A stretch of 58,900 bases of DNA from Desulfobulbaceae bacterium (lineage in GTDB: Bacteria > Desulfobacterota > Desulfobulbia > Desulfobulbales > SURF-16): positions 1 through 58,900 of the forward strand of contig PKTX01000040.1 in NCBI GenBank assembly GCA_002868945.1, in the 5' to 3' direction. Within the stretch, counting starts at the first letter, position 1, and each line of letters begins with the position of its first letter. This document shows, piece after piece, positions 1 through 58,900 of the stretch. The position numbers and the translations under genes were made by a program. The notes below the pieces were generated by a model, which saw only the letters and a list, made by a program, of their open reading frames with translations, was not told the DNA's origin and made no database searches.

Positions 1-1016
1 AGGGTGTGGTGGGGAGTGTCGGTCTTGAAGTAGTGGCAGCCGGTGAGGTAGTCGCTGAAGAAGCGCAGGCCCAGCTCCAGGGGGATGAGGCGGATGGCGG
101 CGGCGAGATAGTAATGGTCGGCGGCGGTGAGCAGGGGGCGGCCCTGCTCCAGGTAGCCGCTCAGGATGGCGCGGCAGTGCTCCAGGTCAAAGCGGTTGTG
201 CTCCGGCGTCTGGTCCGGGGCGCTCAGGTTGCAGCAGGAGCGCAGGCAGTCGGCCAGGTCGTAGAGGCGCAGGCCGGGGCCCACGGTGTCCAGGTCGATG
301 AGGGCGCAGGCCTGCTGGGTTTTGTTGTCAAAGAGGATGTTGGCGAGCTTGGGGTCGCCGTGGATGACGGCCTCGTGCAGCTCGCCTTGCTCTTTGGCAT
401 CCTCCAGGGTGCTGAGCTGCTGGGCCCGGTGCAGGATGAAGTCATGGCACTGGTGGGTCAGCGCACTTGCCTGCGGCTGGTTGTCGGCCTGGCAGGCCTG
501 TTCGTAGAGCTTGAAATAGTGGGGCGTCTGGTGGAAGTGGGGGATGGCGGCCTGCAGGGCTGTGGCGGGAATGGCCGCCACCAGGCGGTGGAAGATGGCC
601 AGGCCGCGGCCCACCTCCCGGGCCTGTTCTAGCGAGGTCAGGCCGGGGAGGGTGGCGGCGTTCGCCACATAGCTCTGGGCCCGCCAGAAATTGTCGGTGG
701 CATCGCACCACCAGAGGCCCTGTTCATGGCTGGTGAGAAGCTGCGGCACCAGCCAGCGCCGGGCCGGGACCAGGGCAGCCACGGCCTGGGGAGGCAGGTG
801 GCGGCTGATCACCTGGAGGTTGGCGCAGATCTGCTCCGGCTGGCTGAAGGCCTGGCGGCTGATGCGTTGCAGGATAAAGGGGGCCTGGCCGGAAGAGCTG
901 ACCAGAAAGGTGTCGTTGATGTTGCCGCTGCCGATCTCAGCCACGCTCAGCCCGTCCGGGCCGGCGCTGAAATGGGCGGCGGCCCGGACGGCCGCATCCA
1001 CACAGGCCGGCGCCAT
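1..1016 (-). CDS. APH-fold small-molecule kinase, 3' end outside window
   Basis: Aminoglycoside phosphotransferase/choline kinase-fold protein, open from the ATG at 1016 to the window edge, so the C-terminus is missing. The Brenner-type catalytic loop is visible as HGDPKLANILFD, followed by the metal-binding segment ALIDLDTVG. The N-terminus has the nucleotide-binding start GSGNINDTFLV, typical of the phosphotransferase-enzyme family that includes N-acetylhexosamine kinases. The start lies 3 bases after the cobJ stop, so it is co-transcribed as the last visible gene of the B12 operon. Its substrate cannot be read from sequence. From context it might make a phosphorylated precursor of the lower ligand or aminopropanol arm, but it could be an unrelated sugar kinase. 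The opposite strand is also open here, a GC-rich shadow. Confidence 0.85.
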   Translation of the reverse strand, partial: MAPACVDAAVRAAAHFSAGPDGLSVAEIGSGNINDTFLVSSSGQAPFILQRISRQAFSQPEQICANLQVISRHLPPQAVAALVPARRWLVPQLLTSHEQGLWWCDATDNFWRAQSYVANAATLPGLTSLEQAREVGRGLAIFHRLVAAIPATALQAAIPHFHQTPHYFKLYEQACQADNQPQASALTHQCHDFILHRAQQLSTLEDAKEQGELHEAVIHGDPKLANILFDNKTQQACALIDLDTVGPGLRLYDLADCLRSCCNLSAPDQTPEHNRFDLEHCRAILSGYLEQGRPLLTAADHYYLAAAIRLIPLELGLRFFSDYLTGCHYFKTDTPHHT

Positions 1017-1019
1017 CTC

Positions 1020-1799
1020 TTACTCCTTGCCCAGTGTGTATTTGGTATGGTAGCCGCGCGGCGTGATCATCACCCCCTGCCAGGTGTAGGTGGTGGAGTT
1101 GCCGATGATCACCGTGGACTGCATGCCCACCTCGGCCTGGTGCAGCTGGGCCAGGGTGGTGAGGGCGATGGTCTCGTTGGCCCGGGTGGCGGCGGTGACA
1201 ATGCCCACCGGCGTCTCCGGTTTGCGGTATTTCAGGGCGATCTCCTGGGCCTTCAGGAGCTGGCTGGTGCGTTTCTTGGACTTGGGGTTGTAGATCACCA
1301 TGACAAAATCGGCCATGGCCGCCGCCTCCAGCCGTTTTTCAATGAGTTCCATGGGGGTGAGCAGGTCGGAGAGTGAGATGGCGGCAAAATCATGCATGAG
1401 CGGCGCGCCCAGGCGTGCAGCGCAGGAGTTGAGGGCTGCCAGGCCGGGGATAATCTCCACCTTCACCGTGGGGGCGATCTCCATGACCACCTCGTAGGTC
1501 AGGCCGGCCATGGCATAGATGCCCGGATCGCCGCCGCAGATGAGCGCCACCTGTTTGCCGTCTGCCGCAAGCGTGACGGCCCGGCGGCAGCGCTCCACCT
1601 CCTGCATCATCTGCGAGGAGAGGACCTCCTTGTCCTTCAGCAGTTCCGGGATCAGTTCCAGATAGGTCTTGTAGCCCACCACGATGTCGGCGTCCGCAAT
1701 GGCGCGGACGGCCCGGGGGGTGATATGCTCTATGCTGCCCGGTCCGGTGCCGACCACGGCCAGCCGGCCTGGGCCACTGCAAGTGTTACATCCTGCCAT
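1020..1799 (-). CDS. cobJ: Precorrin-3B C17-methyltransferase (CobJ/CbiH)
   Basis: SAM-dependent tetrapyrrole methylase of 259 residues that methylates C17 during ring contraction in corrin synthesis. The N-terminal SAM loop VVGTGPGSIEHITPRA is at residues 15-30, CGGDPGIYAMAG near residue 90, and a GAPLMHDFAAISLSDLLTP segment typical of CobJ/CbiH follows. Length matches the single-domain family. It overlaps the 3' end of cbiG by 70 bases, so translation is probably coupled, and is followed 3 bases later by the kinase gene. An ATG at 1799 gives a short Cys-containing N-terminal extension before the SAM loop; a later start is possible but no other ATG fits well. Confidence 0.93.
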   Translation of the reverse strand: MAGCNTCSGPGRLAVVGTGPGSIEHITPRAVRAIADADIVVGYKTYLELIPELLKDKEVLSSQMMQEVERCRRAVTLAADGKQVALICGGDPGIYAMAGLTYEVVMEIAPTVKVEIIPGLAALNSCAARLGAPLMHDFAAISLSDLLTPMELIEKRLEAAAMADFVMVIYNPKSKKRTSQLLKAQEIALKYRKPETPVGIVTAATRANETIALTTLAQLHQAEVGMQSTVIIGNSTTYTWQGVMITPRGYHTKYTLGKE

Positions 1800-2722
1800 T
1801 TCTGTTTTCCTATAATAAGTTGGCCGTTGCTGCTCAACAGGGCAGCGGGTTCGGCAACGCCCTGGGCGCCGGTGGCCTTCATGGCCGCTGCCGAGGCGAT
1901 CAGGTCGGGAACCTGGTTGAGTTCATCCTTGGTATAAAAATCTATGGGGTATCTATTCTGCCCGGCAAATTCCAGCAAGCCCTTTTCATCATTTTTAAGA
2001 TCAATGGAGGCGAGATTGCGGAAGGCGGCCGGCGCCAGGTTGTGGGTGCGGCACAGCTCGGCAAAGGCCTGCTGGATGGCGGTGGCCGGGGTCGCGCGGT
2101 TGCAGCCGATGCCTGCCACCAGGCAGCGGGGATGGAGCTGGGGCCGACGTCCCGCCACCTCCTGGTGGATGGCAATGAGAAGCTCTGCCTCGGCCGGTGT
2201 GTCGGTCATCACAAAATCAGCAGGCCACTGCGGCAGCTCCACCTCGCTGAATACGGTGAGGCGGCCGTTGTTGACCAGCCGGGCCATGGCCGCGGTAAAG
2301 GCGGCTTTGTCCGCCACAATCAGGCCGTGGTCGCGGGCCCAGAGATCCAGGGCGGTATGGCCCAGGACATCGGAGGCCGTGCTGATGACGGCCTGGCCGC
2401 CGGTGAGCCGGGCCAGGCGGCGGGCCAGCTAATTGCCGCCGCCCAGGTGGCCGGAGAGCAGGCTGATAACAAAGCGGCCCTGTTCATCCAGCACCACCAC
2501 GCAGGGGTCGCTCATCTTGTCACGCAGCAGCGGCGCCAGGCCGCGCACCACAATGCCGGTGGCCATGACGCAGATAAAGGCATCATACTGGGGCCAGGCC
2601 GCTGCCAGGGTGGCGGCCACGGTGTCGCTCATCGGCAGCAGCGTGGCCTCGGGCAGTTGGACGGCAAGCTCGGTGGCAAGCGTTCTGCCGCCCTTGGTTA
2701 TGGCCAGGATGCCGATCTTCAT
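1730..2722 (-). pseudogene. cbiG: Cobalt-precorrin-5A hydrolase CbiG with in-frame amber stop
   Basis: CbiG opens the delta-lactone of cobalt-precorrin-5A and releases acetaldehyde. Residues 1-97 (MKIGILAITKGG... LLSGHLGGGN) end at a TAG at 2431-2429. The same frame then continues without interruption as LARRLARLTGGQAV... to the family C-terminus (VAGIGCNRATP, ending at 1730). Without the stop the protein would be about 330 residues, the normal CbiG length. The stop falls at a variable position just after the conserved SGHLGG-N motif, so one base change (CAG to TAG, for example) explains it. The start overlaps the cobM stop as ATGA. Options are a recent null mutation, a sequencing error, suppression, or two fragments that complement each other (internal ATG at 2317). 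Downstream genes remain intact. Confidence 0.85.
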
Positions 2723-3483
2723 GAGCCTTGACGGTAGCCGTGGCTGAAGCCCTTGGCGTAGAGCCTGCTTTCACTCTCCAGGCGGCCGGCCAGCACCTCG
2801 CCCACCACGATCATGGCCGTCTTGGTAATGCCTGCCTCCTTGACCTGGCGGCCGATGGTGGCCAGGGTGCCGCGCACGGTGCGTTCATCGGGCCAGCTCG
2901 CCTTTTCCACCACGGCAATGGGGGTGTGCTTCGGGTAGCCGCCCTGCATCAGTTCCGCCACCACGGTGTCGATCATGCCGACGCTCAGGAAAATCATCAT
3001 GGTGGCCTGGTGGCCGGCGAGCAGCGCCAGTTTTTCCTTGTCCGGCACCGGCGTGCGGCCGGCCTGGCGGGTGATGATCACGGTCTGGGAGATCTCCGGC
3101 AGGGTGAGTTCGGCCTTAAGGGCCGCAGCCGCGGCCGTGGCCGAGCTGACGCCCGGCACCACCTGGTAGGGGATGTTCTCGGCGTCCAGGCGCAGCATCT
3201 GCTCCTTGATGGCCCCAAAGATGGCCGGATCGCCGGTGTGCAGCCGCACCACCTTCTTGCCGGTCCGGTATCCCTCCACCAGCAGGGCAGTGGTTTCGTC
3301 CAGGTTGAGGGTGGCCGAGTTATGCAGTTGGGCGCGCAGATCTGCAAGGAGCTGTGGATTGACCAGGCTGCCGGCATGGACGATGACATCCGCCTCGTCC
3401 AGCAGGCGGCGGCCCTTGATGGTGAGCAGCTCCGGATCGCCGGGCCCGGCACCGACAAAGTAGATGGGATGAGAATCTGTCAT
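2719..3483 (-). CDS. cobM: Precorrin-4 C11-methyltransferase (CobM/CbiF)
   Basis: SAM-dependent methylase of 254 residues that methylates C11 of (cobalt-)precorrin-4. It begins with the family SAM loop FVGAGPGDPELLTIKG (residues 9-24) and carries HTGDPAIFGAIKEQ near residue 81 and the PGVSSATAAAAAL segment near 109, all diagnostic of CobM/CbiF. Family length is about 250 residues. It ends in an ATGA overlap with cbiG and is separated from cobI upstream by about 110 bases that contain a CACAAAG hairpin repeat. Confidence 0.95.
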   Translation of the reverse strand: MTDSHPIYFVGAGPGDPELLTIKGRRLLDEADVIVHAGSLVNPQLLADLRAQLHNSATLNLDETTALLVEGYRTGKKVVRLHTGDPAIFGAIKEQMLRLDAENIPYQVVPGVSSATAAAAALKAELTLPEISQTVIITRQAGRTPVPDKEKLALLAGHQATMMIFLSVGMIDTVVAELMQGGYPKHTPIAVVEKASWPDERTVRGTLATIGRQVKEAGITKTAMIVVGEVLAGRLESESRLYAKGFSHGYRQGS

Positions 3484-3500
3484 GGGAGTACGTTGTTAAA

Positions 3501-3556
3501 CACAAAGGCACAAAGACACAAAGGGAAAAAACCTCTGTGCCTTTGTGTCTTTGTTT
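3501..3556. repeat. CACAAAG-type intergenic inverted repeat, copy 1
   Basis: Left arm cacaaaggcacaaagacac and right arm gtgcctttgtgtctttg can fold into a hairpin around a short A-rich loop. Related copies lie at 4347-4407, 5645-5698 and 10815-10849, always between genes. It separates cobM from cobI inside the operon, so it would be transcribed and could act as an mRNA processing or stability element. Confidence 0.75.
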
Positions 3557-3593
3557 TTAGTAGAAATAGTGAGTTGAGGGCACAGCATCGCTT

Positions 3594-4307
3594 TTACTTC
3601 CTGATGATGATGGTGGAAAAATAGTGGAGTTCCCGGTCCTTCAGCTGCCGCAGGTTGCTGTGCACCTTTTCACCGGCCATGCCGCATTGCTCGTAGCAGA
3701 CGGCCTGTTTTGTCAGGTCCAGCTCATCCAGCAGGGCCAGCAGACGGTCCATGACGTTATGGATCTTCATCAGTACCACCGAGTCGCAGGTGGTGAGGAT
3801 GGCGCGCAGCCGGTCATCATCAAAGGTGGCCGGAACCACGGTAAGCACCTCGCCGCCCAGGCAGAGGGGTTGCTTGCCCATGGCCGAGCAGCAGCTCATG
3901 GCCGTGATGCCGGGGATGATCCTGATCTCCATGTCCGGCGCCATCTCCTTCAAGGTGGCGTAGACATAGAAGCCGGTGGAGTAGACGGCCGGATCGCCCA
4001 GGGTGGGGAAGGCCACGTCGCCCTGTTTGAGGTGGTCGAGGATGATTCGGGCCGCCTCCTGCCAGGCCGCCTCCACCTCCTGGCTGCTGCGGCCGTTGTT
4101 CACCTTGTGCATGGGAAAGCAGACCTCGACCACCTGCTTGTCGGTCAGGTCCATGAGCCCCTTGACAATGGTCAGGGCGGTGGAGTCGCCGTCCACCTTG
4201 GCCTTGGGTGCCACCAGGGTGGCGCAGCGTTCCATGGTGCGCCACCCCTTGACCGTGATCAGCTCCGGATCACCCGGGCCGGTACCAATGATATAAAATG
4301 TATTCAA
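3594..4307 (-). CDS. cobI: Precorrin-2 C20-methyltransferase (CobI/CbiL)
   Basis: SAM-dependent methylase of 237 residues that methylates C20 of (cobalt-)sirohydrochlorin/precorrin-2. The SAM loop IIGTGPGDPELITVKGW is at residues 6-22. The family marker TLGDPAVYSTGFYV and the PGITAMSCCSAMGKQPLC segment identify CobI/CbiL rather than the other corrin methylases. The C-terminus LHYFSTIIIRK is standard. Repeat-type hairpins lie on both sides within the operon. Confidence 0.95.
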   Translation of the reverse strand: MNTFYIIGTGPGDPELITVKGWRTMERCATLVAPKAKVDGDSTALTIVKGLMDLTDKQVVEVCFPMHKVNNGRSSQEVEAAWQEAARIILDHLKQGDVAFPTLGDPAVYSTGFYVYATLKEMAPDMEIRIIPGITAMSCCSAMGKQPLCLGGEVLTVVPATFDDDRLRAILTTCDSVVLMKIHNVMDRLLALLDELDLTKQAVCYEQCGMAGEKVHSNLRQLKDRELHYFSTIIIRK

Positions 4308-4346
4308 TGTCTGTTCCGTTTACGTCGTTGTGATAGAGATTTATTT

Positions 4347-4407
4347 TCACCACAGAGGCACAAAGGCACGGTGAAAAACCCTCTGTGTTTCTGTGTCTCT
4401 GTGGTGA
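4347..4407. repeat. CACAAAG-type intergenic inverted repeat, copy 2
   Basis: Arms ccacagaggcacaaaggcac and ctctgtgtttctgtg/tctctgtgg flank a gtgaaaaac loop. Same family as copies 1, 3 and 4, here between cobI and cbiET. Confidence 0.75.
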
Positions 4408-4432
4408 GGATGTTGTTGGCAAAACAGCCGAT

Positions 4433-5635
4433 TTATTTCCGGCCCCGGATGATGGTGATGGGGCTCAGTTCCTCGTTGTGCTTCTCTTCTATTTTCGTCA
4501 CCCGGATGGTCCTGGCATCGACGCTGAGGCCGTGGTCCCGCATGAGGTCCGGGGCCGCGCTTGCTGTTTGGGGCAGTACGGCGTTGGCCACCATGCTGCC
4601 GCCGGGCCGCAGACGCCTGGCGGCCGTGGCGATGATTTCGGCCAGGTTGCCGCCGCTGCCGCCGATAAAGACGCGGTCCGGATCAGGCAGGCCGGCCAGA
4701 AGAGCCGGCGCCTCGCCGGGCACCAGCTTGATGGTGTGGCAACCATAGGCCCTGATATTGGCCTTGATGTTGGCCTGCTCCTCCGGCTTTTTTTCCACCG
4801 CATAGACCATCAGCTTCGGGCAGAGGCGGGTCGCCTCCACCGATATGGAGCCGCTGCCGGCCCCCACATCCCACAACACCCCCTGCTTGGGGAGCTGCAG
4901 GGTGTGCAGGGTAACGGCCCGGATCTCGTCCTTGGTGATCAGGCCGCGGCTGTGGGTCAGGGCCGTGCTCTCCAGGCCAAAGGGAAAAGCGGCGGGGCCG
5001 GGGCGGCGTTTCAAGATGACCACGTTGAGGTCGTTGAAGCGTTTTTCGGCAATCTCCGCCAGGCTGCCGCTGCTCAGCCGTTCATTCTCCTGGCCCAGGT
5101 TTTCAGCCACCATCACCTCATAGCGCGCCGGCGTCTCCGCATCGTCCACCGCCGTAAAGCAGGCCAGCAGCCGGGCGCAGAGGGCATTCGGGCTGTTGTC
5201 GCGGTCGGTGAAGACCAGCACCTTATCGTGCGGCAGGATGAGCGGTAAAACATGTTCCGCCTCGCGGCCGTGCAGGGAGACAAAGCGGGCGTCGTCCCAC
5301 GGCTCCTTGAAACGGCTGAAGGCAAGCTGCATGGAGGAGAGGGCCGGCAGGATCTCAAGCTGTTGCGGTCCCACGGTCTGCAGCAGGGTACGGCCGATAC
5401 CGAAAAAGAGCGGATCGCCGCTGGCCAGCACCGCCACCGGGCCGTTCTGCAAGCGTTCGGCCACCAGGGCCAGGGTCTGCTGGACCGGGGTAATGGCAAT
5501 GATCTCCTTGCCGTCCGGCACCAGGTGACGATGGCGGCTGGAGGCCACCACGCAGGGGCAGCGATCCAAAAGTGCAGCCGCCTGCTCCGTGATGCCGTCC
5601 GGGCCAATGCCTATGAGGAAGATTTTATGTGGCAT
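4433..5635 (-). CDS. cbiET: Fused precorrin-6Y/7 methylase-decarboxylase (CbiET/CobL)
   Basis: Two-domain enzyme of 400 residues. The N-terminal half (KIFLIGIGPDGITEQAAALL, ASGDPLFFGIGRTLL) is the CbiE C5-methylase. The C-terminal half (VLWDVGAGSGSISVEATRL near residue 240, DRVFIGGSGGNLAEII near 310) is the CbiT class I methylase that methylates C15 and decarboxylates the C12 acetate. The fusion is the CobL arrangement. An upstream GTG at 5656 is in frame but lies inside the repeat between genes, so I chose the ATG at 5635, which starts directly before the SAM-binding strand. Confidence 0.93.
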   Translation of the reverse strand: MPHKIFLIGIGPDGITEQAAALLDRCPCVVASSRHRHLVPDGKEIIAITPVQQTLALVAERLQNGPVAVLASGDPLFFGIGRTLLQTVGPQQLEILPALSSMQLAFSRFKEPWDDARFVSLHGREAEHVLPLILPHDKVLVFTDRDNSPNALCARLLACFTAVDDAETPARYEVMVAENLGQENERLSSGSLAEIAEKRFNDLNVVILKRRPGPAAFPFGLESTALTHSRGLITKDEIRAVTLHTLQLPKQGVLWDVGAGSGSISVEATRLCPKLMVYAVEKKPEEQANIKANIRAYGCHTIKLVPGEAPALLAGLPDPDRVFIGGSGGNLAEIIATAARRLRPGGSMVANAVLPQTASAAPDLMRDHGLSVDARTIRVTKIEEKHNEELSPITIIRGRK

Positions 5636-5644
5636 TAAATAATT

Positions 5645-5698
5645 TTTTTTCACCACAAAGAGACAAAGAAATAAAACACTCTGTGCCTTTGTGTTCTT
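5645..5698. repeat. CACAAAG-type intergenic inverted repeat, copy 3
   Basis: Caccacaaagagacaaag faces ctctgtgcctttgtgttct around an A/T-rich loop. It fills the space between the cbiD stop and the cbiET start, so the cbiET ribosome-binding region overlaps it. Confidence 0.75.
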
Positions 5699-6778
5699 TT
5701 ACACAGTCAGTACCAGGCGGCCCTGACCATCAACCAAATAAACCGTTACCGGTAGACCGGATATCTTTTGTGCGTATGCCTGGGCGGCCAGACACACCTC
5801 TGCAATAACATCGGTGCGATCCAGGTCGGAGAGGCGGACATAGATCTCACGGGCCGTGTTGGAGCCCTGCAGGGCGGCCAGCACGTTCTCTGCAACGCCG
5901 AGCTCGCCTAAGAAGGCCAGGGCATCGCGGACCTCCAGGGCGCCGTTGCGCACATGGGTCTGCGGTACCTGCATGGCCGCCTTCATCACCTTGGCCCACA
6001 TGGCGGCCAGATGGATTTTCTGAAAGCCCTGTCGGGTCGCCTCCTGCAGGGAAAACTTGAGATAATCGCCCATCATGGCAAAGGCCTCTTCCGGCAGATG
6101 CAGTTTTTTCTGCACGGCCGCCTCGGAGGTGCGGCCGGTGGAAAGCACCACCTCGTCAAGGCCTGCCTGCCGGGCCACGGACATGGAGGCGGCTATCGTT
6201 GCCGTCCAGGCATCCGCCGACACCGGCCGGACAATGCCGGTGGTGCCCAGAATGGAGAGGCCGCCGATAATGCCGAGCCGCTGGTTGAGGGTCTTCTTGG
6301 CCAGCTCCTCGCCGCCCGGCACCGAGATGAAGACAACAACATCCTTGCCTTCCGCCAGGCTGGCGAGTACCTCACGCACCGCCTCGTTGATCATGCGGCG
6401 CGGTACCGGGTTAATGGCATCCTGGCCCACGGCCAGGGCCAGGCCCGGCTTGGTCACCCGGCCGACGCCGTGACCGGCGCGGATCTCGATGGGTTCGTTG
6501 CCGCAACCACACATCAGGCCCACCACGGCGACAATCTCGGCGCCGTTGGTGACGTCCGGATCATCACCGGCATCCTTGATCACCGCGGCCTCGGCCTCTT
6601 CGTGGCGCACTTCGCAGCGGTGCACTGCAAAGGAGACCCGACTGCCGTCCGGAAAGGGGATCTCCACCCGGCTCGGGCAGGTGCCGCTAAAAAGGGCCTG
6701 GGCCGCCGCCTTGGCCGCGGCCGCCGCACAGGCGCCGGTGGTGTAGCCGGAGCGCAGTTTTTTGGCGGCAGCCGCCAT
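5699..6778 (-). CDS. cbiD: Cobalt-precorrin-5B C1-methyltransferase (CbiD)
   Basis: CbiD methylates C1 in the anaerobic pathway and is a marker for it, since the aerobic route uses CobF. The 359-residue protein starts with LRSGYTTGACAAAAAKAA (residues 8-25), the family signature, and contains DDPDVTNGAEI and PRRMINEAVREVL. The C-terminal part has AAMWAKVMKAAMQVPQTH. It starts 1 base after the cbiC stop, so the pair is tightly coupled. Confidence 0.95.
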   Translation of the reverse strand: MAAAAKKLRSGYTTGACAAAAAKAAAQALFSGTCPSRVEIPFPDGSRVSFAVHRCEVRHEEAEAAVIKDAGDDPDVTNGAEIVAVVGLMCGCGNEPIEIRAGHGVGRVTKPGLALAVGQDAINPVPRRMINEAVREVLASLAEGKDVVVFISVPGGEELAKKTLNQRLGIIGGLSILGTTGIVRPVSADAWTATIAASMSVARQAGLDEVVLSTGRTSEAAVQKKLHLPEEAFAMMGDYLKFSLQEATRQGFQKIHLAAMWAKVMKAAMQVPQTHVRNGALEVRDALAFLGELGVAENVLAALQGSNTAREIYVRLSDLDRTDVIAEVCLAAQAYAQKISGLPVTVYLVDGQGRLVLTV

Positions 6779-6779
6779 C

Positions 6780-7406
6780 CTACAGCAGCCTCAGCAGGGC
6801 ATTGACCATGGCCACGGCCACCGGTGTACCGCCCTTGCGGCCCAGGGCGGTGATAAAGGGGTAGGGCTGCTCGGCCAGGATCTCCTTGGACTCGGCGGCA
6901 TTGACAAAACCCACCGGCACGCCGATGACAAGCTCGGGCCGAAAGCCGGGCCGCGCCTCGGCCAGCATGGCCATTACCCTGAGCAGGGCCGTGGGTGCAT
7001 TGCCGATGGCGACAATGCCGATATTGTCCCGGGCGGCCAGTTCCATGGCCGCCTCGGAGCGGGTCCAGCCCTTGGCTGCCGCCAGTTCGGCGCTCTCCTG
7101 GTCGCTGACCCGGCAGATCACCCGGCCGCCGTGCCCGGCCAGCAGGGCCTTGCTGATGCCGCTGGCCGCCATCTGCACATCGGTGAGGATGTTCTTGCCC
7201 GCTCGGATGGCCTGCAGGCCGGCGGTCACTGCCTCGGGCCCGAAACGGATGGAGTCGGCAAAGGCAAAGTCGCCGGTGGCGTGGATCACCCGGCGCACCA
7301 GGGCGAATTGCTCCGCAGTAAAGGAGTGGGGACCAAGTTCCGCCTCGATCATTCGGAAGCTCTCCGCCTCGATTTCCTGGGGTTTGATGTCACGTATCTG
7401 GGGCAA
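6780..7406 (-). CDS. cbiC: Precorrin-8X methylmutase (CbiC/CobH)
   Basis: Moves the C11 methyl to C12 to give (hydrogeno)cobyrinate. The 208-residue protein has the family motifs VRRVIHATGDFAFADSIRF (catalytic His in HATGD, near residue 47), VQMAASGI, and IGNAPTALLRVMAM followed by GVPVGFVNAAESK. Length and C-terminus (LGRKGGTPVAVAMVNALL) are typical. It is followed by cbiD after one base and preceded by cbiK across a 120-base gap that holds a hairpin with arms AACAGGG/CCCTGTT. Confidence 0.95.
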   Translation of the reverse strand: MPQIRDIKPQEIEAESFRMIEAELGPHSFTAEQFALVRRVIHATGDFAFADSIRFGPEAVTAGLQAIRAGKNILTDVQMAASGISKALLAGHGGRVICRVSDQESAELAAAKGWTRSEAAMELAARDNIGIVAIGNAPTALLRVMAMLAEARPGFRPELVIGVPVGFVNAAESKEILAEQPYPFITALGRKGGTPVAVAMVNALLRLL

Positions 7407-7527
7407 GGGCGTTCCTCAAGGGGCAGGGGAGCGCTCTGCCGCAGTGGCAGGCCGCTCCCCGGGGTAAAGGTGGTAAGGTAACAGGGCGCCTGATAAAAAG
7501 AGAGGGCACCCTGTTGTAACGGTACTT

Positions 7528-8508
7528 CTAGCGCAGTGTCACGCCGCTGTCAGCAGCGGCATCGCCAATATGCTCAACAAAGATGGAGGTTACCAGGTCG
7601 TTTTTGCCCAGGCCCTCCAGCACGGGCAGGGGGGTGATGCCCCGGGCGCTCAGTCGGCTGGCCCAGGAGTCCTCATCATCACCGGCCATATCATTGAAGG
7701 CATGGTCGCCGGCCACGATCATCAGGGGTTTGAGGGTCACCTTGGTGACGCTGTCCCGCTCTAATTCGCGGATCACCTCCGTAAAGCCGGGGAAGCCCTC
7801 GACGCCGCCGATATAAGTGGTCACCTGCGGGTACATGCGGCGCATGACCTCCTGCAGCTGGTTGAAGACACCGGTGGAGTAGTGGTCATTACCGTGCGCC
7901 ATGTAGACCAGCTCGGAGTCGTTGGCAACAGCCAGTTCGACATCCGCGGCCAGGGCCCGGGCCAGGGTGTTGATATCCTCGTTATAGTCGTGTTCGATGC
8001 CATGGGTGCCGGTGAGGGGACGGCCCACGGCCAGGGCATGAAAGGGCCGGTACTTGGCCTTGACGGTGTCAATGGCGGCCAGGCCCTCCACATAGGAACA
8101 GAGGTCGATGAACTGCTCGGCATGGGCGATGTGGGTGGGCTGGACAACAAGGGCGTTGTAGCCCTGATCCTGGAGCAGGCCCAGGGTAGCCAGGATACCC
8201 TTGACGTGCAGGACATCGGCCGGGATCTCCGGATGGGCGGCGCTGTAAGCCGGATCAACGGCGCGCTCCTGCCAGATGGTCCGGATAATGTTGGAGGTAA
8301 AGGTGAGGGCCACCCTGGTCTCCGGAAAGGCCTTCTGCGCCTTGTCGCGGATGTTGAGGATGGCGGCCAGGGCCTCGGGCTGGGTGGTGCCGAAGGAGGC
8401 GATGACAATGGCCGGTTTGGTGGTGCTGCCGTAGTGGTTGTTGCCGGCGGCGCAGAGGGAGGCCGTCAGCAGGATGGTGGTGACGATGAGTGTTTGGATG
8501 ATGCGCAT
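7528..8508 (-). CDS. cbiK: Sirohydrochlorin cobaltochelatase CbiK with signal peptide
   Basis: Inserts Co2+ into sirohydrochlorin, the first committed step of the anaerobic pathway. The 326-residue protein starts with a Sec signal peptide (MRIIQTLIVTTILLTASLCAAG, residues 1-22). The chelatase fold follows, with VIASFGTTQPEA near residue 35. By alignment from memory to CbiK, the metal-binding histidines are His205 in MAHGNDHYS and His269 in AGDHAFNDM. Export resembles the periplasmic CbiK of Desulfovibrio rather than the cytoplasmic Salmonella enzyme. AAGGAG stands 8 bases before the ATG. It is the first gene after the riboswitch. Confidence 0.93.
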   Translation of the reverse strand: MRIIQTLIVTTILLTASLCAAGNNHYGSTTKPAIVIASFGTTQPEALAAILNIRDKAQKAFPETRVALTFTSNIIRTIWQERAVDPAYSAAHPEIPADVLHVKGILATLGLLQDQGYNALVVQPTHIAHAEQFIDLCSYVEGLAAIDTVKAKYRPFHALAVGRPLTGTHGIEHDYNEDINTLARALAADVELAVANDSELVYMAHGNDHYSTGVFNQLQEVMRRMYPQVTTYIGGVEGFPGFTEVIRELERDSVTKVTLKPLMIVAGDHAFNDMAGDDEDSWASRLSARGITPLPVLEGLGKNDLVTSIFVEHIGDAAADSGVTLR

Positions 8509-8540
8509 GGGTAAGGCTCCTTTTCCTGAAGGTTAAATAA

Positions 8541-8576
8541 TAAAAAACCGATTCTCCTGATTTGTGAAGGATCGGC
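8541..8576 (-). terminator. Possible riboswitch expression-platform terminator
   Basis: On the minus strand CCGAT ... ATCGG (with inner CCT/AGG pairs) is followed by six T residues, just upstream of the cbiK ribosome-binding site. The stem is weak but correctly placed for premature termination when adenosylcobalamin is bound. A second GC-rich hairpin (TTGCCTCG/CGAGGCAA, 8629-8657) lies between it and the aptamer. Confidence 0.55.
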
Positions 8577-8662
8577 TCAGAAAAAGGTGGTTGCCCAACC
8601 CGGCCAGATCCCTCTCCGCGGAGGTTGCCGGTTGCCTCGTCCCAAAGCGAGGCAACGCTCAT

Positions 8663-8884
8663 CCAGGCAGGTCTCCTGACTTTTTTCAGTCGTGGCCGCC
8701 TTCCCATCCTTTACAGACAGTGGCGTTGTGGCCGGACTCTGAAGACGCCGTAAAGAACGCGGCAGCGTTTTTACAGTGTTTTCAAGTATCTTGCAGGGCA
8801 AGACAGAAAATTTACAGTGGCGGGACCGTTCCCGAGTTGCACGGGATTCCCTATTAAGCCCAATAAATCGGGCACCTGGACAGG
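8663..8884 (-). promoter_or_regulatory. Cobalamin riboswitch
   Basis: Read on the minus strand, the region has the core elements of a B12 aptamer in order: GGTGCCCGA at the 5' side, GGGAATCCCGTG with CGGGAACGGTCCCGCCACTG, GCCACTGTCTGTAAA, GGGAAGGCGGCC, and the B12 box AGTCAGGAGACCTGCC. It lies upstream of cbiK and the whole corrin operon, which should be switched off when cobalamin is plentiful. Confidence 0.95.
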
Positions 8885-8889
8885 GCCTA

Positions 8890-8918
8890 TATCTACAAAA
8901 AGGGTGGACAGATGTCAA
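8890..8918 (-). promoter_or_regulatory. Sigma70-type promoter of the riboswitch/B12 operon
   Basis: Minus strand TTGACA (8918-8913), a 17-base spacer and TAGATA (8895-8890). Transcription would begin near 8883, at the 5' edge of the aptamer. Confidence 0.6.
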
Positions 8919-9025
8919 GGCCGTTGCCAATTGGCCGGCGACCTTTTACTATGTCCGCTTTGCCGGGGGGAAGGCCCTTGGCGGTAACATGCCGGAATTA
9001 TTCGGCTCCCCTGAGATGGAAAACA

Positions 9026-10408
9026 ATGACATCATCCTTTTTGGTGGCCGGCACCCATTCCGGCTGCGGTAAGACAACAATCAGCCTTGGCCTCATGGCA
9101 GCCTTGTCTCAAATGGGCTATGAGGTGCAGCCCTTCAAGTGCGGCCCGGACTTTATTGATCCCACCCTGCATGCCGTGGTCTGCGGCCGCAGTAGCCGCA
9201 ACCTCGATCTGCGCATGTGCGGGACTGACTTTGTCCGCCGTTGTTTTGCCGGCCATCCGGCCCAGGTGCGGGTGGTGGAAGGGGTGATGGGGCTCTTTGA
9301 CGGCGCAGAGGCATCGGCCGCTGCCCTGGCCAGAGAGCTGGCTATACCGGTGGTGTTGGTGGTGGATGTCCGTTCGGCGGCCGAGAGTGTGGCAGCCGTG
9401 GTAAAGGGATTTTGTGAACTGGACCGGCAGCTGCATGTGGCAGGGGTGATTTTAAATCGTATCGGTAGCCCCCGCCATCTGGAGCTGGTAGAGACGGCAG
9501 TAAAAGAGCATTGCCAGGTGCCGATCCTGGGCTACCTGCCCCGTGATGTGGAGTTTGCCATGCCGGAGCGCCATCTGGGCCTGCACATGGGCGAAGAAGG
9601 TGTGCTGGATGCGGGGCTGGTCAGCCACCTGGCGGAAACCATCCTCCATTATGTCGATCTGGGTGCGCTGCTTGCCGCCAGTCGGCATGCAGACCTCAGC
9701 AAGGAGGGGGGAGAGCGGCAGCCAGCCCTTGCGCCTGCAAGGAAACGCCTGGCCGTGGCCCGGGATGCGGCCTTCTGCTTTTACTATGAGGATAATTTTG
9801 AGCTGCTGCGTCAGGCCGGGGTGGAGCTGGTCTTTTTCAGCCCCCTGCATGACAGTGAGCTGCCCCCGGATATCGATGCCATCTACCTGGGCGGTGGCTA
9901 TCCGGAATTGCATGGTGAGACGCTGGCAGCCAACACTGCCCTGCGCCGGGCCATAAAAGAGTGGTCAGAGGCGGGCCGGCTCCTGTACGCTGAATGCGGC
10001 GGTTTCATGTACCTCTGCCAGGGCCTTGTTGATCAGCAGGGCAAGCGGCACGCCATGGCCGGCGTCTTTCCGGTGCAGGCCCGCATGAACAAACGTCTGC
10101 GCAGGCTGGGCTATCGGGAGGCAAGGCTAAGCGCTGACAGCCTGTGGGGCAGGGCAGGAGACGTGCTGCGGGGCCACGAGTTTCATTATTCGGAGATCGA
10201 TGCCATGCCCAGCGAGGTGGCCAGGATCTATGAGCTTGCCGACGGCCGTTGCGAGGGTTACCAGCTTCGCAACACCCTGGGCGGCTATCTCCATCTCCAC
10301 TTCGGCGGCACGCCACAGGCGGTGACCTGGTTTGTCGGACGTTTGGCTGATTGTAAACGGACGTGTGATGCAACGAGGATTCTGAATTCAGGCATCAGAA
10401 AACAGTAG
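9026..10408 (+). CDS. cobB: Cobyrinate a,c-diamide synthase (CbiA/CobB)
   Basis: ATP- and glutamine-dependent amidation of the a and c side chains of (cobalt) cobyrinate. The N-terminal dethiobiotin-synthetase-like domain begins FLVAGTHSGCGKTTISLGL (P-loop, residues 4-22). The C-terminal class I amidotransferase domain has AIYLGGGYPELH, the nucleophile Cys in LLYAECGGFMYLC and the late GYLHLHFGG. I chose the ATG at 9026, directly before the P-loop strand, not the in-frame ATG at 8912. The last seven codons and the TAG stop match a dispersed host repeat (see 56102-56170), so the tail NSGIRKQ is repeat-derived. It diverges from the riboswitch operon. Confidence 0.95.
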   Translation: MTSSFLVAGTHSGCGKTTISLGLMAALSQMGYEVQPFKCGPDFIDPTLHAVVCGRSSRNLDLRMCGTDFVRRCFAGHPAQVRVVEGVMGLFDGAEASAAALARELAIPVVLVVDVRSAAESVAAVVKGFCELDRQLHVAGVILNRIGSPRHLELVETAVKEHCQVPILGYLPRDVEFAMPERHLGLHMGEEGVLDAGLVSHLAETILHYVDLGALLAASRHADLSKEGGERQPALAPARKRLAVARDAAFCFYYEDNFELLRQAGVELVFFSPLHDSELPPDIDAIYLGGGYPELHGETLAANTALRRAIKEWSEAGRLLYAECGGFMYLCQGLVDQQGKRHAMAGVFPVQARMNKRLRRLGYREARLSADSLWGRAGDVLRGHEFHYSEIDAMPSEVARIYELADGRCEGYQLRNTLGGYLHLHFGGTPQAVTWFVGRLADCKRTCDATRILNSGIRKQ

Positions 10409-10506
10409 AAAGGCTTGAAGATCAGTGGTTCTGACTTCTTTAATTCCGGCATGGTGGAAAAAACTTCAGCATGTCATTGTTGGCCTGCAGACTGCCAAAA
10501 AAATAA

Positions 10507-10700
10507 GGCCATCTTGAATAATTGCTGTTTTGCCCGATTTTTTCGGCGCTACGAAAATTAAAATCCTTACATATGCTCGATATGCTGCACCCCAAGGGCA
10601 CCCGGAGTGTCGCAGGCTCCCTTACCTCTTTTAGGGCGCGCTTTTTATATTCTATGCTTCTCAAACTCGAACAAAAACATCTCATTATTCAAGATACCCA
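10507..10700. repeat. MITE-like element with 12-bp terminal inverted repeats
   Basis: Left end GGCCATCTTGAATAATTG and right end CATTATTCAAGATACCC are inverted copies sharing ATCTTGAATAAT, with similar TGTTTTG continuing inward at both ends. The 194-base interior has no reading frame. Related ends or pieces lie at 12756-12794, 14681-14804 and 58869-58900. It accounts for most of the 460-base gap between cobB and btuC. Confidence 0.65.
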
Positions 10701-10814
10701 TAACACAACGCCGATGAGTTGCCATTATCTCTTTATCGCCCGGAAGGCCGGGCTCCTACGGCATCATTCCAGGAAGCCGGCTGAGATTCGATGGGAATCA
10801 AAACTCGGAAAGTT

Positions 10815-10849
10815 GAGACACAAAGGTTTTTCCGTGCCTCTGTGGTTAC
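10815..10849. repeat. CACAAAG-type repeat, short copy 4
   Basis: Gagacacaaagg and cctctgtggtt around a short T-rich loop, just upstream of btuC; same family as the copies in the cob operon. Confidence 0.6.
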
Positions 10850-10868
10850 CTTCGGATACTTTTTGCCA

Positions 10869-11909
10869 ATGACTGATTGCAGCCGCCATAACCGGCCACC
10901 CTATCTGATGATCACGGCCCTCGGCCTTGCCCTGGTGCTGGCCATCGTGGTCTCGGCCGGGATGGGCTATCTGGCCATCACGCCGCTGGAGGTGGCCCAG
11001 GTCATCTGGGCCAAGGTGAGCGGCAGCCCCCTGCCCGTGGATTTTGACCCCACCTTCGGCTATGTGGTCTGGGAGGTGCGGTTGCCGCGCATTCTCACCG
11101 CCGCCCTGGTGGGCGGTTCCCTGGCCGTGGCCGGCGTGCTCTTTCAGGCCATCCTGCTCAATCCCCTGGCAGATCCCTATACCCTGGGGGTCTCCTCCGG
11201 TGCCGCCTTTGGCGCCTCCCTGGCCCTGCTCATCAATATATCCTTTCTATCCCTCTACTCCGTGCCGCTCTTTGCCTTTGCCGGGGCCGTGGCCACCCTC
11301 TTTGTCGTCCTGGCCCTGGCCTCGGTGGATGGTCGGCTGGGCACCGGTACCCTGATCCTCTCCGGGGTGATAGTGGCGGCCATCCTGTCGGCCGGTATCG
11401 GTTTTATCAAACACCTGGCTGATGAGCAGGTGGCAGTGATCATCTTCTGGCTCATGGGCAGCTTTGCCGCCCGCACCTGGTCCCATGTCATGCTGGTATG
11501 CGGCGCGGCGCTGGCCGGCCTGGTCATCGCCTTTTTCTTTGGCCGCGATCTTAATATCATGGCCCTGGGCCAGCGCAGCTCCGACTCCCTGGGTGTGGAC
11601 ACGGCCCGCACCCGCAAGATCCTGCTGGTGGCCGGTTCCCTGGTGACGGCCACCTGCGTGTCAGTCTCCGGTATTATCGGTTTTATCGGCCTGATCACCC
11701 CGCATCTCATGCGCTTTATTGTCGGGCCGGACAACCGGAAATTGATCCCGGTCTCCTTTCTGGCCGGCGCCATTCTACTGCTGGCCGCCGATACCTTGAC
11801 CCGGGCCGTGCTGCCGTCCGAGGTGCCCATCGGCGTGCTCACCGCTCTTATCGGCGGCCCCTTTTTCTGTTACATCTTCCGGAAGAAACAGCTCCATGCC
11901 CTTTCTTAA
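10869..11909 (+). CDS. btuC: FecCD/BtuC-type ABC transporter permease
   Basis: Polytopic inner-membrane permease of 346 residues with about nine to ten hydrophobic helices. The family marks are EVRLPRILTAALVGGSLAVAG near residue 72, NPLADPYTLGVSSGAAFGA near 100, LGQRSSDSLGVDTARTRK, and the C-terminal GFIGLITPHLMRFIVGPDNR. The ATG at 10869 is preferred over an in-frame start 78 bases upstream that would translate a repeat. It overlaps the ATPase gene by 14 bases. By context it imports corrinoids; the family also includes siderophore and haem permeases. Confidence 0.9.
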   Translation: MTDCSRHNRPPYLMITALGLALVLAIVVSAGMGYLAITPLEVAQVIWAKVSGSPLPVDFDPTFGYVVWEVRLPRILTAALVGGSLAVAGVLFQAILLNPLADPYTLGVSSGAAFGASLALLINISFLSLYSVPLFAFAGAVATLFVVLALASVDGRLGTGTLILSGVIVAAILSAGIGFIKHLADEQVAVIIFWLMGSFAARTWSHVMLVCGAALAGLVIAFFFGRDLNIMALGQRSSDSLGVDTARTRKILLVAGSLVTATCVSVSGIIGFIGLITPHLMRFIVGPDNRKLIPVSFLAGAILLLAADTLTRAVLPSEVPIGVLTALIGGPFFCYIFRKKQLHALS

Positions 11910-12678
11910 AGCAGATAATCTCTCCTTTGACTATGGTCCGCGGCAGGTGCTGCGTCATATCAGCCTTGCCCTGGAGCCGGGTCGTTTTTATGGCCTGCTG
12001 GGTCCCAACGGCAGCGGCAAGACAACCCTTCTCGATCTGCTCATTGCCAATCTGACACCGGCGCAAGGTGCCATTTCCCTGCAGGGGCGTCCCTTGGCAA
12101 GCTACAGCCGTCGGCAACTGGCCCGGCAAATGGCCCTTGTTCCCCAGGAGTTTGATCTCGGCTTTGATTTTCCGGTGCGAGATATTGTCATGATGGGCCG
12201 GCATCCCCATATTCGCCGCTTTGCCGCGCCTGGTCCGGAGGATTGGGCCTGCACCGGTCGGGCCATGGCGGATTTGCAGGTGGACCGCTTGGCCGACCGC
12301 AGCATCACGGCGCTGTCCGGCGGTGAGAAGCAGCGGGTGGTGGCGGCCCGGGCCCTGGCCCAGGACACACCGCTGCTCATCATGGATGAGGCCACCGCCA
12401 ATCTCGACATCAGGCATACTATCCAGATCTTTCAGGTGGTGCGCCGCCGCGTGGAGGAGGGCGGTATTGTCCTGGCCGCCATCCATGACCTCAACCTGGC
12501 GGCCGCCTTTTGTGACGAGATCTTTTTGCTGAAAGAGGGGGGGCTGCAGGCCGCTGGTCCTCCGGAGGAGGTCCTGGCGGCGCCCCGTATTGCCGAGGTG
12601 TTCGGTGTCCGGTGCCAGACCTCTTTTAACGCCTTTAACCGCAGCCATCAGGTGGCCTTTCAGTGGCGTCGGCAATAA
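11896..12678 (+). CDS. btuD: BtuD-type ABC transporter ATPase
   Basis: ATP-hydrolysing subunit of 260 residues. Walker A GPNGSGKTT is near residue 37, the Q-loop is VPQEFD, the signature LSGGEKQRV is near 137, Walker B LLIMDEATANLD near 157, and the H-loop is AIHDLN. It is closest in layout to FepC/BtuD-like ATPases and overlaps btuC by 14 bases, so the two are translationally coupled. Confidence 0.92.
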   Translation: MPFLKADNLSFDYGPRQVLRHISLALEPGRFYGLLGPNGSGKTTLLDLLIANLTPAQGAISLQGRPLASYSRRQLARQMALVPQEFDLGFDFPVRDIVMMGRHPHIRRFAAPGPEDWACTGRAMADLQVDRLADRSITALSGGEKQRVVAARALAQDTPLLIMDEATANLDIRHTIQIFQVVRRRVEEGGIVLAAIHDLNLAAAFCDEIFLLKEGGLQAAGPPEEVLAAPRIAEVFGVRCQTSFNAFNRSHQVAFQWRRQ

Positions 12679-12755
12679 AGGCGGGGCCCGGCGCAGCCCG
12701 GCCTGCCGCCCAAAAAAAGGGGAGCGGCAAGGGGGGGCTGGCGCCGGTCGGCCAA

Positions 12756-12794
12756 GCCTGCTACACTCCGAAAGAGCAATTATTCAAGATGACC
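12756..12794. repeat. Fragment of the ATTATTCAAGAT repeat family
   Basis: GCCTGCTACACTCCGAAA followed by GCAATTATTCAAGATG matches the right part of the copy at 14681-14804, where the spacing is the same but T is G. It lies in the gap between btuD and btuF. Confidence 0.55.
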
Positions 12795-12840
12795 TTGATA
12801 TTAAACGAGTTGAAAACCGTTTCAAAGGTATGATGCCACG

Positions 12841-12888
12841 AGAATTCAGAATTCAGAATTCAGAATTCAGGAGTCAGGAAACAGAAGA
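12841..12888. repeat. AGAATTC heptamer tract with GGAGTCAGGAAACAG tail
   Basis: Four tandem copies of the 7-mer AGAATTC lead into AGGAGTCAGGAAACAGAAG. The same tail ends the tract at 56102-56170 and the cobB coding region, so this is one dispersed family of short tandem repeats. Confidence 0.75.
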
Positions 12889-12917
12889 TACCCTTAATAA
12901 AGTGTGAAGGTTGTAAT

Positions 12918-13880
12918 GTGAAGATGAAAAATATTCAGTTGTTGCTGCTCGTCAGCCTGTTGCTGATGTCGGCCGGCCCTCTGGGGGCCGAACAGCTTGT
13001 CGATGACAATGGCCGCCAGGTCCACTTCAGCAAACCCTTCAGTCGCATTATCTCCCTCTATCCGGCCCATACCGAGAATCTCTTTTCCCTGGGCCTGGAT
13101 GCGGAGATCATCGGGGTGGCCAAGGGTGACGATTTTCCGGCCTCGGCAGTGCGCGACAGGCCCAGATTTCACTACCGGGAAGATGCCGAGAAGTTTATTG
13201 CCGCCCGGCCAGATCTTGTCCTGGTCCGACCCATGATCATGCGTGCCTACCCGCATTTCATCCGGCAGCTGGAAGAGGCGGGCATCAGCGTTGTCTCCCT
13301 GCAGCCCACTTCGGTGCATGACATGTATGATTACTGGCGCCGCCTGGGACGCCTCACCGGTCGCAGCCAGGAGGCGGAAAATATGGTGAGCGCCTTCCGG
13401 CAAGAGTTGGCCGCCCTGCGCAGCCGTACTGCCGAGCTGCGGCCGGATCAGCGCAAAAAGGTCTACTTTGAGGCCATTCATCGCAAGATGAAGACCTTTA
13501 TGCCCAGCTCCCTGGCCGTCTTTGCCCTGGAGAGCGCCGGCGGCATCAATATCGCCGCTGATGCCGAACAGGTGCGCAGTACCAATATTGCCTATTACGG
13601 CAAGGAGCGGATTCTGGCCAAGGCCGATGATATTGACGTCTTTCTGGCCCAGCAGGGTGTGATGAACCGGGTGAGCAAGGAGGTGATTCGCCGTGAGCCG
13701 GGTTTCATGGCCTTAAAGGCAGTGCGGCGCGGTGAGATATATATTGTCGATGAGCATCTTGTGGCGCGGCCCACCCTGCGTCTGCTTGACGGTATCAGGG
13801 CGATCGGCGCCATTCTCTATCCCGATTCTTTTCAGACGGCAAAGGTGGCGGAGTCGCACAAAGGCCATTCTGCCCATTGA
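12918..13880 (+). CDS. btuF: BtuF-type periplasmic binding protein
   Basis: Solute-binding protein of 320 residues for the BtuCD-like transporter. A signal peptide covers residues 1-24 (MKMKNIQLLLLVSLLLMSAGPLGA). The two-lobe TroA-like fold follows, with the N-lobe motif RIISLYPAHTENLFSLGL, DLVLVRPMI and the long backbone helix near residue 150. It is 239 bases downstream of btuD in the same direction, with repeats in between. A cobalamin or cobinamide ligand is inferred from the neighbouring genes; an iron-chelate ligand cannot be excluded. Confidence 0.88.
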   Translation: MKMKNIQLLLLVSLLLMSAGPLGAEQLVDDNGRQVHFSKPFSRIISLYPAHTENLFSLGLDAEIIGVAKGDDFPASAVRDRPRFHYREDAEKFIAARPDLVLVRPMIMRAYPHFIRQLEEAGISVVSLQPTSVHDMYDYWRRLGRLTGRSQEAENMVSAFRQELAALRSRTAELRPDQRKKVYFEAIHRKMKTFMPSSLAVFALESAGGINIAADAEQVRSTNIAYYGKERILAKADDIDVFLAQQGVMNRVSKEVIRREPGFMALKAVRRGEIYIVDEHLVARPTLRLLDGIRAIGAILYPDSFQTAKVAESHKGHSAH

Positions 13881-14225
13881 GACGGCTTGCTATAGTTTCG
13901 CATGGCAGCGCCCTTTTTTGTCAGGGAAGGGTGAGGCAAGGTTGTAAAACACGGAAAGTCCGAAATATTCCATCACACCTTTCTGACTCCTGAATTCTCC
14001 TGGACTCACAGGTCCGCAACGGCTTTTAACTCGTGCCTGTCCGGAAATGGCCCTCTCGGAGTCTCGTAAACTCGCTTACCGGCCCGATCTCGGCGTCATG
14101 CTCAAAAAATAATGCTCGGAATATCGTATATATGCCTGTGCTTATTTTTCTCGCAATCCTTGATCTCGAACGAAATGACCTATTTCTGGACAGACACTAA
14201 CTCGCATAAGGAGTGGTGGGGCAAT
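13881..14225. other. 345-base intergenic region, no gene seen
   Basis: I see no coding region or RNA gene. It holds another degenerate member of the heptamer repeat family (ctgactcctgaattctcctgg near 13983). AAGGAG (14208-14213) in front of the following small gene is the only other signal. Confidence 0.6.
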
Positions 14226-14606
14226 ATGGAGATTAAACAGGGCAACCGGCGTCGCAACAATAAGCTGATCTTTATCACCACCGGCGTCATTGTGCTGCTC
14301 CTCATCCTGGCCCGGCAGCCGGTGCCCAACGGCGAGATTGTCAAGATCCGCCTCGGTGACAGCGCCTTTCAGGTGGCCAACAGGCTCAGCCAGGCGGGCA
14401 TTGCCTTCCGCAGCCGGAGCGCTGCGCATGGTGACGCCCTTGTCGTGGACTATCAGCCCGTCTCAGGACTGGATCGTCTGCGCAACAGGGGCGCGGGCAG
14501 CGTCTATGAAATATATATTGTCGACGACAGGGTGGCGCTTCTTGTCTGGCGGGCCGAGGACGGCAGCGAGCTTGGCCGGCCAGTGATGATCCGCCTGCGC
14601 CGGTGA
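14226..14606 (+). CDS. Hypothetical membrane-anchored protein
   Basis: Unrecognised protein of 126 residues. A basic N-terminus (MEIKQGNRRRNNK) precedes one hydrophobic helix (LIFITTGVIVLLLILA, residues 14-29). The exported part begins NGEIVKIRLGDSAFQVANRL, which loosely resembles the small N-terminal module of MltG/YceG proteins, and ends in a basic tail. The ATG at 14226 follows an AAGGAG; longer in-frame starts are not supported by a ribosome-binding site. It lies alone between btuF and the convergent LysR gene. Confidence 0.6.
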   Translation: MEIKQGNRRRNNKLIFITTGVIVLLLILARQPVPNGEIVKIRLGDSAFQVANRLSQAGIAFRSRSAAHGDALVVDYQPVSGLDRLRNRGAGSVYEIYIVDDRVALLVWRAEDGSELGRPVMIRLRR

Positions 14607-14680
14607 GTCGGAACCCTTTGCCGGTCACGGCCAATCAGCCCGAATGCCCGGAAAAGGGAGAGGGGGCTCTTTCCTTGCGC

Positions 14681-14804
14681 TTTTTCGGCTGATTTTTGCG
14701 GCCCTACGGAAATAAAAATCCTCACATCTGCCAGATATGCTGCGTGCCCGTAAGAGATTAGGGGGCCTGCGACACTCCGAAATATCTCATTATTCAAGAG
14801 ACCC
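14681..14804. repeat. Truncated copy of the ATCTTGAATAAT repeat family
   Basis: It shares CTACGGAAAT, AAAATCC, CACATCTGC and GATATGCTGC with the element at 10507-10700 and ends in the same terminal repeat (CATTATTCAAGAGACCC). The left terminal repeat is absent. The right end overlaps the last codons and the TGA stop of the LysR gene. Confidence 0.6.
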
Positions 14805-15681
14805 TAAAGGCGTTTGCCACCATATCATAGAAGGCCTGGTAGTGGGGCGGCAGGCTTCTTTTTTTGTGACGCATCAGATAAAAGCTGCGGATCATGGCCG
14901 GACCGGGCAGCTCCAGGGTGTGCAGGCTGCCGGCAGCCAACTCCTCCCTGATCGCCATTTTTGAGAGGATGGAGATGCCGAGGCCTGCCTTGACGGCCTC
15001 CTTCACCGAGGCGGTGGAGCCCAGGGTGGCGACAATCTGCAGGTCTTTCTGCTCCACCCCTCTTTCGCGCAGAAACTTCTCGGCCACCAGGCGGGTACCG
15101 GACCCCTTTTCCCGTTGGATAAAGGGAACACCGGCCAGGCCCTGCCGCTGCCGGTCTTGCACCAGCGCCGCTGTGCCGGCACAGACCAACTCATCATCAT
15201 AAAAGGGCTGCAGGGAGAGCCGGCTCTGCTCCGTCGGCGCGCCCACCACACCGAAGAGCAGGTCGTGGCCGACCACCATGTCGGTGATGTGGGCCGTGTC
15301 ATGAATGGGGATCTCAAAGGAGACGGCCGGATACTTTTCCTTGAAGCGGGCGGCCAGGGCCGGCAGCAGGTAGGTGCCCGGGATGGTGGAGGCGCCGATG
15401 ATCAGATGGCCGGAGATGGCCATGCCGGTCTCCATGAGCAGGGTGGGAATGGCCGTTACCTCAGCGATGATCTGCAGTGCCCTGGGCAGGATGAGATCCG
15501 CCTGGGCGGTGTGAATGATGGCCCGGCCCATCCGGTCGAAGAGCTTGCACTCCAGTTCGCTTTCCAGGTTCTTGATATGTTCACTGACCGTGGGCTGGCT
15601 GATGTGCAGCTCCTCCGAGGCCCGCGAAAAACTGCGATTCTTATAGACGGCCGCAAATATCTTCAGATGATGAATATCCAT
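14794..15681 (-). CDS. LysR-family transcriptional regulator
   Basis: Regulator of 295 residues. The N-terminal winged helix-turn-helix is MDIHHLKIFAAVYKNRSFSR ... LHISQPTVSEHIKNLE (residues 1-45). The effector domain starts near residue 90 (GHLIIGASTIPGTYLLPAL) and has the typical EKGSGTR loop. It resembles the LysR regulators often seen with selenium metabolism genes in deltaproteobacteria, but no such gene is nearby. ATG at 15681 was chosen as it starts the canonical first helix; 15690 is also possible. The final residues (FRVS) and the stop codon come from the repeat that abuts the gene. Confidence 0.88.
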   Translation of the reverse strand: MDIHHLKIFAAVYKNRSFSRASEELHISQPTVSEHIKNLESELECKLFDRMGRAIIHTAQADLILPRALQIIAEVTAIPTLLMETGMAISGHLIIGASTIPGTYLLPALAARFKEKYPAVSFEIPIHDTAHITDMVVGHDLLFGVVGAPTEQSRLSLQPFYDDELVCAGTAALVQDRQRQGLAGVPFIQREKGSGTRLVAEKFLRERGVEQKDLQIVATLGSTASVKEAVKAGLGISILSKMAIREELAAGSLHTLELPGPAMIRSFYLMRHKKRSLPPHYQAFYDMVANAFRVS

Positions 15682-16223
15682 AACAGGCATAGTAATAGAA
15701 TTTGGGCATGGAAAGAAGAAAAAACAGAGCGGCATATCCTGGCAAAAAAAAGTTTTTAATTTTTTTTGGGAAGGTCTCGGCATGATTCATCAGCCGGCAA
15801 AGGCCCATGGCTGCAAGCCCTGCCGGGCGATGAAAAAATATGCCATGACCTCGGCGGATTACTTTAACGGGAATGAGAGGAAAAAAGAGAAAATAAGAGA
15901 AAATGAGAGCAAACGATGACGTTAAGAGTTTCATTAAAAGATGGGATAAGAGGCGTTATAACCTCTAAGGGCCCATTGTCGCGATGTTTTTCATGGGGGC
16001 CTGAAAAGGGCGTGTTTATGCCGGAATGGTGAGGGGCAGCGTGTAGATCTAAGCCTGGTGGGGCTCTGCAGACTGTTGATAACTCCGGTCTTTTTTTGAG
16101 ATTTTTCCGGCTCATCGGCTTTGACACCCTGCTGCATAGTAGCTAAAACATCTGCAACTTTTTGAGCCATTCTAAACAGCGCCAAGTAATCCGTTCCCCC
16201 CAAACCTTTTTGAGTTTATATCT
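15682..16223. other. Divergent region between lysR and dnaA
   Basis: About 540 bases containing the promoters of both genes. I looked for clustered DnaA boxes and saw only one poor 9-mer (tgttgataa, 16074-16082), so there is no support for a replication origin. No gene or RNA was recognised. Confidence 0.6.
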
Positions 16224-17555
16224 ATGCTGTGGCAATCCGTTAAAGAGAAACTTTCCCAAAAAATTCCGAAAAACGCCTATTCCTTGTGGATTTCGCCGTT
16301 AAAAGGACACGAGGAAGAGGGCCAGGGACTTGTCCTGACCGGGCCGGATAGTTTTTTCTGTAACTGGGTGCAGGATAAGTATCTGACTGATATTGAGACT
16401 GCTCTGCAGGAGTTGGGCAAGGCAGACATGCCGGTCTCCTTTGTCGAAGCCGCTCAAACAGCGCCGGGACATAACGAAGGCCAGCCGCAACAGATGCGGT
16501 TGCCCACCATGCCGGTTGTCAGGCAATTTACCAAGGCCCTTAATCCTCGCTATACCTTTGACGAGTTCATGGTGGGCAACTGCAATATGCTGGCCCATTC
16601 GGCCTGTGACGCCATTGCCCATGCCCGTCCCGACCTGGGCAATACCATCTATATCAATGGCGGCACCGGCATGGGCAAGAGCCATCTGACCCACGCCGTG
16701 GCCCATCACATCGTCAACCATGCGCCGTCCACCCGTCTCCACTATCTCACGGCCCAGCAGCTCACCGCCGAGATGGTCAAGGACATCAAGGCCAACACCA
16801 TGGCCAACTTCAAGGATAAGTATCAGAAGCAGTGCGACGTCCTGCTCATTGAGGATGTCCACACCCTGTCCGGCCGCACCAAGACCCAGAGTGAGCTGGC
16901 CGAGACTCTGGATATATTGATGGAGTGCGGCAAACGCGTTGTTTTTACCAGCTCAAAATCACCCCGGGAAATAGACAACCTGGACGACGGGCTGCGTTCC
17001 CGCCTGGCCTATGGCCTGATCACCACCATCAACCCTCCGGGCCTCAATACCCGGGTGAAGATCATCAGTCGCAAGGCCGCCAACTGCGACCTGCAGCTCA
17101 CCGAAAATCTGATCGGCTATCTGGCGGAAAACATCAAGGGTGACATCAGACAACTGGAAAGTATTGTCGTGGGGATCAAGGCCCGTGCCGCCCTTCTCGG
17201 GGCACCGCCTGATTTTGATATGGTCAAGGAGGTCCTGACCAATATTATAGGGCAACAGGGACAACTCTCCGTGGAGATGATCCGTGATTTTATTGCGGCA
17301 CAGTACAAGGTGACCATTAATGAGCTGCAGTCCAAATCGCGCAAAAGGACGGTGGCCTTTCCGCGGCAGGTCTGTATGTATCTGGCCCGCAAGCACACCG
17401 GCTATGCCCTGGCCGATATCGGCCGCGCCCTAAACCGCGATCATTCCACCGTGGTCCATGCCGTCCGCACCATTTCCACCAAAATTGCCCGCGACGGTTC
17501 CACCCGCGGTCAGATTGAGTTGCTCTCCGACAAGCTGGAGAAGAAGTTCTTGTAA
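16224..17555 (+). CDS. dnaA: Chromosomal replication initiator DnaA
   Basis: AAA+ initiator of 443 residues that binds DnaA boxes and opens the origin. Domain I is residues 1-80 (LWQSVKEKLSQKIPKNAYSLW). The linker is short. Domain III begins NPRYTFDEFMVGNCNMLAHS, with Walker A GGTGMGKSHL near residue 150 and Walker B DVLLIEDVH near 208. The domain IV DNA-binding signature is ALADIGRALNRDHSTVVHAV. No dnaN or clustered DnaA boxes accompany it. It is slightly short for the family because domain II is reduced. A strong terminator follows. Confidence 0.95.
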   Translation: MLWQSVKEKLSQKIPKNAYSLWISPLKGHEEEGQGLVLTGPDSFFCNWVQDKYLTDIETALQELGKADMPVSFVEAAQTAPGHNEGQPQQMRLPTMPVVRQFTKALNPRYTFDEFMVGNCNMLAHSACDAIAHARPDLGNTIYINGGTGMGKSHLTHAVAHHIVNHAPSTRLHYLTAQQLTAEMVKDIKANTMANFKDKYQKQCDVLLIEDVHTLSGRTKTQSELAETLDILMECGKRVVFTSSKSPREIDNLDDGLRSRLAYGLITTINPPGLNTRVKIISRKAANCDLQLTENLIGYLAENIKGDIRQLESIVVGIKARAALLGAPPDFDMVKEVLTNIIGQQGQLSVEMIRDFIAAQYKVTINELQSKSRKRTVAFPRQVCMYLARKHTGYALADIGRALNRDHSTVVHAVRTISTKIARDGSTRGQIELLSDKLEKKFL

Positions 17556-17587
17556 GAGGGGGCCTGTTCGCTTGCCGTTATAAAAAA

Positions 17588-17621
17588 GGGGCTGTCGCAG
17601 ATGCGGCAGCCCCTTTTTTTT
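17588..17621 (+). terminator. Intrinsic terminator of dnaA
   Basis: GGGGCTGTCGCA, a two-base loop, TGCGGCAGCCCC (one mismatch) and eight T residues, 32 bases after the dnaA stop. Confidence 0.9.
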
Positions 17622-17639
17622 ATGATTTCAATTTCAATA

Positions 17640-17665
17640 TTTAGGAGTTAGGAGTTAGGAGTTAG
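17640..17665. repeat. AGGAGTT heptamer tract interrupted by the prophage
   Basis: Three to four tandem GGAGTTA units end exactly where the prophage begins. The tract resumes at 56103 on the other side, so the phage inserted into a heptamer array. Confidence 0.85.
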
Positions 17666-17689
17666 TGTAAGCGCGCATGTAAAATGAGG
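17661..17689. repeat. Prophage right end with target duplication
   Basis: GTTAG (17661-17665) is followed by the element end TGTAAGCGCGCATG then TAAAATGAGG. The opposite end, read inward, is TATCAGAAGGCAGA then TAGAATGAGA. The two agree at 15 of the first 24 positions, including TA-AATGAG. TG at the tip fits the Mu/IS end rule. Confidence 0.8.
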
Positions 17690-17731
17690 TTTTTTTGCAG
17701 ATAAAAAAAGTATTTTCTTTTTTTTATTTGG

Positions 17732-18493
17732 CTACCAATTCCTGATTATCAACTCGCGGGCATTCTTCTTGTTGGTTGGGCCGCCTGGTGTGTAGTTGAT
17801 CCCGACAATATCACAATCGAACCCGTCAAAAACTCTCCGAATGTCAGGGTGGTCATTTATGCTGAGGATGGCCTTGCCTTTCATTGAGCGCATCAGGTCG
17901 GCCATGGCTATGTATTGGCAAAACTCAAACGGTACGCCATAACCTTCGGTTTGCCAGTACGGAGGGTCGAGATAAAACAGGGTATGCTGGCGGTCATATT
18001 TCTTGACGCAGGTCTGCCAGTCAAGATGTTCAACCGTTGTCCTGGAAAGGCGAAGGTGGGCGGCGCTCAGATCCTCTTCTATTCTTGTGAGGTTAAGTCG
18101 CGGCGGGGATGTGGTAGCTGTCCCAAAGGTCCGGCCACTCACCTTGCCGCCAAAAGCCAGTTTCTGAAGATAGAAAAACCGAGCGGCCTTCTGGATGTCT
18201 GTCAATATCTCTGGCGGTGTGTCCTGGGCCCATTTGTAAATTTCTCGGCTGATCAACGCCCATTTGAAATGGCGAACGAACTCTTCCAAATGGTGCTGTA
18301 CCACGCGGTAGAGGTTAACAATGTCGCTGTTGACATCATTGATGACCTCGCTCTTGCTTTGCTGTTTGAGAAAAAACAAAGCCCCGGCCCCGCAAAACGG
18401 CTCGCAGTAGCAGGTGTGGTCGGGAAATAGCGGGAGAACGTGTTTTGCTAGACGACGTTTGCCGCCTATCCAGGGGATAATCGGTTTGAACAT
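17732..18493 (-). CDS. Dam-type N6-adenine DNA methyltransferase
   Basis: D12-class DNA adenine methylase of 253 residues. It has PWIGGKRRL at residues 7-15, the SAM motif EPFCGAGALFF near residue 31, and the catalytic DPPYWQTEGYG near residue 174. It is the last gene before the right end, the position of mom in Mu, so it probably modifies phage DNA against restriction. A good AAGGAGG stands before the ATG. The gene is separated from the tail-fibre genes by a structured non-coding stretch. Confidence 0.92.
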   Translation of the reverse strand: MFKPIIPWIGGKRRLAKHVLPLFPDHTCYCEPFCGAGALFFLKQQSKSEVINDVNSDIVNLYRVVQHHLEEFVRHFKWALISREIYKWAQDTPPEILTDIQKAARFFYLQKLAFGGKVSGRTFGTATTSPPRLNLTRIEEDLSAAHLRLSRTTVEHLDWQTCVKKYDRQHTLFYLDPPYWQTEGYGVPFEFCQYIAMADLMRSMKGKAILSINDHPDIRRVFDGFDCDIVGINYTPGGPTNKKNARELIIRNW

Positions 18494-18524
18494 CCTGTGA
18501 ACCTCCTTAATTATATTAAAGAAT

Positions 18525-18652
18525 TGTGGTAGGATGCTCCTGCCGTGTGCACGGTGGAGGAGCCCTAGGCCTGGTTCACAGTGGTTTGCTCACTGTTGAG
18601 TCAGGAGGCCTGGTCGTGTTGCTGCACGACCAGGTCGCTCCTTCTTTTTTTT
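18525..18652 (+). ncRNA. Candidate structured phage RNA with intrinsic terminator
   Basis: Three consecutive hairpins lie between the methylase and fibre-assembly genes. Hairpin 1 (18536-18563) nests CCGTG/CACGG inside GCTCCT/AGGAGC. Hairpin 2 is ACAGTG/CACTGT (18578-18596). Hairpin 3 (18603-18642) has a perfect 10-bp CCTGGTCGTG/CACGACCAGG stem plus AGGAG/CTCCT, followed within two bases by eight T on the plus strand. This reads as a short plus-strand RNA ending in a terminator. No promoter is convincing: TTGAAC at 18486 and TATATT at 18512 are 20 bases apart. It could instead be a leader of the methylase mRNA. Confidence 0.4.
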
Positions 18653-19028
18653 ATGGTGCAAAGAATTTGTTGCGCTCGGTGACGAACCACAATGCAAAAT
18701 CGGGAAACTCCGCCGCAGTAACCGGCACCTCGGCGCCGTTTTCAAAGTGTATCACCGTCTCCGTCAACCCCATTTCAAATGCGGCTTTCGCCTGGAGCAT
18801 GCCGTTGCCGTCTGCCGCCGTCAGGCTCACAGCCTGGCCATTGTAATCGGCGCCGGTAAGCATAGCGGCGGCGCGCAATTCATCGGCTGTTGGCGCAGGC
18901 TTTTTACTCTCGATAATTTGGTCACGCTCAGCCTCGGTAATCTCAACCCAGCCATCCATCACCAAGTCTTCCTGACCATCATCAATCCCAAAAATGTTCA
19001 AGTCGGCATCTTTGTAGTGCTTCATCAT
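18651..19028 (-). CDS. Tail fibre assembly-type protein
   Basis: Protein of 125 residues following the tail fibre gene in an ATGA overlap, where Mu-like and lambda-like phages place the fibre chaperone. The middle segment (MLTGADYNGQAVSLTAADGNGMLQA) resembles the DUF4376-like domain of fibre-associated proteins, ending in FPDFALWFVTERNKFF. Its stop codon overlaps the T-run of the terminator on the other strand. Role in fibre folding is inferred from position. Confidence 0.6.
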   Translation of the reverse strand: MMKHYKDADLNIFGIDDGQEDLVMDGWVEITEAERDQIIESKKPAPTADELRAAAMLTGADYNGQAVSLTAADGNGMLQAKAAFEMGLTETVIHFENGAEVPVTAAEFPDFALWFVTERNKFFAP

Positions 19029-19756
19029 CTGATCTCCGTCCAGATTGTCATCGTCCCAGCCGTCACGCCTTTAACAGCATAAGTGCTGCCGTGGGGCACC
19101 ATCGCCTGCAAGTTAAGCTGCACGCTGTTGTTTACCGGGGTTATAAGCCTCCCCCGGACAATGCGGACATCGTCGACGAACATATCCCCTACTGCAACAG
19201 TACCGGTGGTTTGGTCAGACGCAATAATCACGCTGACGAAAATAGGCCGGCCGGTCGAGTTTGTATATGTCACCTCGCCCGCCCTGGAGGCAAGCACGTC
19301 CTGCACAGACTGTCCAAAACCGTACATGGTGGCGCCGAGATTAGCCGGCGTCACCGCACGTTCGGCATCAAGACCATCCAGCGCTTCCGGATTTGTTGCC
19401 AGCTCCACAATGCCTTTTTCCGTCGTCGTCGCCACCTGGCCGCGCACAACAACCTCGTTGTCGGCAACGCCTGGCGCCGCCCGGAAAACCTGCGATGCAT
19501 TGCCTGCTATGTTTGCCAAATTGGCCAGCAATACGGTGGCAATCTGGCCATAGTCCTGCTTTGTCTGGTCCGGCGCCTCGCCGAATGCATCCAGAATGTT
19601 ACACAACTCCTCCACCACGGCATTCCACATGTCCTGTCCCGGCACCGTGGCGCCCTGGCCGGCCACCGGGTCACCCTTAGTAAAATACCCAGGATCACCT
19701 GCCGGCTCCGGATCCGGCATAACGGCCACCGCCGTCGACGTATCACATCTATGCAT
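19025..19756 (-). CDS. Tail fibre protein
   Basis: Receptor-binding fibre of 243 residues. The N-terminal part (residues 1-75) contains DMWNAVVEELCNIL. One phage fibre repeat follows (ATTTEKGIVELATNPEALDG ... RAVTPANLG, residues 107-137), typical of distal tail fibres. The C-terminal part is beta-rich. It is short for a Mu-like fibre (Mu S is about 500 residues), so host recognition may be shared with the adhesin-like protein encoded at 22610-23893. Confidence 0.8.
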   Translation of the reverse strand: MHRCDTSTAVAVMPDPEPAGDPGYFTKGDPVAGQGATVPGQDMWNAVVEELCNILDAFGEAPDQTKQDYGQIATVLLANLANIAGNASQVFRAAPGVADNEVVVRGQVATTTEKGIVELATNPEALDGLDAERAVTPANLGATMYGFGQSVQDVLASRAGEVTYTNSTGRPIFVSVIIASDQTTGTVAVGDMFVDDVRIVRGRLITPVNNSVQLNLQAMVPHGSTYAVKGVTAGTMTIWTEIR

Positions 19757-19758
19757 AA

Positions 19759-20349
19759 TTATCCTCCATATCCGAACAAGACGTTCGTATGTGCCGGCTT
19801 GAGTCTCTCAATGGTGCACTCAAGCAGCTCGTTACCCCATACCCGCAGCGGCTCGTTGCACGGGCTCTCACAGGTCGATTCAATTATTGTCTGTTCAGCC
19901 GCGTTCACCCGCCATGTCCAGCGCCAGTCCTCATCGTAAATAGGCTGGTCGCAGGCCGTCTCACAGGTGTGCGGTTCAAACTCGTCAATGGTGATCTCGT
20001 AGCCCAGCGCCGCCGCCACGCCGACAAAATATGCCCGGCTCTGGCCGCCAACGCTGGTCAGCTTCTGCACCAGGGCATTGCGCCGCTGCTGCACGGTCAA
20101 AAGCGTACCGGTGCACACGTCAGGCAGCCCGGCAAACTCCTCCCAGTCGGGCAGCATCTCCACAGTCCGCAGCGGGTTTGCCTCAGCCAGCAGATCATCA
20201 ACCCGCCGGTCTATCCTGGCATACTCCTGCGCCTTGGCCTCCCACAGCCTATCGGCAACGCTGCCCTCCCGGCCGAGGGACTCCCACAGCTTCCCCGGCG
20301 GCAATAACGCCTTAAACTGCTGCTTATACTCAGATGCCGTCTTTGCCAT
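19759..20349 (-). CDS. Mu gp48-like tail/baseplate protein (YmfQ family)
   Basis: Protein of 196 residues of the DUF2313/YmfQ family. It has the N-terminal QFKALLPPGKLWESL and the middle DWEEFAGLPDVC, LTVQQRRNALVQKL typical of Mu gp48. In Mu this protein sits between baseplate J-like gp47 and the fibre, as here. It contains six cysteines in the C-terminal half, including paired CETACDQP and CESPCNEP, which is notable for a cytoplasmically assembled baseplate part. Confidence 0.88.
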   Translation of the reverse strand: MAKTASEYKQQFKALLPPGKLWESLGREGSVADRLWEAKAQEYARIDRRVDDLLAEANPLRTVEMLPDWEEFAGLPDVCTGTLLTVQQRRNALVQKLTSVGGQSRAYFVGVAAALGYEITIDEFEPHTCETACDQPIYDEDWRWTWRVNAAEQTIIESTCESPCNEPLRVWGNELLECTIERLKPAHTNVLFGYGG

Positions 20350-21426
20350 TTACAGACCCTGATACGTTATGACGCCAAGCTTGGCGATCTGGCCGGGCGT
20401 AAAAGTCGGGTTTGCGGCCGGCACCACCAGTTCGTGATCCGTCTCGCCGTCGGCAAGGCTGATCGCTTCCCGAATACGGCTCAACTTCAAAGTGCCGCTG
20501 CCGCCGCCATCCTCGACCTGGGCCTCACGCCTGAAAAAGTCCTCGATCTCGGCCGTCACCGCCGCCTGGACCACGCTGGTGTTCGGTTCAAGCTTGATGG
20601 TCATATCAACAGCCACAACCTCCGGCGCCATCACGTACAACCCTTTCATGCCGACCTGCCGCACAGTATCGATGTGGTCCTTAACCGCCTGCACCTCTGC
20701 CGCATCAGGGATAAAATCCGCGTCATCATCACGCACAAAGAAGACTCCCACCGTGCCGGGCCCCACCCAATTCCCAAAAGGCCACACCCTGGTCACGCCG
20801 CTCACCTCCTTGGCCCACAAAACGTAATCAGCCAAGCTACCACCCTGGGGAGGGTCTTGCACCCGCTCGACCAACCTGTCTCGCCAGTCCTCCAACTCCT
20901 CAATGTCGGTGCCACCGGTCAAGCCGCCGGCACCCACCGTGGCCGCACTCTGCACCCCGGAGACAGGCGTCACAAAAGTCAAAGATGTCCCGGCCAGGGC
21001 ATTGCCGTCCTGCCCTGGTGCAACACACGTCACAACAGGCGATGCAACGCCTCCGGCGACCACCACCTCGGCATCAACCGTGTACTGCACACCGTCACCG
21101 CGTTGCAGCACGCGGCCGACAGGGATAACAGCCCCATCAGTCCCGACAACATCAACAACCCCGCCGGCCGCCGTGGCCGGGTTCCGCCCAACCCCCCACC
21201 ACGAGGCATGCTCGCCGAAATGCTGCTCATCAGCCATAGTCGGCAAAATCTGCTTTGCAGCATAGGCAATATGGCCGTGCAGCCCGTGCGCCAGGCCAAC
21301 CTCCGCCTTGGCCTGGGCACCGGTCAAAGAGCGGCGCAAACGCGGCTCAACACCTGCCACATAGCCGTCGATGTCTGCATTAACCCGGTCTTTCAGTGCC
21401 GGTATTGTTGGTCTGTCAAAGCCCAT
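20350..21426 (-). CDS. Baseplate J-like protein (Mu gp47)
   Basis: Baseplate wedge protein of 358 residues. It begins FDRPTIPALKDRVNADIDGY and has the LRRSLTGAQAKAEVGLAHGLHGHI segment and the conserved GTDIEELEDWRDRLVERVQDPPQGG (read from residue 190), hallmarks of the J/gp47 family. Stop and start codons of the neighbours abut with no gap. Confidence 0.93.
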   Translation of the reverse strand: MGFDRPTIPALKDRVNADIDGYVAGVEPRLRRSLTGAQAKAEVGLAHGLHGHIAYAAKQILPTMADEQHFGEHASWWGVGRNPATAAGGVVDVVGTDGAVIPVGRVLQRGDGVQYTVDAEVVVAGGVASPVVTCVAPGQDGNALAGTSLTFVTPVSGVQSAATVGAGGLTGGTDIEELEDWRDRLVERVQDPPQGGSLADYVLWAKEVSGVTRVWPFGNWVGPGTVGVFFVRDDDADFIPDAAEVQAVKDHIDTVRQVGMKGLYVMAPEVVAVDMTIKLEPNTSVVQAAVTAEIEDFFRREAQVEDGGGSGTLKLSRIREAISLADGETDHELVVPAANPTFTPGQIAKLGVITYQGL

Positions 21427-21873
21427 TTACCCCTCCAACGGATAGTTGATCACACTCTCGAACCAGGAACCGTCAACAAGCTTGATGCCAATCAGCAGCC
21501 CCACAACCCCGGCCTGCACAAACTCGGCAGGGCAAGAAACAGACTCGGCAATCCCGTCCTCGATCATCCACGCCAGTGCCTCCTCGGCATACAACTGCGC
21601 CCGCTCCAAAACGTCCGGCAACTCCTTCTCGCGGCTAAGCAGCCACAAACGGCTGCCCTGTAAGTCTCCGGGCACATCTGCATACTGATCCTGCCAACTG
21701 CCGCGTTTATGCCCGGTGCCGTCCGGAATCACGTCGTCATCATTGGCCCGCCGGTCAGTAAACAGGCTCACCAGCACAGCGGTCAGCAGGCCGTTGTCAC
21801 CGGCAATGTCTCCGTCCCGCACGAACATGTCAAAGCTGAACTCGCGGCCGTTATAGATGATTTGGGCATCCAC
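21427..21873 (-). CDS. Mu gp46-like baseplate protein
   Basis: Protein of 148 residues of the GP46 family. It has LLTAVLVSLFTDRRANDDDV near residue 28 followed by RGSWQDQYADVPGDLQGSRLW, the typical acidic and aromatic pattern. In Mu-like phages it forms the baseplate wedge with gp47. The 3' end abuts gp47. Confidence 0.88.
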   Translation of the reverse strand: MDAQIIYNGREFSFDMFVRDGDIAGDNGLLTAVLVSLFTDRRANDDDVIPDGTGHKRGSWQDQYADVPGDLQGSRLWLLSREKELPDVLERAQLYAEEALAWMIEDGIAESVSCPAEFVQAGVVGLLIGIKLVDGSWFESVINYPLEG

Positions 21874-21878
21874 TGCAG

Positions 21879-22310
21879 CTACACCGCCGTGATCTTAAGC
21901 TGGTTTGTCTGCAAAGACAGATCGGCCCAATTGGCAACCTCCTGCACCCCTTCCGTCACCCGCACCCACACGGGGATCGCGGCCGCGACTCCTCCGGCAA
22001 CCGAGGTGCCAAGATCAACAGGGGCACCCGGCACAGCCGCGTCCAGCCCGGCCTGGCTCAAAGCAAGCGCCATCACGGTCGGCTCATGGCCATTGGCGCC
22101 GTCACCGTCAACGATTGATAGCTCGATCTGGTCCACGCCCGGGTTGCTGTCGGCCTCGGCGTTTTTGGTGTCGTCGTCCGAGCCGAAAAACAGCTGCACA
22201 TCCACCGCGCCTGTCGATCCGTCCGCATTGTGCTCTGTCACCAGAGGGTCGCCGGCCTCGACCGGATTTGTCAACCCGGAGTCATGGTACAAGTTGAATA
22301 TGCCCATCAA
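21879..22310 (-). CDS. Hypothetical virion protein
   Basis: Unrecognised acidic protein of 143 residues between the gp46 homologue and a BppU-like protein. It begins MMGIFNLYHDSGLTNPVEAG and has AVDVQLFFGSDDDTKN and ends in TNQLKITAV; it looks all-beta. There is no counterpart at this place in Mu. Tight packing with the neighbours (5-6 base gaps) suggests a tail-tip part made with them. Confidence 0.65.
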   Translation of the reverse strand: MMGIFNLYHDSGLTNPVEAGDPLVTEHNADGSTGAVDVQLFFGSDDDTKNAEADSNPGVDQIELSIVDGDGANGHEPTVMALALSQAGLDAAVPGAPVDLGTSVAGGVAAAIPVWVRVTEGVQEVANWADLSLQTNQLKITAV

Positions 22311-22316
22311 TCCCTC

Positions 22317-22613
22317 CTAAAAAATGTTATCCAAGATTTTAAAGCCCACCTTGGGGCTATGGCCGGCCCAGCTCAAGCCAGGCAGATCGACATACGCCTG
22401 CACGATATAATCCCCGACCTGGTCAAGATCACTGGCCGCCGCATCGTAATAAATAGAGGTGCCGTCAGGCGTTGCAGGCCAGGTCTCCGTTGTGAAGTCA
22501 GGTTTACGGACCTTGATCGTGGCCACTGCGGCCGTTGAGGCATCCACGCCCAGCTCGATACGTATCCGTGTGCCGTCATCACCTGTCTGTCCCGGCTTAC
22601 GCTGCTCACTCAT
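22317..22613 (-). CDS. BppU-N-like small tail protein
   Basis: Protein of 98 residues with the pattern VATIKVRKPDFTTETWPAT then GTSIYYDAA and DLDQVGDYIVQAYVD, resembling the N-terminal domain of lactococcal-type baseplate upper proteins that dock receptor-binding domains. It overlaps the end of the upstream adhesin-like gene by 4 bases. A docking role for that protein is inference. Confidence 0.6.
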   Translation of the reverse strand: MSEQRKPGQTGDDGTRIRIELGVDASTAAVATIKVRKPDFTTETWPATPDGTSIYYDAAASDLDQVGDYIVQAYVDLPGLSWAGHSPKVGFKILDNIF

Positions 22614-23893
22614 TGTGTCACCACCATCATCATATCTGCCGTCAAATCAATCTGCATGATCGGCTCGGCAACCAGGTCGATCTGTAAAGTGAGCGGCGCA
22701 AACAGCAGCACCTCGCGGCGCTCTCCGCTCACCTGGTCGATCACCACCTGCCGTGTCACGCCGATCACACTCTCTTGGCCGTAAAGCTGTTGCAAGGTCG
22801 CCGCCAATACGGATGCCCGTTCAAGCAAGGCCTGCACCAGCGGCCCGGCAACAGTGCCCAAAGAATAGATAGCCTGGTCAATCGGCCCGACAGCGTCCCC
22901 CAAAACAAAGAAGATCTGTCCGGCCGGCCCGGCGGGCGTCTCCAGGCTATAAATGCCCTGCTCTGCCTGATAAACGCCAGACTCATCGGCATAGACCACC
23001 TGCTCTACAGGCCCACCACTTACTCCTTCAATCCCAAACAGCCCCTGCAAGGTGGCGGCAACAACCTGTTCCGTTGTGGGCTCCACCGCTGCAAAAATGC
23101 GCAGCTCCGGATAGCCGGTGCCCTCGGCAATCTGCCACACCGTATCGAAATCCCACCCGACAAACGTGGCCTGCTGCTGCATCTCGGCTGTAGTCTTGGG
23201 CGTGGCGGCAGTCGTGTCAGAGTACCCGGCAATGTCCGAGTCGTAGAAGTTATCAGCATAGATAGCCGAATACTCGCGACCGGCGAACCCACCGTTGTTA
23301 CTCGTTGCGAGCGGGGCATCAACCGTGCCGACGGAGTAACATCGGCGGCAGATAGTGTCACGCAAGTACCCGATAAACCCGCCGACATAGCCCGTCGCAT
23401 CGAGGGCTGCAAAAGCAATATGATTCTCGCAATCCTCAATTAGCCCTGTGTCTGCAAAGCCACCATCTGATATGCCGATAACGCCGCCGGAGCATGCGGA
23501 GGTGGCGGTCAAATCGGTGACTGAGCCGGTAAACCGGCACTTGCTTACTCGGCCCGCTGCCCCAACACCCCTACCGGCAAGGGCTCCCGAGTATCTATTC
23601 CCGGTGATTTCCGCGTCTATGTGCAGATCTTCAACAACCCCGTCGATCAAATAGAACAGGGACTGGTAATCCGCGCCCGGCCGATCCATATATATGGACA
23701 CTGTATGCCCTTGGCCGTCCAGCTGCCCGGTGAACGAGATGGAGCCAGTTGCGCCGGCCAATGGCACAAAACCTTCGCCGCCATTCCACGTGGCCATGTC
23801 GCCTTGCGGGATATCTGCAACAACAACATAATCACCGGCAAGGTCGTTGTTAATGGCCTGTAGCTCTGCAGCTGTGGAAATGGTAATCGCCAC
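22610..23893 (-). CDS. GLUG-repeat adhesin-like tail protein
   Basis: Protein of 427 residues. The N-terminal 200 residues begin ISTAAELQAINNDLAGDYVV, continue FVPLAGATGSISFTGQLDGQ and have GLUG/filamentous-adhesin-like repeats (SGALAGRGVG, YVGGFIGYL, NNGGFAGREY). WDFDTVWQIAEGTGYPELR at about residue 250 closes the beta-solenoid-type domain. The rest is a set of short degenerate repeats (VAATLQGLFG, QVVYADESGVYQAEQGIYSL). No signal peptide is present, so it is a phage particle protein rather than a secreted adhesin. By position it is a candidate second host-recognition protein. Confidence 0.7.
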   Translation of the reverse strand: MAITISTAAELQAINNDLAGDYVVVADIPQGDMATWNGGEGFVPLAGATGSISFTGQLDGQGHTVSIYMDRPGADYQSLFYLIDGVVEDLHIDAEITGNRYSGALAGRGVGAAGRVSKCRFTGSVTDLTATSACSGGVIGISDGGFADTGLIEDCENHIAFAALDATGYVGGFIGYLRDTICRRCYSVGTVDAPLATSNNGGFAGREYSAIYADNFYDSDIAGYSDTTAATPKTTAEMQQQATFVGWDFDTVWQIAEGTGYPELRIFAAVEPTTEQVVAATLQGLFGIEGVSGGPVEQVVYADESGVYQAEQGIYSLETPAGPAGQIFFVLGDAVGPIDQAIYSLGTVAGPLVQALLERASVLAATLQQLYGQESVIGVTRQVVIDQVSGERREVLLFAPLTLQIDLVAEPIMQIDLTADMMMVVTQ

Positions 23894-24159
23894 TACTCCA
23901 CCTCCTGCGCCTGCAGCATGGCAAGCACCTCATATAGCCGGGCAAGTTCCGCCTCGGCCCACCCGAGGGGATCGGCAGCCACCGCCTCCTGCAGCCCGAT
24001 CAGATGGTCGATCATCGACACGTCCGGGGCCGCCTCGGTCCGCATCTCGCACCTGATTATCGCATTGGTCAACTCGGCAATGCGCGTATCGGCCACTGCC
24101 AAAGGCGCGGCCTCAATCTCGGCAATCATTGCCTCTATGGCTAAAATTTCATCTCCCAT
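23893..24159 (-). CDS. Small acidic helical protein
   Basis: Unrecognised protein of 88 residues. It is predicted to be almost all alpha-helix (EILAIEAMIAEIEAAPLAVA, EAELARLYEVLAMLQAQEVE). It overlaps both neighbours by one base, between the spike protein and the adhesin-like protein, so it may be a chaperone or coiled-coil connector for the latter. Confidence rests on gene packing. Confidence 0.6.
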   Translation of the reverse strand: MGDEILAIEAMIAEIEAAPLAVADTRIAELTNAIIRCEMRTEAAPDVSMIDHLIGLQEAVAADPLGWAEAELARLYEVLAMLQAQEVE

Positions 24160-24776
24160 CAGTCTCTGTCCATCTGCTGGTTCGGGGGATCTGTCGGCCC
24201 ACCATTGTCATTTTCCGGGTGATTGTGGCTGTCATACACCTGGCGCATATCACTCATGGAGACATTGGTCGTATCGCACTTGTCGATAATCTCGCCGGTG
24301 CACTCCAGGCGCGGCGTCTCAAAACGTATCTTGTCTGTGGCGGCAATGGTCACCAGCGGGCAGGTAATGGTCGCCTCGGTGGCCACGTCCGCGATCAGCG
24401 TGTCGCATCCATATATATGGATTGTCTTGTCACGCAGCAGGGCAATCACCTGGCCCTGGTCGTCATAGATGACGTTCTCGCCGGCCTTAAACCCGGTGGG
24501 CCGGAACAGCCGATGAAAAGCAGACAACGCCACCGTGTGCGACCTGTCGCCGCCCATGGATGCCGTCACCGCCTCATAGCCTTCCGGCGGATGCGCGGTG
24601 CGGCCATAGCCCTCAACATGCTCAACGCCGTCCAGCACCTCACCCTTGAGCAGTTCCACCTGCAGGGTCTGCACAAGGGTTGATGGGTCAACAAGCCTGC
24701 CAACCGCCCGCGAGATCATCAGCTTAATACGCCGCCTGATCGGCCTGGTAAGACGCTTGAATACGGAGTCGCTCAC
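24159..24776 (-). CDS. Baseplate assembly/spike protein (Mu gp45, gpV-like)
   Basis: Membrane-piercing spike of 205 residues. It has an N-terminal helical segment and OB-fold (VELLKGEVLDGVEHVEGYG) followed by a beta-helix with short repeats (KAGENVIYDDQGQVIALLRD, KTIHIYG). The tip has YDSHNHPEN, an HxH motif of the kind that binds iron at the spike apex of gpV/gp45 proteins. Its start overlaps the gp44 stop by 4 bases. Confidence 0.9.
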   Translation of the reverse strand: MSDSVFKRLTRPIRRRIKLMISRAVGRLVDPSTLVQTLQVELLKGEVLDGVEHVEGYGRTAHPPEGYEAVTASMGGDRSHTVALSAFHRLFRPTGFKAGENVIYDDQGQVIALLRDKTIHIYGCDTLIADVATEATITCPLVTIAATDKIRFETPRLECTGEIIDKCDTTNVSMSDMRQVYDSHNHPENDNGGPTDPPNQQMDRD

Positions 24777-25837
24777 CAGCTGAACCCCTCGTCTTCCGCC
24801 GGCAGCGGCTCCATGTCGTAAGCCTCCCTGGGCATCACGGTTAACCTGGTGCGCTTGCCACCCTCGTCGATCACGTACTCAACCGTGCCGATCATCAGCC
24901 ACTCGCCCTGGCCGTTGGCGCCCGTAAAGCCCATCCACTCGTCCCGCACCAACACATTGGTGTTGGGCCGCCACAAGCCGTCCGCATGGCGCCAGCCGCT
25001 TCCCGTATAAACAGCCGACCGAGAGCGGCCATACTGCACGTTGCGCTGCCACTCGGCCCGGCGATTTGCCTCGCCGATGCCGCCAACCATACCCTCGGCG
25101 TTTGTGGTTGTCGGCCTGTACCTGGGCTTGATATCTTCTGCCCTGCCTGAGATATGGGCGTCAGATTCAGCAGACTTGTCTCCAGAAAAAGAACGCTGCC
25201 CTACAATATAATAATGGCTAAATCGGTCCCGTTCGCTGAAGTCCCCCTCCGCCTCCTCGATGTTCTCACCCAGCACCAGGGCCGTGCCCACCCGCTCATC
25301 ACTGGCCCTGGTGATCACCACATTGCCGTCCGGATCGTCCATCAATCGCACCCCGGCAGTCCTGGCATGTAGCTCCAGGAACTCATACGCTGTCTGCTCC
25401 GGGGCGAGCACTGCCTGTGTAATCTGCTCAAGCCCATCTACCTCGCTACGCGCCTTAATGCCGAAGCGCCCGGCAACAGCTGCGGCAAGCTGCAAAAGTG
25501 TCTGATTGTTGCGCTGCCCCGCCCCTGAGTCATGCGGAGGCAACGAGCAATCAACCAGATCGGCAACCTTGGAACGGCCGGATACGGTCAGCTCCCGACT
25601 CGTGCCGTCATAGCTCGGCCTGACCCGGTCAATATGGCCGGTGATGAGCAGCTCCCCGCCCACCTTTACCCGGCACGGGCTACCCAGCTTAATCGTCCGG
25701 GCCTCGCCCGCCTGGGTGTCGGTCAGCCCCAGGTCAAAAGAGCCGGCAAAATAGTCCATGGAGCGCCGCACACTCACCTTCTTCCAGCCGCTGTACACCG
25801 TGCCGTTTACAACAAGCTCAATCTTGTCGTCAGCCAT
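24773..25837 (-). CDS. Mu gp44-like tail hub protein (gpD/gp27 family)
   Basis: Baseplate hub of 354 residues that joins the tail tube to the spike. It starts MADDKIELVVNGTVYSGWKK and has ARTIKLGSPCRVKVGGELLITGHIDR and ELTVSGRSKVADLVDCS, the phage late-control D/Mu P pattern. The ATG at 25837 was chosen since it overlaps the gp43 stop by 8 bases and begins the hub fold; the open frame extends 186 bases further but in the wrong composition. Confidence 0.9.
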   Translation of the reverse strand: MADDKIELVVNGTVYSGWKKVSVRRSMDYFAGSFDLGLTDTQAGEARTIKLGSPCRVKVGGELLITGHIDRVRPSYDGTSRELTVSGRSKVADLVDCSLPPHDSGAGQRNNQTLLQLAAAVAGRFGIKARSEVDGLEQITQAVLAPEQTAYEFLELHARTAGVRLMDDPDGNVVITRASDERVGTALVLGENIEEAEGDFSERDRFSHYYIVGQRSFSGDKSAESDAHISGRAEDIKPRYRPTTTNAEGMVGGIGEANRRAEWQRNVQYGRSRSAVYTGSGWRHADGLWRPNTNVLVRDEWMGFTGANGQGEWLMIGTVEYVIDEGGKRTRLTVMPREAYDMEPLPAEDEGFSW

Positions 25838-27035
25838 GTAGTATCTCCAACGCCTCGCCACCCGGCACAAAGCCGGGATGGCCGATGCGGTTGCGCTCGA
25901 TGATCTCCTGCTCGCGGGTGGCGTCGCCATACACCTGGTGGGCCACAACAAGGGCCGGCAGGGTGGCAGGCGGCGTGTATGTGGTAAGCTCCGGCAGCCG
26001 TGCGCCCCTGGTCCGCAGGTCAATGGCCACGGCAGCCCGTAACGCCGCCAGCTGCTGATAGACAGCGTCGCTGATCGGCTCGCCGCTCACCGGGTCCACA
26101 CCCTCAATCATGCTGTCCATGGCGGCCAACAGCATGGCCGAGGTCTCCAGGGCCTCATCCCGTGTCTCAAACTCCGCCTTGCTCGATACCCGGCACGCCT
26201 CAATCACCGCCGTCTGCCTGGTCAGCCGCTGCAAGGCCGCCGTGCTTGTTGCCTGCTGCCGCCGCACCGGTGTAGTGGCCCGGATGGTACGGCTGTCACT
26301 GCCGGCACCAAACAGCCTCTTATATAATGATATGGCCCGCAGCGGCTCGGTAACGCTATCCTCGATGCGCTGGATAGAGCCGACAATGGATGTCACCACA
26401 TTAGCCGGCGTGCGGATCTCGGCAGCCACCCGCCCGCTGGCACCGTCCACTATCTCCTCCAGCTCGGCCAATGTGGTGTACACGTCGTCTGCCATCTCGG
26501 CCAGGCCCCAATCAGGCAGGCCGTCCGTGTCAAAGATGTCCAAAAAGTCATCCTCGACCGCACCAAGGGCGTCATCCGCCCTGTCGTTTGTCTCTTGGCT
26601 CGTGTCAGTGGAGGATGACGGAAAGATCAACCCGCCGTCTTCCACGAGCACCAGCCTGAAGGTGGCCCGGCCGCCCCTGCCCGTTATCTCCTGCACCGAG
26701 GCAGGCTCAAGCAGGCTCACCGTCATGGTGCCGTACCACGGGTGCACCAGGGTGTGCGGCCCCTCTTTCTCAAGGACGACAATGAGTGCATCGCGGGCCA
26801 CCTGGTAATCAGGGTTAACGCGGCGGTCCACAAACACCTCAAGGGGAAACTGCCGCCCCTTGCGCCCCGAATCCTCAACCCAGGGCGTATCGCGCTGCGG
26901 GTACTCGTGCAGCACCGTGCGGCGGCCAAACACCCCCTCAGAGCTCGGCACGATAAACAGCGCCCCTCCCAAGCTGCCGGTCAGCGCTTTGCTATCAACA
27001 CTCCTGGCTTTTATGGTGTCTCGCCACTTGCTCAT
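25830..27035 (-). CDS. DNA circularization N-type tail protein (Mu gp43)
   Basis: Protein of 401 residues. The DNA circulation family N-terminal domain covers residues 1-95 (ALFIVPSSEGVFGRRTVLHEYP, DTPWVEDSGRKGRQFPLEVF). In Mu this is gene N (gp43), a tail/baseplate protein next to the tape measure. The rest is helical. A gene on the opposite strand separates it from the tape measure gene, which in Mu is directly adjacent. Confidence 0.9.
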   Translation of the reverse strand: MSKWRDTIKARSVDSKALTGSLGGALFIVPSSEGVFGRRTVLHEYPQRDTPWVEDSGRKGRQFPLEVFVDRRVNPDYQVARDALIVVLEKEGPHTLVHPWYGTMTVSLLEPASVQEITGRGGRATFRLVLVEDGGLIFPSSSTDTSQETNDRADDALGAVEDDFLDIFDTDGLPDWGLAEMADDVYTTLAELEEIVDGASGRVAAEIRTPANVVTSIVGSIQRIEDSVTEPLRAISLYKRLFGAGSDSRTIRATTPVRRQQATSTAALQRLTRQTAVIEACRVSSKAEFETRDEALETSAMLLAAMDSMIEGVDPVSGEPISDAVYQQLAALRAAVAIDLRTRGARLPELTTYTPPATLPALVVAHQVYGDATREQEIIERNRIGHPGFVPGGEALEILHG

Positions 27036-27097
27036 ACTTTACTCACCACCCCGATCATGGTAGGCTGATCATGTAACCAACATAAGGAGCGCATACC

Positions 27098-27475
27098 ATG
27101 ACACGACATATCCTTTTCACCATCGTAATCTTGGCCGTGTCCGCTGTTGCCAAGGCAGAACCGCAAACTCCGCGTGGGGTTGTTATTGCTTATGAGTGTG
27201 AGCAAATAGACCCAAACACAACAGGCTTTTCGTGTGAGTTCGGCGCAGAAGGGCTCACCCTGATCAGGCACGAACCTTTTGAGAGCATGACCCCAGATCG
27301 CCAGAAGCTTGCCGAGTATGAGTTCGCGAAAATTGCCTTGCGCTACATGGAGCTTGGCGGCAGAAAATACATGCAACGTGCTGACTTCTGGCCATCTGAC
27401 CGTCGGCGAGTCTGCTACCGAGTTGACAATCTGCCATACAAGATATCCTGTGACGATATCACCGTGAGCGACTAA
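27098..27475 (+). CDS. Secreted Cys-containing cargo protein (moron candidate)
   Basis: Unrecognised protein of 125 residues on the strand opposite to the tail operon. The signal peptide MTRHILFTIVILAVSAVAKA (residues 1-20) is followed by an exported domain with four cysteines (YECEQ, FSCEF, RVCYRV, ISCDD), compatible with two disulfides. AAGGAG lies 9 bases before the ATG. It fits between gp43 and the tape measure gene with only 62 and 5 bases to spare. Reading against the late operon suggests expression in the lysogen. A weak promoter (TTTACT, 17 bases, TAGGCT) precedes it. Confidence 0.75.
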   Translation: MTRHILFTIVILAVSAVAKAEPQTPRGVVIAYECEQIDPNTTGFSCEFGAEGLTLIRHEPFESMTPDRQKLAEYEFAKIALRYMELGGRKYMQRADFWPSDRRRVCYRVDNLPYKISCDDITVSD

Positions 27476-27480
27476 CAACA

Positions 27481-29310
27481 TCACCAGCTACCCCCCGAGG
27501 CAAACCCCACCTCAGTCTCTGCCTGCAAATTAAAGCCATCATGGCTTGACCGCAGGCCGTCCACCCTGGCGGATGTACCCCTTTCCGCCTGCACCTTCAC
27601 CACCATCTCACCGCGCATCTCCTGGGGCTGGCCATGGCCGCTCATTGTCGATTGGTCCATGCCGTAGCGCCTGGCCAGCTCCCGGTCAATGGTCTTCACC
27701 TGATACGAGTCCGGGCCGCCCCCCATCACCATGTGGCGAGAGCGCAGCGCCATCAGATTCTCCGTGCTCTTCATGCCCGCCTCGGCCCGGGCCAGGGACT
27801 TGCCTATCTTCTGGCTGGTCCAAGCAGCGGCAACGGTGCCGACGGCCGCCACCAGAGGCGCCATGACCGTAGCCAGGCCGGCGCCGCCCGCTGCGGCTTG
27901 GGTTGCTGCGCCGCCACCTGCTGCCGCACCGCCACCACCCGGCCAAATTGAAGCAGGGCCATTCACCACATACACGGGCACGGCATTGCCGAACCCGCCC
28001 AAACCAGCCTGGCCCGCTGCAGCGCCACCCTTGCCGCCTCGGAGCTGTCTACTCAAATCCCACAGCCCCTTACCTGCCCGTGCCGCCTTGTTGGCGACAA
28101 CCAGGCCGCCCAGGCCAACAGCCAGGCCGGTGCCAAGCGACAACCAGCGGTCCACTGTCTCCTGGTCCACGCTGTTAAGCAGCTCGGTCAGCTCCCTGAT
28201 CGGCCCGGTCAATTTCGAGTCGGCAAACTGCTCCCACGCCACATAAAGCTGGCTCAAGGCCCGGGTGCCGGTCTCAGCCGCCCTGGCACTGTCCCTGGTG
28301 GTGGCGACACCGTCGGCCTGCATGTCCATAAATTTTTCAAACATCCCCACCGAACCGTCGCGCTTGAATTCCCCGACAGCCGCGTTGAACGCCCGAATCG
28401 CCTCGGCATCAAAGACCCTGGAGAGCACGGTCTGCCGGCCCTTTGCTGCCTGGATTATTTCCACCATCAGCTCGTTAATGGGCCGCAGCACCTCTTTTTC
28501 CTTGTCCGCCCATACATCAAGTCCAAGCTTGTCCTCCAATAACTTGATCTTCTTGGCATCGGACATGGTGCGCATCACCGCCTCAAAAGCGGTGGCCGCC
28601 ATCTCGGACGAGCCGGTGCCCTGTCTGATAACCTGCAAAGCCGCGCCCATCTCCCGGATAGCCTGTATCCCGCCCCGCCCGCTGGACGCATAGGCTGCCA
28701 CAACCCTGGGGCCGAGGGCGGCCAGGTTCTGCAATGTAAAGGCTCCCTCCTTGCCCTGCACATTGAGTATGTCCAGGGCTTCCAGCACCTGTGTCGGGTC
28801 GACCATGCCCATCTTCTGGAACTCGGCCATAATGCCGCCGATATCCTTGCCTGTTGCGCCGGTGGCCGAAATGGCCAGGCCGATATTGCGGATATTCTTC
28901 TCGGCAAACTCAAGGTCGCCGGTCTTTTCGACAATCTCCTCGATGGCGCCGGTGATCTCGCCCGGATCAAGGCGAATCTCAGACGCCCTGGCCGTCTTGT
29001 ATATTTTCTCCTTGAGATGGTCGATCTTCTCGGCCGATGCTTTGGCCTGGATGCCGAGGCGCACAAAGCGGTCTTCCAGGTTCATCACCATCCGGGCCGT
29101 ACCAAAGCCGGCCGCGCCGGTGAGCAGGGCCGTATAGCGGTTGCCGAGCTGGTCCAGCCCCCGGCTTGCCGTCTCAGTCCCACGCCGCAACATGGCCATA
29201 CTGCGTCGCCCCTTCTTGCCGAACCGGTCAATGGCCCCGGAATAACGCTGGGCGCGCTGCTCCAGGTTGCCGGCCATGTCAACAAGTATGCGTGTGCGCA
29301 GGTCGCTCAT
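27481..29310 (-). CDS. Tail tape measure protein (Mu gp42)
   Basis: Protein of 609 residues that sets tail length. It has basic helical N-terminal segments, then the phage tape-measure core (SEIRLDPGEITGAIEEIVEKTGDL, ISATGATGKDIGGIMAEFQKMG), a hydrophobic Gly/Ala-rich part around residues 395-500 (LGTGLAVGLGGLVVANKAARA) and a short C-terminus. The ATG overlaps the stop of the frameshifted chaperone product (CTATGAGC), as expected for this gene pair. Confidence 0.9.
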   Translation of the reverse strand: MSDLRTRILVDMAGNLEQRAQRYSGAIDRFGKKGRRSMAMLRRGTETASRGLDQLGNRYTALLTGAAGFGTARMVMNLEDRFVRLGIQAKASAEKIDHLKEKIYKTARASEIRLDPGEITGAIEEIVEKTGDLEFAEKNIRNIGLAISATGATGKDIGGIMAEFQKMGMVDPTQVLEALDILNVQGKEGAFTLQNLAALGPRVVAAYASSGRGGIQAIREMGAALQVIRQGTGSSEMAATAFEAVMRTMSDAKKIKLLEDKLGLDVWADKEKEVLRPINELMVEIIQAAKGRQTVLSRVFDAEAIRAFNAAVGEFKRDGSVGMFEKFMDMQADGVATTRDSARAAETGTRALSQLYVAWEQFADSKLTGPIRELTELLNSVDQETVDRWLSLGTGLAVGLGGLVVANKAARAGKGLWDLSRQLRGGKGGAAAGQAGLGGFGNAVPVYVVNGPASIWPGGGGAAAGGGAATQAAAGGAGLATVMAPLVAAVGTVAAAWTSQKIGKSLARAEAGMKSTENLMALRSRHMVMGGGPDSYQVKTIDRELARRYGMDQSTMSGHGQPQEMRGEMVVKVQAERGTSARVDGLRSSHDGFNLQAETEVGFASGGSW

Positions 29311-29844
29311 AGGTCTTCACTGTCCATGGATAACAGCCGCCTGAGCGGCTCCTTGCGCAATGCCTGTATGTCAGTCATCCGCACGCCCTTGCGCGTCATC
29401 TGCTGCTCCGCTGTCGCCAGCGTCTCCGCAAGGGCTATCGTCTCGCCCCCTTTGCGTCACCTCCGGAGACGCCTTTGCCGCACGCTCGGCAAGCCGCTTC
29501 GCCACCTCTTTGGAGGTTAAAGCACCGGCTGCCAGATCAGCATAGAGGTTGAGCACATCAAGATCCTCTTCGTGCAACGTGCCGAACAGATCATAGTCGA
29601 GAGGCCCGGCCAGGTAGCCGATACTGGCCACCTGCCGACAGAGGATCAACGCCCCCAGCTTGGCGGGGCTCTCCACCACCACCGGCCTCATGCTGCCGTG
29701 CATCTCAAACGGCACCACCTTTTCGGCGGCCTCCTTGGCATCGATAATCATGCCGGCCGTCAGATGGTCATGCAGCTCAAAGTCCTTGAGGTACTCCTTG
29801 CCCACCTTCAGGCCGTGGATGAGGCTGCCCTTGATGCGCGCCAT
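29307..29844 (-). CDS. Tail assembly chaperone pair made by -2 frameshift (Mu gp41-like)
   Basis: Zero-frame product: 157 residues from ATG 29844 to TGA 29371. It begins MARIKGSLIHGLKVGKEYLK and has the compact helical tail-chaperone fold. A second open frame runs to TGA 29307, overlapping the tape-measure ATG. Shifting -2 at CAA AGG GGG CGA (after codon 133) joins the two and gives a 179-residue product ending MTDIQALRKEPLRRLLSMDSEDL. This is the G/GT-type arrangement. The start shares one base with the tube stop (TAATG). Confidence 0.85.
29443..29454 (-). promoter_or_regulatory. Slippery site for -2 programmed frameshift
   Basis: Minus strand CAAAGGGGGCGA. In the zero frame it reads CAA AGG GGG CGA; the downstream frame that reaches the tape-measure start reads GGC GAG ACG ATA, two bases back. 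From memory, Mu itself is the known exception that uses -2 at a GGGGGCGA site, which is present here exactly. Confidence 0.7.
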
Positions 29845-30188
29845 TACATGGCCTCCCACGAATCGCCGACCAGCTTAATGGGGCTCTTGGCCTCAACACC
29901 CACCGGGTTCTCTGTGGCCGCACCACGCATGACCCACTTCTGGCCGGTGTCACACTTAAAGATCACCGTGGCGTTGTCGATTGCAGAAAGCGCCACCACA
30001 TCGGTGTCCTTGGTGTGGATGATGTTACCCTCCACAAAGGGCGCCTCCTCGCTCTCCGTGGCGTATGTCCGGCCATGATGCCGCTCGAAATCGCGCGCAA
30101 TGCCGCCCGGGTTGGCCGTGGCGCCGCGCTCCATCTCCATTTGCTCGCCGTCAACGTATACCGTTGCTCGGCCTGTGATTCGTTTCAT
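29844..30188 (-). CDS. Tail tube protein (Mu gpM, gp40)
   Basis: Protein of 114 residues forming the inner tail tube of a contractile tail. It starts KRITGRATVYVDGEQMEME and has GKATA-like ANPGGIARDFERHHGRTYAT and a beta-rich core (VALSAIDNATVIFKCDTGQK), matching the Mu-type tail tube family. It follows the sheath gene after an 81-base gap containing a hairpin. Confidence 0.9.
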   Translation of the reverse strand: MKRITGRATVYVDGEQMEMERGATANPGGIARDFERHHGRTYATESEEAPFVEGNIIHTKDTDVVALSAIDNATVIFKCDTGQKWVMRGAATENPVGVEAKSPIKLVGDSWEAM

Positions 30189-30234
30189 ATCGTTCTCCCT
30201 CTCGAAAACCTCGAGTTGCTATCCCAAGATGTGT

Positions 30235-30262
30235 GGGTGAAGCAGTGCTGCTGTACTCACCC
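30235..30262. other. Hairpin between sheath and tube genes
   Basis: GGGTGA-AGCAG-TG-CTGCT-GTAC-TCACCC can fold into one stem with a small internal bulge. No T-run follows on either strand, so it is not a classic terminator; it may adjust the ratio of the two mRNAs. Confidence 0.5.
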
Positions 30263-30269
30263 CTCCAGG

Positions 30270-31733
30270 CTAAATGCGGAACTGGGTGAGCCCGGCAAAG
30301 GTGCGGGCCTGGCCGACAAGCCTGGGCTCATCCTTCCAGTTAGCCCGACCGGATGCGGTGTCGATTTCAGTGATAATTGATGCCGCATATCCTTCATAAT
30401 CATCACACCAGCCACGCTCGATAAACACCTGGTACAGTGCAAGCAACTCTCCCCGAAGGACATCATCAGTCACAATGGGCTGACCCGGCGCAAAAGCCGC
30501 ATCGTTATCGTCAGAGAGCTTATGCCGTGGAAAGAGCAGAGCAACCCTGGCCCGCTGCTCGTACCTGATGCGCTCCAGCGTCTCAGGCCGGTTGATGTCC
30601 AGATAGCTGATATCCTCAACACCGACATCGTTATACTGATACATGGTGATCTGCCGCTCGATCAGGCAGCGGCCATCCTTGGTCACCCGGTATGTGGCAA
30701 TACCGTCATAGAGCAGCAGGTTACGCTCGGCATCGTCCCAGCGGTCCTCGATGGCAGGCGGCAGCACACCCTCAAGCCAGAGGGTCTGTAGTGGCCTGGC
30801 CGGGTCCAGAGCCAGCGGGTTGGCCGCGGCAATGGCGTTGATGGCCGCAAACAGATAGGGCGGCGTCGGCAAGATGTTTGTACCCATGCACGTTACATGC
30901 GGGCTGTTACGGGTGCCGCCGAATGTGCCGGTGTCTGCATGGCTGCCGCGATAGGCGGCAAAAGCCCGGCCGCCTTTCTGCTGCATGGGCCCGTAGCGGC
31001 CGTCAAGCTCTGCCTCCAGGGCCACCAGGTTGGCGGTGTCGCTAAAGGGCATGACGATCCAGTTGTACCATTCGTCACCCATGGCAGCGATTGCCGTGGC
31101 AATGTCCGGATTGGCAGTGCCGCCGCTCATCGGTGTAATGGTAACGGTGATCCCCTTGGGGGTCTTTTCGCCGTAATAGTTCATCCGCAGGTCAATATCG
31201 TTGCCGGTCTCGCCCTTCCAGCGACAGGTGATGTCCACCTGGGTGGCGGTTACGCCGTTGACCGATGCCGTCACCGGCAGGGTGGTGTCGGCATTAATGG
31301 CAGCGGCCAGGGCCGTGGCAACATCCTCGCCGCTATCGCCCGAGGCAACCGCAGCCCGCACCTTGGTGCCGCCGACGTATAAGGTAAAGGTGCCGCTCTC
31401 GGTGGCCGTGCCAGGCATGTCAACACTGCCTGCAGCCTCCCCCCCGGCCACATCGTCGTCCAGGGCAATGCCCCAGGTCTCGGTGTAGCGATCGACATCC
31501 TTGATCTTCCGGAACATCTCGGCAAGCATGGCGCCGCGCCCAAAGGCCTCCTCGGCCTGGTTGTAGTTGGTGATTCTGGTGGGCACACCCTCGGCAACGG
31601 CGCCCGTGCTCAGCCGCTGGCCGATGACCAGCAGCTTAAACTGCTGCTCGGCCTGGGCCGCCAGAGAGTTGTCGATCTCGATATATACGCCGGGCAGCCG
31701 CAGGGACGCCGGCAATTCATTAAATGGCAGCAT
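30270..31733 (-). CDS. Contractile tail sheath protein (Mu gpL)
   Basis: Protein of 487 residues. It begins FNELPASLRLPGVYIEIDNS, like Mu gpL, and the C-terminal sheath domain includes RPLQTLWLEGVLPPAIEDRW and YLDINRPETLERIRYEQRAR. It is the main tail gene and establishes the phage as a myovirus-type particle. The C-terminus contains SIITEIDTASGRANWKDEP typical of the family. Confidence 0.93.
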   Translation of the reverse strand: MLPFNELPASLRLPGVYIEIDNSLAAQAEQQFKLLVIGQRLSTGAVAEGVPTRITNYNQAEEAFGRGAMLAEMFRKIKDVDRYTETWGIALDDDVAGGEAAGSVDMPGTATESGTFTLYVGGTKVRAAVASGDSGEDVATALAAAINADTTLPVTASVNGVTATQVDITCRWKGETGNDIDLRMNYYGEKTPKGITVTITPMSGGTANPDIATAIAAMGDEWYNWIVMPFSDTANLVALEAELDGRYGPMQQKGGRAFAAYRGSHADTGTFGGTRNSPHVTCMGTNILPTPPYLFAAINAIAAANPLALDPARPLQTLWLEGVLPPAIEDRWDDAERNLLLYDGIATYRVTKDGRCLIERQITMYQYNDVGVEDISYLDINRPETLERIRYEQRARVALLFPRHKLSDDNDAAFAPGQPIVTDDVLRGELLALYQVFIERGWCDDYEGYAASIITEIDTASGRANWKDEPRLVGQARTFAGLTQFRI

Positions 31734-31769
31734 AATGCTTTACTCCTTTGTTATTTGGCGTAGCCGCTG

Positions 31770-31982
31770 CTACTTCTTGGCCGTTTTGGCCTTGGCATCC
31801 TCATCCTTTCCGGCCGCCGGGTCGATCACGGAGCCGTCGCGCAACCGGCGCCGCCACCACTTGTTCAGTTCCACCTTGGCGCCCTTCTCCGGCAGGTGAG
31901 TGCCTGGCTTATCAGGCATGCGCACCTTGTTCGGCTTACCGGTTGTCTTGTTTGTCGCAGGCTTCAGTAGTTTAGTCGGCAT
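31770..31982 (-). CDS. Small basic Mu gp38-like protein (DUF2635)
   Basis: Protein of 70 residues, basic at both ends. The DUF2635 pattern is HLPEKGAKVELNKWWRRRLR then DGSVIDP. In Mu-like phages it stands just before the sheath gene, as here; its function in tail assembly is not established. Confidence 0.85.
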   Translation of the reverse strand: MPTKLLKPATNKTTGKPNKVRMPDKPGTHLPEKGAKVELNKWWRRRLRDGSVIDPAAGKDEDAKAKTAKK

Positions 31983-31994
31983 GTCATGCCCTCC

Positions 31995-32558
31995 TTATTG
32001 ATTCAGCTTTTGCTCACCGATTATGAGCGGATCGTCACCGGCATCAATGCCGCCCTCGTCATAGGCCTCGCCGTGCCACAGCACAAAATCTGCCAGGCCG
32101 CTGATGTCCGGCTCGTAATCAAGCGGCATGTGCGGCATGGTCAAATTGATGGCGTACACCGTGCCGCCCAGCTCGAACATGGCGTCGCGGAACAGGTTGT
32201 CCACACCGCTCACCATGGCGCTGCCGATCTCCTCAACATCAAGCACATGCAGATAAGGCAGCAGCCGCTCGATCATGTCATAGGCGCCGATCACCCGCTG
32301 GTTGCCCCGCCGCCGGCTTGTCTCGCTGGCGCCCTTGCTCACCATGTACACTGAAAAGCGGCCGTCAAAATAGCCGTCAACCGAGCCTGGCTTGGCGCCC
32401 AAAAATGCCACATAGACGCCCGGCGCAAACTGCAAGGCCCGCTTCAGCGTCTCCATGGTCCAGCCGCCCGGCAATGTCTCAATCTTGCGCACCGTACTGC
32501 CGAGCCTGGCTGCAGCAAGGGAGATGATCGCATCTTCAATGTCGGTGATGATGCCCAT
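31995..32558 (-). CDS. Mu gp37-like tail completion protein (DUF1834)
   Basis: Protein of 187 residues with N-terminal IITDIEDAIISLAAARLG and the GVYVAFLGAKP and RFSVYMVSKGASE segments of the DUF1834 family. It overlaps gp36 by one base. The order gp35-gp36-gp37-gp38-sheath is as in Mu. Confidence 0.88.
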   Translation of the reverse strand: MGIITDIEDAIISLAAARLGSTVRKIETLPGGWTMETLKRALQFAPGVYVAFLGAKPGSVDGYFDGRFSVYMVSKGASETSRRRGNQRVIGAYDMIERLLPYLHVLDVEEIGSAMVSGVDNLFRDAMFELGGTVYAINLTMPHMPLDYEPDISGLADFVLWHGEAYDEGGIDAGDDPLIIGEQKLNQ

Positions 32559-32962
32559 CAGAAGCCCCCACCGTTAAAGACAGTGCGGCCGCCCTCAAAC
32601 TCGGCCATGCCTGCCGTCTCTGCCACGGCACCGGCCGGCTGCACCAACCCCACATCGCCCTTGGCAACCTGGCGCAGATAGAGCACAGCCTGGTCATACC
32701 GGTCCTTGACGCTGCTGGTGGCGCCGTCGTCATAGAGCCGGTACCTGGCGATATCGCAGGCAATCAATGTGAGCGCCGCCGGCACCTCGGCCAGGGGCAA
32801 CTCATACCGCCCGGCAAGATAGCCGTCTATCTCGGCGGCGGCATCGCCCAGGGCCAGGTCAAGCACCGTGGTGTCGATCACCCCCAGAGAGACCCGGTCG
32901 GTGAGTTGGATCAGCTCCTCCTCGCCATACCGGGCAACCATATCCGCCTGGGTGCAGTACAT
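32558..32962 (-). CDS. Mu gp36-like protein (DUF1320)
   Basis: Head-tail connection protein of 134 residues. It starts MYCTQADMVARYGEEELIQLTDR, the DUF1320 signature, followed by EIDGYLAGRYELPLAEVPAAL and ACDIARYRLY. Ends overlap both neighbours by one base. Confidence 0.92.
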   Translation of the reverse strand: MYCTQADMVARYGEEELIQLTDRVSLGVIDTTVLDLALGDAAAEIDGYLAGRYELPLAEVPAALTLIACDIARYRLYDDGATSSVKDRYDQAVLYLRQVAKGDVGLVQPAGAVAETAGMAEFEGGRTVFNGGGF

Positions 32963-33435
32963 TACTCACCCGCCTCGCGGCCCGCCTGGTAGATCTCCCA
33001 TGCCTCATCGCGCCGGGCACTGTCGATGTTGGCGCCAAGGGACTCCTCAACAGCCTTGACATGCGGCTTGCCTGATGAGGCGCTCCACAGATCAGGGTCG
33101 TCCATGGGCAGGCGGCCGATGGCAGCAACAATGGCATCCATGCCGATCTCGTCACCATCCCCAGGCCCGCCGGCGTCTTGGTCGCCGGCCTGCTCTGCAC
33201 TGGCGGCATCTGCCCCGGATTCCTTGGTGTTATTGCCGCCGACAAGTCTAGGGTCGGCCTGATCGGTGTTGCCTCCACCGCCTTCGGACACCTCGGCAAC
33301 GACAAGCATCGGCTCATCCTTAAGCCGCTGCAGATCCTCGTCCGACCAATACCCGTCCTCATATTCCGTGCGCGTCTTGGAATGGGCCACGCCGCAGCGC
33401 CGAAACCCCTCCCGCTTACTCTGTATTGTGATCAT
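32962..33435 (-). CDS. Mu gp35/FluMu-type protein
   Basis: Protein of 157 residues. The N-terminal domain GFRRCGVAHSKTRTEYEDGY with FSDEDL-like WSDEDLQRLKDEPMLVV is the Mu-like FluMu N-terminal domain. A long acidic Gly/Asp-rich linker leads to a small C-terminal helical domain (DAIVAAIGRLPMDDPDLW, VKAVEESLG). Its function in head completion is unproven. Confidence 0.88.
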   Translation of the reverse strand: MITIQSKREGFRRCGVAHSKTRTEYEDGYWSDEDLQRLKDEPMLVVAEVSEGGGGNTDQADPRLVGGNNTKESGADAASAEQAGDQDAGGPGDGDEIGMDAIVAAIGRLPMDDPDLWSASSGKPHVKAVEESLGANIDSARRDEAWEIYQAGREAGE

Positions 33436-33508
33436 GATTGGTTCTCCCGCAACGCGGGGCGGTTCACCGCCCCGCGTTTATTCATTCAACTTCGATGAAG
33501 ATCCCTCG

Positions 33509-34402
33509 CTAATCCAGCCAGGGCACAACCAGCACATCAACCGCCTTGAAGTTGGTGTTGCTGGCACCGTTGGCCAGCCGTTCCGCCTCGATCACTGCCT
33601 TGGCAGCGGCCCGGTTGCCGGAGCCCACAACGAGCAGGTTGGGCATGACGCCCAGGGGCTTGCCGTGGTCGCCCTTGAAGGCGCCCATGGCGGCCATGGC
33701 CGCATCAAAGTTGGTGGCGTCAAGGGTGTCCTTGGAACCGAAGGCCATCTGCCAGAAGCCGAAGCCGACGTTCTTGCGATCGTCCACGCCGTAGACCAGC
33801 TCGTCACGGTTAAAAACGTTGTCATCCTTGGCGTCATCCTGGCGGACAAACTCCGGAGTCTTGCGACGCTGCAGGATGAGGGGCTTGAGCGGTCTGCGGG
33901 TGTCGAGCAGATACCACGGCGTGCCTGCCCCGGCCTGCATGTTGCTGACGCTGCCCTCTGTGCCGTCGGCCTGGATAACCGGATGGTCGGTATCAAAGAA
34001 ATACTGGCCGTCGTAACACTCTGTGGCAAAGCCTGCGGCCAGCAGCGCAAAAACCAGCTCGTCCGGATGCTGATTTGCCGACTGCCCGAGCATCTCCATC
34101 ATCGGCGAGTAGACGCCGTACTGGTCATCTTCAACCTTGTCTCGTGGCACCCCCACGGTCAGCTCGAACTTTTTGTTCTTGATGGCGTAGTCATGCCCCT
34201 TCAGGTTGTGGATATGCCGGTCGCCGATCCACTCGCGCATACCGGGGATATCTCCAAGCCAGCCATACTCCTCGCTGCCGGTTGTTGACGGCACCATGGT
34301 GGCCACCTTGTCCCACAATGGACTGACGCCACCAAAGCCGCGCTGGAATGCGGCGTTGAATGCTTTGAAAAGAATGGCAAGGTTGCCGCTGTTGATAATC
34401 AT
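33509..34402 (-). CDS. Major capsid protein (Mu gpT)
   Basis: HK97-fold coat protein of 297 residues of the Mu gpT family. It has the N-terminal LAILFKAFNAAFQRGFGG then YGWLGDIPGMREWIGDRHIH and KKFELTVGVPRDKVEDDQYG, and the C-terminal NLLVVGSGNRAAAKAVIEAE. It follows a head decoration-type gene, as in Mu-like phages. Confidence 0.93.
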   Translation of the reverse strand: MIINSGNLAILFKAFNAAFQRGFGGVSPLWDKVATMVPSTTGSEEYGWLGDIPGMREWIGDRHIHNLKGHDYAIKNKKFELTVGVPRDKVEDDQYGVYSPMMEMLGQSANQHPDELVFALLAAGFATECYDGQYFFDTDHPVIQADGTEGSVSNMQAGAGTPWYLLDTRRPLKPLILQRRKTPEFVRQDDAKDDNVFNRDELVYGVDDRKNVGFGFWQMAFGSKDTLDATNFDAAMAAMGAFKGDHGKPLGVMPNLLVVGSGNRAAAKAVIEAERLANGASNTNFKAVDVLVVPWLD

Positions 34403-34435
34403 GAGATTGGTCCTCCTTTTATTAGACCCTTTTTG

Positions 34436-34469
34436 TCAGGACTCCTGACTCCAGAATTCGAATTCTGAC
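34436..34469. repeat. Host-type heptamer repeat inside the prophage
   Basis: TCAGGACTCCTGACTCC then AGAATTCGAATTCTGACT has the same words as the chromosomal tracts at 12841-12888 and 56102-56170. It lies between two phage head genes. A second related word pair (GTGTTCAGTGTTCAGGG) lies at about 34889-34908 on the other side of the gp33-like gene. Confidence 0.6.
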
Positions 34470-34880
34470 TTATCTGAGATCGACCCAGACTCCGAGGCTG
34501 TCCACATCATGGACCTTGCCTGCCACCGAGCGGGTGCCGGTGCCGTCCGTCTTGGCAACGGTCTGGTCGTCAACGATATAGCAGTTTGTGCCGATATCAG
34601 CGGCGGTGATCTCGTCGGCGCCGGCACTGTTGGCAAAGCGGAAGATGCCCTTTTCGATGGGCACCTCAACCGCGTCGTCGAGGCCTTCTGAGTTGTCGAC
34701 GCTCTCGACCACACGACCAACGCCAAGGATTGTGGTGGCTGTCGCACCCGGGGTGGCCCGGCCGCTTGCGTCGCGGGCGCACAGGGCACCGGCGTAATAC
34801 TTCTTGGCAGCGGCTGCCTTGAGTGACAAGAGGTCGCCGCTGCGACGTTTGGTGTCTCGTTCTGCTGTTAATTCTGACAT
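34470..34880 (-). CDS. Head protein, Mu gp33-position, decoration candidate
   Basis: Protein of 136 residues. It has a basic N-terminus (AERDTKRRSGDLLSLKAAAAKK) and a small beta domain (VPIEKGIFRFANSAGADEIT, GTNCYIVDDQTVAKTDGTGT), resembling DUF2190-type or cement proteins of other phages. It stands between the protease/scaffold gene and the capsid gene. Both flanks carry host-like short repeats. Confidence 0.7.
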   Translation of the reverse strand: MSELTAERDTKRRSGDLLSLKAAAAKKYYAGALCARDASGRATPGATATTILGVGRVVESVDNSEGLDDAVEVPIEKGIFRFANSAGADEITAADIGTNCYIVDDQTVAKTDGTGTRSVAGKVHDVDSLGVWVDLR

Positions 34881-34944
34881 GTGATTCTCCGTGTTCAGTG
34901 TTCAGGGCTTTTGATGTTTCCCGGCTTCCGGCCACTGGCCGCTT

Positions 34945-35454
34945 CTAGGCGTTCGCCTTCTTGTAATCCTCAGGGTCAATGCCGAGATTCTTGCACACCG
35001 CCAGCTCATCGGCGCTCAAGGCGTCGTCGCCATCATCTTTGGGGGCCTCGCCCTTGGTCTGGGTGCCACCCTTCAGGGCGGCGATGGCCGGCGTCTTCTC
35101 AAGGTAGCTCTTGAGTGCGGCAACATCCGAGGTGCCCAGCTCCTTGGCCCACTCTTTTTGGGCAGGCAGCAGCTTGCCGTCATCCAGACCCTGCTTGACC
35201 AGGGCATCAACATCATCAGTGCCCTTCTCGGTTTTGAGTGCCACAAACTCGCTCTTCAGCGCCTCAAAGGCCTCGATAGACACAAACTTGGCAGGATCTG
35301 CCTGGTCTGCCTTGGCCTTCAGGGTGGCGATCTCGGTGTCCTTCCGGTCAACGCTGTCCGCCTTGGCCTTAAGCGCGGTCATGGCCTGCTCGATCTGGTC
35401 GTCACCGGCGTCTTTTGCCAGGCCCAAAAGGGCAATCAATTTTTCTCGATCCAC
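34945..35454 (-). CDS. Internally initiated scaffold protein (Mu gpZ-like)
   Basis: In-frame GTG at 35454 preceded by AGAGGAGG with 5 bases of spacing would give a 169-residue scaffold (VDREKLIALLGLAKDAGDDQ...KKANA) from the 3' part of the protease gene, which is how Mu makes Z from within I. Strong ribosome-binding site inside a coding region is the main evidence. Confidence 0.7.
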   Translation of the reverse strand: MDREKLIALLGLAKDAGDDQIEQAMTALKAKADSVDRKDTEIATLKAKADQADPAKFVSIEAFEALKSEFVALKTEKGTDDVDALVKQGLDDGKLLPAQKEWAKELGTSDVAALKSYLEKTPAIAALKGGTQTKGEAPKDDGDDALSADELAVCKNLGIDPEDYKKANA

Positions 35455-36027
35455 GGTATCCTCCTCTGTTGTTGTTTGGAATTTGGCGGCAGCTCGTGCC
35501 GCCAGGTCGGAGTTGCCGTCAATGCCCGGGTCATTGGTGAGCGCCGCCATTTGCACGGCAAGCACAACTCCGGTCTTTTTGTCGTAGGCAAACACCGGCG
35601 AAACGTAGCGATACTCTCCGGCTTCGATCATGGCCTTGGCCTTGGCGGTCCACTGCACGTCAACGGCATACAGCCCGCCGCTCCTGGACGTCCCTGTCCC
35701 CGCGGCACTAGCGCCTCCCTGCGCGTCGTCACGCCACTCCAACTTCTTGAACCAGCCGGCCTCCGGGGCCTCCTTGCCGTTTATCTCCGCATTCAAGGTC
35801 TGGTGCTCATAGTCGATGACCAGGTCGCCGAGCAGGCCGTCAGCCCTGGCAATCACCCGGGCCGCACTCTCGGCATCAATGCGCCAGGCGTCGACCTCAT
35901 GCGGCCTGCCGTCCCTGGCTCGGAACTCCCCGGCCGGCATCAGCCTGATCTCGTCGGGCGCCGCCGAGGATATCTCAGCCACACAGGCGGCAATCGCCAT
36001 TGCACTGGTTAATAGCTTCTTCTTCAT
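34945..36027 (-). CDS. Prohead protease with scaffold domain (Mu gpI)
   Basis: Protein of 360 residues. The N-terminal Mu-type head maturation protease begins EIRLMPAGEFRARDG and has DLVIDYEHQTLNAEINGKEA, PEAGWFKKLEW and ALTNDPGID, all characteristic of Mu I. The C-terminal third is a charged coiled-coil scaffold (DREKLIALLGLAKDAGDDQI). The ATG at 36027 follows GGAGGG and begins MKKKLLTSAMAIAACV; an upstream in-frame start at 36150 lacks support. The long N-terminal hydrophobic stretch is usual for this family. Confidence 0.9.
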   Translation of the reverse strand: MKKKLLTSAMAIAACVAEISSAAPDEIRLMPAGEFRARDGRPHEVDAWRIDAESAARVIARADGLLGDLVIDYEHQTLNAEINGKEAPEAGWFKKLEWRDDAQGGASAAGTGTSRSGGLYAVDVQWTAKAKAMIEAGEYRYVSPVFAYDKKTGVVLAVQMAALTNDPGIDGNSDLAARAAAKFQTTTEEDTVDREKLIALLGLAKDAGDDQIEQAMTALKAKADSVDRKDTEIATLKAKADQADPAKFVSIEAFEALKSEFVALKTEKGTDDVDALVKQGLDDGKLLPAQKEWAKELGTSDVAALKSYLEKTPAIAALKGGTQTKGEAPKDDGDDALSADELAVCKNLGIDPEDYKKANA

Positions 36028-36228
36028 AACGGCAGCATACCCTCCATTTTCTTTAGCCCCCATCTGCACGTATTCAGTGCAGCCATTGCACAATGGCAAA
36101 CCGTGCCCGCGAACCACGTTCAGATCACGTTTAAAACTTCCCAGGTTCACCGCAACGCCGTCCCGGCATATCTCGGGGCGCTTTTAGCTGTAAAATCGCT
36201 CTCAGGCCATTTTCCGGGCAATTTGCAA

Positions 36229-36765
36229 TCACGCCGCCATGGCATCGTCAAGATGGGCCTGGATGATGCGCAACACCTCGGCCTCGTCGTCATCGGACAG
36301 GCCCAGGTAGGGGCGGGCCGGGATGTTGCGGTCGTCGTCGCCGAAATGCTGGGTGGCGCCGTATATCCTGTCCGTGCCGAACTCAAGACTGTCGCCGCCG
36401 GCCTGGTAGCGCAGCAGGTCGCGCAGGTCGCCGCGCTCCACCAGGATCTTGCTGCCGGCCAGGGCCTTAATGGCACCGGCCTTGGTGCCCCGGCTGGTGG
36501 TAAGACTCTTACGCTTCTTGCCCTTGCCCCGCCGCACCCCCTTGAGCATCTTGCGGCGCAGCGTGCTGTCGGCCAGCGGCTCCCAGGGCGTGCCGTCCGG
36601 CGCCTGCTCGTTGTCGAAGCGCTCCCGGTGGCTGATGAGCAGATATTCGCCGATGTCCTGGAATGCGAGGTGCATGTTGCCGCCGGCCTTTTCAAGGCTC
36701 GTTAAGGCCTCACGCACCTGGCGGTCGTCAATCTCAACACTTATGGCAAGACCGGCTCCAGCCAT
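36229..36765 (-). CDS. Virion morphogenesis protein (Mu gpG family)
   Basis: Protein of 178 residues of the phage virion morphogenesis family. It has AISVEIDDRQVREALTSLEK, RFDNEQAPDGTPWEPLADST and the late IPARPYLGLSDDDEAEV motif, which are family marks. The middle is rich in Lys/Arg. It lies between gpF and the protease gene, as in Mu. The 200 bases after it hold no gene. Confidence 0.92.
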   Translation of the reverse strand: MAGAGLAISVEIDDRQVREALTSLEKAGGNMHLAFQDIGEYLLISHRERFDNEQAPDGTPWEPLADSTLRRKMLKGVRRGKGKKRKSLTTSRGTKAGAIKALAGSKILVERGDLRDLLRYQAGGDSLEFGTDRIYGATQHFGDDDRNIPARPYLGLSDDDEAEVLRIIQAHLDDAMAA

Positions 36766-36773
36766 GCTGCTCC

Positions 36774-37478
36774 TTAATTGTTACCGACGGCTGCCCAGCC
36801 TGATGTGCCGGGATTATAGGCAAAGCCTGGATCGATGCCTTCCGGCACCATCACCGTGCGCGGGGTCGGGCCTCGCTGGCCAACTGTGACCTCATGGTAA
36901 TTCATGGGCGGGGCCTCAGTTGCCACCCTGAGCCCCATGCGCTCCACATCACGGTCGGAAACCATAAACTTGAGGCAATGACAGCCCCAGCCGTTGGACG
37001 GCGTATGCGTCTGCCACCATGGGTCGTCCAGGGGCAGCACCGTGCCGTCCCAGGCCAGATGCTCCTGGCGTGGGCTCAAGCTCCCGCCGTGCTTATACAG
37101 CCCGTAGGGCCTGGCCTTACGCAGCTCCGGGTCCATCATCTGCGCCTCGCGCCCGGCGTTGTAACTCTGGCGCAAGTTGGTGTCGTAAATCACCCTGGTC
37201 CGCCAGTTGCGGCCGCCGTTGTATGTCCAGCCATGGCGCTCCACCAGGGCGTCAAAGTCCTTGCGGAACTCGGCCAAGGTGGTGCCCTTGCTGATCGCCT
37301 TGTCCACGGCGGAGCGCAGATCCGCCAGCAGATCGTCGCGCATGGCTCCGGCCACCACAAAGGCCCGGTCGTGCATGCCGTGCCACAGGTCGGTCCACGA
37401 CTGTGTGGGCATGGTGATCTTTTGTCGGAAAAACTCGATCTGCTGGGCAAAGGGCAGTGACCCGTACTTAGTCGCCAA
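36774..37478 (-). CDS. MuF-type head morphogenesis protein (gp30)
   Basis: Minor head protein of 234 residues. It has FRQKITMPTQSWTDL, the MuF core (RTRVIYDTNLRQSYNAGREA) and SNGWGCHCLKFMVSDRD, as in SPP1 gp7/Mu gpF. The only start consistent with gene length is TTG at 37478, inside a 47-base duplication of the portal 3' end; the start therefore also encodes the ancient portal tail in another frame (GLGD-stop). Confidence 0.88.
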   Translation of the reverse strand: MATKYGSLPFAQQIEFFRQKITMPTQSWTDLWHGMHDRAFVVAGAMRDDLLADLRSAVDKAISKGTTLAEFRKDFDALVERHGWTYNGGRNWRTRVIYDTNLRQSYNAGREAQMMDPELRKARPYGLYKHGGSLSPRQEHLAWDGTVLPLDDPWWQTHTPSNGWGCHCLKFMVSDRDVERMGLRVATEAPPMNYHEVTVGQRGPTPRTVMVPEGIDPGFAYNPGTSGWAAVGNN

Positions 37479-37513
37479 GGCCGACCCCCTCCAGGATGTC
37501 GTAGCGGCCAGCC
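37467..37513. repeat. Duplicated portal 3' end, copy beside gpF
   Basis: 47 bases (cttagtcgccaaggccgacc...) match 37591-37637 at about 43 positions. The copy carries the portal C-terminal codons and stop in one frame and the TTG start of gpF in another. The 77 bases between the copies contain two direct CCCTGGC words and do not match the following portal sequence. Confidence 0.85.
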
Positions 37514-37590
37514 GACGGCCAGGGACGGCCTAGTGCCGGGCGAGCCAGGGATGGCGACAGTTTCGGCGACCTCGGATTTATGGTCATGTC

Positions 37591-37637
37591 CTTAGTCTCC
37601 AAGGCCGACCCCCTCAAGAATGTCGTAGCGGCCGGCC
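37591..37637. repeat. Portal 3' end, original copy
   Basis: Encodes the true C-terminus of the portal protein (GRYDILEGVGLGD and stop). Partner of 37467-37513. Confidence 0.85.
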
Positions 37638-39235
37638 AGGGAGGCTGCGGTCAGAGCCTGGGCCATGACATCGGCCAGGGTGTCGGTCTCCATCTGCGGG
37701 TACGCCTCAATCAACCTCTCACGGAACTCCTCAAGGCTGTCTACGTCGTCAAGCAGCGCTCGCACGGCATTGACCATCGACTCAATGGGCTCTGCCGTGT
37801 CCACGCCGAGCTTGTCAACCTGGTCGTCAACCACGCCACCGGCATCTTCTATGGCGGTTTTAAGGGCGGCCATGCCGTGCGCCTGCTGTGCCCTGAGCTT
37901 GCTTTGCTCTGGGCCGGTCGGAGAGTCGCTGGATCGGTCGACAGTTTGCCTCGGCTGCAGCAGGTCATCCTTGTCGCCGGCCTGCGGTATGCGGGTCTTT
38001 TCGTGCAGCCACCACACCGGGATCCGGGCCCCCATATCAACAAAGATCGGCAGGCTTTCGGCCAGCAGCTTGTAGTCTTCCGTCTCGCCTGTGTCTAAGT
38101 AAAAGCGTGGCGCCCGGCGCTTGTCCTCAATGCCGAAGTTGACGGCGGCCATGGGCCACAGGATGTCACGACCGATTGTCCCGGCATACTGCCTGGCATC
38201 AGACCTGATCAAACTCTGCTGGCCGCGCTCGTGCACATTGCCAAGGGCATTGGTATTTGTCCCCTCGCCGGTGCCGGAGGTGAGGGTGTTGCCGAGTATG
38301 GCCTTGGCCTTGGCTCGCTCGCACCAGCGCAACATCACCTCATACACATCACCCTTGCCGGCTGCCGCCTCCTTGAACTCAATCTGCATACCCTCCGGGA
38401 TGATACCGGCGGCCCGGTGGCCCAGGTTGGTGACGGCGCGCAGCAGGGTACCCTTTTCTTTTTTTGTGGCGTTGCGCGGATAGGTGCCGATCCGGGCCGG
38501 CATGCCGTAGATCTCCAAGAGCTCGGCCAAATCGCCCAGGGCATAATTTTGGAAAAGATAGGGCCAGACAAGCACACGATGCATGCCGGAGCGGGCGATA
38601 TATCCCGCCTTGGCTCTGTGCCGATGCTGCACCCAGCCCAGGGGCCACAGTTCGGCGCCGTGGGTCGAGGTGTCGCGTAACCGCAGTTCGTCTTGCCGCT
38701 CCGGATGCAGGCGGAACCATGAGTGCGGCCGAAAGATGGGCTGCTCAATGATGCGTTTACCGTTGTCCATGGCCCAGGGCAGCTCAAGGCAGGCCCACCC
38801 ATGACCGACACCGGCGCCCAGGTCGATGATCAAATCCTCGACCTCCAAACCGACAAAGGCCTCGGCGCAAAACTCGGCCGCCTTCTTCTCCTGGGCCGTG
38901 GCATTGTCCGGCGGCACGATCTGCCACTCAAGCTCGGCGGCAAGCTGACAGCGCTTGCCCAGGTCGGCAGCAATCTGCGGATCCTTCTCCTCCATGTCCG
39001 TAAACAGCTCGTGTTGGGCCTTGAGGTCGCCGCGCTCGGCAGACTCCAAGATGTCGTAGAGCCTGGCAGGCGTCAGCCCCTTGCTCGGGTGCTCGGCAAA
39101 CTCCCGCTTCAGCATGCCGACACGGGCCTCGTTGTCCGTCTGCTGCTCGCCCTTGGTGACAGCCTCTGCCTGGCCGCTGTCCGTCTGCTGCTCTCCGGTC
39201 CACAGGCGCTTGATCAAACTTTTAATACTCACCAC
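37592..39235 (-). CDS. Portal protein (Mu gp29, DUF935)
   Basis: DNA entry channel of 547 residues. It has the DUF935 marks LTPARLYDILESAERGDLKA, LEWQIVPPDNATAQEKKAAE, PLGWVQHRHRAKAGY and LAELLEIYGMPARIGTYPR. The start is a GTG at 39235 that overlaps the terminase 3' end by 7 bases. The gene ends in the segment that is duplicated ahead of gpF. Confidence 0.93.
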   Translation of the reverse strand: MVSIKSLIKRLWTGEQQTDSGQAEAVTKGEQQTDNEARVGMLKREFAEHPSKGLTPARLYDILESAERGDLKAQHELFTDMEEKDPQIAADLGKRCQLAAELEWQIVPPDNATAQEKKAAEFCAEAFVGLEVEDLIIDLGAGVGHGWACLELPWAMDNGKRIIEQPIFRPHSWFRLHPERQDELRLRDTSTHGAELWPLGWVQHRHRAKAGYIARSGMHRVLVWPYLFQNYALGDLAELLEIYGMPARIGTYPRNATKKEKGTLLRAVTNLGHRAAGIIPEGMQIEFKEAAAGKGDVYEVMLRWCERAKAKAILGNTLTSGTGEGTNTNALGNVHERGQQSLIRSDARQYAGTIGRDILWPMAAVNFGIEDKRRAPRFYLDTGETEDYKLLAESLPIFVDMGARIPVWWLHEKTRIPQAGDKDDLLQPRQTVDRSSDSPTGPEQSKLRAQQAHGMAALKTAIEDAGGVVDDQVDKLGVDTAEPIESMVNAVRALLDDVDSLEEFRERLIEAYPQMETDTLADVMAQALTAASLAGRYDILEGVGLGD

Positions 39236-40785
39236 GCGCCACCTCCGGCATAGCTAAGATCATCGTCGTCATTCTTCCGGCCATCCCAGCCACCACCAGC
39301 CCTGGGCGCCTCGGTGTATTCGATTTCGACGGTCTCTTTTTTCATTGCGTAATGACTGAGAAAGAGGCTGATTGCCGAGTCGCCATGCCGCTGCGATTTC
39401 GGACCATCCCCTTTTTGAGTCTTGGCCTGGGGTAGCTTAGGTATGCCCTCAATGACACGCAGTGCTCGCAAGTCGTCCCGCACCTCTGCGTCTTTCGGGA
39501 TGCCTTCCAGAGTGCCGTCCTGCAGTGCTGCTTTGAAGCGCGGCATGTTCTCCAGGTAAAAGGTGTTTGACAACATCACCTGCTCTATGCGTAGAACTCC
39601 ATACCTTTGGGATGCACGCTCAGCCAGATACTGACCATTCCCCCTGGCATCCAAAGCGCCGAAACGGAATCTCGGCAACCGATCAACGATGTAATAGAGC
39701 ACTTGCTCCTGTTGCCTGAATGGGCAGTTCGACAACTCCACCTGCAGCTTCACACGGTCAGTAAGGTCTCGGCCTTCTTCAAGCACGTCGATGACCGTCA
39801 AGTCACCCAGGCGCCCGAAGTCCTCACCAAATCCATGGGCAAGCTCCTGGTCCAGGTCGTCCAAGAAAGGCTTTAACTCTTCCTCGCACCATGCCGCGAT
39901 CTCCGCTTCGCGCTCATGGTCAGGCTGATGGCCGAACTCAGGCAACCAGCGGCCACGCACAAGCGGCGTGTCCTTGTTCATGCGGGCCTCGATCAGCCCC
40001 ATGGTCAGATAAGCCCCGCCGGACTGCGATGGGATAACGTCAAGCTCTTCTGCAGAGTCATCACCATAAAAATCATAGGCATCCTGAACCCACTGTGCCT
40101 CACTCTCCTGGGTCCACTCGATACCACGGCGCAGACATACGCGTCGGTAAAGCCCCTGCGCAACAGCTTCCCGGAATGTGGTCTTGTGGACACTGCCTTT
40201 GCGCTTTCCTGCCCGAGCCTCCAAAACAAGTTCATTGAAAGGGTTGTCCACACCGTTATGTGTAGAGATGATGCGGACCTTGTCACCCCAAAGCAGCATT
40301 GCCAGGGCCGCCTTAAGCATGCCTGCCAGGTCGTTATGGAACGCCGCCTCGTCGATCACGATCACCCCCTGCTTACCGCGCAAGTTGGTAGGTCTGGACG
40401 ACAGTGCAACGATTCTGCGGCCTGATTTGGGGAAATCGATCTTGTACGTTTTTATCTCCTTGTCGCCGTCGACAAAAATGCCTTCCTCAACTTCACTGGC
40501 CGCCTGGTCAAAGGCCCGCGCCCACATCGAACAGGCCTCTATATATTCAAGGGCCATGTCCTGGGTGGCACTGATATAAAAGACGTTCGAGCCATGGGCA
40601 GCAGCAGCAATAAGCACATCGTCGGAAGCCTCGGCCCACGTGAGACCGATACGGCGGGACTTCTCTCCGATCTTGAGCTGAGAGTCGTCCGACACCCACT
40701 CTTGCTGGTAGCCGAGCAAAACAGGCGGCGGTGCGTCTTGGATGTGAGCTGTTCCGGGGACTGTCTCGACAAGAAAATCCTTCAT
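39229..40785 (-). CDS. Terminase large subunit (Mu gp28)
   Basis: DNA-packaging ATPase-nuclease of 518 residues. It has the Walker A variant GEKSRRIGLTW (residues 40-50), Walker B VIVIDEAAF (Asp144, Glu145), coupling motif ISTHNG near residue 178, and an RNase H-like nuclease domain with the catalytic-type Asp in GFGEDFGRLGDLTV and LDARGNGQYLAE. It overlaps the gp27 homologue by 4 bases. Confidence 0.95.
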   Translation of the reverse strand: MKDFLVETVPGTAHIQDAPPPVLLGYQQEWVSDDSQLKIGEKSRRIGLTWAEASDDVLIAAAAHGSNVFYISATQDMALEYIEACSMWARAFDQAASEVEEGIFVDGDKEIKTYKIDFPKSGRRIVALSSRPTNLRGKQGVIVIDEAAFHNDLAGMLKAALAMLLWGDKVRIISTHNGVDNPFNELVLEARAGKRKGSVHKTTFREAVAQGLYRRVCLRRGIEWTQESEAQWVQDAYDFYGDDSAEELDVIPSQSGGAYLTMGLIEARMNKDTPLVRGRWLPEFGHQPDHEREAEIAAWCEEELKPFLDDLDQELAHGFGEDFGRLGDLTVIDVLEEGRDLTDRVKLQVELSNCPFRQQEQVLYYIVDRLPRFRFGALDARGNGQYLAERASQRYGVLRIEQVMLSNTFYLENMPRFKAALQDGTLEGIPKDAEVRDDLRALRVIEGIPKLPQAKTQKGDGPKSQRHGDSAISLFLSHYAMKKETVEIEYTEAPRAGGGWDGRKNDDDDLSYAGGGAW

Positions 40786-41348
40786 TTCCTCACCCCAAGA
40801 ATTGCCTCGCGCAGCTCTTTGACTGAATCTGCTGACAACCCACCCTTGGCCCCCACCTTCTCCGCCGCATCGGCGGCCTCTTGCCTTGCCTGCTTCCTGA
40901 TCTCCGCCTCGCGCTTGACGTTCATTGTGGAGCTGGCTTCAAGGCGCTGCACGGCCAGGGACAGCCCCTTGACCTGGCTGATCACGCCTGGCAGGCTTTC
41001 GGCTGTCAGCTCTTCGTTCTGCAGCTTCAAAGAGAGGTCAAAAGCCAGGGTGCGCAGGATCTCGTTGACCAGGTTGCCCACCTGGCCCTGGGGTGCGGCG
41101 CCCAGCTTGCCTATCCACATCTTGGCGATCTCGCGGCTCTGGCGCAGCTTGTCGCCGGCCTCCCGCATCTTGAGGTCATAGCGGTTGACTGCGCTCTTTG
41201 TGACCCTGTCATCATGACCTTCATCGGCCAAGACCTCATTGATCCTGGCCGTGGCCTCAAGCTGGGTGACGCGCGGATCGCGGAGCAGCTCGTGCAGCTT
41301 GTCGAGGATGTCCGGCGGCAAGCGGTCTATGGATGACGGCTTGCCCAT
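40782..41348 (-). CDS. Mu gp27-like terminase small subunit (DUF3486)
   Basis: Protein of 188 residues. It has the DUF3486 start SSIDRLPPDILDKLHELLRD, followed by ATARINEVLADEGHDDRVTK and SAVNRYDLKM, a helix-turn-helix typical of terminase small subunits. A helical C-terminal half follows. Confidence 0.92.
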   Translation of the reverse strand: MGKPSSIDRLPPDILDKLHELLRDPRVTQLEATARINEVLADEGHDDRVTKSAVNRYDLKMREAGDKLRQSREIAKMWIGKLGAAPQGQVGNLVNEILRTLAFDLSLKLQNEELTAESLPGVISQVKGLSLAVQRLEASSTMNVKREAEIRKQARQEAADAAEKVGAKGGLSADSVKELREAILGVRK

Positions 41349-41647
41349 TACAGTGACGGCTCCGGACGTTTGACGCCGGGCACGCGGGCGGTGCCTTCGG
41401 CCACATCGCGGCCCCTGGCGGTCAGCCTGGCCACCATGACACCGGCCGGCTCATTAACAGCGACAAGACCCTGCTCGGCCAGCCATGCCAGCTCGGTGCG
41501 CAGCTTGTCCTGGCCAACCCTGTGGCCCATGGCCGCCAGGGCGGAGCGCAGCACATATTCGTTGTGGCTGTAATCGGCATCTTGGTTGAGCACGCGCAGG
41601 ACAACCAGCCGCATATCAGCAGTTACCAGCTTTTCAAACTCGTTCAT
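41348..41647 (-). CDS. Mu gp26-like winged-helix protein
   Basis: Protein of 99 residues. It has a winged helix with RLVVLRVLNQDADYSHNEYV and LRTELAWLAEQGLVAV. In Mu, gp26 lies between gp25 and gp27; here too, with one-base and four-base overlaps. DNA binding is expected, target unknown. Confidence 0.85.
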   Translation of the reverse strand: MNEFEKLVTADMRLVVLRVLNQDADYSHNEYVLRSALAAMGHRVGQDKLRTELAWLAEQGLVAVNEPAGVMVARLTARGRDVAEGTARVPGVKRPEPSL

Positions 41648-41979
41648 CCGTTCACCCGCAAATGATGTTGATTGAGCAGATCCACTGCCCGGTTGACACC
41701 GGAGAGTCGGCCATCAAGCCGCCCCAGGTTTTCTGTCAATCTTGCTATTTTGCTGCCAAGATCATGCAGCTCGGGACGCGATGGCAGAGCCGTGACCGCC
41801 AGCTCCACCGAAGTTAAGCGCTCCTCGGCCCGCTCGTCTTTTTTGGTGCGAGCTGCCCGGCGATCTTCGCAGGTGGCCTGCGAGACAAACGACTGCTTGA
41901 GAGACCACATCCCCCAGGCCATCAGGGCTTGGACCACTAAAATGACCACAGGCAACCAGCGTAAAACCATTTCCATCAA
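41644..41979 (-). CDS. Mu gp25-like membrane protein (DUF2730)
   Basis: Protein of 111 residues with one N-terminal transmembrane helix (LRWLPVVILVVQALMAWGMW, residues 6-25) and a coiled-coil C-terminal part (LHDLGSKIARLTENLGRLDG), the DUF2730 pattern. It follows the lysis genes, as Mu gp25 does; possibly a lysis helper. Confidence 0.85.
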   Translation of the reverse strand: MMEMVLRWLPVVILVVQALMAWGMWSLKQSFVSQATCEDRRAARTKKDERAEERLTSVELAVTALPSRPELHDLGSKIARLTENLGRLDGRLSGVNRAVDLLNQHHLRVNG

Positions 41980-42197
41980 CCCACTCCTCGCCTTTTTTCA
42001 ATGTCGGTCATGCACGCCACACACAGGCTGCAGCCCGGCATGGCGGCCCGCCTGGCCGCCGGTATCTCGTCGCCGCACTCCTCGCACACCTCGGAGCCGG
42101 CAGCGCCTGCGGCCAGCTCCATCCGGCTGCGGTGGCGGCTGACAGCCTCGGCATTGTGTCGGGCCTGGTAGTCGGCGCCGTAATCTCCTTCGTCCAT
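41976..42197 (-). CDS. TraR/DksA-type zinc-finger protein
   Basis: Protein of 73 residues. It has the C4 zinc finger CEECGDEIPAARRAAMPGC then CVACMTDIE, and an N-terminal helix with DYGADYQARHNAEA. TraR-family proteins bind RNA polymerase in its secondary channel without ppGpp. The ATG at 42197 lies 3 bases after the o-spanin candidate. It could tune host transcription during late growth. Confidence 0.9.
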   Translation of the reverse strand: MDEGDYGADYQARHNAEAVSRHRSRMELAAGAAGSEVCEECGDEIPAARRAAMPGCSLCVACMTDIEKRRGVG

Positions 42198-42199
42198 CA

Positions 42200-42448
42200 C
42201 TACTTGTCGGCCAGGCACTTGTCGAGCTGGTCGCGCAGCCGGCGCTCCTGGCGGTAGCGGTCCTGCAGCCAAGCGGGAGTCACGGAATACTTACCGTCCG
42301 GCAGCTCCCTGATCATCCGGTCCGCCGGGATCACCGTCACCGGTTGTCGGTCGGCGCAGCTCGTCAAACAGACGGCTGAGATCATCAGCATCGCGGTCAG
42401 CCAGGGCCCGATCAAACCGCTGTGTATCGCTTTTGTAGTCACGGACAT
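42200..42448 (-). CDS. Outer-membrane spanin (Rz1-like lipoprotein) candidate
   Basis: Protein of 82 residues. It has an N-terminal signal with lipobox LTSC (Cys31) and a short charged, helical mature domain (PAWLQDRYRQERRLRDQLDK). It begins inside the preceding small membrane-protein gene in a different frame, the usual overlap of spanin pairs. Function as o-spanin is inferred from architecture and location in the lysis cassette. Confidence 0.7.
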   Translation of the reverse strand: MSVTTKAIHSGLIGPWLTAMLMISAVCLTSCADRQPVTVIPADRMIRELPDGKYSVTPAWLQDRYRQERRLRDQLDKCLADK

Positions 42449-42527
42449 TCTCCTTTTCCTTCTTTGCAAACCAGTGCTTGAGCAGCATGGCGACAATGGC
42501 CAGCACGGCAGCTGCTGCCTCGGCCAT
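42291..42527 (-). CDS. Inner-membrane spanin (Rz-like) candidate
   Basis: Protein of 78 residues. It has an N-terminal transmembrane helix (MAEAAAAVLAIVAMLLKHWF) followed by a charged periplasmic helix (DTQRFDRALADRDADDLSRL). It overlaps the lipoprotein gene by 158 bases in another frame. Shorter than Rz of lambda (about 150 residues) and with a Pro/Gly-rich tail, so the call is not firm. Confidence 0.6.
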   Translation of the reverse strand: MAEAAAAVLAIVAMLLKHWFAKKEKENVRDYKSDTQRFDRALADRDADDLSRLFDELRRPTTGDGDPGGPDDQGAAGR

Positions 42528-42530
42528 GGC

Positions 42531-42722
42531 TTACTCGTTGCCCCAGGAGATCTCTTCCTTGGTGACCAGACGCAGGCCGGTATTGACGGCGGCCAGGATG
42601 TAGCCGTTGGTCTCCGGACTGATCACCCAGCCGAACTGGGCCTGGGCAACAATGGCGACAATGGCCAGGATGTTGGTCCAAAAGGTCTTGCTTGTCCAAA
42701 AACGCTTGGTAGTAGCTTGCAT
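42531..42722 (-). CDS. Small membrane protein, holin candidate
   Basis: Protein of 63 residues: QATTKRFWTSKTFWTNILAI then VAIVAQAQFGWVISPETNGYI. It has one clear hydrophobic helix and a second weak one. It lies directly downstream of the endolysin, the normal place for a holin or lysis helper. The ATG at 42722 overlaps the endolysin stop (ATGCCT... reading 42725). Confidence 0.65.
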   Translation of the reverse strand: MQATTKRFWTSKTFWTNILAIVAIVAQAQFGWVISPETNGYILAAVNTGLRLVTKEEISWGNE

Positions 42723-42724
42723 GC

Positions 42725-43135
42725 CTATCCCTCTCTCATCATGGTTGCCAGGGTGTGGGCCCGCTGCCCCACCTGGTCGGCCCACACCGAGTCGAGCATC
42801 TCGTCGGCGGCCGTATCAAAGTCGCGCGCCAGCATGGCGGCGAGCATCTTCTTAAACTTGAGTAACCGGGGCAAGCCCAGGTTGTAGCACATGTCGATCA
42901 GCGCCATCCGGCGCCGCTCCGACAGGCTGCGAAAGCCGGGCACAACTTTTTCAAGGCGCAGGGTTGTTGCCAAAATGTCGTTACGCAGCAACACCATGGC
43001 CTCGGCCGTTGAGATGCCGTTGTCGTCCAAGTTGCGGCCCGCGCCGATAGTGATCTTGCCGGCCGGGCACACATAGGGCTTCAGCCGCAACCCCTCGTGC
43101 TCGATGAGCTGTTGTTCAAGTTTTTGTTGATCCAT
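42725..43135 (-). CDS. T4/lambda-R21-type endolysin (GH24 lysozyme)
   Basis: Peptidoglycan-degrading lysozyme of 136 residues. The catalytic Glu is in EHEGLRLKPY. Nine residues later stands Cys (PYVCPAGKIT) and six after that Thr, the E-8x-D/C-5x-T triad with Cys replacing Asp, as in several phage endolysins. TIGAGRNLDD follows. No signal or SAR segment is present, so release needs a holin. The ATG at 43135 was chosen because the longer frame upstream lacks a ribosome-binding site. Confidence 0.92.
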   Translation of the reverse strand: MDQQKLEQQLIEHEGLRLKPYVCPAGKITIGAGRNLDDNGISTAEAMVLLRNDILATTLRLEKVVPGFRSLSERRRMALIDMCYNLGLPRLLKFKKMLAAMLARDFDTAADEMLDSVWADQVGQRAHTLATMMREG

Positions 43136-43277
43136 GGCGCCCCTCCGGAGCTGGTGGTTCACGTGACAGAGGCACGGGCCGCGATGGCCCGTGCATGCCA
43201 ATCAGGAACATCACAGGCTTCTTTGTACTGTGGATCGGGAGGGGGGTGTAGGTGTGGCGGTTCAGGTGGGAGAGTGC

Positions 43278-43312
43278 ATAAAAAAGGGGCAGCCGGACCG
43301 GCCACCCCTTTA
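43278..43312 (-). terminator. Intrinsic terminator upstream of the lysis genes
   Basis: Minus strand AAAGGGGTGGCCGG-TCC-GGCTGCCCC followed by six T residues. It separates the early/middle transcript from the lysis-late genes, so late transcription should begin downstream of it or require antitermination. Confidence 0.8.
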
Positions 43313-43313
43313 A

Positions 43314-43382
43314 GTTAAAGAAGATAAAGAAGGTAGAGGAGTTAAAGAAGGTGGAGGAGATAACTTCTTTATCTTCTTTAAC
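43314..43382. repeat. Long perfect 19-bp inverted repeat
   Basis: GTTAAAGAAGATAAAGAAG (43314-43332) is repeated inverted at 43364-43382 around a 31-base purine-rich loop. It lies next to the terminator between the late lysis genes and the early genes. It has the same GGAG/TTAAAG words as the heptamer repeats but is a different sequence. No gene spans it. Confidence 0.7.
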
Positions 43383-43405
43383 TCCTTTACCTTTTGGCGA
43401 CAAGC

Positions 43406-43591
43406 TTATCTGACCAGGCGCAACACCTGGGCCTGCGGCCCTGTCTCGGCCTGCCTGGTCGCCTCAAGCCTGGCCAGGCGTCTTTCCAGCCGGGCAACGG
43501 CGCGGCGCAGATCGTCATGGCCCTTGTCAAGCATGGCTATCCTGCCGACGCTGTGCAGCGCAATATCCTGCAGGTCTTTCATGGCGAGCAT
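43406..43591 (-). CDS. Small helical protein
   Basis: Unrecognised protein of 61 residues, mostly charged helix (RRAVARLERRLARLEATRQA). An ATG at 43591 with GGAGG 9 bases ahead is the likely start, one base after the rha stop. It is the last gene of the leftward early transcript. Confidence 0.6.
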   Translation of the reverse strand: MLAMKDLQDIALHSVGRIAMLDKGHDDLRRAVARLERRLARLEATRQAETGPQAQVLRLVR

Positions 43592-43592
43592 A

Positions 43593-44348
43593 TCAGTGCA
43601 CCTCCTTGCCGCCGCCATCCGCTAAAGCCAGACCTGTAACAATGGGTGTTCTGGCACCTTTAAGAATAACGCGACCTTGGGAAACTTGGGGAAGACAACG
43701 GTAGAGCTTGGCAAAGAAATTTGGCTTAGAATCAAATGAAGCCGCTGTTTCCCGGCAATAGCGGCTAAAGGCCTCATAGAGAGCAGCCTTGGTGGTGAAT
43801 TTGCCCGATTCTATCTGGCAGCAGTGATCAACAAAGGCCTGGACATTCGAGGTGTCCATGAACCTGATGAAGCAACCGGCCCCGCTACCATGGGCCCTTC
43901 TGGACTCCCGGGAAACGGCTTCTCCAAGACGATCTTGATGGGCCGCAAGTTTCCCCACTGTTACCATTAGATCTGCCATTGTGCCTATCAGGTTGTTGAT
44001 CACCGGCGTCTCAAGCAGCTGATCGTGCAGGTCGCGGGAGCCGTAAAATGATTTAACCTCACCGCGCTCCAGCTTCTGCCAACGGTCAATCACCAAGGCT
44101 CGCCGCTTGGCATCATAGCCGGTGATCAACACCATGGTGGCCTGGAAGTCGAGCTGATACATGGGGCGTAGTTCGCCCTTTTTGTCTTTGTAGTCAACGG
44201 CAGCAAAATTGCTTTCGTTTATTGCTTCTTGATCTGTCAGTGAGCGAATATCACGCAACACATCAAAGTGGTTCTTGTTGGTGAGTTCTGCGATCTCCAG
44301 GCTGGTCATCCTGGTGTTGGGGTGGATGCTGATAATTTCGTTGTTCAT
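43593..44348 (-). CDS. Rha-family phage regulator with C-terminal primase-like domain
   Basis: Protein of 251 residues. The N-terminal pRha domain (MTSLEIAELTNKNHFDVLRD then LDFQATMVLITGYDAKRRAL near residue 85) is followed by a C-terminal domain VQAFVDHCCQIESGKFTTKA with FSRYCRET, resembling the winged-helix end of D5/P4-type primases. Such proteins regulate phage growth; the mechanism is not known. An AGGAGG precedes the ATG. The upstream 300 bases are a structured leader with two terminators. Confidence 0.85.
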   Translation of the reverse strand: MNNEIISIHPNTRMTSLEIAELTNKNHFDVLRDIRSLTDQEAINESNFAAVDYKDKKGELRPMYQLDFQATMVLITGYDAKRRALVIDRWQKLERGEVKSFYGSRDLHDQLLETPVINNLIGTMADLMVTVGKLAAHQDRLGEAVSRESRRAHGSGAGCFIRFMDTSNVQAFVDHCCQIESGKFTTKAALYEAFSRYCRETAASFDSKPNFFAKLYRCLPQVSQGRVILKGARTPIVTGLALADGGGKEVH

Positions 44349-44370
44349 TCTGCTACCTCCTGTCTGGGAA

Positions 44371-44652
44371 TTAAGAAATTCCCGCCCCTGCGCTTCCAAT
44401 CGCAAAAAAAAGGGCGGAACCGTGCGGGTTGGAAGACCGGAGACAGGCACCGGCGGGCCCGAGGGCCCCCCGCACGGCCCGCCCAAAGTGGTGCGATGCC
44501 GCGCTGTGGACGCTTGTACCCGTTTTTGGGGCACAAAAAAACCGCCGATACTGCTGGTGGCGGTGCGTCCGCCTGTCTATCGGGCTTCCAATCCCGGTCA
44601 CGGATTTTGCCGTGACGGTCTTAAAATAGCCCCAACCGGCGGACGCTGTCAA
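44371..44652 (-). ncRNA. Structured leader with Ash/Icd-like frame and two terminators
   Basis: On the minus strand a TTG-started frame (93 codons, TVTAKSVTGIGSPIDRRTHR...FGRAVRGALGPAG) resembles the Ash/Icd-like frames that overlie regulatory RNA in P4-like and other prophages (recalled, not searched). Two terminators face the leader: CCGCC/GGCGG with seven T residues (44564-44535), and GGGCGG..CGTGCGGG/CCCGCACG..CCGCCC (44484-44404) with eight T residues. GCTTCCAATC occurs twice and inverted once. This may be an attenuator or immunity RNA ahead of rha, not a protein. Confidence 0.45.
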
Positions 44653-44661
44653 CCATATTTA

Positions 44662-44690
44662 TTGACCTTGCAACATCTACTTGCTATGAC
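44662..44690 (+). promoter_or_regulatory. Promoter of the 44.7-kb cargo gene
   Basis: TTGACC (44662-44667), 17 bases, TATGAC (44685-44690), then AAGAGGAGAGAAAATG as the ribosome-binding region about 38 bases downstream. It points against the phage operons, as expected for lysogenic expression. Confidence 0.65.
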
Positions 44691-44733
44691 TAGCCCTGTA
44701 AAAAAATATCATTCACTAATAAGAGGAGAGAAA

Positions 44734-45258
44734 ATGAAAACCATTTCCAACCCTGCGGCATTCCGGGTTTCAGTCTTTTTATTACTGGCAGTTGTAATGA
44801 TTCCATCAATTTCTTCTGGGCAAGAAGATCAGCTTCTCGAAAGAGAAATGGAGGAATTCGACCGCATTGCCAAAGAGAATGGGTATGTGGGGTTATACAA
44901 AAACGGTGGCATTGCCAGGTTCCTTTATCGGGTGAAGCACGGAGACCAGATGAGCAGCGGGTTAAATAAATTCTTCTGGAGCGATATCTCAGCCAATGAC
45001 AATAGGCTTGATGCTAAATTCGAAGCGATACAACTTTTTGATGGGCTCATTATCTACGACCTCAACGACTTTAAGGGTAATGAGGTTATCAGATTCACCA
45101 TCATTGTCCCATCCGTCGAGGGAGAGGCTTTTCTCGAAGGGCAAACCTTGAGACACAGAATGCATGTTTATACAGGCAACATAACCTATACCACTGTTTT
45201 AGGAGTTGAGAGGACGATACCTCTCTTTAAGCCGGTCGCATTCGAAGAGGTTGACTGA
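44734..45258 (+). CDS. Secreted cargo protein (moron candidate)
   Basis: Unrecognised protein of 174 residues. The signal peptide covers MKTISNPAAFRVSVFLLLAV to SSG (residues 1-29), with no cysteines in the mature part, which is beta-rich (LFDGLIIYDLNDFKGNEVIR, HRMHVYTGNITYTTVLGV). It has its own promoter and AGAGGAGAG ribosome-binding site and opposes the phage early operon, ending 18 bases from the Mor stop. Lysogenic conversion or surface exclusion is plausible; no homologue was recognised. Confidence 0.75.
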   Translation: MKTISNPAAFRVSVFLLLAVVMIPSISSGQEDQLLEREMEEFDRIAKENGYVGLYKNGGIARFLYRVKHGDQMSSGLNKFFWSDISANDNRLDAKFEAIQLFDGLIIYDLNDFKGNEVIRFTIIVPSVEGEAFLEGQTLRHRMHVYTGNITYTTVLGVERTIPLFKPVAFEEVD

Positions 45259-45275
45259 TACGCTACTCACAGGCA

Positions 45276-45617
45276 TCACCACAACCTCATCTGCTTATCA
45301 TCAGGCTCCACAGCGCCCAAAATGTTGTATGTCTGCCGTTCGCCCAGGCCGTGACTCCGGGCCAGCTCGATGACGGTGATGCCGCCCTGGTCGTACCTCT
45401 GACGCATCCAGCGGTTGCGCCACTTGATCTTGAGCGGCCTGACGCTGGGCAGGCGCAGCATGGTGCCGCCGATCTTCTCGGCAACCAGCAAGGAGTCGCG
45501 TACACCGATAACCTCGGCCAGGATCGGCAGGTCACCGGGCAACTCTTCGATGGCCGGCAGGGCCTCGTCCGGCATGTCGGCAATGGATGGGTCACTATAC
45601 TCGTCGTGCCTGCTCAC
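45276..45617 (-). CDS. mor: Mor/C-type transcription activator
   Basis: Protein of 113 residues of the Mor family. It has DLPILAEVIGVRDSLLVAEK then IGGTMLRLPSVRPLKIKWRN, and a C-terminal helix-turn-helix (GGITVIELARSHGLGERQTY). In Mu, Mor switches on the middle and C the late operon; only this one family member is present here, so it may serve both functions. It overlaps GemA's gene by one base. Confidence 0.93.
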   Translation of the reverse strand: MSRHDEYSDPSIADMPDEALPAIEELPGDLPILAEVIGVRDSLLVAEKIGGTMLRLPSVRPLKIKWRNRWMRQRYDQGGITVIELARSHGLGERQTYNILGAVEPDDKQMRLW

Positions 45618-46048
45618 TACCTCGCCTCCGGGTCAATGCCTGCGTCCTTGCAGCGCTTGCGCAGGTCTGTGATCAACACAAACAGTTCATAGTCACCATC
45701 AAGCCATTCTAGGCGATCGATGCCGAATTGCTTTTTGCAGCGGCGGTGCAGCTTGGCCACGTCGTAGCCCAGGGCGTTCCACATGGCCAGGATGTACTTT
45801 TGCCGCCTGGCCGCCGGGCCCGGCTTGATGCGGACAAAGTTGTCATCCTTCTTCACAGTTGTCGGCCGCTTGGGCCGCCAGCCTTTGGCGCGGAAATGGT
45901 TGAGCAACACCGTGACCTGGCGCGGCGCCAGCTCCTTGGCGCTGCCTACCTGGAAGCGCCAGTGCAGCACATCGCGATACTCGGCATCGCTCATGCCCAG
46001 CTCTTTCTTGGCGATGTGTATTTTGGCAAGGTCGGCACGTGATACCAT
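45617..46048 (-). CDS. GemA-type regulator (Mu gp16, DUF1018)
   Basis: Protein of 143 residues. It has SRADLAKIHIAKKELGMSDA then EYRDVLHWRFQVGSAKELAP, the DUF1018 start, followed by AMWNALGYDVAKLHRRCKKQ. In Mu, GemA affects host gene expression and DNA supercoiling. The ATG at 46048 begins MVSRADL; the open frame starts three codons earlier. Confidence 0.9.
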   Translation of the reverse strand: MVSRADLAKIHIAKKELGMSDAEYRDVLHWRFQVGSAKELAPRQVTVLLNHFRAKGWRPKRPTTVKKDDNFVRIKPGPAARRQKYILAMWNALGYDVAKLHRRCKKQFGIDRLEWLDGDYELFVLITDLRKRCKDAGIDPEAR

Positions 46049-46053
46049 GGCGA

Positions 46054-46614
46054 TCACCTCTTCCTCTTGTGTTCATTGGCCCGGCGCACGGACTCAGGCA
46101 GCATTTGCCACTCGTCATCCGTCATGGTTGCCCAGGCGTCGTCTGTCTGATCCGCCCCGGCAGGCCCCGGCGCCCGGCCGGTACGATAGTTGCCGGCTTT
46201 CTCCAGCTCGCGTCGCCGGGCCTCGGCTGCGGCATCGGCCTGGTCCGCCAGTTGCCAGGCCACCTGGCGCATGTAGTTGTGGTTCGGCAGGGGCCGCGAC
46301 AGCCGGTCGCGGCGCTCCACCATCTGGGCCATGGCCTCGGCCCACAGGGACGGTGGGCAGGGCCTGGCCGGTTTGCCCTGCACCTGCACATGGCCGCCAT
46401 CCACCAGGGCGGCAAGCTCCCGCACCAGGCGGGCCGCCTTTTTCCACCCCATGGCCCGCGACTCGGCCCGAAACAGGGACAGATAGGGCAGGCAGGCGCC
46501 CGGCAGCGGCGCCGGCAACCCGGCCACCGCCACCAACACCTCACGTGCCGCCACATCATTGATCCATGCCTCGGCAGACGCCGTCAGCCCGCACCCCGGA
46601 CATACAAGACGCAT
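46054..46614 (-). CDS. Hypothetical early protein with N-terminal zinc ribbon
   Basis: Protein of 186 residues. It begins MRLVCPGCGLTASAEAWIND (one CxxC pair), followed by helical segments (LVRELAALVDGGHVQVQGKP) and a basic tail. Proteins with this layout are common in Mu-like phages between gemA and the early DNA genes. Function unknown. The start shares a base with the stop of the next gene (TGATG). Confidence 0.7.
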   Translation of the reverse strand: MRLVCPGCGLTASAEAWINDVAAREVLVAVAGLPAPLPGACLPYLSLFRAESRAMGWKKAARLVRELAALVDGGHVQVQGKPARPCPPSLWAEAMAQMVERRDRLSRPLPNHNYMRQVAWQLADQADAAAEARRRELEKAGNYRTGRAPGPAGADQTDDAWATMTDDEWQMLPESVRRANEHKRKR

Positions 46615-46814
46615 CAGCGTGTCCTCCCGTTGCACCTGCCACACCCCTCACACGGATGCGTGACATGGCTCAAACAACCAGGGTGGCCGCATGGGTCCCC
46701 GTCTTTTATTTCGCGCCTATATCCAATGATTGCCTCTCTCGTGACATCACCGGTGATACCGTCGATCACGAGATCTGGTGTGCAGCATCGCCTCAGAGCG
46801 CCAGTGTCACGCAA
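46614..46814 (-). CDS. Small Cys-rich early protein
   Basis: Unrecognised protein of 66 residues. It has a C-terminal Cys/His cluster (DPCGHPGCLSHVTHPCEGCG) that could bind one or two zinc ions. Overlap of stop and start with its neighbour supports translation. Confidence 0.55.
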   Translation of the reverse strand: MRDTGALRRCCTPDLVIDGITGDVTREAIIGYRREIKDGDPCGHPGCLSHVTHPCEGCGRCNGRTR

Positions 46815-46837
46815 TTTAGCGCCGGCAAGTACATCGC

Positions 46838-47002
46838 CTATCGGGTCAAGGAATGCTCCATCGCGTCACACTCGGGGCAGCCCAAGACAGCAACCCCGAG
46901 GATCGTCCGTGTGTCGAGAAACACTTCGCATCCGCACTCCCTGCACCGAAACCGGCCAGAGCCGTCGATCTCGATATTTTCTTTAGTGGAATTAATAGTC
47001 AT
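46838..47002 (-). CDS. Small zinc-ribbon protein
   Basis: 54 residues with CxxCxC and CPEC pairs (GRFRCRECGCEVFLDTRTIL, LGCPECDAMEHSL). Probable zinc ribbon. ATG at 47002 is the best start; the open frame begins further up without a ribosome-binding site. It overlaps the next gene by 11 bases. Confidence 0.55.
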   Translation of the reverse strand: MTINSTKENIEIDGSGRFRCRECGCEVFLDTRTILGVAVLGCPECDAMEHSLTR

Positions 47003-47231
47003 CAGTCTCTCGTTCGCGCAATTCAAGATGTGGGGGGCCAAAGTCATGAGACATCCGGCGGGCCGGATGACAATTGTAAACAACAACATCTGCCCCATCG
47101 TGAGAGAAACCATGCTCAACGGGCAGGGTGTCAGGCAGCTCCGCTAAAGCAGCTTTTAATTCTCCAACATTCCTCACTACAACCGGATATCCGGCGGCAC
47201 CTACTTTGTAAAACTTCTTCGGGATATCCAT
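46992..47231 (-). CDS. Small hypothetical early protein
   Basis: 79 residues with a mixed alpha/beta pattern (YPVVVRNVGELKAALAELPD, DVVVYNCHPARRMSHDFGPP). No function recognised. It overlaps the zinc-ribbon gene in another frame. The 120 bases upstream hold no gene. Confidence 0.55.
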   Translation of the reverse strand: MDIPKKFYKVGAAGYPVVVRNVGELKAALAELPDTLPVEHGFSHDGADVVVYNCHPARRMSHDFGPPHLELRERETDDY

Positions 47232-47351
47232 AACTCCACCCTCTTCTGATTTCTCAATTCTGGATCCTGTCTTCTGCTTTTATGGCTGGCATCATCAGAC
47301 CCAGGCCGCCACGCCTGGATGACCGGGTCGGTGCCCGGTTTCGCCTTTCCT

Positions 47352-48137
47352 TTACACGGCCGAAAAATCAAGGGGGAGCTGCTGATATGCGCCGCCTGCA
47401 TCCCGTTCGTAAATCCGGAAATAGGTGCGGGAGCCGGTGACGGTGAGGCTGTCGCCGATGGCGGACATGGCCCGCTCCCACTTGGCATCCTTGATATTGA
47501 GCTTGCGCAGGCCCAGGATGCGCTTGGCATTGATCCGGCCCTGCTTGTCTACCTGAAATGCGTCGTCGATAAGGACGCGGACCTTGGCGTCCGAGCCGCT
47601 GGTCCATTCGCGCAGGCACTCGTCAATCAGGGCCTTGGCGGCTTGTAAAGACTCATCAAAATCGAGCTGGTCACTGACGGCCCGCAGAATCCGGTAGCGG
47701 CCGTCAAAGCTGGTAAGGGTGACGTTGCCGCGCAGCCCACCCAGCTTGACGCCGTATTTCTCGGCCGCCAGATCAAGGAAGGCCTCCATGTCGCCGCTCA
47801 GCTGCTCCTTAAACTCCGTCACCACCTTACTGACCTGCTTGGCCTTGGCCACCGCCTCGGCGACAAAGTCGTCGCGGGCCAGGTCCTCGTCCTTGATCGC
47901 CTCAATGGGCACCAGGTGCCCGACACCGTTGCGCTTATAGCCGTCCGGCACTGTCTCTTGCATTTGCTTACCTCCGTAGATTTCGAGCACCTTTGTTTTG
48001 ATCGGCTCGGTGCTGCTTTTGTAGGTGCCGGCCAACACCATGGAGATGGTGGCCGACGAATAGCCGAGCTTGCGGGCCACGGCAGCCTGGCTGCCGTCCG
48101 CCGCAACCGCCTTACGCAGCAGGTGTGTCCATTCCAT
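47352..48137 (-). CDS. HTH-DUF3164 fusion protein
   Basis: Protein of 261 residues. The N-terminal helix-turn-helix (MEWTHLLRKAVAADGSQAAV, ATISMVLAGTYKSSTEPIKT) is usually a separate small phage protein. DUF3164 follows directly from about residue 60 (QETVPDGYKRNGVGHLVPIE) with FKEQLSGDMEAFLDLAAEKY. An internal ATG at 47963 preceded by GGAGG would make DUF3164 alone. So the same frame could give both a fused and a short product. Confidence 0.8.
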   Translation of the reverse strand: MEWTHLLRKAVAADGSQAAVARKLGYSSATISMVLAGTYKSSTEPIKTKVLEIYGGKQMQETVPDGYKRNGVGHLVPIEAIKDEDLARDDFVAEAVAKAKQVSKVVTEFKEQLSGDMEAFLDLAAEKYGVKLGGLRGNVTLTSFDGRYRILRAVSDQLDFDESLQAAKALIDECLREWTSGSDAKVRVLIDDAFQVDKQGRINAKRILGLRKLNIKDAKWERAMSAIGDSLTVTGSRTYFRIYERDAGGAYQQLPLDFSAV

Positions 48138-48483
48138 TACCGACCTCCGTTGCCGCCTTTGTATAGTGCCGCAGCTTGGCGGCCGCCACTTCCACAGCCA
48201 CCAGGGTGAGGCGTATCTCGCTCTGCGGCACGCGCTCGCCCCGCTCCAGGCGGCCGACAAAACCGGTCAGACAGGCAGCCGGGGACGGGTCCGCATGGGT
48301 GCCGGGCGTCAGCAGCCGTCTGGCCAGGCGCTGGATGGTGCGCAGGCACTCTTCAACCTCGGCCCTGGGCACACACATGGATGCACCGACAGCGGCATGC
48401 ACCGTCAAAACATCGTCCAATATCTGCCGGGCCGTATCCTGTGTGCTCGGCAGTGGTTTGTAGAGTATTTTTGCCTTGCTCAT
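48112..48483 (-). CDS. Hypothetical early protein
   Basis: Protein of 123 residues. It is helical (TARQILDDVLTVHAAVGASM, VEECLRTIQRLARRLL). No family recognised. Its start overlaps the next gene's stop as ATGA and its end overlaps the DUF3164 gene, so it belongs to the early operon. Confidence 0.65.
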   Translation of the reverse strand: MSKAKILYKPLPSTQDTARQILDDVLTVHAAVGASMCVPRAEVEECLRTIQRLARRLLTPGTHADPSPAACLTGFVGRLERGERVPQSEIRLTLVAVEVAAAKLRHYTKAATEVGNGMDTPAA

Positions 48484-49046
48484 ATATCGTCCTCCAGTAC
48501 CGTGCGGGCCCGGTTGATCCCGGCCTGGATGTCATCCAGCACCTGACCGAGCACCGCTTTCTTTTGTCTGCGGATCTCCCTGTATTTTGCAGCCTGCTCC
48601 TCGTCAGCCGGCATGTGGGCGATATCCTTAACAAGCCGCCACTTGCTGGGCTTGCTGGCGGGCTTGCCGGGGATCTTCTCGACCACGCCGATCCGCCTCA
48701 GGTTGCTTAACCACTCAAGGGCGTACTTGTTTGATGCGCCGGCCATCTCCTGCATCTCCTCGACCGTAACGGTGCGCCGCATCTTCAGGATGCGCCACAT
48801 CACCCGCCGCTTTTCCGTTATCTTGCCGCTGTCGTCCTTGCCGACATACCTGAGCACGCCGGGTGCAATCCGCACCATCTCGCCGCTTTTGACAAAGTCG
48901 GCGATGGTGTAGCGCATCTTCACCTCTTCGGCCGAGGAGCGCAGGTCAGCGGTGCTGGAGATATCTGCGTATGTCATGGTGTCGTGCCGCAGCAGGATGC
49001 ACGCTTTGCGTATACGGGCAGCAAATGTGTCTTTACGCGCGGGCAT
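48480..49046 (-). CDS. Winged-helix early protein
   Basis: Protein of 188 residues. It contains two winged-helix-like regions: ADFVKSGEMVRIAPGVLRYV near residue 55 and TVEEMQEMAGASNKYALEWL near residue 100. It may resemble phage replication or transcription factors; no function assigned. The start overlaps the MuB stop by 14 bases. Confidence 0.65.
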   Translation of the reverse strand: MPARKDTFAARIRKACILLRHDTMTYADISSTADLRSSAEEVKMRYTIADFVKSGEMVRIAPGVLRYVGKDDSGKITEKRRVMWRILKMRRTVTVEEMQEMAGASNKYALEWLSNLRRIGVVEKIPGKPASKPSKWRLVKDIAHMPADEEQAAKYREIRRQKKAVLGQVLDDIQAGINRARTVLEDDI

Positions 49047-49767
49047 TGCGACCACCTCCTAAGCCTACAGCAAAGGCGTTGGTCACCATCTGCTTAGTGA
49101 CATCCATCTTGCCGTTGGCGTTGACCTGCTGGACCAGAGAGAGGGCGGCGCTCTTGACCAGACGCCAATCACCGCTTGATTTCTGGTGCATAAAAGCCGC
49201 GAGGCTTGGATCAATAGAGAGGTCCGCAGATTTTTTCATGTAGTAAATAATGTCTGGAGATTCTACAGGCTTAAACTCCATGGCCTGAAACGTCCGCGAC
49301 CAGGTGCGCCTGTTGCGCCGCATGACCGTTTCCAACTCCTCCTCACCGACCAGCACAAAAGGGGCCGTGGACACGTCAGAGAGGTCACGCACCAGGTCAA
49401 CCATTTTCGGCCGTACCCGCTCCAGCTCATCGAGGAACACCGGGATCGGCCTGGTGGTGAGTCTATCGATAATGGCGTAGAACATGGCACTGCGGCGGCG
49501 CGGGATGCCCATGATCTTCATGGCGCGGCACAAGGCCTCCAGGAAACCGGCCTCACTGTCGATCATCGGGCCGATCACTCGCAGGTAGACACTCTCGTTA
49601 TGCGCGGCATACCACTGGCACGTACGTGTTTTACCCAAACCGGCCCGGCCTGTTACCTTGCCGAGCCGCCCCTCACCGGCGCCCAGGGCAAGACCGTCCA
49701 TGAGCACCTCAAAATTTCGGACATTCTTGGTCTTGACAAACGTCGGCTCTAACCGTACTTTTCTCAT
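49033..49767 (-). CDS. Transposition ATPase (MuB)
   Basis: AAA+ ATPase of 244 residues that binds target DNA and gives target immunity with the transposase. It has Walker A GRAGLGKT (residues 40-47), a Walker B-like PVFLDELERV near residue 116, sensor-like FVLVGEEELETV and a C-terminal helix bundle. It follows the transposase gene after 67 bases. It lacks the N-terminal HTH domain of Mu B, like the shorter B proteins of D3112-type phages. Confidence 0.93.
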   Translation of the reverse strand: MRKVRLEPTFVKTKNVRNFEVLMDGLALGAGEGRLGKVTGRAGLGKTRTCQWYAAHNESVYLRVIGPMIDSEAGFLEALCRAMKIMGIPRRRSAMFYAIIDRLTTRPIPVFLDELERVRPKMVDLVRDLSDVSTAPFVLVGEEELETVMRRNRRTWSRTFQAMEFKPVESPDIIYYMKKSADLSIDPSLAAFMHQKSSGDWRLVKSAALSLVQQVNANGKMDVTKQMVTNAFAVGLGGGRNARA

Positions 49768-49834
49768 AATTACACCTTGTTCAGAGGTTAATTGTTTTAC
49801 TGAGACGGATGCTCCCCATCCGTCTCGCCTTTTT

Positions 49835-52021
49835 TCACATCTCTTCTGCTGCCTGGTACATCATTGCGGCCTTGGCTCTGGCCTCCTCGAAGTACTCCTT
49901 GTGCCGCTCATACTCCGGCGACAGCTCGAAATAGCGCATCCAGGCCTGCCACTGTTTAGGTATAAGCTGGCCCTGGGCCTCCATCTCGATCAACATGTCG
50001 TACCTGTCAACGTCTCCGAGGCTTTCAAGCTGCTGACGCATCATGCTGGCTTCATCGACAACTGTGGGCTGGTAATCGTCCTCGGCTATCGGCACGACCT
50101 CGGCACTGGCCGCCTCAAGCTCCGCCACCTCGGCCATTATCTGCTCTTCATCCGCCTTGGTGATCTGCTTAGGTTTCTCCGGCAGTTGCTTGATGGGCGG
50201 GCCGCCAGCCTCGTCAACCACGCCGAGATCGATCATCTGCTTCTCGTGCTGAGGCAGAATCTCGGTCTCAAGCAGGTTTCTGGCCATTGCTGAGGCCTCT
50301 TTCTCAAGCTGTTTCTTGTGCTCGATGTTGCGCACCAGCTTCTCTTTGTCCTCGTCCCGGCCGAGCAGGTTTGCCGCCGGGTGGATCTTCTCGACAGGTG
50401 CCGCCTCGCATAGATAGGAGCCGTCCTGGTCGTAGACAAATATGCTTGAAAGATCCTGCTGATCGTAGCGCACAACAACCGGATGGCGGCGGCCGTAAAG
50501 GGCTGGGTGGTAGTAGTTCTGCTTCTGGAAACTGATGCCGTTTCTGTGGATATGCTTAACCTCAAGGCTCATCATGAGGTACGTCAGCTCTGCCTTGTCC
50601 ACCCCTGGCCCGCGCCCTTCAAGAAAGACCTCCATGGGAGTTGCGCCGTCAAGATGTCCGCGTTGCCGACGTGATGCATATTCGTCAAACCAGGCGGCGA
50701 TGGCCCTGTGCGCCTGCTCCAAGGTAAGGAACCGACCGGCCATTGCATTCTCGTGCACCTTGCGGTGCAGCCGCTCGCCGCGCATCATTCTTGGCGGCTT
50801 ACGCTCGATCGATGTGCCGCTGTAAGTGGGGCACCAGCGCTCAAGCTCGGCAAAAGAGCCGAAGAACCGCTCAACCGTTTTCGACTGGCCATGGTACGGC
50901 CAGGCAAAAATGGTCTTGATCCCTAAGCGCTCATAAAGGCCGGCAAAACCGGCCTCGTCAAAGCTCTGGCACCCCTGGAAATGCTTGGCGCGAAACGCGC
51001 GGCCGTTATCGAGATAGACCACCTTCGGCACCATGCCGAGACGGATGATTGACCTTCTGAGCGCCGAGGCGATCGTCTGCGTGTTCTCCGTGGGCATGAT
51101 CTCCCACCCCATGGGCATGCCGCTCTTCATATCCAGAAACAGAATGAGCGACATACGCTTTGGCCTTCCGCTCCATGGGTTGAGGATCTCGAAGTTAAGT
51201 ACGTGTCCGTCAGCAACCAGGATGTCGCCGACATTGATCAGGGAATAATCGCGCTCGATGTAGTAAGCGCATTTGTCGTTCCAGGCTTTGGCGCCTTCAC
51301 GGTGGAAAGTCCAGATGTGGTGGTTGCGGCTGGCCCACTCGTTGAGCCAGCGCCTATAAGTGGCATCTGAGCTGCCGTTCTCGATGCCCTTGGTGTTCAT
51401 AATGGCGTGAGCCATGCGTATGGCCTCGGAAACGCGCGGCCTGTTCGGATGCAGGGCGCAACGCAGCAGAATGTCGGTCTGAGTTGGGGTGAGGGCGCTT
51501 TTGCCGCGTTTGTGGTAGCCGCGATTGTCAGCCAGGACCATGGTGTCGCCACCCGCCTTTTTCACCTTGCGCTCCCAGCCTTCCAGAGTCTTATAATTCT
51601 GCTCTCCCAGGGTCTCGAATAGTTGCGGGTAGGCAATACCCGAGTTGTAGGCAACCATAAACTCGTCTCGCGCTTCCGTCTTTTTGCCCCAGGGCGCCGC
51701 CGCCTTGGCTTGCATATAAAGGCGCAGCAGGTCGGCCTTGGCCATGGCCTTGGGCTGCTGATCAGGCATGATCGTCTTGACGATTCGCTGCCTTTGGTTA
51801 GCAGGCACCAGCGAGTCGATCTCTTCTTTCTTGAGGATGGCCTGGCGGACATATTTGGGCAGCAGGTGGGCCAGGTACCTCTTGCGGCCACCGCCCTGGA
51901 CCTTCTCCCAGGTGTATGGCCACTGCTCGCGGTCTGCTTTTAACTGCAAACCTCTTTCAGTTTTGGGCAAACATGACAGCTCAAGACCGACGAGCGATTT
52001 TACCGAGTAGTAGGCCCTCAC
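49835..52021 (-). CDS. DDE transposase (MuA)
   Basis: Transposase of 728 residues. The catalytic triad is Asp271 in DILVADGHVLN, Asp338 in VVYLDNGRAF, and Glu384 in KTVERFFGSF. Upstream lie DNA-binding helix-turn-helix domains (residues 1-250, e.g. LTPTQTDILLRCALHPNRPR). The C-terminal barrel contains VRYDQQDLSSIFVYDQDG; a long helical tail with PPIKQLPEKPKQITK follows, perhaps the MuB-contacting part. Length is longer than Mu A (663). It is the early gene that integrates and replicates the phage. Confidence 0.95.
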   Translation of the reverse strand: MRAYYSVKSLVGLELSCLPKTERGLQLKADREQWPYTWEKVQGGGRKRYLAHLLPKYVRQAILKKEEIDSLVPANQRQRIVKTIMPDQQPKAMAKADLLRLYMQAKAAAPWGKKTEARDEFMVAYNSGIAYPQLFETLGEQNYKTLEGWERKVKKAGGDTMVLADNRGYHKRGKSALTPTQTDILLRCALHPNRPRVSEAIRMAHAIMNTKGIENGSSDATYRRWLNEWASRNHHIWTFHREGAKAWNDKCAYYIERDYSLINVGDILVADGHVLNFEILNPWSGRPKRMSLILFLDMKSGMPMGWEIMPTENTQTIASALRRSIIRLGMVPKVVYLDNGRAFRAKHFQGCQSFDEAGFAGLYERLGIKTIFAWPYHGQSKTVERFFGSFAELERWCPTYSGTSIERKPPRMMRGERLHRKVHENAMAGRFLTLEQAHRAIAAWFDEYASRRQRGHLDGATPMEVFLEGRGPGVDKAELTYLMMSLEVKHIHRNGISFQKQNYYHPALYGRRHPVVVRYDQQDLSSIFVYDQDGSYLCEAAPVEKIHPAANLLGRDEDKEKLVRNIEHKKQLEKEASAMARNLLETEILPQHEKQMIDLGVVDEAGGPPIKQLPEKPKQITKADEEQIMAEVAELEAASAEVVPIAEDDYQPTVVDEASMMRQQLESLGDVDRYDMLIEMEAQGQLIPKQWQAWMRYFELSPEYERHKEYFEEARAKAAMMYQAAEEM

Positions 52022-52025
52022 AGTT

Positions 52026-52946
52026 TTACCCTCTCAGGTGCATGCGGTTTTTCATCAGCTCTTCAAAAGCTGCTTGCATTTCCTTGATGGTGCCAAACGG
52101 CATCGCCCCACCAACTCCTCCTTGCTCAGGGTCTTCGTAAACTGCCCAGCCGCCGGCCGGGGTGTGGAACTTGATGGTCTTGCTTGCTTTATCCATCCTG
52201 AACAGGGTGTAACCGGCCTGCATGAGCTTCTTGGCATCGTCGCCACCCTGGAAAGCGGCATCTTCGATCTTGGAGCCGGCCTCGGCAAGGGTATGGCGGA
52301 CCTGGTCGAGCAGGCCGACGATTGCCTCGCGCGGCGTTGCATTAAAACCGACAGCCACCTCTTTCTCCACTTCCTCAAGGAAAACGTCAAAAGCCTTCTG
52401 CAGCGGCCCGCTGATCTCGCGGCCTTCAGACACGCTTTTGCGTGCATTGTGGACCTTGCTTTTGGTTGTCTCGCCGACATATTTCTTGGTGATCTTTTTA
52501 ACCATGCTGGCTGTCGGCTTCTTCCCCGGCTCAAGATTTTGCAGAACAGCCCGCCACACCTCTCGCTGCTGGTCCGGCTGCAGGCTCGCCATAGGCCGGC
52601 ACTGCGCCTCGTTCATCGGTACCAGGTCGATAACAGGGCCACCATTCGCATCATGGTCGTCAAAATGTCCGCAACTGCGGACATTTTCCACAACCTCGTA
52701 AGCGCCTATATATTGGTATGCAGTGCTGCGGCCCAGGTCGTAGACATCTTTGCAATATGCCTCAAAAGTGCGCCACGTCTCCCGGTACAGCTTGCGGTCG
52801 TGGATCTCTTTCAGAGCGTCGCCGACTCGCAGAAACGCCCGCATATCTTCATGGATGATCTTCTGCAACCGTTCAAACTGCTTAGTCTCTGCAGCAGTCA
52901 ACGGCTCCACAGGGTTATCCGTCAGCACAATCTCTTTCTTGGCCAT
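52026..52946 (-). CDS. Hypothetical early DNA-binding protein
   Basis: Protein of 306 residues between the transposase and two small regulators. The N-terminal helical region (LTAAETKQFERLQKIIHEDM, FEAYCKDVYDLGRSTAYQYI) has a helix-turn-helix that resembles DUF3102/plasmid replication proteins. The middle contains VIDLVPMNEAQCRPMASLQP. Function unknown, but its place suggests a helper of transposition or partition. Start and stop overlap neighbours by one base. Confidence 0.7.
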   Translation of the reverse strand: MAKKEIVLTDNPVEPLTAAETKQFERLQKIIHEDMRAFLRVGDALKEIHDRKLYRETWRTFEAYCKDVYDLGRSTAYQYIGAYEVVENVRSCGHFDDHDANGGPVIDLVPMNEAQCRPMASLQPDQQREVWRAVLQNLEPGKKPTASMVKKITKKYVGETTKSKVHNARKSVSEGREISGPLQKAFDVFLEEVEKEVAVGFNATPREAIVGLLDQVRHTLAEAGSKIEDAAFQGGDDAKKLMQAGYTLFRMDKASKTIKFHTPAGGWAVYEDPEQGGVGGAMPFGTIKEMQAAFEELMKNRMHLRG

Positions 52947-53170
52947 TATGCTGCATCCTCCATATCAATGGGCAGCCCGAGGTGTTTCCGAGGGCAGCCT
53001 TTTTCAAGAAAATAACCAAGTACCCGCCGGTTATGTTCCCGGCCGGCAATGGTGTTGCTGACAATGGAATGGCTCTTGTACCCAAGAGCGTCGCGGATTT
53101 CCTTGACCGTCATCCGGCCGACCATCCAGCGCCTGATCTCCACTTCATTTCGACCGCTCTGTTCCGCCAT
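52946..53170 (-). CDS. Small HTH protein
   Basis: 74 residues with a probable helix-turn-helix (MTVKEIRDALGYKSHSIVSN). Ends in GYFLEKGCPRKHLGLPIDME. It stands where Mu has ner, so it may be a Ner-like regulator of the early promoter. Confidence 0.65.
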   Translation of the reverse strand: MAEQSGRNEVEIRRWMVGRMTVKEIRDALGYKSHSIVSNTIAGREHNRRVLGYFLEKGCPRKHLGLPIDMEDAA

Positions 53171-53595
53171 TACCACTCCGCCTCAATCTTTCTCATTTTC
53201 GCCCTGGTCGCCTTCATCTGCCTCTGCAGCTTGGCCCACTCAAGCAGATCAATCTCTTCTCCATCGATAACCATGCTGCCAAGCAGCCTGGCCATGACGC
53301 TGATCGGCTCGCTTGTCCGCATAACCACGCAAAATACGGTAACAGCAACCATGGACGGTACCCGCGCCTCGTCGCCGGGGTTTAACCACTTCTCCAGGGT
53401 GTCGCCTGACAACATTTTGGCATTACCGCCATTAAGCTTGACGCGATACTGCTGGGCAAAATCGTTCAGCAAGTCCAGCACCTGAGCGCGTGACAAGCCG
53501 GAATTTTTAACGACCTGGCTCATTGATAACTTCAAGTCTCGGACAAGTCCTCCTATGGTCGGCTGGCCAAATAAATCAAGCTGTCTCGGTGCCAC
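53170..53595 (-). CDS. First early gene, putative regulator
   Basis: Protein of 141 residues. It has a helix-turn-helix-like segment (LSMSQVVKNSGLSRAQVLDL) and a basic helical C-terminus (QRQMKATRAKMRKIEAEW). It is the first gene after the leftward early promoter (53745-53717). No family recognised. Overlap with the next gene is one base. Confidence 0.65.
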   Translation of the reverse strand: MAPRQLDLFGQPTIGGLVRDLKLSMSQVVKNSGLSRAQVLDLLNDFAQQYRVKLNGGNAKMLSGDTLEKWLNPGDEARVPSMVAVTVFCVVMRTSEPISVMARLLGSMVIDGEEIDLLEWAKLQRQMKATRAKMRKIEAEW

Positions 53596-53631
53596 GTTCC
53601 ACCCTCCGTCCGGATGTTAGGTTGTTTGAGT

Positions 53632-53828
53632 CCAATCTTAGGATTGGCCCGGACATTGACCGCTTATATCGGAAAGGATATAGTAAACGGTAACTAACCA
53701 TCGTTAGTATGTGGGCATATTAGCACCATGGGGCGAACTGGTCAACACTATTTTCCAGTGATCGCACTATGCGGCTATTTTGTTTCGGACTTCTCGATAT
53801 CTTATAAAAAGTTGCTCAAAACGCAACT
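53632..53828. promoter_or_regulatory. Early/repressor promoters and palindromic operators
   Basis: Three promoters: leftward early TTGACC-17-TAATAT (53745-53717), rightward TTGACC-17-TATAGT (53656-53684) and rightward TTGTTT-17-TATAAA (53780-53808). Palindromes: CCAATC-4-GATTGG (53632-53647), TATATC-6-GATATA (53665-53682, over a -10), ACTAAC-4-GTTAGT (53693-53708, between face-to-face start sites) and AGTTGC-7-GCAACT (53810-53828, at the start site of the second rightward promoter). Confidence 0.7.
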
Positions 53829-53902
53829 ATACGGAATAGCGTACTTTCTATGTTTTTTTGTGAAAAAATCAAATTTCGCACTTTCTTTCGGGCTTTAAAC
53901 CC

Positions 53903-54442
53903 ATGAACCCCGAAACGTTTTCAGACAGATTTAGGCAAGCTCTAGGACCAAAATCCGTCAACGCGTTCGCCAAAAAGTGCGGAGTGTCAGAGAGCCTTCT
54001 TCGGAAATACCTGTCTGGGTCATGCCCAGGCCTAGATAAAGCAGCGACTATTGCAGAGGTGGCCGGTGTCGATCTCACATGGCTTGCAACTGGCCACGGG
54101 CAAATGCGCCCTGGCTCCCCAGAGACGGAGGCAAACAGCAGCGCAAAAGACACGATCTACACAGAGGCGGCAAACAAGGCTTTCGACGACCTCGGCATGG
54201 CGGAGGGCATGAGTCTCCTCGCAAAGATATACAGCTCTGGCGACACCATCTTGATTCGCGCCATAAACGCCAACCTCATGGCCTTTGGCGAAACAGTGGA
54301 CAACAAGAAGGCTATTAACGATATAGCGGCAGAAAACACAGAAATGAGAGTCAGAGTCGACTCGCTCGAACAAAAACTGACAGCCCTTGAAAAAAGGATG
54401 TCGGAAGAGGATGGCAGCGGTCAGGCCGCCGTAGGCGAATAA
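53903..54442 (+). CDS. CI/XRE-type phage repressor
   Basis: Protein of 179 residues reading opposite to the early operon. The N-terminal XRE helix-turn-helix is FSDRFRQALGPKSVNAFAKK then CGVSESLLRKYLSGSCPGLD (residues 5-45). No S24/LexA peptidase domain follows; instead there is a helical region and a C-terminal coiled coil (VRVDSLEQKLTALEKRMSEE). It is expected to hold the early promoter off. Without a peptidase, induction would not be by RecA-driven self-cleavage. A terminator follows at 54545. Confidence 0.85.
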   Translation: MNPETFSDRFRQALGPKSVNAFAKKCGVSESLLRKYLSGSCPGLDKAATIAEVAGVDLTWLATGHGQMRPGSPETEANSSAKDTIYTEAANKAFDDLGMAEGMSLLAKIYSSGDTILIRAINANLMAFGETVDNKKAINDIAAENTEMRVRVDSLEQKLTALEKRMSEEDGSGQAAVGE

Positions 54443-54544
54443 TCAAACTCCCCCCGCCTGACTGGATCAGATGGGACAACATCGTCCAACCATTCGTCCT
54501 TGTTTAGATAAACTAAACATTTCAAAAAACAACGAATTAAACCC

Positions 54545-54574
54545 ACAGCCCAAGCATTTACGGCTGTTTTTTTT
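54545..54574 (+). terminator. Terminator after the repressor
   Basis: ACAGCC ... GGCTGT followed by eight T residues. A palindrome TGTTTAG-5-CTAAACA (54504-54522) lies just upstream of it. Confidence 0.75.
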
Positions 54575-54596
54575 GACACAAAACCCTACCAAACGC

Positions 54597-54625
54597 TTAG
54601 AACAACCTAAACATCCACCTAATAT
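54597..54625 (+). promoter_or_regulatory. Possible promoter of the left-end cargo operon
   Basis: TTAGAA-17-TAATAT (54597-54625), 50 bases ahead of the cargo ATG. A TTGACA at 54573 overlaps the preceding T-run but has no matching -10. Confidence 0.35.
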
Positions 54626-54674
54626 TTGCTTAGCAATCACAACAATCTACCCCCCCCCACCACCAGAGGTAAAA

Positions 54675-55694
54675 ATGATCGAACGCGAAGATGGCATCAT
54701 AAAGATAAAAAATGAAGAAGAAGCCTGGGATCTTTTCACCGCAGCTACGCGCAACAAGGATATCGGTGAATTTAAAGGAATAAGTTTTGAAAAATGGCCT
54801 GTAGTTAATGTTAACATCAAAGGAAAGCAATACAACTCATCACTAACCACAGCAAACATGCACGGCCTTGTTGCCCTGCAGGATACAGTGTATCGTAGTT
54901 ATGCCCTTGTCCATTATGGTAGCCCAGACACTAGACAGCTTTCAAAAAAAGAAAAAAAAGAACTTGAGCTTATCTTTAAGGTTTCTGAAGGTAGCTCTGG
55001 CATATTAGGAAACTTTGAAAAACCGGCACGAACTCTTGCTGAAGGCATGGTCAACGTCATGGAACCACATCACTATATTATAACAATCTTAGGAGTAGTA
55101 CTGCTTTGGGGTGGAACATCATGTTGGAAATCTTGGCTTCAACAAAGAAAAGAGCTCAAGATAGCTCAGCTTGAAAAAGAATCAAGGCAGTTCGCCGGGC
55201 AGCTTGAAAAAGAAAGGATGGCTATATTCGCAGACGCAATAAAAGAGCGCCCTGTTCTTGTCCCTATACAAGAAAACGCTACAGAGATGTACAATTCGAT
55301 TCTCAAAGGAGCTTCAGATTGTTCTTCTATCAGTATTCCAGGGGTTGAGGATTTGGAGGGAGATACAGTCCGGACGCTGGTTAAATCAAGCAGGACCAAA
55401 GCAAAAGAAATCCAGCTTAACGGCCCATACAGAATAAAAAAAGTTAACAGCTCCAATAGTGACGCCTTTACAATGGAGATTTACAACCAGAAAACAGGCC
55501 AGACTTTCAACGCCACCCTGCAAGACACATTTGTCAAGAGAGGGCGGAACAAAGACCTCCTCCAGCAAGCTGAGTGGGGCCGAAAACCTGTTTACTTACA
55601 GGTAAACGCCAAAGACATAAAGGGAAGCATCACTGGTGCCACGATTATTGGGGTTGAAGAGATCCCGGAAAAAGAGGGACAACAAGATGGCTAA
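54675..55694 (+). CDS. Left-end cargo: membrane/coiled-coil protein, unknown family
   Basis: Protein of 339 residues in an AT-rich operon between the repressor and the phage left end. The N-terminal domain (residues 1-115) contains ANMHGLVALQDTVYRSYALV and HYGSPDTRQLSKKEKKELEL. One transmembrane helix at 131-151 (PHHYIITILGVVLLWGGTSC) is followed by a coiled coil (155-185) and a soluble C-terminal domain (190-339, with MYNSILKGASDCSSISIPGV). The ATG at 54675 follows AGAGGT; the long upstream frame is repetitive and unlikely. No Mu gene corresponds. Role as exclusion or defence protein is inference. Confidence 0.75.
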   Translation: MIEREDGIIKIKNEEEAWDLFTAATRNKDIGEFKGISFEKWPVVNVNIKGKQYNSSLTTANMHGLVALQDTVYRSYALVHYGSPDTRQLSKKEKKELELIFKVSEGSSGILGNFEKPARTLAEGMVNVMEPHHYIITILGVVLLWGGTSCWKSWLQQRKELKIAQLEKESRQFAGQLEKERMAIFADAIKERPVLVPIQENATEMYNSILKGASDCSSISIPGVEDLEGDTVRTLVKSSRTKAKEIQLNGPYRIKKVNSSNSDAFTMEIYNQKTGQTFNATLQDTFVKRGRNKDLLQQAEWGRKPVYLQVNAKDIKGSITGATIIGVEEIPEKEGQQDG

Positions 55695-55905
55695 AATACC
55701 TTGCGAAATAACAGATGGATATGAGGAGAATGATAACGGGATAGAAGTCGAGTGCACATACGCTGAGTGTGGAAAGTGTGGTCATGAAACCATGAGCTTT
55801 GGGACACATGAAGATAGTGTCAGAAGATGCTTGGCTTTACTCAACGAGGAGTGCCCATGTAATGAAAACAATTTCTATTACGACGAGGACGATGAAGGCC
55901 CTTGA
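55687..55905 (+). CDS. Left-end cargo: small Cys-rich protein
   Basis: Protein of 72 residues overlapping the previous gene by 8 bases, with GAGGGA ahead of the ATG. It contains CGKCGHETMSFGTHEDSVRR then CLALLNEECP and ends in an acidic tail (FYYDEDDEGP). The CxxC plus CPC arrangement suggests a zinc-bound fold. I recall similar small proteins (GHET-S-GTS-S---CL-LL-EECP) in many bacteria without known function. Translational coupling makes it a likely partner of the membrane protein. Confidence 0.75.
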   Translation: MAKIPCEITDGYEENDNGIEVECTYAECGKCGHETMSFGTHEDSVRRCLALLNEECPCNENNFYYDEDDEGP

Positions 55906-55940
55906 TTAAAGATTAAAATTCTCGTTCTATCTGCAAATAA

Positions 55941-55980
55941 AAAGAGCAAACCAGCCGACCATGCCAATTTGCTCTTTTTT
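55941..55980. terminator. Bidirectional terminator of the cargo operon
   Basis: Perfect 10-bp stem AAAGAGCAAA/TTTGCTCTTT, with T residues continuing at both outer sides. Placed 35 bases after the cargo operon. Confidence 0.85.
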
Positions 55981-56010
55981 AATTTCCAACCAAATTTTTT
56001 TCTCAAGATT

Positions 56011-56050
56011 TCCCACAAACTCCCACCAGTTCCCAAAAAATCCCAAAATT
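56011..56050. repeat. Four TCCCA repeats with exact 10-bp period
   Basis: TCCCA begins at 56011, 56021, 56031 and 56041 (TGGGA on the other strand), about 60 bases inside the phage left end. The spacing is one helical turn, so all would face the same side of the DNA. This is the position of the L2/L3 transposase sites in Mu. Confidence 0.8.
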
Positions 56051-56078
56051 TTCTTCAAAAATATATCATCTCCAATTA

Positions 56079-56107
56079 TCTCATTCTATCTGCCTTCTGA
56101 TAGTTAG
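56079..56107. repeat. Prophage left end with target duplication
   Basis: Read inward the end is TATCAGAAGGCAGA then TAGAATGAGA; outside it is GTTAG (56103-56107), matching 17661-17665. The tip is TA instead of the TG found at the other end. Confidence 0.75.
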
Positions 56108-56170
56108 GAGTTAGGAGTTAGGAGTTAGGAGTTAGGAGTCAGGAGTCAGGAGTTAGGAAACAGTAGAAAA
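56102..56170. repeat. AGGAGTT heptamer tract beyond the prophage
   Basis: At least five AGTTAGG/AGTCAGG units followed by GGAGTTAGGAAACAGTAGAAA, the continuation of the tract at 17640-17665. The tail words match the cobB 3' end and 12841-12888. Confidence 0.85.
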
Positions 56171-56205
56171 GCTAAAAAAAAGGGGTGGCAGGCGTCGGGG
56201 AAGGG

Positions 56206-56226
56206 AAAAATCGCGCTGGGCGCGAG
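56206..56226. terminator. Bidirectional terminator of the M48 gene
   Basis: TCGCGC-TGG-GCGCGA with A residues on the left and T residues on the right, so it works on both strands. It lies 55 bases after the peptidase stop. Confidence 0.75.
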
Positions 56227-56280
56227 GTTTTTTTGCGTCGCACCCCTGCCGTCTCAGCCTTTGTCGGCAGGCGGTGCACC

Positions 56281-58197
56281 TCAGGCGGCGTCCTGCCGGC
56301 CATCAATCAGCAGCGGCGGCATGGGGCAGTTGAGGGTGTCGGCAATGGCGCGCAGCAGCTCCACCTCAAGGGGGAGCACGGTGCGGTCGGCCAGGATGCA
56401 GGTTGCACAGGCCCTGATCACCTTTTCTTTTTCCAGGGGTTTGAGGGCGGCCAATCGGTCAATGGCCTGATCCAGGCCCTGGAAAGAAACAGTGCGGCGC
56501 TCCAGCAGTTCAAGGTCCAGTTCGGGCAGCTCGCGGGCGGCAGCAGCAAAGACCTGCTGCTCGCTGAGTCCCTGATGTTGGTTGGAATAGACCAGGAGCG
56601 ACAGCAGCATTGAACAGGCCGCTCCACTCTGGTGCAGGCTGGTTGTGACGGTGTCGCGCTGCGGCTTGTCGGCAAAGGCGCTGGCCAGGTGGTGGTGGAC
56701 GATCTTCTGCAGGGTCCATTCAAAGAGACTCAACGTGCCGTCCGCGGCAATGAGCAGCTGGATGTTCTCCATAAAGAGTTCATATTGACGCCGGGACAAA
56801 CGGCGCAGGGTCGGCAGGGCCATGTCAAGAAGGGGCAGGCGATACTGGGCCGGCAGGGTGCGCAGCAGACCCTGCAGGCGCACGGTTTCCTCATGGACGC
56901 CGGTATCAGCCACCTCCTGCAATCGCTCGAGCTGCCGGCTGCACATCTCTTCATCCGCATCAAGGAGGAGACCATAGACCACGGCGCGGGCCGCATAGGG
57001 TTCATGGACGGCCTGGCGCAGGGCAGCGGGGATTTTGCTGATAAGTTGGCGGGCATAGCCGAGGTGGGCCTTGCCGGGGTTGCCGATATGGGCCATGGCA
57101 GTTGCCGCCATGGCAACACTGCGTCGCCGGCCGTCACTGTCGGCTGGCGAGCCTGCGGCGGCCGGTTGCTCTGCTTTCCTCTGCCGGGGCGGCGCTGCCA
57201 AGCTGCCGTCCCAGTCGGGCTTGATCTTTCTGATGCGCGTCTCCAGGGGCGGATGGGTGGCAAAAAGACCGGCAAAGGCGGTGCTGAAACCTTGACTGAA
57301 AAGGGCGTGACTGATCTCCTTGGTGTCGCTGTTCTCCAGGAGGGAGCCATTGCTGTCGGCAGCGATGCGCTGTAGGGCGCCGCCGATGCCGTCCGGGTTG
57401 CGGGTGAATTGCACGGCCGAGGCATCGGCCAGGAATTCACGCTGGCGACTGACTGCCGCCCTGATCACGTTGCCGAAAAAGGTGCCGGCAAAGCCGATGA
57501 CCATCAGGCCGAGGCCCAGGGCCAGACCACCGCCGCCTCCCCGGCGGGAGGAGCGGGCATAGGCGGAGCCGCGCAGAATATGAAAGCCGATGAGTCCCAG
57601 CAGGACAATGCCGTGCAGAAAGCCGATCAGTTTGATGTTCAGGCGCATGTCGCCATTATTTATATGGCTGAACTCATGGGCAATCACCCCCTGCAGTTCA
57701 TCACGTGACAGTTTCTTGACCGCGCCGCTGGTGACGCCGATCACCGCATCGCTGGGTGAGTGGCCGGCGGCAAAGGCATTGATACCGGGCTCGTCAAGGA
57801 GATAGACCGGCGGCACAGGCGAGCCGGAGGCAATGGCCATCTCCTCCACGACATTGAGGATCTTGCGGTGGTCCGGATCCGTGCTGCCATGGTCGATCAA
57901 CCGGCCGCCCAGGGATTCCGCCACACTGGCGCCACCGCCGGAAAGGGCCATGATCTTGTAGGCGCTGCCCAGGCCGACCACCAGCAAGACACCGATGCTC
58001 ACCACGCCGAAGACCTGCCAGTCCAGAGCGGCCAGGCCGGCGCTGTTGCCTGCTGTGCCGTCACTCTGCAGATAACCGAATATCGTCATCACCAGCAGGT
58101 TGGTCATGACGATCAGCGACAGTACCGCCATGCTGAAGAGAAAGACCAGCCGGCCGGTGTTGCGGCGGGCCTGGTCCTGGTTTCTGAAGAAGTCCAT
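56281..58197 (-). CDS. HtpX-like M48 membrane zinc metallopeptidase, C-terminal extension
   Basis: Protein of 638 residues. Two N-terminal transmembrane segments (about residues 17-42 and 60-80) and two more after the catalytic site flank the M48 domain. Zinc site: HEFSH at 174-178 plus the downstream Glu in REFLADASAVQFTR. Typical M48 landmarks are PVYLLDEPGINAFAAGHSPS and SHALFSQGF. Beyond residue 330 there is a 300-residue helical extension not found in HtpX, common in longer membrane peptidases paired with LemA. LemA is encoded just upstream, as expected. Confidence 0.92.
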   Translation of the reverse strand: MDFFRNQDQARRNTGRLVFLFSMAVLSLIVMTNLLVMTIFGYLQSDGTAGNSAGLAALDWQVFGVVSIGVLLVVGLGSAYKIMALSGGGASVAESLGGRLIDHGSTDPDHRKILNVVEEMAIASGSPVPPVYLLDEPGINAFAAGHSPSDAVIGVTSGAVKKLSRDELQGVIAHEFSHINNGDMRLNIKLIGFLHGIVLLGLIGFHILRGSAYARSSRRGGGGGLALGLGLMVIGFAGTFFGNVIRAAVSRQREFLADASAVQFTRNPDGIGGALQRIAADSNGSLLENSDTKEISHALFSQGFSTAFAGLFATHPPLETRIRKIKPDWDGSLAAPPRQRKAEQPAAAGSPADSDGRRRSVAMAATAMAHIGNPGKAHLGYARQLISKIPAALRQAVHEPYAARAVVYGLLLDADEEMCSRQLERLQEVADTGVHEETVRLQGLLRTLPAQYRLPLLDMALPTLRRLSRRQYELFMENIQLLIAADGTLSLFEWTLQKIVHHHLASAFADKPQRDTVTTSLHQSGAACSMLLSLLVYSNQHQGLSEQQVFAAAARELPELDLELLERRTVSFQGLDQAIDRLAALKPLEKEKVIRACATCILADRTVLPLEVELLRAIADTLNCPMPPLLIDGRQDAA

Positions 58198-58240
58198 GCC
58201 TAACTATTCCATTTTTTTTGTGTCATGCCGTCAAGGGCTG

Positions 58241-58837
<597 letters not shown>

Positions 58838-58868
58838 ATCTATTCCCCCGAGAGTATTGAGGCCATCT

Positions 58869-58900
58869 TGAGGGCATCTTGAATAATTGCTTTTTTGTCC
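58869..58900. repeat. End of an ATCTTGAATAAT repeat, cut by window edge
   Basis: GGGCATCTTGAATAATTGCTT matches the left end of the element at 10507-10700 and continues out of the window. Confidence 0.6.

Follow-up and report, generated by a model that had tools for sequence, protein, structure and literature searches.

The 58,900-nt stretch of Desulfobulbaceae contig PKTX01000040.1 analysed here (the window) holds a Mu-like prophage in which two overlapping genes, one for a 339-residue and one for a 72-residue protein, follow the repressor gene. Their placement raises the question of what such genes do and whether they do it together, as a preliminary description of the locus had proposed in suggesting one functional unit, perhaps a membrane-anchored sensor with a zinc protein. 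We find that the large gene is repressor-linked prophage cargo of the widespread phrog_6191 family. The small, zinc-ribbon-like gene is best explained as an independent accessory gene that came to lie next to it, on its downstream side.

The local features previously described were confirmed. Both ORFs are present and share 8 bases (ATGGCTAA), and a Shine-Dalgarno-like AGAGG/AGAGGG precedes each start. The overlap suggests coupled translation of the two genes and nothing beyond that, and the small gene is probably translated together with the large one. The pair is AT-rich, as claimed, with a GC content of 0.429 (large gene) and 0.434 (small gene) compared with 0.582 for the whole prophage and 0.577 for the transposase gene, that is, 0.43 versus 0.58 for the phage. 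It also reads away from the early genes: pair and repressor lie on the plus strand, transposase and early genes on the minus strand, which the terminase and portal genes share. Terminators had been placed at 54545 and, as a bidirectional one, at 55941. A hairpin was found at 54545–54567, followed by a U-tract (−7.7 kcal/mol, z −2.2), and a second at 55939–55979, with perfect 12-nt arms (−13.0 / −20.5 kcal/mol, z −3.9 / −4.8). Because the first hairpin parts the repressor from the cargo and a search between repressor and large gene found no promoter-like site, we treat expression of the cargo in the source lysogen as an expectation rather than an observation.

Features of the prophage and its cargo region in the window
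Feature	Position	Strand	Basis or remark
Mu-like prophage, 38.4 kb, complete	17666..56102 (left end approximate)	-	GTTAG flanks at 17661-17665, 56103-56107
Transposition protein	49033..49767	-	6.6e-34
MuA-type transposase	49835..52021	-	phrog_310, 2e-107
CI-like repressor (HTH), 179 aa, upstream neighbour of cargo	53903..54442	+	phrog_3037 1.6e-14; Pfam Phage_CI_repr 3.3e-7
Terminator-like hairpin and U-tract in repressor/cargo gap	54545..54575	+	folding energy
Large cargo gene	54675..55694	+	339 aa, phrog_6191 family
Small gene	55687..55905	+	72 aa, 7 Cys, four-Cys zinc-ribbon-like phage protein
Left-end repeat copy GCAGATAGAACGAGA, possible inner transposase-binding site	55920..55934	-	repeat sequence
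Bidirectional terminator at end of cargo operon	55939..55979	both	folding energy
Left-end repeat copy GCAGATAGAATGAGA	56079..56093	-	in register with right-end GCATGTAAAATGAGG

The right end of the prophage lies at 17666 (TGTAAGCGCGCATG...; TGTAAGCGCGCATGTAAAATGAGG), and at the left end, about 56102, the minus strand has the sequence TATCAGAAGGCAGATAGAATGAGA. The repeats GCAGATAGAATGAGA (left) and GCATGTAAAATGAGG (right) each lie 9 bases from their prophage end. With the ends mapped, the cargo falls between repressor and left end, in agreement with its earlier assignment to the left end of the phage. GTTAG abuts both ends inside an AGTTAGG heptamer array; the flanks are compatible with a 5-bp target duplication, the array itself being repetitive. 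Arrays of AGTTAGG/GGAGTTA occupy 56102–56158 and 17639–17665, similar ones occur at about 20 or more other places on many contigs, and insertion of the phage appears to have been into such an array. The outermost gene at the right end (17732–18493, minus strand) encodes a D12-class adenine methyltransferase (Pfam MethyltransfD12, 1.8e-26), plausibly for anti-restriction.

To which family does the large protein belong? Profile searches, advised for both proteins, were informative for this one: it matched phrog_6191, a family of unassigned function that many temperate phages carry, at E 7.4e-88 (residues 7–332 of 339 against profile positions 6–336 of 338). Searches of Pfam, NCBIfam and PDB sequences gave no credible family for either protein; Peptidase_A4, GpJ FNIII and similar profile matches were rejected as weak chance matches. 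By tblastn, relatives of the large protein were found in Moraxella phage Mcat17, coliphages PhiR12 and phi458 and Pasteurella phage Pmp14, with 25–31% identity to the members in phage records. The PhiR12 member as query added coliphage mEp332 and Salmonella phage GE_vB_TR, and plasmid records of Syntrophotalea, E. coli, Proteus and Vibrio also hold relatives. An example of the family is mEp33204 of mEp332 (ABO40672), and the PhiR12 and mEp332 records name a 'T2SS GspM containing protein'. The window protein alone as query gave no matches in genome or viral contigs, where exact peptide patterns are too divergent; a six-sequence family alignment found 80 viral-contig loci. In 34 diverse sequences, the window protein among them, W41, P42, G50, T58, M62, Q69, G106, S107, R240, D284, W301 and other residues are invariant. 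PADLOC returned nothing for the window protein and only scattered weak matches among 34 relatives, and no functional study of the mEp332/PhiR12 gene or of phrog_6191 was found in the literature. A genome of the same genus carries a 37% identical homologue (L132, G002:C9, 11663–12787) that is solitary, about 470 bp behind tRNA-Phe, with no evident phage gene within 12 kb upstream; it is perhaps a remnant or an island copy.

The genomic positions of these relatives bear out the earlier suggestion that the window gene is an accessory gene near the repressor of a transposable phage, in a type of slot that carries exclusion genes. In mEp332, the phrog_6191 gene is flanked by cI and the terminator Timm, within the predicted pRM transcript, and the order cI then phrog_6191 is repeated in PhiR12, phi458, Mcat17 and a lambda-dv-like E. 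coli plasmid. This 7-kb plasmid (L012, CP148562.1) carries cI, cro, cII, O, P and ren together with the family gene behind cI. A CI homologue was found upstream, on the same strand and within 2 kb, in 25 of the 80 viral-contig loci. Another 40 have the gene antisense, 5–23 nt from a Q antiterminator (Q-like, 9.7e-43), so placed that it lies between Q and the lysis genes, and the remaining 15 have it in other places, for instance next to an integrase or flanked by tail genes. The arrangement of the window, with the family gene behind repressor and cargo genes, recurs in Mu-like phage L093 (transposase 1.7e-139, repressor 1.1e-41). In L130, the family gene follows a CI-type repressor (1.4e-42) and two other cargo genes, and L130 is probably a related element with the same slot. 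Zinc-ribbon, nuclease-like and unknown genes fill this repressor-to-end slot in Mu-like and related phages (L093 5279–5979, L130 1462–4152), and the slot is possibly a productive place to look for exclusion genes.

Members of the family are not tied to one repressor. An identical 332-aa E. coli protein (0 differences in 8 loci) stands behind three repressors, two of them no more than 24% alike, and the E. coli alleles tested, each rare and sharply bounded, occurred in 9, 18 and 18 of 5,426 genomes, all at 99% or more. Mobile cargo behaves in this way, whereas a component devoted to a single switch does not.

An AlphaFold2 model of the large protein (mean pLDDT 83), built on an alignment of 34 window and viral-locus sequences, showed an N-domain (1–127), a membrane segment (~131–150), a coiled coil (~151–212) and an OB-fold (~242–330). 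Helices at 131–166 span the hydrophobic segment, and further helices extend to 212. The single hydrophobic stretch, at ~126–153, has a mean hydropathy of 1.38 in the window protein, and hydropathy maxima of 1.2–2.3 recur at the same place across 34 relatives; with the long helices at 148–212 in the model, this agrees with the initial reading of a membrane/coiled-coil protein. Lysine and arginine at the membrane segment favour its C-side flank (4.3 versus 2.0 on the N side), so that, by the positive-inside rule, coiled coil and OB-fold would face the cytoplasm and the protein would be anchored in the inner membrane. The OB-fold (242–330) matched many OB proteins at VIA Z 7–9.7 (best at rmsd 2.7 over 73 residues), a match to a common small barrel that proves no ligand. 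Matches to AB5-toxin B subunits were set aside, since the small barrel is all that they have in common with it. The domain is weakly basic (family mean net charge +0.8, window protein +6). For the N-domain alone (pLDDT 79), there was no structural match (best Foldseek E 0.37, best VIA Z 3.9), which does not prove a new fold. Over the whole length, Foldseek gave weak matches to two BFVD entries, Q6NE06 of Leptospira phage LE1 and A0A8S5QA00 (DUF6575), with E of ~2e-5 and 3e-6 and TM below 0.4; on these model comparisons they are possible distant relatives.

What might such a cargo gene do? Exclusion loci tied to the prophage repressor and expressed in the lysogen are known in bstA and rexAB (PMC8585504; PMC11077077), and AbiP and PdpSau share a design of membrane anchor and OB-fold (PMC10127798). 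As phrog_6191 sits in the immunity slot known for rexAB and bstA, and its predicted membrane/OB-fold design resembles that of AbiP and PdpSau, we consider it most likely, at about even odds, that the large gene is a single-gene, lysogen-expressed moron that keeps out other phages or aborts their infection. Family, position, shuffling and predicted architecture are the ground on which this analogy stands. In the mechanism that we infer, the lysogen would make the large protein, which would be held by the inner membrane and extend its coiled coil and OB-fold into the cytoplasm; the OB-fold would bind nucleic acid or a replication protein of the incoming phage; and binding would lead to a replication block or membrane damage, as proposed for AbiP/PdpSau. 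More tentatively, the whole of phrog_6191 could be a widespread, unrecognised one-gene exclusion family, its tethered OB-fold capturing replication intermediates, its N-domain serving as trigger or effector and its cassette swapped among lambdoid, Mu-like and other phages.

The gene's place and its expected mode of expression would fit lysogenic conversion as well, in which the membrane protein alters host physiology (stress, surface or biofilm) and helps the lysogen in ways unrelated to phage. The homologue carrier phi458 has been studied for biofilm and virulence effects (PMC9701743), but these concern the whole prophage and nothing specific to this gene. Moreover, the design is uniform across Escherichia, Moraxella, Pasteurella, Vibrio, Proteus and Syntrophotalea, and because it is spread over such different hosts, a general rather than host-specific role is indicated. 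We consider lysogenic conversion a less probable explanation, though one to be taken seriously. A gene directly behind cI in many phages could also modulate the phage's own lysis-lysogeny switch in co-expression with the repressor, as RexA, which acts on the lambda switch (PMC11077077), and Hex, which is co-expressed with the 434 repressor (PMC3564112), would suggest. However, the identical protein behind repressors only 24% alike, and the half of the viral loci in which the gene is not near cI but antisense and close to Q, make a switch modulator improbable.

Cooperation of the two proteins in one two-part system of membrane sensor and zinc protein is, for its part, very unlikely. Three things speak for it in the window, namely the 8-base overlap, the common operon and the equal AT-richness, and in another Mu-like phage (L120) the small gene likewise trails a gene behind the repressor, here of 113 aa, with a short overlap. 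Yet when every ORF in 99 loci was compared with the small protein by phmmer, no small-family ORF was found beyond the window's own; about 95 other loci hold the large family, all without the small gene, which is missing also where the same-genus genome G002 has its large gene. Conversely, eight small-protein loci contained no large-family ORF. Since neither family's other loci hold the partner, the pairing is local and the proposal of one functional unit is unsupported. The gene-neighbourhood comparison that had been advised gave the same answer, with the pairing seen only in the window: the slot recurs, the pairing does not. The two kinds of observation named beforehand as refuting a unit, the large gene without the small one and the small one elsewhere without the large, are in substance both made here, and with the families occurring apart, a sensor joined to a zinc protein is without comparative support.

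The small protein itself is Cys-rich, acidic and devoid of hydrophobic helices. Direct searches with it in phages, plasmids and 395 genomes of the same phylum returned only itself, and a first motif scan gave two spurious DNA matches, which were discarded. With a second motif we obtained four relatives, checked by translation, and their alignment led to eight phage loci (IMG/VR L119–L126, an unnamed family) with 41–66% identity; for the 72-aa protein as reference, 41–64% is also given. In the nine sequences, C28, C31, H33, C48 and C56 are invariant, a CxxCGH...C...C pattern that resembles a zinc ribbon, and the neighbouring genes differ in each phage. Least likely of all is that the cargo is passenger DNA without present function, an idea to which its AT-richness and look of recent acquisition lend some colour but to which the intact ORF and the residues invariant across 34 diverse sequences of the large protein are opposed.

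The repressor slot has already been the source of rexAB and bstA, and phrog_6191 fills it in lambdoid, Mu-like and other phages of distant hosts. If phage exclusion is indeed its function, it would be a mobile one-gene defence that the PADLOC 2023 library does not capture, and with members in phages of E. coli K-12 hosts (mEp332, PhiR12) that function is directly testable.

Compared with known systems, the window gene resembles bstA and rexAB in lying directly downstream of a prophage repressor, with lysogen expression expected, and differs in its single-gene membrane/OB design and in belonging to a family that also occurs away from the repressor. No BstA-like or RexA model was among its Pfam or PADLOC 2023 matches. 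The Rex layout of a soluble DNA-binding RexA and a four-helix RexB was rejected, as the large protein is itself the predicted membrane protein, with a different domain layout; the small Cys-rich, acidic protein of 72 aa, without hydrophobic helices, was likewise rejected as a RexB-like partner. Its own family (L119–L126) has the like Cys signature in other phages and beside different neighbours. PdpSau, from S. aureus prophages, lies beside the lysis module, has a membrane helix and an OB-fold, is structurally similar to AbiP of Lactococcus, and causes early death of infected cells and stalled phage replication (PMC10127798). The predicted membrane segment and OB-fold of the large protein recall both, and many phrog_6191 members, like prophage-borne PdpSau, adjoin lysis genes. 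In contrast to the N-terminal membrane segment of PdpSau, that of the large protein is central, after a 127-residue N-domain, and sequence homology to PdpSau was rejected (hhalign probability 0.1%). Other phrog_6191 members differ from the window gene, which lies in a Mu-like phage and is trailed by a small Cys gene absent beside any of them, but they are related to it over the full length and have the same predicted design and the same repressor-linked slot.
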